Shown here piece after piece: positions 1-33,024 of a stretch of 33,024 nt of DNA. Position numbers and translations under genes: made by a program. Each line of letters opens with the position of its first letter. The stretch's first letter is position 1. The notes beneath the pieces were generated by a model. The model did not search any database and was not told the origin of the DNA. It worked only from the letters and a program-made list of their open reading frames with translations. Source of the DNA: a virus; the IMG/VR virus record IMGVR_UViG_3300009285_001640, positions 1 to 33,024 of that record, one strand, 5' to 3'.

Positions 1-1
1 C

Positions 2-685
2 GCGCTTGAAACAGTCGGCGGGGATTTGTACATCCACTCACAGGCCAGTCTGAAATCCGACGCGCTTGAAACAGTCGGCGGGAATTTGTACATCGACTCA
101 CAGGCCAGTCTGCCCGCGCTTGAAACAGTCGGCGGGAATTTGTACATCGACTCACAGGCCAGTCTGCCCGCGCTTGAAACAGTCGGCGGGTATTTGTCCA
201 TCGACTCACAGGCCAGTCTGAAATCCGACGCGCTTGAAACAGTCGGCGGGGATTTGTCCATCGACTCACAGGCCAGTCTGCCCGCGCTTGAAACAGTCGG
301 CGGGGATTTGTCCATCCACTCACAGGCCAGTCTGCCCGCGCTTGAAACAGTCGGCGGGTATTTGTCCATCCACTCACAGGCCAGTCTGAAATCCGACGCG
401 CTTGAAACAGTCGGCGGGGATTTGTACATCCACTCACAGGCCAGTCTGAAATCCGACGCGCTTGAAACAGTCGGCGGGAATTTGTACATCGACTCACAGG
501 CCAGTCTGCCCGCGCTTGAAACAGTCGGCGGGAATTTGTACATCGACTCACAGGCCAGTCTGCCCGCGCTTGAAACAGTCGGCGGGTATTTGTCCATCGA
601 CTCACAGGCCAGTCTGAAATCCGACGCGCTTGAAACAGTCGGCGGGGATTTGTCCATCGACTCACAGGCCAGTCTGAAATCCGAC
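2..685 (+). repeat. 12-unit in-frame tandem repeat (54/60 bp)
   Basis: Seven-unit phasing gives unit starts at 2, 62, 116, 170, 230, 284, 338, 398, 458, 512, 566 and 626. Units are 54 bp (ending in CCC, Pro) or 60 bp (ending in codons for KSD). Within the shared 51 bp I see only three variable bases: unit position 22 (G/A/T giving D/N/Y), 29 (A/C giving Y/S) and 34 (G/C giving D/H). All three are nonsynonymous and no silent difference was seen. Units 1-4 have the same types, in the same order, as units 8-11. Confidence 0.95.
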
Positions 686-1162
686 GCGCTTATAAAAGGT
701 AAAAATGAAAATGCGAAATTGAAAATACGGGAATCATTTGCCGGGCGAGGATATCTCTTTGCCGACAATATCCTCTCAAAATTCATCAGCAAGAAGAAAT
801 CTGGGAAGATTGTATTATGGAAAACAAGAAAAATAGGTTCGCAGAAAATACTCTATGTGGCCCAAAAGGGGGAGATGTTTTCCCACGGAGAAACGCCCAA
901 ACAGGCGGCTCATGATCTACGCTATAAGCTGACTGATCACGACACGACAAAATACAAGGGCTGGACGCTGAAGAGTATTCACCCATTAGCGGAGATTATC
1001 GGGGCGTACAGGGTTATCACTGGCGCATGCGAGGCCGGGGCCAAGCAGTTTTGCGAGGGTAAAAAGATACCGGCCAGAATGTCCGTCCAAGCCGCTATCA
1101 AAGCCACCACCGGCGCGTGGGGCGCGGGGAAATTCGCGGAGTTCTTTAAGGAGGGGAAATAA
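2..1162 (+). CDS. repeat-solenoid protein with conserved C-terminal domain (5' partial)
   Basis: The frame is open to the left window edge, so the true start lies outside; a TTG at 26 is an internal repeat codon and not a start. Residues 1-228 are twelve tandem units of 18 or 20 residues with the core ALETVGGxLxIxSQASL. Their regular L/V/I spacing suggests a stacked beta-solenoid, reminiscent of receptor-L or leucine-rich repeats. The last ~150 residues are non-repetitive and basic, with motifs YKGWTLKSIHP and AYRVITGACEAG. From memory, this type of C-terminal domain recurs in repeat proteins of phages and mobile elements, but I cannot name the family. There is no signal peptide in the visible part. 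Function is unknown; binding or adhesion is only a guess from the solenoid shape. Confidence 0.85.
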   Translation, partial: ALETVGGDLYIHSQASLKSDALETVGGNLYIDSQASLPALETVGGNLYIDSQASLPALETVGGYLSIDSQASLKSDALETVGGDLSIDSQASLPALETVGGDLSIHSQASLPALETVGGYLSIHSQASLKSDALETVGGDLYIHSQASLKSDALETVGGNLYIDSQASLPALETVGGNLYIDSQASLPALETVGGYLSIDSQASLKSDALETVGGDLSIDSQASLKSDALIKGKNENAKLKIRESFAGRGYLFADNILSKFISKKKSGKIVLWKTRKIGSQKILYVAQKGEMFSHGETPKQAAHDLRYKLTDHDTTKYKGWTLKSIHPLAEIIGAYRVITGACEAGAKQFCEGKKIPARMSVQAAIKATTGAWGAGKFAEFFKEGK

Positions 1163-1207
1163 ATGATACGACCATTATACAAATCAGTTGAGCAGGGATT
1201 AAAATAA
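1163..1207 (+). CDS. possible 14-residue leader ORF
   Basis: An ATG directly abuts the stop of the repeat protein and follows an AG-rich sequence (gaggggaaataa). It encodes only 14 residues (MIRPLYKSVEQGLK) and ends 14 bases before the next start. It could be a coupling or leader peptide, or chance. There is no independent support beyond position and the ribosome-binding sequence. Confidence 0.25.
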   Translation: MIRPLYKSVEQGLK

Positions 1208-1221
1208 AGGAGAAAATAATC

Positions 1222-1392
1222 ATGCAAATTGACATAGTAGGAATAGTGATAGGTTTATCCGGCAGCTTTGGTTTAGGATTCTGGGCAAGGGGAGTCATTG
1301 AGAAGTGGGATAGACTGGAAGCTGACCGGAAAAAGGAATTTATTAAAAAAAAACAAGCTGAATATATTTTTAAATATGGAGGGGGAAATTAA
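1222..1392 (+). CDS. small single-span membrane protein, 56 aa
   Basis: The ORF has a good ribosome-binding site (aaggag, 1207-1212) and its TAA overlaps the methyltransferase start by one base (TAATG), so it is probably coupled to it. Residues ~4-22 (IVGIVIGLSGSFGLGFWA) form one hydrophobic segment. A charged tail rich in Lys and Glu follows, likely cytoplasmic. I recognise no family. Its position argues for co-expression with the cytosine methyltransferase. Confidence 0.6.
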   Translation: MQIDIVGIVIGLSGSFGLGFWARGVIEKWDRLEADRKKEFIKKKQAEYIFKYGGGN

Positions 1393-2426
1393 TGGGCATT
1401 AATGTTCTTTCTCTTTTTGATGGGATGTCATGCGGGCAGATAGCGCTTGAACGTGCCGGGATAAAAGTTGACAACTACTTTGCCAGCGAGATTAAACCCC
1501 ATGCCATAAAAGTTACGCAGTATAACTACCCCAAAACCATACAACTCGGTGATGTAACCGAAATAACAAAAGACATGTTGCCTAATATAGATATGGTAAT
1601 AGGTGGGAGTCCTTGCCAGGATTTTTCATCAGCAAATAATAATAGGTTGGGATTAAAAGGCGAAAAGAGTAAACTTTTTTTTGAGTATCTTCGGATATTA
1701 AAAGAATTAAAGCCCAAATATTTTCTATTGGAAAATGTAGTTATGGACTTTATGCAGAGTTCGTTTATTTCAGATTGCCTCAATTGCTATCCGATACGAA
1801 TTAATAGTTCCCTTGTTTCTGCGCAAAATAGAGAAAGATTTTATTGGACAAATATCGGGCCAAGTGATGTAGATTTGTTCTACAATCATATATGCAATAT
1901 TCCCCCCCCAGAGGATAAGTTTATTCAGTTAAAGGATATTTTGGAAGATGGCTTTTGTAATATGAATAAATCAAGAAGCCTACTATCCTCGGATAGTAGG
2001 CCATTGGCTACACCTACAAAGATGTTCCATCGCTACAATGATACAGGGTTTACAACTTGCGTTTTTAAAGATGAACAGGCTTACATGGAAATGCTCGCTG
2101 CACATACAAAATCTAAGATAAACCAGATAAACCAGATAAACCAAGTTAAAGAATTTGGGAACAATCCACATACTGAAAATCGTATATATTCAGATGTGGG
2201 AAAAATAGGAACTTTAACCACGGTTAATAGTTATAATTTTAAAATATTCAGTAAGAATAAAATACGCTACCTGACCCAAAAAGAATTGGAGCGTTTACAA
2301 ACTGTCCCAGAGGGATATACTAATATAATTAAAAGAAATCAAGCTGCTGATTGTCTTGGGGACGGATGGACAGTAGAAGTAATAGCCTACATCTTCAGTT
2401 TCTTGCCAAAGGAATATAAACAATGA
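1392..2426 (+). CDS. DNA (cytosine-5) methyltransferase
   Basis: This 344-residue protein has the C5-methyltransferase motifs in order: SAM-binding LSLFDGMSCGQIAL (residues 6-19), catalytic GGSPCQDFS with Cys75, ENV at 114-116, QNRERFYW at 145-152, and a C-terminal motif near LGDGWTVEVIAYIF. The family transfers a methyl group from SAM to C5 of cytosine in a target site. The LFDGMSCGQ and FASEIKPHA signatures resemble the short, Dnmt3-like enzymes common in phages. Length is normal and the gene looks intact. No partner restriction endonuclease is visible, so protection of phage DNA against host restriction is the likely role. The target-recognition region (~residues 180-270) contains an inverted repeat and a tandem NQI coding repeat near 2118-2147. 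Confidence 0.93.
   Translation: MGINVLSLFDGMSCGQIALERAGIKVDNYFASEIKPHAIKVTQYNYPKTIQLGDVTEITKDMLPNIDMVIGGSPCQDFSSANNNRLGLKGEKSKLFFEYLRILKELKPKYFLLENVVMDFMQSSFISDCLNCYPIRINSSLVSAQNRERFYWTNIGPSDVDLFYNHICNIPPPEDKFIQLKDILEDGFCNMNKSRSLLSSDSRPLATPTKMFHRYNDTGFTTCVFKDEQAYMEMLAAHTKSKINQINQINQVKEFGNNPHTENRIYSDVGKIGTLTTVNSYNFKIFSKNKIRYLTQKELERLQTVPEGYTNIIKRNQAADCLGDGWTVEVIAYIFSFLPKEYKQ
1978..2001 (+). repeat. perfect inverted repeat, 11-bp arms, 2-bp spacer
   Basis: Arms gcctactatcc and ggatagtaggc flank tc. The element lies within the target-recognition coding region of the cytosine methyltransferase. It would form a tight hairpin in mRNA or an extruded cruciform in DNA. Confidence 0.8.
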
Positions 2427-2644
2427 CCAAATCACAAGACCTGATAGAAAAGCTAAAAGCAGATATAGAAAGCCTTTACAATAAAGGCTACAGCGATGGT
2501 TACGCACAAGGGGTAGAGAATGGCAAAAGCCTGGCGAAACTTCCCGCCATGCAGAATAGCGAGCATGGTGCTAAAAAGGTGTTCAAGGATTCAGCCGGCA
2601 ATAGCGTTACTGTTTTTAATGGGGTGGAGAGGAGAAAGAGATGA
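2423..2644 (+). CDS. small charged protein, 73 aa
   Basis: The start overlaps the methyltransferase stop as ATGA and the stop overlaps the next start as ATGA, so the three genes form a coupled string. An N-terminal amphipathic helix (residues 1-20) is followed by a GYSDGYAQGVENGK segment, a Gly/Tyr pattern frequent in small phage proteins. There is no signal peptide or cysteine cluster. I do not recognise the family. Confidence 0.7.
   Translation: MTKSQDLIEKLKADIESLYNKGYSDGYAQGVENGKSLAKLPAMQNSEHGAKKVFKDSAGNSVTVFNGVERRKR
2471..2489 (+). repeat. short inverted repeat, 8-bp arms, 3-bp spacer
   Basis: Arms agccttta and taaaggct flank caa inside the small coupled ORF. It resembles the hairpins in the two flanking methyltransferase genes in its tight loop, but is shorter and could be chance. 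Confidence 0.55.
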
Positions 2645-2871
2645 AACAAGTAAAATTCAAGGCAAATAAAGGTTGCTATAATTCATTTAAATTAAAAAAT
2701 TGTTTAACCATTGCGAGATTATTAAGCCGCAGACCACATAATATCCAATGGTTACATAGAGAATTGGAAGTGTCTGAAAGAAGCATTTTAAGATATTTAC
2801 AAGCCCTGGATTCTGCCGGTTTTAGACTTAAAAAGTGTGAAAAAAAAAGTTGGTACCAAATTGATAAATAG
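2641..2871 (+). CDS. winged-helix/HTH DNA-binding protein, 76 aa
   Basis: Residues ~20-70 read as a helix-turn-helix of the HTH_11/DeoR-like type: the segment NIQWLHRELEVSERSILRYL is followed by a short wing (GFRLKKCEKKSWYQI). The gene is coupled by ATGA to the preceding ORF and is the last gene before an apparent promoter, so it may regulate the neighbouring unit. No ligand-binding domain is present. The regulatory target is inferred from position only. Confidence 0.7.
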   Translation: MKQVKFKANKGCYNSFKLKNCLTIARLLSRRPHNIQWLHRELEVSERSILRYLQALDSAGFRLKKCEKKSWYQIDK

Positions 2872-2924
2872 AGAAATATCTGAACCAAACAAAACCGCCG
2901 CTTGTCTTTTTTCCGGTGTCAATA

Positions 2925-2933
2925 TGGTATAAT
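2925..2933 (+). promoter_or_regulatory. putative extended -10 promoter
   Basis: TGG-TATAAT gives an extended -10 (TGn) plus a perfect TATAAT hexamer. The best upstream match, TTGTCT at 2902-2907, is 20 bp away, which is too far for a good -35, so the extended -10 probably carries recognition. A ribosome-binding sequence (gcggaggtc) follows at 2938, before the ATG at 2954. Confidence 0.6.
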
Positions 2934-2953
2934 AATGCGGAGGTCTTAAAAAA

Positions 2954-4168
2954 ATGCAATTATCATGGAATACCGAAAAGCGTAAAATCAAAGATCTTGT
3001 TCCATATAAACATAATCCGCGCCGTCTCACCGAAGAACAAGGTGCTCAACTTAAAAAATCCCTTGAAAAATTTAATCTTGTGGAAATCCCGGCCATAAAC
3101 ACGGATGGAGTAATTATTGCCGGCCATCAACGGTTGTCCATAATGCAGGCATTGGGACGAGGCGGAGAGATGATCGATGTCCGTGTGCCAAGCCGGAAGT
3201 TAACCGAGGCGGAATTGAAAGAGTATAATCTAAGATCAAATAAAAATACAGGGGAATGGGACTTTGACATACTCGCTAACGATTTTGAACAATCGATGCT
3301 TACCGATGTGGGGTTTAATCTAGCAGAATTTCCAGAGCCGGAACAAACCGTAGTGGAAGGCCAGGACGACGTGCCCGAAATGCGGGCCACGAAGATTAAA
3401 GTCGGGGATATGTTCCAACTTGGTGATCATAGGCTGATTTGTGGCAGCGCGATAGATGAAAAAATAGCAGATAAGATTATGGCAGATGATAAAGTGATAT
3501 GTGTATTTACAGACCCACCATATGGAGTCAGTGTAGGCAAAAAGAACAAAATGCTTAGCACCTTCCAGCCCGCTGGAAGGTGCCTGAATAATCTCATAAT
3601 GGATGATATGAAGCCCGCAGAGCTTGGAGATATGTTATTAAAAGCATTTACTTTGTGGCGCACTCAAATGGCAGACAACTGTTCAGTATTTGTCTGTAGC
3701 CCGCAGGGCGGAGGCTTGGGGATGATGATGATGATGATGATGATGAAAGAATCTGGCCTAGAGGTTCGCCATGTTATTAACTGGGTGAAAAATTCCCCGA
3801 CATTTAGTATGGGCCGGCTTGATTACGATTACCAGCATGAGCCGATATTATTTACATGGACCAAAACACATAAACGAAAAAAAGCTGGCGTATTTCAAAC
3901 TTCCTTGTGGGCCGTAGATAAGCCGAGGGCATGTGATTTACATCCAACGATGAAGCCGGTTGAATTACCGGAAAATGCAATAATGAACCACACAGATAAA
4001 GGAGATATAGTGGTCGATATGTTCGGAGGGAGTGGTACAACGCTTATAGCCTGCGAAAAGACCTGCCGCAAGTGCCGCGTGGTTGAACTAGAACCTGCTT
4101 ACTGCCAAATCATAATAGACCGATGGGAAAAGTTAACTGGTAAAAAATGTATTACCATTGATAAATAA
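2954..4168 (+). CDS. ParB-domain DNA methyltransferase (N6-adenine/N4-cytosine type)
   Basis: The protein has 404 residues. The N-terminal ~100 residues are a ParB/Srx-like domain (KIKDLVPYKHNPRR, then AGHQRLSIMQAL with GHQR at 57-60). The C-terminal part is an amino-methyltransferase with catalytic DPPY at 187-190, HPTMKPVEL at 330-338 and SAM-binding DMFGGSGTT at 355-363. The DPPY-before-FxGxGT order fits the beta class. This two-domain layout is common in phages and mobile elements. The start follows GGAGG-like sequence and a promoter. Unusual features are an (ATG)8 run coding for eight methionines at residues 257-264 and a 12-bp inverted repeat, both in the variable region between the motifs. 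Protection of phage DNA against restriction is the likely role. Confidence 0.92.
   Translation: MQLSWNTEKRKIKDLVPYKHNPRRLTEEQGAQLKKSLEKFNLVEIPAINTDGVIIAGHQRLSIMQALGRGGEMIDVRVPSRKLTEAELKEYNLRSNKNTGEWDFDILANDFEQSMLTDVGFNLAEFPEPEQTVVEGQDDVPEMRATKIKVGDMFQLGDHRLICGSAIDEKIADKIMADDKVICVFTDPPYGVSVGKKNKMLSTFQPAGRCLNNLIMDDMKPAELGDMLLKAFTLWRTQMADNCSVFVCSPQGGGLGMMMMMMMMKESGLEVRHVINWVKNSPTFSMGRLDYDYQHEPILFTWTKTHKRKKAGVFQTSLWAVDKPRACDLHPTMKPVELPENAIMNHTDKGDIVVDMFGGSGTTLIACEKTCRKCRVVELEPAYCQIIIDRWEKLTGKKCITIDK
3558..3583 (+). repeat. perfect inverted repeat, 12-bp arms, 2-bp spacer
   Basis: Arms gcaccttccagc and gctggaaggtgc flank cc inside the ParB-methyltransferase gene, just after the DPPY motif. Unpaired bases flank it on both sides, so the palindrome is sharply bounded. 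Confidence 0.85.
3722..3745 (+). repeat. (ATG)8 trinucleotide microsatellite
   Basis: Eight consecutive ATG codons lie in frame in the methyltransferase gene and encode Met257-Met264. Unit gain or loss would change protein length without shifting the frame. The run could also offer internal start codons, but none has a clear ribosome-binding site. Confidence 0.9.
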
Positions 4169-4186
4169 ACAAAAATGGATTATAAT
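4158..4186 (+). promoter_or_regulatory. strong sigma70-type promoter before terminase small subunit
   Basis: TTGATA (4158-4163), a 17-bp spacer and TATAAT (4181-4186) match the consensus at 11 of 12 positions. Transcription starting about 7 bases downstream would begin at or next to the ATG at 4193, giving a leaderless message. The -35 overlaps the 3' end of the upstream methyltransferase gene. Confidence 0.65.
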
Positions 4187-4639
4187 AAAATTATGGCAGG
4201 AAAAAAAACAGGTAGAACAAATAAACCAGGAGCCGGAAGAAAGCTTTTTGACGGTAAAGATTATCACACCGTGATTCAGAAATTATGTCAGGCATGGAGC
4301 GTTGGCGCTTCAGATAGAGAAGCGTCGTCGCATGCTGGCATAACTCCGAGCGCTCTTTGCGCTTACCAAAAAAGACACCCTGAAATATCTGTACAAAAAG
4401 ACGCATTGCTGGAAACACCTATTTTATCGGCTAGGGTAGCTCTATCTCAATCCATAAAAGCCGGTGACGGTGCGCTGGCGCTTAAATATCTTGAGCGCAA
4501 GCGCAAGGACGAATTTTCAGAACGGCGTGAAATAGTCATGGAGGACAGTAAACGGCTTGAGTGGGCAAAGCAAGCCATGAACTCTCCGGAATTATCGGAT
4601 GACATTTCCAAACTGATGGGAAAAATAGCCAAGAGATGA
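4175..4639 (+). CDS. terminase small subunit-like protein
   Basis: The protein has 154 residues and resembles small terminase subunits. A basic, Gly-rich start (GKKTGRTNKPGAGRK) precedes a helix-turn-helix segment around residues 45-75 (ASDREASSHAGITPSALCAYQKR). A segment typical of these proteins follows (ALSQSIKAGDGALALKYLERKRKDEF), then an acidic/helical tail. Small subunits bind packaging sites on phage DNA and hand it to the large subunit. The start could be 4175 or, if the message begins at the adjacent promoter, 4193 (MAGKKTG). Neither has a clear ribosome-binding site. Unusually, the large subunit gene is about 5.8 kb downstream. Confidence 0.75.
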   Translation: MDYNKIMAGKKTGRTNKPGAGRKLFDGKDYHTVIQKLCQAWSVGASDREASSHAGITPSALCAYQKRHPEISVQKDALLETPILSARVALSQSIKAGDGALALKYLERKRKDEFSERREIVMEDSKRLEWAKQAMNSPELSDDISKLMGKIAKR

Positions 4640-5529
4640 CTTTTAAAAAATACAGGGAACTATGGGCGCAGGCTCATATTAAAACGCCAGCTATGCCACT
4701 AAACGTGGATATTGAATTATCCGCTATTTGTAATCTCAAATGCCCTTTCTGTTTTCTCTCAAACCCAAAACATGAACAGCCGCACAAATTCATGTCGCTT
4801 GATTTGGCTATCCAAACCATAAACGCGGCGCAGCGGATGGGAGTGCCGGCCATAAAATTGAACTGGCGCGGAGAGTCAACGCTTAATCCAAATTTTACCC
4901 GCATAGCAGAATATGCAGCCACAATGGATTTTCACGAAATCCTTTTGAACACAAATGGAAATTACAATGAGATGGCGCTTGATGGGCTTTTGGCCTGTAC
5001 GAAAGTCATGTTCAGCCTGGACTCCATGGTTCCGGCCACATACAAGAAAATGAGGTGCGGCGGAGATCTATTCCGTGTGGCCACCAATATCCAGCGATTG
5101 ATAGAATCCGGACACCGGAACATATGGGTAAGGCGGGTTATAACTGCGGATAATAAATCAGAGGATTTTGTACGGGCCGTGCGTGATGCATTTTGCGATA
5201 AAGTGAAAGTGGCTGAGCATTACTGTTTTGACCGCGTAAAGGGGCAGGATAGGCCCGCCGAGCGAGTATACTGTGGCTATCCGAGCCAGCGGCTTGTGGT
5301 GGCATGTGATGGTGGTATATATCCATGCTGTGTGGACTACGATTGCACTATGAAGTTGGGGGAGGCGACCAGGCTTAAAGAGGCATGGGCCATGGCTCAG
5401 AACTTAAGAGAGTGCCTGAAAGCAAATGATAAACAATATTTTACTGACGTGTGCAAAAATTGCACAAGTTGGATGGCGTACAAAAGCCCAAAGAGAGAAT
5501 ATGTCGCGGATAGAGAGATTGAAATATGA
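4636..5529 (+). CDS. radical SAM/SPASM enzyme
   Basis: This 297-residue protein carries the radical SAM cluster motif CNLKCPFC (Cys32, Cys36, Cys39) and a WRGESTLNP segment equivalent to the GGEP motif (~77-85). A C-terminal SPASM-type region has Cys213, Cys224, Cys231/232, Cys237, Cys273 and Cys276, which can bind auxiliary iron-sulphur clusters. Such enzymes start radical chemistry on peptides, sugars or cofactors. No precursor peptide with an obvious leader is adjacent, whereas a cytidylyltransferase/glycosyltransferase is, so sugar modification is a reasonable guess. The start overlaps the terminase small subunit stop (ATGA). Substrate is unknown. Confidence 0.88.
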   Translation: MTFKKYRELWAQAHIKTPAMPLNVDIELSAICNLKCPFCFLSNPKHEQPHKFMSLDLAIQTINAAQRMGVPAIKLNWRGESTLNPNFTRIAEYAATMDFHEILLNTNGNYNEMALDGLLACTKVMFSLDSMVPATYKKMRCGGDLFRVATNIQRLIESGHRNIWVRRVITADNKSEDFVRAVRDAFCDKVKVAEHYCFDRVKGQDRPAERVYCGYPSQRLVVACDGGIYPCCVDYDCTMKLGEATRLKEAWAMAQNLRECLKANDKQYFTDVCKNCTSWMAYKSPKREYVADREIEI

Positions 5530-5669
5530 AAATGAAAATGGACGAAGTGGACACAAAACAGCAGCGGCAGATTGACGCACTTATAATGACCGTTGGTGTG
5601 ATCGGGATGATTCTCACTATCTGGTGTGCGACACTTACTGTAACTATTTTGGAATTTTCAAAAAAATGA
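5526..5669 (+). CDS. tiny single-span membrane protein, 47 aa
   Basis: The ORF is coupled by ATGA overlaps to both the radical SAM gene before it and the cytidylyltransferase fusion after it. The N-terminus (MKMKMDEVDTKQQRQ) is charged, and residues ~19-42 (LIMTVGVIGMILTIWCATLTV) form one membrane helix. It is too short to assign. Its position suggests it may anchor or accompany the neighbouring enzymes. Confidence 0.6.
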   Translation: MKMKMDEVDTKQQRQIDALIMTVGVIGMILTIWCATLTVTILEFSKK

Positions 5670-7012
5670 TTGACCATTTAGCCATTGTATGCTCTCGGCT
5701 TGAATCTTCCCGCTTACCAGGTAAGGCTTTTAAGCGTATCTCCGGCAGGCCGGCGATTGAGCATATTATAAAGCGCCTTCAGGCCGCTAATATCAAAACC
5801 GTTATTGCCGTCCCTCTCAATGATTTACACGAGTACCAGTCCCGCTTGACACATACAGGTGTGGAAATAGTTTCCGGTAATGCCGACAGCCCTCTACATA
5901 GGCTCTACGATGTGGCCCGGCTGTATGATAGCCCGAAGTGGATTATTCGTGTGACACACGATGACATTTTGATTGATGGTCAGACTGCACTTGATACGCT
6001 TGAGGCTTGCGAGTGGGATGATAGCGGCTATGGGTGCAGCCCCGGCATAGTGGAGGGCGCGGGCGTTGAAATAATCCGCTTTGAGAATTTGGAACACGCC
6101 GCAAAAAAACGCATAGAGCCTACGGAGTTCGTGAGCTATTTTGTAAAAGGCGCCGGACTACCATTTCCAAGGATTACAAAGCATGAACCAAGAATAAACG
6201 TAAAGCGCGACTACCGGCTAACAATGGATTATCCACAGGACGCGCAGGCCCTTGAGGTTGTGCTACGCGCCACAGGCCCGGACGCTTCCGTAGATACTAT
6301 CTGCTATCATCTCGACCATAACCCATATATTTTAAATATCAATCGCCTGCCGGAGTTCTCAATTTACACCTGCGCTCACAATGCCGCATCATTTATATCC
6401 CAGACCATAATGTCCGTTTTAAATTCCGATATCCCAAAAATGGAGTATATCATCGTGGATGACTACTCAACGGATGGAACCTTAGGCCAGATAGCCAGAC
6501 ATTTCCACGATACGCGATTACGGCCAATACTAAATGAATCCAATAAAGGCCTTGCCAGTTCCAGCAATATAGCCTTGGCCTCCTGCCGGGGAAAATATGT
6601 CATGCGAGTCGACGCGGACGATATACTACTCCCAGATAATTTTAGCCAACACTTATGGACGCTTAAAAATAAAATTGACTCTGGCGCGAGCGTGGTATAT
6701 CCTGCATTTTATGAGATGGACGAAACAGGGCAGCGCAGGGATGACATGGTAGACCCGCGGGTATCACACCACGCCGGTTGTGCGCTTATGAGCAAGGCAG
6801 TGGTCAATGAGTTTCGCTTTCGTGATGGCCTACGGCATTGGGATGGCCTGGAATTGTATAACCGCATGGGCGCGGCCGCAGAATATTTTGACTATCCGCT
6901 ATGGCTTTATCGGAAGCACAATAAATCCATGAGCGTAAATAATCTGGAAGAACGCGCCAGCGTAAAGGGATTTATAACCAGTGAAGAACTTAAAACTAAA
7001 AAGGGAACATGA
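5666..7012 (+). CDS. SpsF/NeuA-like cytidylyltransferase fused to GT2 glycosyltransferase
   Basis: From the ATG at 5666 the protein has 448 residues. Residues ~1-215 match the SpsF/acylneuraminate cytidylyltransferase fold: AIVCSRLESSRLPGKAF (nucleotide-binding loop, 6-22), RVTHDD at 95-100 and RLTMDYPQD at 184-192. This family activates acidic or rare sugars as CMP-sugars. Residues ~229-440 are a GT-A family 2 glycosyltransferase with VDDYSTDGT (264-272) and DADD (316-319), the metal-binding DxD. One polypeptide could therefore activate and transfer a sugar. An in-frame ATG at 5624 would add 14 residues, but ATGA coupling to the small membrane ORF favours 5666. Substrates are not determined by sequence. 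Confidence 0.88.
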   Translation: MIDHLAIVCSRLESSRLPGKAFKRISGRPAIEHIIKRLQAANIKTVIAVPLNDLHEYQSRLTHTGVEIVSGNADSPLHRLYDVARLYDSPKWIIRVTHDDILIDGQTALDTLEACEWDDSGYGCSPGIVEGAGVEIIRFENLEHAAKKRIEPTEFVSYFVKGAGLPFPRITKHEPRINVKRDYRLTMDYPQDAQALEVVLRATGPDASVDTICYHLDHNPYILNINRLPEFSIYTCAHNAASFISQTIMSVLNSDIPKMEYIIVDDYSTDGTLGQIARHFHDTRLRPILNESNKGLASSSNIALASCRGKYVMRVDADDILLPDNFSQHLWTLKNKIDSGASVVYPAFYEMDETGQRRDDMVDPRVSHHAGCALMSKAVVNEFRFRDGLRHWDGLELYNRMGAAAEYFDYPLWLYRKHNKSMSVNNLEERASVKGFITSEELKTKKGT

Positions 7013-7128
7013 AAATAGCATTTATTTTAATCATGGCAATATTCGCCTGCGGCTGTTCCACCTTGCGCGGGCTTGGTGAATATAGGGCCGCACAAGTTGA
7101 TAAATGCCCATGTGGATTTATAAAATGA
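7009..7128 (+). CDS. tiny lipoprotein-like peptide, 39 aa
   Basis: The start overlaps the stop of the fusion gene (ATGA). MKIAFILIMAIFACGCS is a short signal sequence with cysteines at 14 and 16, either of which could be lipidated. About 23 residues follow, including KCPCG. If exported, it would be a very small lipoprotein, in size like an outer spanin, but no inner spanin is adjacent. I do not recognise a family. Confidence 0.5.
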   Translation: MKIAFILIMAIFACGCSTLRGLGEYRAAQVDKCPCGFIK

Positions 7129-7316
7129 ACAATAAGATAAAAGGCCAATCGTGTAGCGGGATAGCCAATATGTTGGAATGGCTTCGTTTCAGATTAAAAT
7201 ATGATTCTCCAATGGATAGGCCGTTTATCCGAGTGGCCATTCGCAAATGTCATAAGTTTATAAAGGAGGAAAATCTTATAAAGTCCACCATGCGAAAGGC
7301 TGGACTCTCGGATTAA
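7125..7316 (+). CDS. small basic protein, 63 aa
   Basis: The ATG at 7125 overlaps the lipoprotein stop (ATGA) and is preferred over an in-frame ATG at 7104, which lies inside that gene. The sequence is basic and helical (NMLEWLRFRLKYDSP, then VAIRKCHKFIKEENL) with no membrane segment. The family is unknown; nucleic-acid binding is possible from the charge only. Confidence 0.55.
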   Translation: MNNKIKGQSCSGIANMLEWLRFRLKYDSPMDRPFIRVAIRKCHKFIKEENLIKSTMRKAGLSD

Positions 7317-7319
7317 TTT

Positions 7320-7400
7320 ATGGTAACTCAAAACGAACTGATAGGTATAGCCGCCTGGACAAAACCAGTATTGCACCAAAAACTGCAAGGCCGGAGCTTC
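7320..7400 (+). repeat. direct repeat copy 1 (27 codons)
   Basis: This 81-bp block matches 7711-7791. The first 50 bp are identical, and the rest carries six synonymous changes. Flanking sequences are unrelated on both sides. Confidence 0.85.
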
Positions 7401-7421
7401 GCACAACAAAAAACTAAATAA
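7320..7421 (+). CDS. 33-residue partial duplicate of the ORF at 7711
   Basis: The first 27 codons encode exactly the same residues as the start of the ORF at 7711 (MVTQNELIGIAAWTKPVLHQ and onward to GRSF). Six unrelated codons and a stop follow. The two DNA copies differ at six bases, all silent. It could be a truncated relic or a functional short peptide; the silent-only differences favour selection on the protein. Confidence 0.45.
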   Translation: MVTQNELIGIAAWTKPVLHQKLQGRSFAQQKTK

Positions 7422-7442
7422 ACCGGAGAATGTAAACTGATT

Positions 7443-7580
7443 ATGGAATGGTACACTATAACCTATATCACGATTGTTCCAATGCAGATAGATGGGCTGA
7501 TGTTTAATCCTGTTGAAAATCCGAAAACTGCGGCCTTGATAAAATGGATTGATGAACTATGGGAAATAAAAAAAGCGTGA
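7443..7580 (+). CDS. small hypothetical protein, 45 aa
   Basis: The ORF starts after an AG-rich site (ccggagaa, ~7424-7431) and overlaps the next ORF by 22 bases. The sequence (MEWYTITYITIVPMQIDG, then KTAALIKWIDELWEIKK) has no recognisable motif. Support is context only: it lies in a dense string of coupled short ORFs. Confidence 0.4.
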   Translation: MEWYTITYITIVPMQIDGLMFNPVENPKTAALIKWIDELWEIKKA

Positions 7581-7717
7581 AGCGTAAAAAATTACCATTT
7601 ACCATGTGGCTTAATTCCATATGGACTAATAACCAAGAACTCCAAAAAGCATATATTGCCGGGAAAAAGTTCGATAAAATTGAAAGCGAAAAGGATAAAA
7701 CTAACGCAAAATGGTAA
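7559..7717 (+). CDS. small basic hypothetical protein, 52 aa
   Basis: This Lys-rich short ORF (MGNKKSVKRKKLPF at the start) overlaps the preceding ORF and ends seven bases into the next start (ATGGTAA). No family is recognised. Its strong positive charge would suit nucleic-acid contact, but there is no further evidence. Confidence 0.4.
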   Translation: MGNKKSVKRKKLPFTMWLNSIWTNNQELQKAYIAGKKFDKIESEKDKTNAKW

Positions 7718-7791
7718 CTCAAAACGAACTGATAGGTATAGCCGCCTGGACAAAACCAGTCCTTCACCAAAAGCTACAAGGCCGTAGCTTC
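7711..7791 (+). repeat. direct repeat copy 2 (27 codons)
   Basis: Partner of the block at 7320-7400; here the block is the N-terminal part of a longer ORF. Confidence 0.85.
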
Positions 7792-8052
7792 AATGGCTGT
7801 ATGACTTTCCGACGTAATATCCAGCAGGCAATAACCGAGTACGCCCGACATAACACGCGCCTGGACATGATACAGACAAACGCTATTCAAATATGTAGTT
7901 GGATTGAGAGTTGGTGCCGGGACGCTTACTATAAGAATCGCCTGCAGGCTATCCTGCGCGAGCGCCCCGACCTTATTCTGAAGTCAAAGGCCGCGGCTAA
8001 ATCCGTAGTCCGTACTGAATGGGCGGCCCTTGCCGCAAGGTGGAATTTCTGA
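7711..8052 (+). CDS. hypothetical protein, 113 aa
   Basis: The protein is mostly helical, with a Trp/Tyr-rich centre (ICSWIESWCRDAYYKNRL) and a basic C-terminus. Its first 27 residues are duplicated exactly at 7320-7400. There is no signal peptide or membrane helix. The start overlaps the upstream ORF stop. I do not recognise the family. Confidence 0.6.
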   Translation: MVTQNELIGIAAWTKPVLHQKLQGRSFNGCMTFRRNIQQAITEYARHNTRLDMIQTNAIQICSWIESWCRDAYYKNRLQAILRERPDLILKSKAAAKSVVRTEWAALAARWNF

Positions 8053-8282
8053 AAATATATATTAGATCGGAAAACGCTAGGATAATCCTTTCAATCCGAA
8101 ACAAAACGCAAAAAGAAGCGGCTCAAACCGCAGGCATTACTCCGGAACATTTCAGCCGGCTGATGACTGGTGAATGTCAGCCCTCTGCCGATACGAGAAA
8201 AAAATTAACAAGTAAGGTTTTTACAGGCGTTGCATGGGACAGGCTTTTCAAAATAGTAGATAATACGGGTGGGAGCCTATGA
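8019..8282 (+). CDS. XRE-family helix-turn-helix protein
   Basis: The segment RNKTQKEAAQTAGITPEHFSRLMTG (given here as residues ~27-51; the core is QKEAAQTAGITPEHFSRLM) is a typical Cro/C1 helix-turn-helix: Q..-A...AGI....FSRL..G. Length is 87 residues if the ATG at 8019 is used, which overlaps the preceding gene by 34 bases; a GTG at 8040 is an alternative. Neither has a clear ribosome-binding site. The stop overlaps the synthase start by ATGA. It is probably a small DNA-binding regulator, perhaps of the cargo genes. Confidence 0.7.
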   Translation: MGGPCRKVEFLKIYIRSENARIILSIRNKTQKEAAQTAGITPEHFSRLMTGECQPSADTRKKLTSKVFTGVAWDRLFKIVDNTGGSL

Positions 8283-9091
8283 CAGACCTCGCCACAATGC
8301 GTAGTTTCGGGCCTAGGCCGCGATATGAGCGTGTTTTAGCCTATAAGCCACCGGATATGCCCAAACCGCTTATAATAGCGGGGCCGTGCCAGATTGAGTG
8401 CTTTGAGCAGGTAAAGGCAATCGCTTATTTCCTTGAGCATCAGAAAATAGAGTTTATGCGTGGAGGAATTTTCAGCGCTGGCACATATCCAGGTGATAAA
8501 TTCGGCCTGCGGGAAAAAGACCTTGTAATGTGGCGGCAGGCGGCTAATGAGCACGGGCTCAAAATAGTAGTCGAGGTATTTGACCCGCGACACGTTGAAA
8601 TTGTCGCGCATTACGCGGATATTATCCAGATCGGTGCGCGGGCAATGCAAAATTATGCCCTGCTGAACGAAATGGCGAAGCTGGATAAATGGGTAACGCT
8701 CAAACGCGCACCAGGTGCAACGCTGGATGAACTGCTGGGCGCGTGTGAGTACCTGCTGAAAGGCAAGGCAAAGCCAATATTAGTGGAGCGCGGTGGTTCC
8801 AGCCACCTAAACCACACGCGGTGGGAGTTATCCGTAAGCTTGATAGCGGCGGTGAAAGCGCTTTGCCGCGTGCCGGTACTGGTAGACGCTTCCCATTGCT
8901 CTGGCCGGCGCGACCTGGTAGAGCCGCTTACGCTGGCCGGGATAGCAGCGGGCGCGGACGGCTGCATAGTGGAGTGCCACCCAGAGCCGGACAATGCGGC
9001 GGGCGCGGACGCGGTACAGACTATAAGTTTTCCAAGTATGGCAAAGCTGGCAGACAAAATAAAAAAAATACACAGGGAGATTAACCAATGA
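8279..9091 (+). CDS. DAHP/KDO8P synthase-fold enzyme with altered substrate loop
   Basis: This 270-residue protein belongs to the DAHP synthase I/KDO8P synthase family, which condenses PEP with a phosphorylated aldose. Conserved features are GPC (metal-binding Cys37), RGG at 61-63, QIGARAMQN (117-125), LKR (141-143), ERG (170-172), DASH (203-206, metal His206), Glu232 in VECHPEP and Asp244. Overall it is closer to the DAHP type. The loop that in DAHP synthases reads KPRTSP, and in KDO8P synthases KANRSS, is SAGTYP here (66-71), so the expected Lys and Arg contacts to the sugar phosphate are absent. It may use another aldose or be inactive for the classical reactions. It is coupled by ATGA to both neighbours. 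I therefore give no aroF or kdsA symbol. Confidence 0.88.
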   Translation: MTDLATMRSFGPRPRYERVLAYKPPDMPKPLIIAGPCQIECFEQVKAIAYFLEHQKIEFMRGGIFSAGTYPGDKFGLREKDLVMWRQAANEHGLKIVVEVFDPRHVEIVAHYADIIQIGARAMQNYALLNEMAKLDKWVTLKRAPGATLDELLGACEYLLKGKAKPILVERGGSSHLNHTRWELSVSLIAAVKALCRVPVLVDASHCSGRRDLVEPLTLAGIAAGADGCIVECHPEPDNAAGADAVQTISFPSMAKLADKIKKIHREINQ

Positions 9092-10446
9092 TTGAAAAAT
9101 GCCCAATATGTGGCGGCGGAGATTTACACAAAGACGATAAAATACATAGTGAAAGTGTGATTGTAGTTTGCAAGGCATGTGGCTTTGCCAGCCACGATTA
9201 TGACGAAACCAAAGAAGCTGAAATGCTGGCCTACTATAAAAACCAGCACCGGAAGGCCGTAATCGGAAAGCAGAAGCCGGACTACGCGAACATAATCACT
9301 ACGAACAATAAGAAGGCACTTATTTCAAAATTCCTGGCTGACTTTCTGAAAGATAAAAAAGGTCTGATAGTAGGTGATATAGGCGCGGCTACCGGATATC
9401 TTGTCCACTGGTTTAGAACATTGGGCCACAGGGCCACCGGCAGCGAGTACGCCGTACAATATCGAAGAATGAGTGAGCATTACTATGGAGTACCGCTTAC
9501 CGAGGAACTGCCGACAAAGCACAAATACGACCTGCTGACCATATATCATGTTTTGGAGCACATGATAAGGCCGGATTTAAAATTAATGAAATATCGGGAT
9601 ATGTTGGCAGATGGCGGCCACATAATGATAAGTGTTCCAGAGTATTTCAACAGGCTGGATGAGGGCACCGGCACAAATGTCATTATGCACAATACGTCTG
9701 CTCAACACGATTTTGACGGATATTTCCACAAAGACCATGTGAATATTTTTAGCCGGGTATCAATTAAAAATCTTGTTGCTAAATGCGGATTTGAAATAGT
9801 CAAAGATGAATATGAGGGCTGCGGGATTACGTTGCTTTGTAAAAAAATAGACCTTGCAAAATATGAGCCCATTGTAGAAGATTACGGCGGAGTGCTTAAA
9901 AAAATACAGTCAGTAAAAAACGCAATACTTGCGGCTAAAGATAATAATTGGGCCAAGGCCATCGAAATATATCCGGAGTTCCCGGAGGCACATGTCGCCA
10001 TGATAATGATGGTGAATCAGAAAGACCCGACCAAGCAGACCGATTATATGGATCAGATTGAAAAGAACTGCCCGCAAACGTGCGGCGGAGCGCGGTATCT
10101 TTCAACAAAGGGAGCATGGCTTTACCAGAATCAGCGATACCAAGAGGCACTTGAAACGCTGGAAAAGTGCGTTAATCTGCGTCCGAATCCTGACATATTT
10201 ATGTTTATCTCTTGGTGCCTGCTGGAATTGAACAGGCCGCACGACGCTATTAAAATTCTCAATTACGCCATGATGTTAAATCCTGGAAAATGGATTGAAG
10301 CTTTAAATTTCCAGTTAAACGCTGCCTGCTCTATCCCGACATGGGACGAAAGAGCTATGGAAGAAATGAAACATGCTTTTACTGAACAAAACAAATCCAC
10401 CATAGAGGCCATGAGTCCTAAAGACCCGGTGATGGATGGTGTCTAA
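9088..10446 (+). CDS. zinc-ribbon / SAM methyltransferase / TPR protein
   Basis: The protein has 452 residues. It opens with a zinc ribbon (CPIC at 5-8, CKAC at 28-31). A class I methyltransferase follows, with motif I GDIGAATGYL (96-105) and a YHVLEHM segment, resembling the Methyltransf_23 group often found in polysaccharide clusters. Residues ~320-425 form TPR-like helical pairs (YQNQRYQEALETLEKCVNLRP). It is coupled by ATGA to the synthase upstream and overlaps the large terminase by 11 bases. Methylation of a sugar or glycan is a reasonable guess; the substrate is unknown. Confidence 0.85.
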   Translation: MIEKCPICGGGDLHKDDKIHSESVIVVCKACGFASHDYDETKEAEMLAYYKNQHRKAVIGKQKPDYANIITTNNKKALISKFLADFLKDKKGLIVGDIGAATGYLVHWFRTLGHRATGSEYAVQYRRMSEHYYGVPLTEELPTKHKYDLLTIYHVLEHMIRPDLKLMKYRDMLADGGHIMISVPEYFNRLDEGTGTNVIMHNTSAQHDFDGYFHKDHVNIFSRVSIKNLVAKCGFEIVKDEYEGCGITLLCKKIDLAKYEPIVEDYGGVLKKIQSVKNAILAAKDNNWAKAIEIYPEFPEAHVAMIMMVNQKDPTKQTDYMDQIEKNCPQTCGGARYLSTKGAWLYQNQRYQEALETLEKCVNLRPNPDIFMFISWCLLELNRPHDAIKILNYAMMLNPGKWIEALNFQLNAACSIPTWDERAMEEMKHAFTEQNKSTIEAMSPKDPVMDGV

Positions 10447-11848
10447 ACTCACACCCGAAGAATTGGCGATTCTTTCCCCGGCAGGCTTTGCGTGGTACGC
10501 TTCACAAGGTAAATGGATTTGCTCACCACATATTGAATACCTAAACCGAAAGCTTATTGATGTGGCCGCAGGCCGCTGTACTCGACTTATAGTCACAGAA
10601 CCGCCGAGGCATGGGAAAAGCGAGTTCATCTCTAAATATTTCCCGGCCTGGTATCTCGGAATGAACCCCGATAGCCGGATAATACTGACTTCCCATGAAG
10701 CCTCTTTCGCTGCGTCCTGGGGCCGCAAGGCGCGCGATCTACTAGTGGAACATGGCCACCTTTTCGGAATTAAGGTAAACCAGGAATCTTCAGCCGTGCA
10801 GGACTGGAACATTTTAAAGCGGCATGGCGGCATGAACACCGCTGGTGCTGGCTCCCCGATAACTGGAAAGGGAGCCAATATAGCTTTAATAGATGATCCC
10901 TTAAAAAACTCCGAGGAAGCCATGTCGCCGCTTATGCGGGAGAAAATAAAGGAATGGTTTAAGTCCACGCTGTACACGCGCCTTGAGCCTGATGGCGCGA
11001 TAATAATAGTAATGACTAGGTGGCACGACGACGACCTTGTGGGATGGCTGCTATCTGAAGAAAAGAACGGCGGAGAGAAGTGGGATACCGTGAACTTTTC
11101 CGCGATAGCCACGCATAACGATATTTTAGGCCGCAAGCCAGGCGAGGCGCTATGGCCGGCCAGGTTCCCGCTTGATACATTGGAAAAGATACGTAAGGCC
11201 ACCGGCACATTTTGGTGGTCTGCGATGTATCAGCAGAATCCAGTACCGGAAGGCGGCGCGATTATAAAGCGCGAGTGGTGGAAGTATTACCAGACTGCGC
11301 CAGATAGAAAGTCAATACGCCGCTATATCTGGGCATGGGATACGGCTGTAAAATCTGGAGAGGAAAACGATTTCACGGTGGGTGTGTACCTGGCGGAAAC
11401 AGACACCGGCTATTATGTGCTGGATTTGAAGCGTGATAAAATGGAGTACCCAGAACTCAAACGGGCAGTAAAGCAGTATTACGATAACAGCCGGGCCTCT
11501 GCGGTTATCATTGAGGATAAGTCCAGCGGGCAACAGCTTATACAAGAATTTCAGAGAGATACCAAGATACCTGTAATAGCCGCCGGAGAAGAAGGTAAGC
11601 CCCTGGCCGACAAGACTACGCGGGCCATGCTTGTGACTCCGCTTATAGAGTCAGGTGTGGTCTACCTTCCAGAGCAAGCACCATGGCTGTCAGAGTTCCT
11701 CGACGAATGCCTGAAGTTTCCTAAATCATCACACGATGACCAGGTGGACGCGCTTGTACATGGTCTTACATATCTAAAAGACAGCAAGCCGCCAAACTTA
11801 AATAACTTCCTTTTAGGCGGAGAGAGAGAATCAAGCAGAGATTTTTGA
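10436..11848 (+). CDS. terL: terminase large subunit (TerL)
   Basis: This 470-residue packaging motor has a Walker A PPRHGKSE (56-63), a Walker B NIALIDDP (148-155) and a C-terminal RNase H-like nuclease with Asp302 in WAWDTAV, EDKSSG and SSHDDQVDAL. The ATPase drives DNA into the prohead and the nuclease cuts concatemers. Length and domain order are normal for the gp17-like family. The gene overlaps the preceding cargo gene by 11 bases, so the cargo is part of the same transcription unit and not a cleanly separated insertion. Confidence 0.96.
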   Translation: MVSKLTPEELAILSPAGFAWYASQGKWICSPHIEYLNRKLIDVAAGRCTRLIVTEPPRHGKSEFISKYFPAWYLGMNPDSRIILTSHEASFAASWGRKARDLLVEHGHLFGIKVNQESSAVQDWNILKRHGGMNTAGAGSPITGKGANIALIDDPLKNSEEAMSPLMREKIKEWFKSTLYTRLEPDGAIIIVMTRWHDDDLVGWLLSEEKNGGEKWDTVNFSAIATHNDILGRKPGEALWPARFPLDTLEKIRKATGTFWWSAMYQQNPVPEGGAIIKREWWKYYQTAPDRKSIRRYIWAWDTAVKSGEENDFTVGVYLAETDTGYYVLDLKRDKMEYPELKRAVKQYYDNSRASAVIIEDKSSGQQLIQEFQRDTKIPVIAAGEEGKPLADKTTRAMLVTPLIESGVVYLPEQAPWLSEFLDECLKFPKSSHDDQVDALVHGLTYLKDSKPPNLNNFLLGGERESSRDF

Positions 11849-11961
11849 TTATCTAAATCTTAATTACAGCACAAGATTTTAAGCATTTTATACAATGGCA
11901 TTGAAAAATAGGCATTTTGACCGTGTTTACTTGTTGGCTGAATATCATTAATATATAGCCA

Positions 11962-14136
11962 ATGCCGGCACAAACAAAAGAAGAAAAACTATTTGCAGAA
12001 ATAAAGCCACAAGATAAATTCCAGTCAGACGGTGAACTGTCAGCGAATTTAACATTTCCCATTACGACCCGTGGTATCTTTCGTTCTTCTTATTACTCCG
12101 AATCTTACAACTTCCCTTATAATCCTGACCCGTTGGCTCGTGGGCAATACGCCACATACGACGAGATGAAGAACGACGACCAGGTAAAGGCGGCCATGTC
12201 AATTAAAAAAGACATGGTGCTAAATACTAGCTGGCAGATTGTTTGCGATGATGAAAATGTAAAAAAGGAAATAGAGAAAACGCTTAATGAAGTTAACGCT
12301 GGCAAGCTATATGGTGGGTTTGATTCTTTTTTGAGGGATATACTTTCAGCCTACGAATATGGCTTCAGCATGTCTGAAGTGCTTTTTAAATTAGAGGGTG
12401 GAAAATACTGGTTGAAGTCATGCGCTACAAAACCGCCTCATACGTTTGAGTTTGATGTGGATGATTTTGGTGATGTGACCAATGTCCGGCAGATAGGCAA
12501 TAAAGGAAATTTAAATTTTGAACCTGCGTATTTTCTGCATTACGGCTATCAACAGGAATGGGGAAATCCTTTTGGAAAGAGTGACCTTAAATCAGCGCAC
12601 CCGGCATGGAAGGCTAAAAAATTCTTCATGCGGATGTTCGCTATTTATGCTGAGAGATTCGGCACACCGACTACTGTGGGTAAATATCCTAAAAACTACG
12701 GCACTTCCGAAATAACACAGTTTAACACCGTTTTAAAATCAATCCAGAATAACACCACGCTGGCTATACCGGAGGACGCGCTTGTTGATTTTGTACAGGC
12801 TACGCGCGACGGCTCGGATGTGTACACCAAGGGCATGGATATGTTCAACCTCTGGATAGCGCGGTCTATCCTTGTTCCTGACCTATTGGGAGTATCAGGT
12901 GAAAAGGTGTCCGGCGGCTCTTATTCGCTTGGAGAAAAACACTTTAACATGTTCTTAGCCACCTTAGCCAACGATCGTAAAATCCTTGCAAGCAAAATAA
13001 ATGAGAAAATAATAGACCCTATTTTGAAAGCAAATTATGGTGACAAGATTAAAGCATTTTTTAAGTTCTTGCCTTACTCCGAGGACGATTCGCTTGAAAT
13101 GTCAAAGACGTGGGTGGACGCAGTTAAAGGCCATGTGTTCAAACCGAATGAACAGGAAATAAACCATTTCCGAAAAACTACTGGCTTCCCTGAAGGGCCG
13201 GTAGAGATAGTGGAGCCAGCGCCCGCAGCGGCACCTTTCGGCGGACAGCCCAAGGAAGAAAAGGAACTGGCCCATGATGGCCATACGCACACTTACTCCC
13301 GTGAGCTTTTTTCATATGAGAAAAAATGCGACTTCGCAATGGCCGCAAAGACCATGAATGAATCGGAAGATATCCTTGTGCCGCAGATCATGAGGACAGG
13401 CCGGCTGATATACTCTGACCTGGTTCAGCAGGTAAAAGACAAGGGTATTATGAACAAGTTTACCCCTGACAAGGTGAACGAACTTAAGCCCCGCTTCCAG
13501 CGCGAAATGAACTCGGCGCTTAAAACAAATTTCAATACCCTTTTCAAGAAGTCCATAAAGGCTGCCCAGCTTGAGATGTTCCCGTCCAGCGCTAAGGGCT
13601 ACGCAATGGATGATGACCTGCTGCCGGAAGAGTTCTTGGCCATATTGGACGCGGAGTCGTTTAAAATGGTGGGTGACTATTCCAATGAAATCACTAAGAA
13701 AGTAAAGAACAGCGTCATGCAGGCCATCAAGCAGGGCGTATCAGAAAGCGCTCTCGCAAAAATACTCATGGATGAGGCCAAAGGCTTTACGGAGAAATGG
13801 GCCGCGACCGTAGCGCGTACAAAGACCACGGAGATTTACAATCAGGCCCGCAAAACGTATTGGGATACCGACCCTATAGCCAAGCAGATAATTGTCGCGT
13901 ATAAATTTAGCGCGATAATGGACACACGGACAACGGAAGTATGTTCCAAACTGGACGCTATGCCACCTTTTACTAAGGGAGATTTTACCAGTGCAATAGT
14001 TCCCCCATTACATTTCGGATGTCGCAGTATTCTTGTACCTGTTACAATTTACGAGGAGTATATAGCAGCTAAAGAAGTTCCGATGGACAAAATAAAAGAG
14101 TGGGGCGGCAATCTAGTGCTGCCGGATTCAAAATAG
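11962..14136 (+). CDS. portal (DUF935/Mu gp29-like) fused to MuF head morphogenesis domain
   Basis: This 724-residue protein joins two normally separate head proteins. Residues ~20-430 match DUF935-type portals (DQVKAAMSIKKDMVLNTSW, HYGYQQEWGNPFGKSDL, AERFGTPTTVGKYP). A His-rich linker follows near 437. The last ~150 residues match the Mu gpF/SPP1 gp7 minor head domain, with DTRTTEVC (~653-660) and HFGCRS (~683-688). The portal forms the ring through which DNA enters; MuF proteins attach to it inside the head. No ribosome-binding site is evident before the ATG. The 113-base gap upstream is AT-rich, with a weak TTGACC/TATCAT pair at an unfavourable 20-bp spacing. Confidence 0.9.
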   Translation: MPAQTKEEKLFAEIKPQDKFQSDGELSANLTFPITTRGIFRSSYYSESYNFPYNPDPLARGQYATYDEMKNDDQVKAAMSIKKDMVLNTSWQIVCDDENVKKEIEKTLNEVNAGKLYGGFDSFLRDILSAYEYGFSMSEVLFKLEGGKYWLKSCATKPPHTFEFDVDDFGDVTNVRQIGNKGNLNFEPAYFLHYGYQQEWGNPFGKSDLKSAHPAWKAKKFFMRMFAIYAERFGTPTTVGKYPKNYGTSEITQFNTVLKSIQNNTTLAIPEDALVDFVQATRDGSDVYTKGMDMFNLWIARSILVPDLLGVSGEKVSGGSYSLGEKHFNMFLATLANDRKILASKINEKIIDPILKANYGDKIKAFFKFLPYSEDDSLEMSKTWVDAVKGHVFKPNEQEINHFRKTTGFPEGPVEIVEPAPAAAPFGGQPKEEKELAHDGHTHTYSRELFSYEKKCDFAMAAKTMNESEDILVPQIMRTGRLIYSDLVQQVKDKGIMNKFTPDKVNELKPRFQREMNSALKTNFNTLFKKSIKAAQLEMFPSSAKGYAMDDDLLPEEFLAILDAESFKMVGDYSNEITKKVKNSVMQAIKQGVSESALAKILMDEAKGFTEKWAATVARTKTTEIYNQARKTYWDTDPIAKQIIVAYKFSAIMDTRTTEVCSKLDAMPPFTKGDFTSAIVPPLHFGCRSILVPVTIYEEYIAAKEVPMDKIKEWGGNLVLPDSK

Positions 14137-14153
14137 GGAGAAAAAAAAAGAGT

Positions 14154-14534
14154 ATGAAAAAATCATTTATTGCGGCGGTTCTGATATCGGTGGTGGCTGT
14201 ATTTGTCGGTGCGGAAATAATGCGATTCTCCGCTATTGGGCCCGCAGCTACCACACAGGTAAACGCTCCAAATGTGGCCACTATTGCCGCAGTTACCGGC
14301 CAGAGAAACTGCATAAAAAATATTGACATGGTGGCGCTTGGTGATTACCAGCTGCGGATACTTACCGGCGCGACCACTTCATACGCGGTTACGCTATCGT
14401 CAGGACAGGCCCTGGTGCGCTCTTGGGACGAAAATGACGCTATATGTGGCTCTGCTGCACAGGTGGTCTATATCCGAATTTCCACCATTACCGCTGGAAC
14501 TTTTGAATTGAATTATAGCGGATATCGCTATTAA
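14154..14534 (+). CDS. exported or membrane-anchored small protein, 126 aa
   Basis: The ATG at 14154 gives an N-terminus MKKSFIAAVLISVVAVFVGA that reads as a Sec signal or anchor. An in-frame ATG at 14100 would bury this inside a longer protein and overlap the portal gene. The rest is Ala/Thr/Gly-rich and beta-prone, with two cysteines. No family is recognised. An exported protein between portal and protease is unusual; it may be a fibre-associated or envelope protein, paired with the next gene. Confidence 0.65.
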   Translation: MKKSFIAAVLISVVAVFVGAEIMRFSAIGPAATTQVNAPNVATIAAVTGQRNCIKNIDMVALGDYQLRILTGATTSYAVTLSSGQALVRSWDENDAICGSAAQVVYIRISTITAGTFELNYSGYRY

Positions 14535-14548
14535 ACGGAGGTTTTACA

Positions 14549-15850
14549 ATGAAAATTATTTCCCTTATTCTCGCCTTTGCTTCATGCGCCAGCGCAGCCG
14601 GCGGTTACATATCTGATGGCTTGACGCTTAATCGTGCTGACGGTAGATATGTTGATATCTCCGGTGATGTAATGACCGGCCCCTTAACAACCTCAAGTTT
14701 TACTGTGATTGGAAACGCGGGCATTGGTGGTACATTGAATGTGGCAGGCAATTCATTTAGTGTAGGAACAACCACATTTTCAGTAATAAACGGTAAAGTG
14801 GGTATAGGGATCACACCTGACTATACGCTGGATGTGGCAGATTCTATTATGGCTGGCCCGTTGACTGGTTCTGGCCGGCTTATTATTGGGCCACATATAA
14901 CCCAGGCAGATAGCAGGGCATGGTCTTTTAGAAATGACGGGGCAGCATTTGGTGACTTCGATTTATATGTTTCAACATCAAACAATCCGCGCCTAAATCC
15001 GACTTTTACAAGTGTAATAACTTTTAAATCTAACGGTAACATAGGAATCAATACTGTTAATCCTGTGACAAAACTGGATGTAAATGGATCATTTAACACC
15101 TCTGGAAATATTACTGTTACAAGAAACTCGCCATTCGTATTACTGCAAAATCCGAATACAACTGGATTCGGTGGTATGTATATGATAAACACAACCACAG
15201 CCGGTGTATTTCTTGAGTCTACATCGGCAGGGCAATTGTACGCCGATTCGCTTGCGCAGAGTCTTATATTATCCAACGACGGGGCGAATCCGATTCAGTT
15301 ACGGACAAACGGAGCAACGCGACAAACAATTCTCTCAAATGGAAATATAGGCATAGGAACTACCGCGCCAGCTTCCATGCTTGACGTAAATGGCACGGGA
15401 CATTTTGCGGGAACAGTTAAGATAGGCACAACGACCGGATCCGCTTTTGTTCATATCCAGACACCTGCTGGCACTAATAGCCAGAATGGATACTCACTTA
15501 AAATATCCAGCGGTGACACAACGAGCGTTTTTGGGATACATCCCAACGGGCACTTTTCTATATATGGCTCATCCCCGACTCTTGGAACTTGCTTAAATGG
15601 CGGTGTGGTTGCAGGAAGCGGAGATACAGCGGGCACGATATTGTTTACAGGAGCGAATAGTTCATGCGCCATTGTATTCGGTGATTCCTTTGATGCTACG
15701 CCTGTTTGTGTGTTGACTGGTGCGGTGGCTACTGCCTCAGAGGGTGCGATTATATCCGCAAATTCCGCTTCCGGTATTACATTTGTGCCGAACACCGGAG
15801 CATGGGACACAAACGACGCGGTAAATTATATCTGTTTGGGAACGCATTAA
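14549..15850 (+). CDS. signal-peptide-bearing fibre/adhesin-like protein, 433 aa
   Basis: MKIISLILAFASCASAAG is a Sec signal peptide with likely cleavage after ASA or SAA. The body is built of beta-rich segments typical of trimeric fibres: VINGKVGIGITPDYTLDVAD, SNGNIGIGTTAPASMLDVNG. The C-terminus contains a Cys-bearing domain (CVLTGAVATASEG, ending in YICLGTH). Part of it is homologous to the fibre gene at 28033 (TRQTILSNGNIGIGTTAP versus ARQTILANGNVGIGTTAP). A good ribosome-binding site (acggaggt) precedes the ATG. A signal peptide on a protein encoded within a head operon is odd; it could be an exported surface protein and not a virion part. Confidence 0.75.
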   Translation: MKIISLILAFASCASAAGGYISDGLTLNRADGRYVDISGDVMTGPLTTSSFTVIGNAGIGGTLNVAGNSFSVGTTTFSVINGKVGIGITPDYTLDVADSIMAGPLTGSGRLIIGPHITQADSRAWSFRNDGAAFGDFDLYVSTSNNPRLNPTFTSVITFKSNGNIGINTVNPVTKLDVNGSFNTSGNITVTRNSPFVLLQNPNTTGFGGMYMINTTTAGVFLESTSAGQLYADSLAQSLILSNDGANPIQLRTNGATRQTILSNGNIGIGTTAPASMLDVNGTGHFAGTVKIGTTTGSAFVHIQTPAGTNSQNGYSLKISSGDTTSVFGIHPNGHFSIYGSSPTLGTCLNGGVVAGSGDTAGTILFTGANSSCAIVFGDSFDATPVCVLTGAVATASEGAIISANSASGITFVPNTGAWDTNDAVNYICLGTH

Positions 15851-15856
15851 TTTTGT

Positions 15857-15874
15857 AAGGGCCAACGCGCCCTT
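15857..15874 (+). other. small hairpin in the gap before the protease gene
   Basis: aagggc and gccctt flank a six-base loop in the 65-base gap. There is no T-tract, so it is unlikely to be an intrinsic terminator. A second weak pairing (ggtg/cacc) follows at ~15878-15895. Confidence 0.35.
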
Positions 15875-15915
15875 CATGGTGGACATAGCACCACCCGATT
15901 TAAGAGGTAAAAAAT

Positions 15916-17031
15916 ATGCCTAAGAAAAAAGAACTTGAAACTTGCGAACTGAAAGATATTGAAATCTTCTCCGCTGGTACATGGAACGGGGATATATACA
16001 CCGAGCAGGATATTGAAAGCCTGGTATCGGCATTTGAAAAGACTAAAGAAAAAGTAAAGCCATTTTTAAAACTCGGACATAATAACTCCCAGGAATTGCT
16101 AGAGAGCGACGGCCTGCCGGCTGCCGGCTGGATATCCGGTTTAAGAAAAGTGGGCGAAAAACTTGTGGCTGATTTTATAGGAGTTCCAAAGGCCATTTAC
16201 GAATTGATAACTGCCGGAGCATATCGCACAGTTTCAAGTGAGATATATTGGAATTTTGGACTCGATGGGGAAAAATATCCGTATTTATTGAAAGCCGTGG
16301 CACTGCTTGGTGCAGATATTCCGGCAGTATCAAACCTAAAGGATATTATGTCACTTTACGCGAAAGGCGAGCCAGCCCTTGCGTACGACGCAACAGGGAT
16401 AGAAGTTAAAACCTACGAAGTAAAAATCACGGAGGACAAAGAAATGGAAAAAGAACTTGAAATGCTCCGCGAGAAGCTCGCCAATTCGGAAAAGCTTTTC
16501 GCTGATGAAAAAGCCGCATACGCAATAGAGAAAGAAGGACTTACCAAATCATTTGAAGAAATGAAAGGTAAATGCGACGAGATGAAACTTAAATGCGATG
16601 ATCTCACTATGAAGTGCGACGAATGGGGAAAAAAATATTCCATTATAGCGGAGGAAAAACGCACCTCTGAAATCAACAACAAAATTGATGAACTCATCTC
16701 CGCTAAAAAAGTTCTTCCCGCGCAGAAAGAGGCTTTATTCGCCCTGCTGAAGAACATTCCGAAAGAGGCTAAATATACCGCTGATGGCAAAGAGGAAAGC
16801 CTTGACGAGCTTGTGGTTAAGTTTGCCGAAGCTTATCAGCCTGTCAGCCTGCCGGAGAAGCCGGAAGCCAATGGCAAGCAGCCGGAGAAAAAGGAATTTA
16901 ATAGCGCGGATGACGAACTGCATTGCGCTATCAATAAATATATGGCCGATAATAAGGTTTCCTACACGAAAGCTTATGAGGCCATTACCCGTGAAAGGCG
17001 TACTAAAGCCGCCGAAGGGAAAACCGAATAA
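15916..17031 (+). CDS. Mu gpI-like prohead protease/scaffold
   Basis: Residues 1-150 resemble phage-I type head maturation proteases: KPFLKLGHNN, then LPAAGWISGLRKVGEKLVADFIGVP, with YRTVSSEIYW. His in LGHNN and Ser in TVSSEI are candidate catalytic residues. Residues ~170-270 are strongly charged and heptad-like (MKGKCDEMKLKCDDLTMKCD), suiting a scaffold coiled coil. Such proteins organise capsid assembly and then cleave scaffold. The position directly upstream of decoration and capsid genes agrees. A ribosome-binding site (agaggt) is present at ~15903. Confidence 0.85.
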   Translation: MPKKKELETCELKDIEIFSAGTWNGDIYTEQDIESLVSAFEKTKEKVKPFLKLGHNNSQELLESDGLPAAGWISGLRKVGEKLVADFIGVPKAIYELITAGAYRTVSSEIYWNFGLDGEKYPYLLKAVALLGADIPAVSNLKDIMSLYAKGEPALAYDATGIEVKTYEVKITEDKEMEKELEMLREKLANSEKLFADEKAAYAIEKEGLTKSFEEMKGKCDEMKLKCDDLTMKCDEWGKKYSIIAEEKRTSEINNKIDELISAKKVLPAQKEALFALLKNIPKEAKYTADGKEESLDELVVKFAEAYQPVSLPEKPEANGKQPEKKEFNSADDELHCAINKYMADNKVSYTKAYEAITRERRTKAAEGKTE

Positions 17032-17092
17032 ATAAGTATGGGCAATGACCTTGCCTATATAAAAAATCGGAATACGAAAAGGAGAAAATAAA

Positions 17093-17497
17093 ATGAGTCA
17101 AGCTACCCCTGGAACTGTAATAAGCATTGACGCCGGCGGCTCAATAAGCGCCTACCGCGTAGTTTACGTTTCTGGTGACCACGCTATAACGCTGTGGGGT
17201 GCCACCAATACCACTGCCATACTCGGAGTATCAATGGACGGAGGTGCCGCAGGCACTTCTATCCCGGTTGTGATATCCGGTACTGCCAAAGTGGAAATCA
17301 ATGACAGCGTGACCGCAGGCCAGCTTTTGATGGCTGCCACATCGGGCTCTGGCCGTGTGATAGGTACTGCAATGGCTACCGCTACCGTTAGTCAGCCGAT
17401 ACTCGGAATCTGTCTTGATACCGTTTCCGGTGCTTCCTGCACTGGCGCAGTCGTTGAGGTTGCCCTCACTATCGGCAATCCTGGTCACCTTGTATAA
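17093..17497 (+). CDS. DUF2190-like capsid decoration protein
   Basis: This 134-residue Gly/Ala/Thr/Val-rich beta protein has the DUF2190 pattern: VVYVSGDHAITLWGAT, ILGVSMDGGAAGTSIPVVISG, then VTAGQLLMAATSGSGRVIG. Members bind the outside of capsids or stabilise them. The gene lies between the protease/scaffold and the major capsid, as expected. An aaggag site precedes the ATG. Confidence 0.8.
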   Translation: MSQATPGTVISIDAGGSISAYRVVYVSGDHAITLWGATNTTAILGVSMDGGAAGTSIPVVISGTAKVEINDSVTAGQLLMAATSGSGRVIGTAMATATVSQPILGICLDTVSGASCTGAVVEVALTIGNPGHLV

Positions 17498-17518
17498 TCT
17501 AAAGGAGAAAACTACACT

Positions 17519-18454
17519 ATGCCCTTATCCTCACAAGTTCACAATAGTAGGCCCCTTGAGAATATCTCGGTGGCTTTTGCAAATCAGTCCTTTATAGCGA
17601 ATTTGCTCTCTCCGAACGTGCCTGTTAAGCACGAAACGGATGACTTCTTCGTGTACAGCAAGGACTCGCTGATAATACCGGACACACACCGGGCCGACGG
17701 TGCGGAAGCCAAAGAGGCTTCGTTTAACCTATCGACCTCATCCTACACCGTGCAGGAACACGCGCTGCGGGACCTGGTGACTGACAGAAAACGAAATAAC
17801 GCAGACCCCGCCATCGACATGGAAAAAGATACCACCGAATATCTGACCGAGAAGATCATGATGAAGAAGGAGTACGACCTGCTGACCCTCATCAGCACAA
17901 AGTCAAATTGGTCGGCGGAATACTCCATGACTTCCACCTTCGCCTGGAACGCTAACACCACGCTGTCAAACCCGATCGACTTCGCGCTGTCTGCTGGCTC
18001 TACCATAGCGAAGAACTCCGGTATGCTGCCAAACGTCTGCGCGATGGATTACGCCACGTTCCTTGCCTGTAAACGGCATGTGTCTATCCTGGACAGAATC
18101 AAATACACTTCTGCTGAATCGGTCACGGAAGGCCTTATTGCCCGGCTTTTTGAAGTCGGGAAGGTGCTTGTTTCCCGAGCCATCTATAACACCAACGAGG
18201 AAGGGATGGCCGACAGTATGTCGTTCATGATGACTGACTGCGCGTGGTTCGGATATGTGGAGCCTACCCCTGGCCTTAAAAAGCCATCGGCGCTTTACAC
18301 CTTCGTTGTCACAAATGAGAACAACTCTCCCATGTCGGTTACGAAATGGCGCGAAGATAAGCGCAAGGGCGACATGGTTGAAGTCAGCCATATGTACCAG
18401 CACAAGGCCGTGGCGACCGAGTGCGCTTTCTATATCGGTAACACGATACAGTAA
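17519..18454 (+). CDS. major capsid protein
   Basis: This 311-residue protein is identified by position (after protease and decoration genes, before connectors), length and composition. It has no signal peptide and uses GC-richer, regular codons as highly expressed genes do. Segments such as SYTVQEHALRDLVTDRKR and MEKDTTEYLTEKIMMKKEYDL match the E-loop and spine-helix style of HK97-fold capsids. A strong ribosome-binding site (aaaggag) precedes it. A GC-rich hairpin follows directly after the stop. Confidence 0.85.
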   Translation: MPLSSQVHNSRPLENISVAFANQSFIANLLSPNVPVKHETDDFFVYSKDSLIIPDTHRADGAEAKEASFNLSTSSYTVQEHALRDLVTDRKRNNADPAIDMEKDTTEYLTEKIMMKKEYDLLTLISTKSNWSAEYSMTSTFAWNANTTLSNPIDFALSAGSTIAKNSGMLPNVCAMDYATFLACKRHVSILDRIKYTSAESVTEGLIARLFEVGKVLVSRAIYNTNEEGMADSMSFMMTDCAWFGYVEPTPGLKKPSALYTFVVTNENNSPMSVTKWREDKRKGDMVEVSHMYQHKAVATECAFYIGNTIQ

Positions 18455-18463
18455 GCAAAAGAA

Positions 18464-18499
18464 TTTACCGGGGCGGGCTCCCTGTCCTGCCCCGGTAAA
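18464..18499 (+). terminator. GC-rich hairpin downstream of the capsid gene
   Basis: Perfect 11-bp arms tttaccggggc and gccccggtaaa flank a 14-base loop. No T-tract follows, so it may be a weak terminator or an mRNA 3'-end stabiliser or processing signal that raises capsid output over downstream genes. Confidence 0.55.
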
Positions 18500-18541
18500 C
18501 CTAAAACCAAAATACAGGTGAACAGGAGAGGAGAAAATAAA

Positions 18542-18850
18542 ATGCCTAAAGAAAAGAATGAAGTACCATCAGTAGACGAGAAACCGAAGTTCAAGTATAC
18601 GCCGTTTGTGGATTCAGATAGCCTACCGCCCTGCAAGACCGACAAGAAAGGGAACTTCATGGGCTATGGAGAAGCTCACTTCGCTTATAGGAGAACTGAC
18701 GCCAACCATGTGGAGTTCTTGGCGTACTACCGCAAGCCCAAAGGCGTTGTTTCGCGGCTTGTGAAAACGCTGAAAATCAGAAGCGGAAAGAATAAGGACG
18801 ACGCTTTCTTCCGGCTGCTGAAAGATAACAAGATGACCGAGGTTGACTAA
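18542..18850 (+). CDS. hypothetical head protein, 102 aa
   Basis: The ATG at 18542 is chosen because aggagaggag lies just upstream; an in-frame ATG at 18518 would place the start before that site. The protein is charged, opening MPKEKNEVPSVDEKPKFKYT, with no motif I can name. Its place between capsid and connector suggests a minor head or head-closure role. Confidence 0.65.
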   Translation: MPKEKNEVPSVDEKPKFKYTPFVDSDSLPPCKTDKKGNFMGYGEAHFAYRRTDANHVEFLAYYRKPKGVVSRLVKTLKIRSGKNKDDAFFRLLKDNKMTEVD

Positions 18851-18852
18851 TC

Positions 18853-19335
18853 ATGGGCTCATACGCCACTACGACATCATTTACAAGCCTTATCCCAAAT
18901 ATACTCGCGGGTAATTCCACGGCTGATTCGGCTGGCGTAGACGCTCTAAATGCACACATAATCCGGGCCGAGAGCATAGTGAATAGCTATGTTTCGGCCC
19001 GGTACTCTTTGCCGTTTACAGTGGTTCCGCCGATACTACGGACTATCTCTGAAGATATCGCCTCTTACTTCCATATTCGTGGCGTATCGGTGCAGGATGG
19101 CCAGCGAGAAAATCCATGGTACACATCATATAAATTAGCCATTGATATGCTAACTAATATCCGCGAAGGAACCACACAATTGGCCCTCACGGATGGATCT
19201 GCGGTGGGGCCAATATCCACATCTCGCTTTCTTTCCTCAACAAAAGATTATGCGCAGACTTTCAACCTGGACGCCCCTGACAAATGGGCTGTTGATTCAG
19301 ACCGAGAAGATGATATATCCGGAGGGCGCGAATAA
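18853..19335 (+). CDS. Mu gp36-like (DUF1320) head-tail connector
   Basis: The protein has 160 residues. The start (YATTTSFTSLIPN), the segment ALNAHIIRAESIVNSYVSAR, and LPFTVVPPILRTISEDIASY match DUF1320/gp36-like adaptor proteins, which join the portal to the tail. It begins two bases after the previous stop and its stop overlaps the next start. Confidence 0.82.
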   Translation: MGSYATTTSFTSLIPNILAGNSTADSAGVDALNAHIIRAESIVNSYVSARYSLPFTVVPPILRTISEDIASYFHIRGVSVQDGQRENPWYTSYKLAIDMLTNIREGTTQLALTDGSAVGPISTSRFLSSTKDYAQTFNLDAPDKWAVDSDREDDISGGRE

Positions 19336-19865
19336 TGGCCGTATACGCTTCATTGAACGCTGGCGCATGGATGTCTTTCCTTGAAATTATCAAAAGCAAA
19401 ACGAAAGACCCGACGGGACTACTGAAGACCGCGTTTATGACTGCCGGCTTTCAGGATATAGTTCAGCATTTTTCAGACGAGAAAGGGCCAGAGGGCGAAT
19501 GGAAACCCAGAAGCCAAAAAACACAAGATGCGTATAGGCTCAAGATGTTAGGACATACAAAAAGATTTGAGAAAGCAGATATTTATGGAAAGATGGGAAT
19601 GGCGGCAAGCATGAAAAAACCGAACGCAAGATACAACCCTAACAATAAAATTTTAGGTCTTACCGGAAAATTACGCGGCTCGATACTTCCAACAAACACA
19701 AAAAAAATAGCTTTTAATACCATTGAAATTTTCGCAAACTCCGTTTATGGCCACCGGCACGATAGCGGAACGGATGGTATGCCGAAACGTGAGTTTATGT
19801 GGTTCAGCGAAACGGCAAAAGACCGCATGACGCAGATTATCGCCGGTATGGCATTTGGAGATTAA
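19335..19865 (+). CDS. Mu gpG-like virion morphogenesis protein
   Basis: This 176-residue protein contains KILGLTGKLRGSI, FANSVYGHRHDSGTDGMPKREFMWFSE and RMTQIIAGM, the signature of the Phage_tail_S/gpG family used in tail completion and head-tail joining. The order after a DUF1320 gene is as in Mu-like phages. Confidence 0.82.
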   Translation: MAVYASLNAGAWMSFLEIIKSKTKDPTGLLKTAFMTAGFQDIVQHFSDEKGPEGEWKPRSQKTQDAYRLKMLGHTKRFEKADIYGKMGMAASMKKPNARYNPNNKILGLTGKLRGSILPTNTKKIAFNTIEIFANSVYGHRHDSGTDGMPKREFMWFSETAKDRMTQIIAGMAFGD

Positions 19866-19868
19866 AGA

Positions 19869-20366
19869 ATGGCTTTCGGATATGTGGACAAATTGACGGC
19901 TCTTTTTAATGTGTTGGATGACGCGAACACCACCACAGCAGCGCTAGATTTATCCACAGGGCTGGACGAGCGCATTAAAAAAGTGGCAATGGCTGACCCG
20001 TCGGCTGTCAATCTTCGCAATTACGAATTTCCCGCGGTATTCGTTACGCTGGACAATAAATCGGAAGCGTTTGAAGGTATAGGCGGAACAGGAGCCGCGC
20101 GGGAGCTTAAATCAGCAGATGTAAATTTCCAGATTGTGGGCCTCTACAAGAAGTACGGAGCCACCACCACAAACGACGCATTGTTGGCTGATGTGTACAA
20201 GCTAGCAGATAACATTGAAAGCGTTATCAGGGAGCAGTACACGGCCTCTGGTACGGCCTCATGGATAGGCGTAGACAACACGGACTTCATAGGGCCGTTT
20301 GAAGGTGAAGGCGTGATGGTTAAGGGAGTAATGATCACAGTGAAAGGGAAGTATTATTTTCGGTAA
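19869..20366 (+). CDS. tail terminator/completion-like protein
   Basis: The 165-residue protein has the features of small tail terminator proteins: an N-terminal helix (YVDKLTALFNVLDD), a central beta strand block (NYEFPAVFVTLDNKSEAF, VNFQIVGLYKKYG) and a closing strand (GVMVKGVMITVKGKYYF). Identification relies largely on size, order and this pattern. Confidence 0.6.
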   Translation: MAFGYVDKLTALFNVLDDANTTTAALDLSTGLDERIKKVAMADPSAVNLRNYEFPAVFVTLDNKSEAFEGIGGTGAARELKSADVNFQIVGLYKKYGATTTNDALLADVYKLADNIESVIREQYTASGTASWIGVDNTDFIGPFEGEGVMVKGVMITVKGKYYFR

Positions 20367-20381
20367 CAGGGGAAATTAAAA

Positions 20382-21362
20382 ATGGCATTGACATATAAGG
20401 ACGTGCGAAACCAAAGCCGCGTTGTCTGGAATCAATTTGGCGAGGCGAAATGGCTTCCGAACGCGCACATAAACTCAAAGTTTAAATACCGGGATTGCCG
20501 GGAATTGGAGAATAGCAAAATAGGCAAGTTTGCTGTCCTGGCCGCCATGGGCGAATCGTTGGAAGAAAATATTGATGTTCTTAAATCTTACAGGGACAAG
20601 TTTGAAATAACCACTTGCGATAAAGGGTTCGGAGTGCTTCTTGACCATGGGATAAAAGCGGATTATGTTGTGCTCTGCGACGCTAATATACCTTTTAAAT
20701 GGTTCAAGAACTATGTTGATGAATCCAAAGGCGTGAATCTGCTATCTACAGTATACGCTAATCCAGAGTGGACACAGGCATGGAAAGGTGAACGCTATTT
20801 TTACATTAATAAAGACGCGATTGAAACGGAGAAAAAGTTTATACCAATATTCGATGATAAAATACGGATAATGCCAGCCGGCTCAAATGTGTCAAACGCA
20901 ATGGTTATCTTCTGGACTGGCTGCGACGAAAAAGCTGCAGTAAATTGGGGCGGATATGAGCGCTACATCCTGACCGGCTATGATTATTCATGGAGGCCGA
21001 AGGGGAATTATTACGCATGGAACAATACGGCGCCTAAGCGGTTCTATATGCACCATGGCACAATGCTGGACATAAATGGCGATCGCTGCTTTACTTCAGA
21101 GAATCTATTGTTCTCTTGCCGGTGGCTTATTCAATATCTCGAAACCTTTAATCTGCCGGCTATAAATTGCTGTGGGCGTGGCCTTTTAGATTGCAGGTAT
21201 CGCAAAGACATAAAAGAAGTTCTTTCAGATATAAAAAATAATTCTGAAGATATCGGAAAGTGCAGGCAGTTGTTCGAGAAGGCAAAATCTATCGGCTTTG
21301 AACTTATGGCGGCAAAAAACGAGTTCAATAAATCAAGGGAGGCATTATATGGCACAAGGTGA
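20382..21362 (+). CDS. Maf/DUF115-like glycosyltransferase
   Basis: Residues ~48-101 match the DUF115/Maf core: FAVLAAMGESLEENIDVLK (GxSL loop), DKGFGVLLDHGIKADYVVLCDA (gI-pDyvv-D, Asp100). Further Maf-like segments are MPAGSNVSNAMVIFWTGC (164-181) and LTGYDYSW (197-204). Maf proteins in bacteria transfer CMP-activated nonulosonic acids to flagellin Ser/Thr. At 326 residues it is shorter than typical Maf proteins and probably only the catalytic core. It sits inside the tail module, and its 3' end overlaps the tail tube start by 14 bases. A virion protein is therefore a natural candidate acceptor. Family assignment is moderately sure; activity is inferred. Confidence 0.7.
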   Translation: MALTYKDVRNQSRVVWNQFGEAKWLPNAHINSKFKYRDCRELENSKIGKFAVLAAMGESLEENIDVLKSYRDKFEITTCDKGFGVLLDHGIKADYVVLCDANIPFKWFKNYVDESKGVNLLSTVYANPEWTQAWKGERYFYINKDAIETEKKFIPIFDDKIRIMPAGSNVSNAMVIFWTGCDEKAAVNWGGYERYILTGYDYSWRPKGNYYAWNNTAPKRFYMHHGTMLDINGDRCFTSENLLFSCRWLIQYLETFNLPAINCCGRGLLDCRYRKDIKEVLSDIKNNSEDIGKCRQLFEKAKSIGFELMAAKNEFNKSREALYGTR

Positions 21363-22359
21363 TTCAGCGCGCGCGGTGGTTCAGTCTTATCTGGCGATAG
21401 GCCGGGAAGCTTCATTCGGGACGTATCAGTCAACAACGGCCAGCATGTCCTGCATAGAGGCTCTTTCATGCTCTTTCAAAACGGATATAACTTCTCTTAA
21501 AATTCCGTCCCTTTCTACGAATCGCGGCCCGCACCGGCGCGTAATGCTGGATAAGAGCGTCGCGGGAACCCTTGAGCAGTACCTGCACCCCCAGGAGTCC
21601 GTACTGTGCATGGCGGCGGCCCTGGGCGGCGGCATAAGCACTACTGCCGGTTCCGGCTCAAGCTATGTTCATGTGATGACTGCCGGGAACTTTGACCAGA
21701 GCATTTCCTCTGTGTGCTTCAATATTAAAAAGGCCGGAAGTGGACAGACCTGGCGCTACCAGGGAGGGCGCGTGAACTCCCTGAAGATGTCGGCTAACGT
21801 AGGCGAGCCCGTGAAAATGTCTTACGATTTCATTTTTCAGGACTCCACGGCGCTTTCCGAGGATTTGTCCGCACAGTTGACGCTGACCTCAATTCTGCCA
21901 CTGACTTATGTACATGGAGCCTATACCTATTCCGGCAGCACGCAGAAAATACAGGGCTTTGAGCTTTCCATTAGCAACAACCTGAAAGCCGATAAAGACG
22001 CGCGCGCTCTCGGCAGTAATGTCATTTCAATTCTACCGCCGGTCAATCGCTCCGTTGAGTTCAAAATCACACAGCGCATAGATACAACAACGGCCTTTGA
22101 CACATTTATCGCGGCTACAAACGCGGCGGCGCAGTTAAAGTTTACCAGTAGCCAGCTTATAAGTGCTTCGGCCAGCTCGGGTTATTATGTGCAGATTGAT
22201 ATGCCGAAAATATTCTACAAATCACCTGATGCTGAGCTCAAAGGTCCTGGAGATATTCTCTCCTCTGAAATACCCTTTGATGTAATGGTGGACAATCCGA
22301 ACACCAGCACCGGCTACGATGTGAAAATAACGGTTAAAAATAATGTCACAGCCTACTAA
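21349..22359 (+). CDS. tail tube protein
   Basis: The ATG at 21349 has a strong site (aagggagg, 21335-21342) and is preferred over an in-frame ATG at 21298 within the preceding gene. The 336-residue product is rich in Ser, Thr, Gly and Ala, with beta patterns typical of tube subunits (YLAIGREASFGTY at the start; GFELSISNNLKADKDARALGS later). Its position just before a frameshifting chaperone and the tape measure fixes the role. No sheath gene is present, so the tail is non-contractile. Many exposed Ser/Thr residues make it a possible glycosylation acceptor. Confidence 0.85.
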   Translation: MAQGDSARAVVQSYLAIGREASFGTYQSTTASMSCIEALSCSFKTDITSLKIPSLSTNRGPHRRVMLDKSVAGTLEQYLHPQESVLCMAAALGGGISTTAGSGSSYVHVMTAGNFDQSISSVCFNIKKAGSGQTWRYQGGRVNSLKMSANVGEPVKMSYDFIFQDSTALSEDLSAQLTLTSILPLTYVHGAYTYSGSTQKIQGFELSISNNLKADKDARALGSNVISILPPVNRSVEFKITQRIDTTTAFDTFIAATNAAAQLKFTSSQLISASASSGYYVQIDMPKIFYKSPDAELKGPGDILSSEIPFDVMVDNPNTSTGYDVKITVKNNVTAY

Positions 22360-22813
22360 AGCAAAATTACAGGGACATAAGTCCGTAAAGATTGACGGGC
22401 AGAAATTTATAATCCGTAAGATAAATCCGGTACTGGACTTCATGCCGGAACAAATGCCACAAATCTTTACGGCCATGTCCAGCCGGCGGGACATGTCACA
22501 GACCGTGAACCCAAAGGTTATACTTGACCAGATGATGAGGATAGTGGAAGCGGCGGTAGTGTGTCCTGCACTTATCCCTGTCGGTAAGGGCGAAAGCAAA
22601 GGCCGGGAAGCGGGCTTGACCGTTGAGGACATTTTCAGGGACGAAGAAACAGGCTCACGCCTGTTTGCGGAAGTAATGATTCATAGCCTAAACCGTTTCA
22701 AGGGTTTAAAATCCCTTTTTTTTTCAGTAAAGACGCGGCTTTTATTCTGGATTGCGTCGCTAGGCGTTATTCCTGCCGTCCGTCCAATATCGCCTTTGAA
22801 TCCGAAGATTTAA
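22343..22813 (+). CDS. tail assembly chaperone, frame-0 product
   Basis: The 156-residue product opens MSQPTKAKLQGHKSVKIDGQ, then FIIRKINPVLDF. It overlaps the tube gene and precedes the tape measure, the canonical place for gpG-type chaperones that coat the tape measure during tail assembly. Past residue 127 the frame-0 tail (SVKTRLLFWIAS...) is short and looks less protein-like than the -1 frame. Confidence 0.8.
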   Translation: MSQPTKAKLQGHKSVKIDGQKFIIRKINPVLDFMPEQMPQIFTAMSSRRDMSQTVNPKVILDQMMRIVEAAVVCPALIPVGKGESKGREAGLTVEDIFRDEETGSRLFAEVMIHSLNRFKGLKSLFFSVKTRLLFWIASLGVIPAVRPISPLNPKI

Positions 22814-22887
22814 GCCTTGCCGAAAAGCAGATGTTTGATTATTTTATAGCCTCAATAGGAATTGAGCGGGAAAAGAAAAATGGCTGA
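22343..22887 (+). CDS. tail assembly chaperone, -1 frameshift product (gpGT-like)
   Basis: Slipping -1 at the T run (22716-22724) continues as FSKDAAFILDCVARRYS, then SLAEKQMFDYFIASIGIEREKKNG, to a TGA at 22885-22887. The resulting protein is ~181 residues. This extension is charged and helical, ends 8 bases into the tape measure gene, and is what a gpT-like extension should look like. The arrangement parallels lambda gpG/gpGT. Confidence 0.85.
22717..22723 (+). other. -1 ribosomal slippery site
   Basis: In the chaperone frame, T-TTT-TTT lies as X-XXY-YYZ within a run of nine T. Both P- and A-site tRNAs can re-pair after a one-base backward slip. The next -1 codon is TTC at 22723. Confidence 0.85.
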
Positions 22888-24553
22888 TAAGAAAGCAAAT
22901 CTAATTTTATCTTTGCAGGACTTCGCCAGCAAGGGCATTGGCGCGGTGGCTGCGAACTTGGCCGTATTACGGCAGGGAGTGCTGGCCATTTATGAGAGTT
23001 TCACTAAACTGATTGACATATTTTCAGCAGTTCTTAATGCCTATGGAGAGCAGGAAACGGCGGTAAACAAACTCAACCAGGCTTTGCAGAATCAGGGCAT
23101 ACAATCCCAGGCCGTAACCGATGACCTTATAGCCTTTGCCGGGGAACTCCAAAAGACCACCACCTACGCGGATGAGGTAGTTTTAAGCGCAATGGCTCTT
23201 GGAACCACTTTCGGCCTTACTGGCGAAAGGCTGAAGGCCACCACGAACGCAGCAGCTGATATGTCCGCCGCGCTTGGTACTGACTTAAAGACCACAATGC
23301 TTTTGCTTGGCAAGGCTGCGTTTGGAGAAACGGGGACACTATCACGCTACGGAATTATAATCGACGAAAATATCCCAAAAGCACAGCGGTTTGAGGCCGC
23401 GCTGGCGCAGGTAAATTCTCGCTTTGGAGGAACCGCTGCGGCGCAGGCGAAAACATACGCGGGTAAAGTTCTTCAGATGAAGAACTCTTTCGATGAGGTA
23501 TTGGAAACCCTTGGCGGATTTGCTGCCGGCCCTGCTGTAAAGGCTTTAAATTTCTTAAAAGAAGCGGCAGAGGCAACAGCCTTACTTATAGACCCTACAC
23601 AGGGAGTTACCGGAGTGTATTCCGAACAGATTTTAGTGGTAAGAGAAAAAGTAAAAGCGGCGGAAGAAAATTTAAAAATGATGAGGCAGTCATGGATTGC
23701 TACTGATGACGATATAAAGCAATCTGAAAAAAGGCTAGGAATACAAAGAAGTTTGCTTGCGAATTTAGAAAAGAATAACGAAGCTGAAAAAATAAAGGCC
23801 AGGATATTGGCAGAATCAAAGGCAAAAGCACCCGCCGGTGCCATTGACCCAGAGGAAGAAAAAAAGAAAGAAAAGGAAAAGCAAGACTTGATTGATAAAG
23901 CCACGCTTCAGATAGATACTACAAATTTGACAGAAGATCAACTGGCCAATATACGCACCAATGCAATGGCCAAAGAATTGATGGATAAAGGCCAGCAGAC
24001 ACTTGCTATACAGCTTTTGGGAACACAGCAGACTGTCAATACCAAAAAACAAAACGAAGAACGCAAAAAAAATGCCATAGATACGATGAATTATATAGCA
24101 GGATTTTCCAGCAGTCATAATAAAACTTTAGCTGCTATTGGAAAAGCTGCGGCCATTGGTATGGCAACGGTCGACACTTTTGCGGCGGCAAATAAAGCTT
24201 TAGCGTCTGCTCCACCACCTTACAACTTTATCCTTTCCAAACTGGTATTGGCGGCAGGCCTTGCGAATGTTGCCAGCATGGCCGGAGTAAAGCTTGCAGA
24301 AGGCGGAATGATAATGCCGCGTAACGGTGGGACTTCTGCTATAATGGCCGAAGCAGGCCGCGCCGAAGTGGCTATACCGCTTGATGACCCGCGCACAAAG
24401 GAAAAACTACGCGACACATTCGGCGGCGGAGGTAATACCGTAATAATACAGGCCGGTACAATAGTAGCCGATGATTACTCCGTAGAACAATTTGCACAAA
24501 AGCTGGATAAAAAGCTTTTTGAACTCCAAAGAAACAGGCGGTCTTACCAATGA
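22880..24553 (+). CDS. tape measure protein
   Basis: The ATG at 22880 is favoured over an in-frame TTG at 22862. The 558-residue product is helix-rich, with Ala/Gly-rich middle segments and a hydrophobic stretch (~410-475). It has the typical C-terminal motif GGMIMPRNGGTSAIMAEAGR followed by AEVAIPLDDP. Tape measure proteins set tail length; this length implies a fairly short siphovirus tail. Its stop overlaps the next start by ATGA. Confidence 0.88.
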   Translation: MADKKANLILSLQDFASKGIGAVAANLAVLRQGVLAIYESFTKLIDIFSAVLNAYGEQETAVNKLNQALQNQGIQSQAVTDDLIAFAGELQKTTTYADEVVLSAMALGTTFGLTGERLKATTNAAADMSAALGTDLKTTMLLLGKAAFGETGTLSRYGIIIDENIPKAQRFEAALAQVNSRFGGTAAAQAKTYAGKVLQMKNSFDEVLETLGGFAAGPAVKALNFLKEAAEATALLIDPTQGVTGVYSEQILVVREKVKAAEENLKMMRQSWIATDDDIKQSEKRLGIQRSLLANLEKNNEAEKIKARILAESKAKAPAGAIDPEEEKKKEKEKQDLIDKATLQIDTTNLTEDQLANIRTNAMAKELMDKGQQTLAIQLLGTQQTVNTKKQNEERKKNAIDTMNYIAGFSSSHNKTLAAIGKAAAIGMATVDTFAAANKALASAPPPYNFILSKLVLAAGLANVASMAGVKLAEGGMIMPRNGGTSAIMAEAGRAEVAIPLDDPRTKEKLRDTFGGGGNTVIIQAGTIVADDYSVEQFAQKLDKKLFELQRNRRSYQ

Positions 24554-25311
24554 GAAATTTTGAAATATGTGACAAGAACCTGCTGGATACTACCACCATG
24601 CTCCTGACCGATAGCGGTACGGGGACATTTTCATATTTGTTTGACCGAAACACATCTCTTGATTACACCACTGATGGTTACTCCGGTGCCACATCTACAA
24701 CTTTAAATATTGTTTTCCAGGTCCCGACCGTCGTTAGCCGCATAATGATTCAGAATCATAACCTGAAGACTTTCAGCATTTACTACGATTCCAACGCGGC
24801 CAATGTGTTCACACCGGATGCGGTAGTTACGCAGAACTCCTCCACAAATCATTATTTCGCCTTTAACTCCATAACGGTTTCCAGTATCCAGATAAAAATG
24901 GATAATGTGATAGCCGTTGACAATGAGCGCAACATAGGCGAATTGATTATATCTGATTCAAAACTTACGCTTTCAGCTAATCCTTCAGCGGATAATTATA
25001 ATCCGAAACTGTTTAAGCAAAAAATAAAGCACACCATGCCGGACGGCGGTACTTCGCTTTTCGTAATCGGCAATAAATTTCAGGCCAGCATAAAACTTTC
25101 ATTTATGACCACGACGGAAAAGGACTCGCTGCTGGAAATATATAACTCTGGCGAGCAGTTCTATTTCATACCGGAAGGAACTACCACCACCTGGCTTGGT
25201 GGAGCGTATGAGTGTGTATGGACGAATGACTGGAATTTTACCTATTCTGAAAACTCAAAAACGCAGGGATGGGACGGAAATATTACTCTTGAAGAAACCC
25301 CGTCGGCATGA
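24550..25311 (+). CDS. tail-tip protein with galactose-binding-like N-terminus
   Basis: The 253-residue protein directly follows the tape measure. Residues ~20-130 (VPTVVSRIMIQNHNLKTFSIYYDS, ITVSSIQIKMDNV, NIGELIIS) have the strand pattern of discoidin/F5-8C jelly rolls. Residues ~150-253 resemble a distal-tail scaffold (GNKFQASIKLSFMTTTEKDSL). A role as distal tail or baseplate component, perhaps with carbohydrate contact, is inferred. Confidence 0.65.
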   Translation: MRNFEICDKNLLDTTTMLLTDSGTGTFSYLFDRNTSLDYTTDGYSGATSTTLNIVFQVPTVVSRIMIQNHNLKTFSIYYDSNAANVFTPDAVVTQNSSTNHYFAFNSITVSSIQIKMDNVIAVDNERNIGELIISDSKLTLSANPSADNYNPKLFKQKIKHTMPDGGTSLFVIGNKFQASIKLSFMTTTEKDSLLEIYNSGEQFYFIPEGTTTTWLGGAYECVWTNDWNFTYSENSKTQGWDGNITLEETPSA

Positions 25312-25320
25312 TACGCTATT

Positions 25321-26631
25321 ATGGCTTTAACAGAACTTATCAACGCGCCTGTCTGCACCATGTTCAGACGGGCTTATATCAAGCGAAAATCCGCTACTAC
25401 CGGCCTTTATGAGTCCACTTGGCAGTCTATCACGCCTTTTATTATAAAGTGGGGCACCATCCGCGTAGGCGTTGACGATGTGCGCTTAAACAGATTCACG
25501 CTTTCCGGAATATCAATACAGGTTGATAACCGCACCGGAAAATTTAACGACGAGAACAATATAAATTCTCTCTGGTTCGGACACCTGACCCGCTATGGAA
25601 CTCTGATAAAGATAGAATCAGGATATCAAGGCACGTCGGACTCATTCGGCTGGGGATTCCCATGGGGCGAGGCATGGGGCGCGGTGACTGAATATCCCTC
25701 AACTCCAACCCAGGGGATATTTGTAATTGACCAAGAAATACAGATAACTTCAGACAACAAGGTTACAATTAACGCTTCATCTCTCAAATCTGTTTTTGAT
25801 GGTGTGAAAGCCAATGAGATAGCCGGCCTGGGCCCGACGCAGACGGCCAGCGACCTTGTAGCCAAGATCCGCGACCACACGGCAGCAGGAGCGTACATCT
25901 TCCGGCAATACATCTCTGCGGCCTCTTGGAGCATACAGGCCACCACAAACAATTACAATATAGCCACCACTACCGCGCTGGACAACGAGGGCACGGCCTG
26001 GGACTTGATGACTAAATTAGCAGAGGCGGAAGGCTATGTGCTTTATATTAATCGCACCGGCGGCATTGTGTTCAGCGACCGAACACCAAATACATCGGCC
26101 AGCCAGTTCTCTTTTTACGGTCAGGGATTTCCCCGGCAGAATATAATCAGGGTAAACTCTTATAAAGAGGCGCTTAACAAGGTCTACAATAATATCCGCG
26201 TTAAATACCTACCGAACGATACCACGACTTCTTATGTAAGCGCAGGCACCACCACAGCTATTACATCATCCAACGTGCAATGGAAATATGGGGCGCGAAT
26301 ATATAATGAGATTGACAATACCTTTATCGTAAATACCACCACGGCGCAGGCCATAGCCGACAATCTTTTCACGGAGTTCTCATCTGTTAAAAACGAGGTT
26401 GAACTGGACGCTAAATTTCATCCGGAGTTAGACCCGCTTGACCGCGTGGATGTTTCGCATTATTCCTATAATTTAATCAGTAAGACTTTATGGAATAATT
26501 TTAATTGGGGCGGAGCCTTCTGGGCAGCCGAGGGCGAGAACTTTGATTGGGACGCGAAGGCGTTTAAGGTTTTAGCAAAGACCATAAACCTTGACGACTT
26601 TTCCGAGCAACTGACTTTGAGGGAGATATAA
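25321..26631 (+). CDS. tail-tip/baseplate hub-like protein
   Basis: The protein has 436 residues. The order after tape measure and distal tail, plus segments such as ISIQVDNRTGKFNDENN, GIFVIDQEIQITSDNKVTIN and EGTAWDLMTKLAEAEGYVLYI with GGIVFSDRTP, fit hub proteins that form the tail tip. No lytic domain motif is visible. I assign it by order and general pattern only. Confidence 0.65.
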   Translation: MALTELINAPVCTMFRRAYIKRKSATTGLYESTWQSITPFIIKWGTIRVGVDDVRLNRFTLSGISIQVDNRTGKFNDENNINSLWFGHLTRYGTLIKIESGYQGTSDSFGWGFPWGEAWGAVTEYPSTPTQGIFVIDQEIQITSDNKVTINASSLKSVFDGVKANEIAGLGPTQTASDLVAKIRDHTAAGAYIFRQYISAASWSIQATTNNYNIATTTALDNEGTAWDLMTKLAEAEGYVLYINRTGGIVFSDRTPNTSASQFSFYGQGFPRQNIIRVNSYKEALNKVYNNIRVKYLPNDTTTSYVSAGTTTAITSSNVQWKYGARIYNEIDNTFIVNTTTAQAIADNLFTEFSSVKNEVELDAKFHPELDPLDRVDVSHYSYNLISKTLWNNFNWGGAFWAAEGENFDWDAKAFKVLAKTINLDDFSEQLTLREI

Positions 26632-26634
26632 TAT

Positions 26635-27153
26635 ATGCCATTGACGACGACGACACTTTGGCCGACATTGACCGAGGGTAAAAAAGCTAAGGCTTCAGAG
26701 GTAGAGGCAAAATTTGACTGGCTAGAGGGCGATCAATGGCCTATGAAGGGAGGGGAATGTACTACCTCTGTTTATGACGTTGGAAGCGCGACATATCAAT
26801 GGCGCTATGGATATTTTTCTTCAAATGTTGTTATTGGTGGCACAACTATTACTTCAGCGGCGGTCAATACCCCGAAAGCTTGGATTTCCCTGTATGAATC
26901 AGGCGGTGACATGACTGATGGTGCTTCTTTTGGTATTAGCAGTTATGTGGTTTTATCTACAGGCTCATATCGAGTCAATTTCAGCACTAACTTTTCAACG
27001 AATAAAAGTTATGGTGCGGCTGCTTGCTCGGATGGAAATGTCTTTGTATTTGACAGATCTACCACAAGCGCAATAATTGAGCATAGAAATTACGCAACTG
27101 ACGCTTTAGAATCTCCTTTACATTTGGGAGTATTTTTTGTGGGGAATATATAA
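26635..27153 (+). CDS. fibre-like protein A, 172 aa (tandem paralog)
   Basis: It begins three bases after the hub gene. The N-terminus (LWPTLTEGKKAKASEVEAKF, then DWLEGDQWPM) is a common tail-fibre attachment pattern. It shares this layout and several blocks with the next gene (KFDWLEGD/KFEWLEGD, TTSVYDVGSA/TTSVFDIGAS, FSSNVVIGGTTITS/FSNGLIIDGNTITS). The C-terminal half is divergent. Likely a receptor-contact fibre subunit. Confidence 0.7.
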   Translation: MPLTTTTLWPTLTEGKKAKASEVEAKFDWLEGDQWPMKGGECTTSVYDVGSATYQWRYGYFSSNVVIGGTTITSAAVNTPKAWISLYESGGDMTDGASFGISSYVVLSTGSYRVNFSTNFSTNKSYGAAACSDGNVFVFDRSTTSAIIEHRNYATDALESPLHLGVFFVGNI

Positions 27154-27672
27154 ATGCCATTATCAACTGGTGCAGCCTGGCCGGCTTTAGCCAATAGAAC
27201 AGCAAGCGCGGCAGATTTAACAGCTAAATTTGAATGGCTGGAAGGCGATAGACTGCCAATGTCAAATGGGATTTTAACAACCTCTGTATTTGATATAGGC
27301 GCTTCTGCTAAGTCATTTAGTAAAGCTTTTTTTTCAAATGGACTTATTATAGACGGGAACACTATCACATCATCATCTACTAGGAGTTTTAAAGCATGGG
27401 CCGCTATATGGGATTTTTATAATTTGGGAAGTTATGTGGCTACTATTGTTGAAAGTTTTAATTTTTCCGCTTTATTTAGATACTCCGAGGGAGATTACCT
27501 TTTAACCTATACAACACCTATGACCACAGCACATCCGGTTATATCCGCCTGTAGCGATGAAAAAATATTGATTACAAGTGCGACTGTAAATAATATAAGG
27601 ATAAATCATAGGGATAAATCTACCGGAGCATTATATCGTTTAAATCATCTCGGTATTCAGGTTATAGAATAG
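27154..27672 (+). CDS. fibre-like protein B, 172 aa (tandem paralog)
   Basis: It starts immediately after the stop of its paralog, has exactly the same length, and keeps the N-terminal attachment part while its C-terminal ~100 residues differ strongly. This is the pattern expected of a duplicated receptor-binding gene. Exact function is not shown by sequence. Confidence 0.7.
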   Translation: MPLSTGAAWPALANRTASAADLTAKFEWLEGDRLPMSNGILTTSVFDIGASAKSFSKAFFSNGLIIDGNTITSSSTRSFKAWAAIWDFYNLGSYVATIVESFNFSALFRYSEGDYLLTYTTPMTTAHPVISACSDEKILITSATVNNIRINHRDKSTGALYRLNHLGIQVIE

Positions 27673-27682
27673 GAGGAAAAAA

Positions 27683-28036
27683 ATGAAAGTAAGAATTTTT
27701 TACAGGGATAACAAAAGCATAATTTACATGGTTCCTATTTTCAAGGAAAAAAAAGCGGGACAAACTGACGAGGACTTTATGACAGAACAGTCCATAAAGG
27801 CAAAATTAGATAATGTGCCTTTTGACGATTTTGACACAAAAGATTTACCAGATAGATCAAAGATGTCAAAATGGCGCGGAGAAAAGGGAAAAGGCGTATG
27901 GATAGACGAATCAATAGTTTTACCTGCTGAATTAAGAAAAGCTAAAGCGGACGAACTGGACACCGAACTCGCAAAGGAAAATCCAGACCCTGTTAAAGTC
28001 ATACGATTAAATCGCGAATTGGAGAAAATGAAATGA
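27683..28036 (+). CDS. fibre-adjacent small protein, 117 aa
   Basis: A strong ribosome-binding site (aggagg) precedes the ATG. The centre FDTKDLPDRSKMSKWRG recalls the LP-DR-x-W segment of small phage proteins that follow tail-fibre genes; this is from memory and not a confirmed match. The C-terminus is a charged helix (ELRKAKADELDTELAKENPD). The stop overlaps the next start by ATGA. Confidence 0.65.
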   Translation: MKVRIFYRDNKSIIYMVPIFKEKKAGQTDEDFMTEQSIKAKLDNVPFDDFDTKDLPDRSKMSKWRGEKGKGVWIDESIVLPAELRKAKADELDTELAKENPDPVKVIRLNRELEKMK

Positions 28037-29199
28037 TAAAAATTATTCTTGTTGCATTGTTATCGTCCACGGCGGCGCAGGCTGGGAGTTACACCACATT
28101 TCTGAACCTTTACAAGCCAGCCACCGGCGATACTAATTACGTTGTGCCTTTCGCCAACAGCATGACCACGATTGATACACTTCTGGGCACAGCCCCGACG
28201 ACATATATAAATTTAGGCGAGATGATTACATCCACCTCTATAGCTGCCGGAGTATTGAATAGCGTAACCAGCCTGACGGCTTCCAGTCTGACGGTTACTG
28301 GTGTGAGTTATTTTTCCAGCAGCGTAGGCATAGGGACACCTGATCCAAGCTCGGTTCTGCACATAAAGGCAGCCAATAATGGTATGCAATTAGAGAGTTC
28401 TAATCCGACGACGTGGGGGCCATACATTAATCTGAACAATAACACGACAGCGGCATTTATTTTGGAGGGCGGAACACCTGGCACGCTCTACACCGACTCT
28501 TTGGCATATGGACTAAATATGAGCAACGCTGGAGCTTACCCTTTACAGTTTAGAACGACCAATATCGCCAGACAGACAATCCTTGCCAACGGCAACGTGG
28601 GCATAGGCACTACTGCGCCCGCCACAGAATTACAGGTAAATGGCGTAGTTACGGCCACATCATTCTCCGGCTCTGGTGTGGGCCTTACCGGCCTTCCTGG
28701 CGGCGGTGACGCTGTGCTTGCGGCCACGCAGACTTTTAGCGGTGGGAATACTTTCACAAGTTCCGTCACTATTACCGGTAGCATATTAGGGGATGTGAAC
28801 TTTAGCGGGGCTACTTCTACGGTTACTTTTAATGCTAAGACACAAGGGAATATAGCCTATATTCCAGGGCAAACAAACGGAGAAATATTCGGGGCAAGAT
28901 TCTTCACTTCTACATATGGAACGAACTGTAGTCCTGAAGTGACTTGTGGCATAACCCCTTTCGGAACGGGTATTGCTAGTGTGGCACGGACTGCAACTAC
29001 AGGTACATACACTATCACATTCTCTAAAACTTATAACTTTGCAATGTGTACAACAAATTCCTATAACAGTGCCGCAAGTCAATATACTGTAAATGCCGGA
29101 ATGTCTTGTACTTCTTGTTCTACACTTGGCTTTTCTGCACATAATTTCGCGGATGCACTTGTGGATGTTTACGGTGATATTATGTGTATGGGATATTAA
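28033..29199 (+). CDS. fibre-like protein with Sec signal peptide, 388 aa
   Basis: MIKIILVALLSSTAAQAGS is a clear signal peptide with cleavage after AQA. Directly after it comes TTFLNLYKPATGDTNYVVPF and NSMTTIDTLLG, a phage fibre N-terminal pattern. The middle carries IGTPDPSSVLHIKA and ANGNVGIGTTAPATELQVNG. The C-terminus is Cys-rich (~6 Cys). Its middle is homologous to the gene at 14549. A signal peptide in front of a fibre motif is unusual, because virion proteins normally assemble in the cytoplasm. Confidence 0.75.
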   Translation: MIKIILVALLSSTAAQAGSYTTFLNLYKPATGDTNYVVPFANSMTTIDTLLGTAPTTYINLGEMITSTSIAAGVLNSVTSLTASSLTVTGVSYFSSSVGIGTPDPSSVLHIKAANNGMQLESSNPTTWGPYINLNNNTTAAFILEGGTPGTLYTDSLAYGLNMSNAGAYPLQFRTTNIARQTILANGNVGIGTTAPATELQVNGVVTATSFSGSGVGLTGLPGGGDAVLAATQTFSGGNTFTSSVTITGSILGDVNFSGATSTVTFNAKTQGNIAYIPGQTNGEIFGARFFTSTYGTNCSPEVTCGITPFGTGIASVARTATTGTYTITFSKTYNFAMCTTNSYNSAASQYTVNAGMSCTSCSTLGFSAHNFADALVDVYGDIMCMGY

Positions 29200-29201
29200 A
29201 A

Positions 29202-29726
29202 ATGACAATACTCTACCTGCTTCTTTTTTTTCTTTTACCCATAGCGACGATACTAGAAATTTTGCTAAGAGTCATTTTCATATTTGTTTATCCGGTGGCT
29301 TTTTATTTCCGTAACTGGCCCAGAAAATACAAGGGACTTTTGTGGATGGCTCTCGACGACAGCATTGTGCGCGATAGCATAGCCCGTGGTGCAGGGCCGC
29401 TAGAGTACTGTTGCTACCCAGGCAAAGAACAGCCGTTCGGGAAACTCATAAACAAGCTGCCGGTCGGCAGGTTCACAGAGTTCCTTAAAAGCTGGAATTG
29501 GGGTGCGTGGCGTAATTCAGGAATAAATCTCGCTATCGCAATTGAGAACTGGATAGGTATTTCTATAAATCCTCTGTACCATTTGGGAAGCAAAACATCT
29601 TTTTATGAAATACGAGCACACAAGCATTTGGCTTTGCCGTATCTTGAATTGCATATGAGCAAAGTTTATATTCAATGCGGCTGGCTGATGTGCGGTCGGT
29701 TTCAGGCCGAGTTTAAAATAAAATGA
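29202..29726 (+). CDS. membrane-anchored hypothetical protein, 174 aa
   Basis: The ATG at 29202 gives an N-terminus with a long hydrophobic stretch (TILYLLLFFLLPIATILEIL, then IFIFVYPVAFYF), likely two membrane spans. A soluble part rich in Trp, Gly and Arg follows (LKSWNWGAWRNSGINLA). From memory this resembles a phage family of unknown function with a WRN motif. It is coupled by ATGA to the next ORF. Confidence 0.6.
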   Translation: MTILYLLLFFLLPIATILEILLRVIFIFVYPVAFYFRNWPRKYKGLLWMALDDSIVRDSIARGAGPLEYCCYPGKEQPFGKLINKLPVGRFTEFLKSWNWGAWRNSGINLAIAIENWIGISINPLYHLGSKTSFYEIRAHKHLALPYLELHMSKVYIQCGWLMCGRFQAEFKIK

Positions 29727-29899
29727 AAAAAGCATATCTCTGGACAATGGATTTTTTTAAGAGGAATATTATAGAGAAATTTGAAGTACCAGAAGATACG
29801 GAGAATAAGCCAGTCTTCTTCCAGTTAGGCAAGTTCGCAAGGGCGCACCAAAGGATTTTGGACTTTAAAAAAAAGAGGAATAAACTACATGGGAATTGA
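29723..29899 (+). CDS. small basic protein, 58 aa
   Basis: The start overlaps the previous stop (ATGA) and the end overlaps the next gene by 11 bases. The sequence is charged and basic (MKKAYLWTMDFFKRNIIEKF at the start, ILDFKKKRNK near the end) with no membrane span. Coupling on both sides supports translation; function unknown. Confidence 0.5.
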   Translation: MKKAYLWTMDFFKRNIIEKFEVPEDTENKPVFFQLGKFARAHQRILDFKKKRNKLHGN

Positions 29900-30161
29900 T
29901 GAGGATGGCAAACGCAGACACGAGTTCGATTTGATGGACCGCCGCCTTGGCGAACAGCGCATTATAGATGAACTCAAAGACCACATTGAGACTAGCGTAA
30001 TCAAAAAGCGGATTGAGCCTTTAGAGGATAAAGTCACAAGCTTAGAAAGCACACGCACATACGCTAAAGGATTCATAAAGGCCACAAGTATCGGAGTGCC
30101 GGCCATTGGAAGTATAGCCTGGTTCTTCTGGAAATTTGGAAAATACTTTGAAATTAAATAA
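29889..30161 (+). CDS. putative holin-like protein (coiled coil plus C-terminal span), 90 aa
   Basis: Residues ~10-55 are charged heptads (RIIDELKDHIETSVIKKRIE, LEDKVTSLE). Residues ~64-83 (ATSIGVPAIGSIAWFFWKF) form one membrane helix with a short basic tail. This layout resembles small phage holin/haemolysin XhlA-like proteins. It lies in the presumed lysis region. Confidence 0.55.
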   Translation: MGIDEDGKRRHEFDLMDRRLGEQRIIDELKDHIETSVIKKRIEPLEDKVTSLESTRTYAKGFIKATSIGVPAIGSIAWFFWKFGKYFEIK

Positions 30162-30170
30162 AATATATTT

Positions 30171-30584
30171 ATGAAAACTGCAACTCTTACTCGTAATCTT
30201 AAAATATCAGGGCCAGAGGGCACATTCGGAAGCTGGATAAGTGGCGCCGGATTTAAGTGTGTAACACTGGAGAGGCCAAAATTAGGGGAATATCCCTGTA
30301 TATCCACAGGTAAATATATTTGCCAATTGCGGTATTCAGAAAAAAATAAGGGCCAAGTTTACGGACTGCTCAATGTCCCAGGGCGATCGGATATTGAAAT
30401 ACATTCTGCAAATTGGTTTTTTCAGTTGCTCGGCTGCATAGCGCCTGGCTCTACGATAGGGAAAATGCAGACACCCGACGGGCACATGATTATGGGTGTA
30501 TCTTCCAGCAAGGCGACATTGAAAGCGCTTATGGACGATATGTCAGGCGAACCTTTTGAGTTAATAATATTGGAGGTAATGTAA
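30171..30584 (+). CDS. DUF5675-like protein, possible lysis or wall enzyme
   Basis: The 137-residue protein matches the DUF5675 pattern: FKCVTLERPKLGEYPCISTGKYICQL, given as two blocks (FKCVTLERP and ISTGKYICQL), then LLNVPGRSDIEIHSANW and LGCIAPGSTIG. The conserved His in IEIHS and Cys in GCI recall L,D-transpeptidase-like active sites, but the family is uncharacterised as far as I know. Its place between two holin-like genes suggests a role in lysis. Confidence 0.72.
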   Translation: MKTATLTRNLKISGPEGTFGSWISGAGFKCVTLERPKLGEYPCISTGKYICQLRYSEKNKGQVYGLLNVPGRSDIEIHSANWFFQLLGCIAPGSTIGKMQTPDGHMIMGVSSSKATLKALMDDMSGEPFELIILEVM

Positions 30585-30806
30585 ATGATTACGGTTAAAG
30601 AGCAGACGGTGACTTTCAACCAGTACCGGCACAAAGAGGGAGATTCGGATATTCATATTTTTGTAGGCGGATTTGAACCGCTTTATAATCCCATTTGCTG
30701 CGAGAAGGGCAAGCCGGCTACAATGAAAGAATTAATTGAAAAACTGGAAAATTTGCTAGGAGTTTGTATCGCAATTAGTGAACCAAAACCACAGGAGAAA
30801 AAATAA
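30585..30806 (+). CDS. small hypothetical protein, 73 aa
   Basis: It starts directly after the DUF5675 stop with a ribosome-binding site (ttggaggt) inside that gene. The stop overlaps the next ATG (TAATG). Sequence: beta-prone start (ITVKEQTVTFNQYR), CC pair at 38-39, helical end. No family recognised. Confidence 0.6.
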   Translation: MITVKEQTVTFNQYRHKEGDSDIHIFVGGFEPLYNPICCEKGKPATMKELIEKLENLLGVCIAISEPKPQEKK

Positions 30807-31270
30807 TGAAAAAAATGTTGATAGCAGCGGTGTTTTGTTTATCGGCTTCGGCGCAGGCGGGGAGTTTTAAACCCATAGATTTCGCACATCCGCAAATAGT
30901 GACTGGTGTTTTCACGGACTTGAAAGGGCACAGCGACGCAGGGGCTTCCCTTGCGATTATAGGCTATGGCAATTGGTGCCCCGTGTCCGTAGGTGGCAGC
31001 CTGGGGAAAAGCCTTGGCGGGCCATCCTTGGCCATTGGCACCTCAATAAATCTACTGCCGGCAACGCAGATCATGATAGGCGGGCTGATATCGGCTATTT
31101 ATCCAGCCCCTGATAAATTCCGCAATCTGAAAGAATTGCTCACACCGGCGGCCAGCAGCGGGCCGGATATCTCAATGTCATTCGGGCCGCAGTGGTCATA
31201 TGTTTTTTTCAATGGGCTGCAAGGCAAAGGGGTTATAACCTGGTTCTATGGTGCGAACTGGAAATTCTAA
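30806..31270 (+). CDS. exported protein, 154 aa
   Basis: MKKMLIAAVFCLSASAQAGS is a Sec signal peptide with cleavage after AQA, like the fibre at 28033. The mature part alternates Gly and hydrophobic residues (GASLAIIGYGNWCPVSVGG, GPSLAIGTSINLLPATQIMI, WFYGANWKF), ending in an aromatic residue, as small outer-membrane beta-barrels do. It may act in the envelope during lysis or exclusion; this is inference. Ribosome-binding site aggag lies upstream. Confidence 0.65.
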   Translation: MKKMLIAAVFCLSASAQAGSFKPIDFAHPQIVTGVFTDLKGHSDAGASLAIIGYGNWCPVSVGGSLGKSLGGPSLAIGTSINLLPATQIMIGGLISAIYPAPDKFRNLKELLTPAASSGPDISMSFGPQWSYVFFNGLQGKGVITWFYGANWKF

Positions 31271-31291
31271 AAAATTAACAGTGGAGGAATT

Positions 31292-31669
31292 ATGCAAACA
31301 TTGATTACCGGAATTGGCGTAGCTGTGGCTTTAAGCGGCGGGATATGGGCAATAGGTTTTTTTCTGCCTGGCTTCATAGTTAAAAAATTACATGGTCTTT
31401 TTTTGGCGGCTAAAAATAGCGCCTGGTGGCATGATGCAGCACATCCGAAGCGCGCGAAATGGCTCCTGGCGACCGCTGAACTGCTTGAGGATGAAATACC
31501 TGAACCAGGCCATGGGAAGGCTCTATACGAAGCCCTTGGTACTAAGGTGGCCGCGCTAACGCCGCTTCTTATTGGCACCGGCTCAAAGTGGGCGGCTGCG
31601 CTTGAAAAAGCTGGCGACGCGGTAGACTTAGAACTGGATGGGGAAATAAAGGAACTCTCAAAATCCTAA
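31292..31669 (+). CDS. membrane-anchored, holin-like or structural protein, 125 aa
   Basis: A strong site (gtggagga) precedes the ATG. Residues ~4-32 (LITGIGVAVALSGGIWAIGF, then FLPGFIV) form a membrane helix, followed by a soluble helical part with WWHDAAHPKRAKWLL and a Gly-Ala-rich end. It is the last gene before a terminator. Its single span and place suit a second holin or antiholin, but the evidence is positional. Confidence 0.55.
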   Translation: MQTLITGIGVAVALSGGIWAIGFFLPGFIVKKLHGLFLAAKNSAWWHDAAHPKRAKWLLATAELLEDEIPEPGHGKALYEALGTKVAALTPLLIGTGSKWAAALEKAGDAVDLELDGEIKELSKS

Positions 31670-31692
31670 AAATATTTATTGGTTATAAAATC

Positions 31693-31723
31693 AGCCCACC
31701 CTTTAATCGGGGCGGGCTTTTTT
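31693..31723 (+). terminator. rho-independent terminator of the structural/lysis operon
   Basis: Arms agcccaccc (31693-31701) and gggcgggct (31710-31718) pair with one A-C mismatch around an 8-base loop, followed by six T (31718-31723). It comes 24 bases after the last stop codon. Confidence 0.85.
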
Positions 31724-31787
31724 ATCGGCAAATTTAATATAAGTTTTTCTAATATCGCATTATAAGTATTTTTAATACTTTTACCCC

Positions 31788-31815
31788 TTGACATTTTATA
31801 TAAAACTGCTATAAT
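31788..31815 (+). promoter_or_regulatory. consensus sigma70-type promoter
   Basis: TTGACA (31788-31793) and TATAAT (31810-31815) are both perfect, with a 16-bp spacer. The region between this promoter and the terminator is very AT-rich. The predicted start near 31822 gives a leader of about 45 bases before the ATG at 31868. Confidence 0.88.
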
Positions 31816-31838
31816 ATATATATACCTCATGAGAGGAT

Positions 31839-31865
31839 AAAAAATTAGCCAGAGGGAGGACAAAA
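31839..31865 (+). repeat. duplicated leader/ribosome-binding element, copy 1
   Basis: An A-run followed by ttagccagagggaggac and aaaa sits just before the ATG at 31868. The same element recurs at 32091-32117 before the next gene. It contains a strong Shine-Dalgarno (gagggagg). Confidence 0.85.
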
Positions 31866-31867
31866 GT

Positions 31868-32050
31868 ATGAAAAAAATAAAATTCAGGGATGATTCAGGC
31901 CGGATAGAAAAAATTATCGGAGACAATTACGGTGCAGTCCGAAATTATTTTGAAAATGGGAAATGGGGGAAAGCAGAAAAAATATCTTTCCCTGATTTCA
32001 AATTTCCTAGCAAAAAAGAATTGCAAGCGAAAGGTTATAAAGTTTTGTGA
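31868..32050 (+). CDS. small hypothetical protein, 60 aa
   Basis: It is the first gene after a consensus promoter and a strong ribosome-binding site. It is basic (MKKIKFRDDSGRIEKIIGDN) with no membrane span. The promoter and leader suggest high early expression; small basic early proteins often act on host functions, but nothing in the sequence names a target. Confidence 0.65.
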   Translation: MKKIKFRDDSGRIEKIIGDNYGAVRNYFENGKWGKAEKISFPDFKFPSKKELQAKGYKVL

Positions 32051-32090
32051 TAAATTAATGTGAAAATGATATGCGCTTGGTCAGCCGATA

Positions 32091-32117
32091 AAAAAAATTA
32101 GCCAGAGGGAGGACAAA
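32091..32117 (+). repeat. duplicated leader/ribosome-binding element, copy 2
   Basis: This copy matches the element at 31839-31865 over about 25 bases and lies before the ATG at 32121. It may serve as a repeated translation or regulator-binding element. Confidence 0.85.
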
Positions 32118-32120
32118 AAT

Positions 32121-32342
32121 ATGAACGCGATAAAAAAAATATGCGAGGAGCAAAAAAATCACTGGGGAAAAAGGAGGCTTCCGTTTTTTGAAGCTTGGAA
32201 TACTTTATCCGGAGGAGATTGTTTCCAGGCTTCTGGGTGCAAGCTGAAAAAAATGATAAAGGATGGATTGCTTTCGGGCTATACTATTGGAAATGGTTCG
32301 CTTGGAAAAAATGAGGGAGCATTTCAAATAAAAATCCGATGA
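32121..32342 (+). CDS. small hypothetical protein, 73 aa
   Basis: It has the same leader as the gene at 31868 but no sequence similarity to it that I can see. Basic helical start (MNAIKKICEEQKNHWGKRRL), then ASGCKLKKMIKDGLLSGYTI, which has the look of a small winged or excisionase-like DNA-binding fold. That is a weak impression only. Confidence 0.6.
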   Translation: MNAIKKICEEQKNHWGKRRLPFFEAWNTLSGGDCFQASGCKLKKMIKDGLLSGYTIGNGSLGKNEGAFQIKIR

Positions 32343-32442
32343 TTTTTAAATTCATTCGGTAGACTCTAAAATTCAGCGAGGAGAAAAAAAGGACACTGGC
32401 AAGACAGCGGAAATAAGCCGAAAGGCAAAAGGAAATAATATT

Positions 32443-32664
32443 ATGAAACTCGACGAAAAAATGGCAGAAATAAAAAAGCTGGCTAACGAAAAACGGCAGA
32501 CATTTTTTAAAAACAATCCTAACCCGGATTTACCTGTGCGCGGTATCTGGCGCGGATTCTCGCGCTGGATGGCGGCGATACGGGAGGACGGTTTCGTGGG
32601 AGGCGAAAGCGGCGCAAGGTCGGAGATTGTAGACAAAGCCCTTGAATTTTTTAGGGCGATTTAA
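32443..32664 (+). CDS. small hypothetical protein, 73 aa
   Basis: A site aaaagg lies upstream of the ATG, after a ~100-base gap in which I see no gene, promoter or hairpin of note. Helical start (MKLDEKMAEIKKLANEKR) and a basic, Trp-containing centre (RGIWRGFSRWMAAIRED). The end (GARSEIVDKALEFFRAI) is another helix. No family recognised. Confidence 0.55.
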   Translation: MKLDEKMAEIKKLANEKRQTFFKNNPNPDLPVRGIWRGFSRWMAAIREDGFVGGESGARSEIVDKALEFFRAI

Positions 32665-32689
32665 AAACCAAAAAAGGGAGCTTAAATAT

Positions 32690-32947
32690 ATGGTTTACAG
32701 GGAAACAGATTGTTTTACTCACGAACAAGAGCCTCTTGCGGTGCTGGCGGACAGGAAAGGGTATTGGAAAATAGACATAAAAGCGGACTTAAATAAAAAC
32801 GCTCTCCCTTTGTGGGAGATTGTAATAGAAAAATTAAACTTTGATGTAATGGTGGACAACTTTGGAACCTTGAAATTCACAGGCGGCACTTATCACAAAG
32901 TTGAATCGACCGCAAGAGAGTTTCTAAATAACCGGGAGGATATATGA
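32690..32947 (+). CDS. hypothetical protein, 85 aa
   Basis: The ATG at 32690 follows aaaagggagc and is preferred over an in-frame ATG at 32642 that overlaps the preceding gene. Acidic/mixed sequence (MVYRETDCFTHEQEPLAVLA at the start; FGTLKFTGGTYHKVESTARE later). The stop overlaps the next start (ATGA). Family unknown. Confidence 0.6.
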   Translation: MVYRETDCFTHEQEPLAVLADRKGYWKIDIKADLNKNALPLWEIVIEKLNFDVMVDNFGTLKFTGGTYHKVESTAREFLNNREDI

Positions 32948-33024
32948 AAAATATATATGATGGGAATGTTGATATAACAAAAGAGAATTATTCGGATTGG
33001 GAAAAGAAACTGGATGGAGTTGAA
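32944..33024 (+). CDS. ORF cut by the right window edge
   Basis: The start overlaps the previous stop (ATGA). Twenty-seven codons are visible (MKNIYDGNVDITKENYSDWE at the start) and the frame is open to the edge. Too little for assignment. Confidence 0.5.
   Translation, partial: MKNIYDGNVDITKENYSDWEKKLDGVE

Follow-up and report, generated by a model that had tools for sequence, protein, structure and literature searches.

The 33,024-nucleotide window analyzed here (the whole stretch of DNA, i.e. IMG/VR virus record IMGVR_UViG_3300009285_001640, positions 1 to 33,024) harbors a gene module that, on sequence grounds, is certainly a conserved unit among virus contigs. There is about an even chance that this late cassette makes a CMP-activated 3-deoxy-2-ulosonic (sialic or Kdo-like) acid and places the sugar on the virion, and CMP-ulosonate chemistry is the likely function suggested by its enzyme families. 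In the usual picture of phage virion glycosylation, phage transferases use host sugar nucleotides. Here, genes for making the activated sugar seem to be carried by the phage itself, together with one for a Maf-like protein beside the likely target, and the particles of uncultured phages with this cassette are probably sugar-coated by their own genes.

The island, terminase, Maf-like and tail-tube genes lie on the plus strand. As proposed in an earlier, sequence-only reading, an island of about 5.8 kb separates the genes for the terminase small subunit (TerS; 4175–4639; phrog_4102 'terminase small subunit', E 5.5e-10) and large subunit (TerL; 10436–11848; phrog_38, E 9e-113; Terminase_6C/6N), and Pfam and phrog matches bear out both the small subunit and the enzyme families named in between. 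The island opens with a BtrN-like enzyme of the radical SAM type that has a single auxiliary (twitch/SPASM) cluster (4636–5529; PF04055 and PF13186 above cut-off), followed by a 47-residue TM-like small protein (5526–5669; a weak match to phrog_15952 only) that is coupled on both sides by ATGA overlaps. Then comes a fusion of a CMP-sugar cytidylyltransferase (CTP_transf_3) and a family 2 glycosyltransferase (GT2) (5666–7012; PF02348 and PF00535 above cut-off), whose start is ATG 5666 and not GTG 5624. The subsequent variable slot (7009–7710) contains a lipoprotein-like 39-residue ORF (7009–7128), small ORFs and, within 7013–7710, a partial, 81-bp copy of the beginning of the next gene, which encodes a small helical protein of 113 residues (7711–8052) that was recognized from alignments and gave a confident all-helical predicted model (pLDDT 91). 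An HTH protein (8019–8282; phrog_3642, E 4e-5), a DAHP-synthase-family (PEP plus aldose) synthase in which SAGT replaces KPRT (8279–9091; PF00793 (DAHP_synth_1), E 2e-45) and a Zn-ribbon SAM methyltransferase with C-terminal TPR (9088–10446; PF13489 (Methyltransf_23) and PF07719 above cut-off) complete the island. The postulated gene-by-gene coupling holds for seven four-base ATGA overlaps (4636, 5526, 5666, 7009, 7125, 8279 and 9088) and the 11-bp overlap of TerL with the preceding gene, but it is not continuously tight across 7013–7710. Two DNA methylase genes lie upstream of the island (1392–2426 and 2954–4168).

In 15 further virus contigs, a common gene order runs from the radical SAM enzyme via the cytidylyltransferase-GT2 fusion, the small helical protein and the sugar-acid synthase to the Zn-ribbon methyltransferase-TPR protein, while sequence identity among the 16 cassettes falls to about 30%. 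Thirteen of these relatives were missed by single-protein and two-row scans and were found with a three-row fusion alignment. The genes for the radical SAM enzyme, the fusion and the methyltransferase occur together and in order in 16/16 contigs but, with a threshold of ≥ 70% model coverage, in 0/87 loci used as controls, which included KdsA-type gene loci without the cassette from a set of 80 minus L005, a copy of the relative L001. Chance is excluded because homologous genes recur in the same order in the 15 other contigs. Hence, the genes are neither scattered nor single in other genomes, and the earlier suggestion that the enzymes belong together is upheld. The terS/terL slot, in contrast, is incidental: most relatives place the block before terS-terL-portal, one carries it between terL and portal and three elsewhere, and position between the terminase genes was therefore rejected as a defining feature. 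A cellular copy of the fusion was not found in 341 genomes of the phylum to which the Endomicrobiia MAG belongs. Isolate phages gave no match to the radical SAM, methyltransferase, Maf-like or tube proteins, and therefore offer no comparison with cassette-free phages of the same tail. No description of the cassette was found in the literature searched, which covered only a minority of subscription papers.

The synthase varies between cassettes. Each of the 16 records encodes exactly one PEP-type synthase of the ulosonate class, which is DAHP-synthase-like in ten and NeuB-like in six (L103, L104, L108, L112, L105 and L110, all above the Pfam PF03102 cut-off), and at least three changes of type are forced on the fusion tree. 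One synthase per record with exchange of type is predicted by a pathway that makes a 3-deoxy-2-ulosonic acid for CMP activation, and the exchange suggests selection for changing the sugar. Among large families, the window synthase is closest to the type I-beta DAHP synthases. It shares the fold and the catalytic and metal residues of these enzymes and of KDO8P synthase; C37, K142, R171, H206, E232 and D244, which we take to be the PEP and metal-binding residues of DAHP synthase, are retained in the window, L001 and L094. In contrast, the aldose-phosphate (erythrose-4-phosphate) motif KPRT, or KANRS, has given way to [R/S]AGT, with SAGT in the window (as seen in the alignment with 1zco) and L001 and RAGT in most relatives. 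Because KPRT is lost, the enzyme is probably neither a DAHP nor a KDO8P synthase, and the loss points to an aldose that lacks the usual terminal phosphate. The earlier assignment to the DAHP/KDO8P synthase fold stands for the family (PF00793); by motif, neither of the two activities fits. In line with this, the protein scores below both NCBIfam DAHP synthase cut-offs (251 bits vs 335 and 234 vs 268); KDO8P synthase identity was rejected at 74 bits vs 314 and with the KANRS motif absent. In 84,980 species genomes, the strict AGT motif matched one contig only, a phage contig, so that, as far as so strict a motif can tell, this kind of synthase looks almost restricted to viruses. Two loci from a motif scan of viral contigs (L088 and L089) were discarded as false matches. 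The protein, a DAHPS-family member whose aldose site is altered, is a target for enzymology.

Invariant residues also mark the remaining enzymes. The fusion exceeds the cut-offs of both PF02348 (45 bits vs 22.6) and PF00535 (80.6 bits vs 23.3), and S14, R16 and K20 of the RxxSxRxxxK-type signature as well as D316, D318 and D319 of the acidic GT2 metal motif are invariant in 16 homologues. Its PDB matches include the cytidylyltransferase 6oew, KdsB and SpsA, while it remains far below the NCBIfam equivalog cut-offs for CMP-Kdo synthetase (KdsB; 30–36 bits vs 155–281). In the radical SAM enzyme, C32, C36, C39, C213, C231, C232, C273 and C276 are invariant in 15 homologues; they include CxxxCxxC and four auxiliary-cluster cysteines that align with those of BtrN, an aminocyclitol-oxidizing enzyme. 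BtrN is both the top PDB sequence match (E 9e-23) and the top fold match (4m7t, E 2e-11), although the two proteins share only 18% identity when aligned by structure. In the methyltransferase-TPR protein, the four cysteines of the Zn-ribbon (C5, C8, C28 and C31) are invariant in 16 homologues.

The most informative gene of the system lies outside the island and was missed in the sequence-only reading. It encodes a Maf/PseD-like protein (20382–21362; PF01973, E 8e-20, 71.7 bits vs a cut-off of 34.6) and adjoins the gene of the tail tube protein (21349–22359; PF18906 Phage_tube_2, E 2e-25; phrog_290 tail), just upstream of it, in every record reaching that region. Maf proteins transfer CMP-nonulosonic acids to flagellin. 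A gene for PF01973, the central domain of Maf/PseD, is present in 14/16 cassette records, the two without being short contigs, vs 2/39 other virus records (Fisher p 3e-9), and in the same 341 genomes the Maf-like protein was found on the same phage contig only. Flagellin modification protein PseD is the top NCBIfam family for all four Maf-like proteins tested, and the top PDB match is 5MU5, the Maf of Magnetospirillum (PMC9298399). The protein has 326 residues vs about 640 in full-length three-domain Maf/PseD, scores 28.6 bits vs the PseD cut-off of 670 and aligns to part of the Maf middle only (PseD positions 222–460 at most); PF01973 also takes in archaeal MptE (8sd5, E 0.08). From family and gene context, it is likely the protein glycosyltransferase of the system, and the tail tube is probably its target. 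Cassette distances correlate with portal distances (rho 0.8), and cassette and tail genes may share a history without sharing a function.

The families, their synteny, the synthase exchange and the Maf-tube adjacency can be read directly from the sequence, while we infer substrates, order of steps and acceptor. The TIM-barrel synthase, or its NeuB-type counterpart in other members, would condense PEP with an aldose, and the cytidylyltransferase half of the fusion would then form the CMP sugar. In this model, the Maf/PseD-like protein would attach the sugar to Ser/Thr residues in a tail protein, in the way Maf modifies flagellin, and the glycan would be extended or capped by the GT2 half. The BtrN-like enzyme may oxidize or epimerize the sugar and the methyltransferase may methylate it, its TPR perhaps docking the protein acceptor. 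Precursors of the acceptor sugar are not encoded, which counts against this scheme. Of the single make-activate-transfer pathway proposed earlier, the coherence of synthase, cytidylyltransferase and transferase stands, but the terS/terL slot is not what matters.

The scheme resembles flagellin nonulosonic-acid glycosylation (PseI/LegI NeuB-type synthase, PseF/LegF cytidylyltransferase, Maf/PseD) in its PEP-type synthase, CMP-sugar cytidylyltransferase and Maf/PseD-like protein, whose gene adjoins that of a polymerizing surface protein (PMC9298399, PMC4065374). For Maf1, both binding to flagellin and a cytoplasmic site of action are described (PMC4065374). In contrast to these systems, the cassette is phage-borne, its synthase is often DAHPS-derived, the cytidylyltransferase is fused to GT2, the shortened Maf-like protein neighbors a tail tube instead of flagellin, and a radical SAM enzyme and a Zn-methyltransferase-TPR protein are added. 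Mycobacteriophages likewise encode glycosyltransferases proposed to modify virion proteins (PMC11256854), whereas here synthesis of the activated sugar is apparently also encoded and the transferase is Maf/PseD-like. FlmG of Caulobacter is a soluble, modular TPR-bearing enzyme for cytoplasmic O-glycosylation of flagellin (PMC7591256); in the cassette, it is the methyltransferase that bears the TPR, and the likely transferase is the Maf-like protein. A more specific picture, which is less likely than not, is a phage-encoded flagellin-style system that makes a novel CMP-ulosonic acid via a DAHPS-derived synthase without the aldose-phosphate motif, tailors it by radical SAM and methyltransferase chemistry, decorates its own tail tube and swaps the synthase between lineages to alter the sugar.

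Alternatively, the same CMP-ulosonate could decorate the host envelope at a late stage of infection, blocking re-adsorption of progeny to debris or excluding other phages. The GT2 domains do show similarity to transferases of cell-surface glycans (TuaG and SpsA, for example), and one relative (L101) carries an endolysin gene inside the block, but this reading is rather unlikely: the Maf-like gene is linked to that of the tail tube, and no annotated cassette gene was recognized as encoding a flippase, a lipid-carrier transferase or a membrane-bound polymerase. More doubtful is peptide modification by the radical SAM enzyme and its partners, in which the small helical protein would be the substrate and would be decorated by the sugar genes. 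Although the radical SAM/twitch fold also matches the peptide maturases SkfB, CteB and SuiB, BtrN leads in sequence and fold; and although the last residue is Y or F in 12/15 of the small proteins, they are predicted to be folded helical bundles of 90–124 residues, unlike leader-core precursors, and a peptidase or exporter was not recognized.

A role of the synthase in the shikimate pathway, as the product of an auxiliary metabolic gene that raises DAHP while the other genes are unrelated passengers, is highly improbable despite its kinship with type I-beta DAHP synthases; this reading was rejected on the loss of KPRT, the substitution by NeuB-type synthases in the same cassette and the co-occurrence of synthase and fusion in 16/16 records. 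An equally slim chance is left to hypermodification of phage DNA with the sugar, to which the two upstream methylase genes could point. Against it speak the position of the island among late genes and of the Maf-like gene beside a tail gene, and a Tet/JBP-type hydroxylase was not found in 14 records, in a search run without positive control.

The small helical protein, for which no significant PDB fold match was obtained, follows the fusion in 15/16. The HTH protein belongs to six cassettes, with homologues in L001, L102, L103 and L105 and a similar ORF in L104. The variable slot of L001 holds a dehydrogenase-like gene for 265 residues, and the relative L101:757–1494 matches UDPG_MGDP_dh.

In the window, which comprises the entire IMG/VR virus record of 33,024 bp, the genes for the terminase small subunit (4175-4639, phrog_4102) and large subunit (10436-11848, phrog_38) lie 5.8 kb apart, separated by genes for a radical SAM/SPASM enzyme, a cytidylyltransferase-GT2 glycosyltransferase fusion (start codon ATG 5666), a small protein, an HTH protein, a DAHP-synthase-family (DAHPS) enzyme and a zinc-ribbon methyltransferase-TPR protein. 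An enzyme island between terS and terL, as proposed in the sequence-only reading, is thus present. Its presumed gene-by-gene coupling holds at most junctions in form of 4-bp ATGA overlaps, but not throughout the variable stretch 7013-7710. Here, the first 81 bp of the gene at 7711 are partially duplicated (direct repeat, 7320-7400 and 7711-7791, 93% identical); in place of this partial copy, the related contig L001 has a dehydrogenase-like gene.

L001 (IMGVR 3300005326_000141) shares the identical gene set and order at 64-74% identity, with the dehydrogenase-like gene in addition. When 84,980 species genomes were scanned for a motif, the single match was a phage contig assigned to an Endomicrobiia MAG (L091/L094), where the block shows 29-48% identity. 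This MAG is the sole pointer to a host, and its phage contig may be misbinned. Using a profile from these three fusions, 13 further viral contigs with a full-length fusion were found, all of which encode the radical SAM enzyme upstream and the methyltransferase-TPR protein downstream on the same strand, an arrangement seen in none of 87 control loci (70% model coverage). As the neighbor-gene profiles were built from three members only, this result is not circular. The enzyme families hence belong together, as had been suggested, and at the sequence level constitute a conserved cassette.

The location between the terminase genes did not prove significant. The block lies between terS and terL in the window and L001, between an unrelated terL and portal in L094, upstream of terS-terL-portal or terL-portal in L101-L106 and L110-L113, and elsewhere in L107-L109. 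TerL families also differ among cassette phages; BLASTP detected no similarity between those of the window and L094. Therefore, the terS/terL slot is not the point. The small subunits of the window and L001 (3769-4104) appear homologous mainly at the C-terminus with unlike N-terminal halves, as if the DNA-binding part had been swapped.

Each of the 16 records encodes exactly one sugar-acid synthase, either DAHPS-type (window, L094, L001, L101, L102, L106, L107, L109, L111, L113) or NeuB-type (L103, L104, L105, L108, L110, L112); the weak NeuB matches in L107 and L109 correspond to the DAHPS genes of these records. The gene usually sits between fusion and methyltransferase; in L110 and L112, NeuB is encoded nearby. 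The fusion tree requires at least three changes of synthase type on well-supported branches, so that synthases have evidently been exchanged among the cassettes. Both families condense PEP with an aldose to a 3-deoxy-2-ulosonic acid, and their exchange, given this common chemistry, provides the best evidence on the substrate of the cytidylyltransferase. When aligned to Pyrococcus furiosus DAHPS (1zco), the window synthase has SAGT in place of the aldose-phosphate motif KPRT, yet retains catalytic and metal residues. In viral contig L002, an extended series of sugar and glycosyltransferase genes (1-18000) includes a cytidylyltransferase and a DAHPS-like gene with KPCT at this motif.

As for the fusion, all 16 sequences share an unchanged cytidylyltransferase signature and GT2 acidic motif. 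Both in sequence and in predicted fold, the radical SAM enzyme most resembles BtrN, with sactipeptide maturases close behind. The small helical protein (7711-8052) has a confidently predicted fold, for which fold comparison found no known relative. Although its homologues diverge strongly in other respects, the last residue is Tyr or Phe in 12 of 15. In L101, a GH108 endolysin gene (11308-11796) lies inside the cassette, between the fusion and the gene of the small helical protein.

Outside the island, a Maf-like protein (20382-21362, PF01973) is encoded. PF01973 is present in 14 of the 16 cassette records and missing only from the two shortest contigs. By comparison, it exceeds the cut-off in 2 of 39 control virus records (Fisher p 3e-9), which were chosen for KdsA-type genes rather than at random. 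The two control records, L135 (record of L047) and L136 (record of L068), are KdsA-bearing viral contigs without the cassette; in one, the gene directly follows a portal-like gene. The same 165-aa tail-region gene precedes the Maf-like gene in 14/14 records, and a PF18906 tail-tube gene (21349-22359 in the window) follows in the 13 whose sequence continues, separated by a small ORF in L121, L131 and L132; in L001, the contig breaks off within the Maf-like gene. At the sequence level, the Maf-like gene thus stands beside the tube gene. Maf1 binds directly to flagellin, which it glycosylates in the cytoplasm (PMC4065374); the phage protein is shorter than Maf.

The cassette probably directs CMP-ulosonate synthesis. 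Chances are about even that it would serve virion glycosylation, with the tail tube as probable target, and cassette and tail genes may share a common history. The individual parts are already known, as are the general kinds of system, nonulosonic acid glycosylation and phage virion glycosylation; in the literature searched, no description was found of a phage-encoded set that combines the synthesis of a CMP-ulosonate with a Maf-like protein encoded at the tail-tube gene.

Elsewhere in the window, positions 1-691 hold a long in-frame array of about 12 54-bp repeats, cut by the contig end and encoding ALETVGGxLxIxSQASL units. A poly-methionine stretch of 8 to 11 ATG codons in a row, located within a ParB-like/N6-N4 DNA methylase gene, is common to the window (3721-3746) and the Endomicrobiia phage contig L094 (about 3760-3800).
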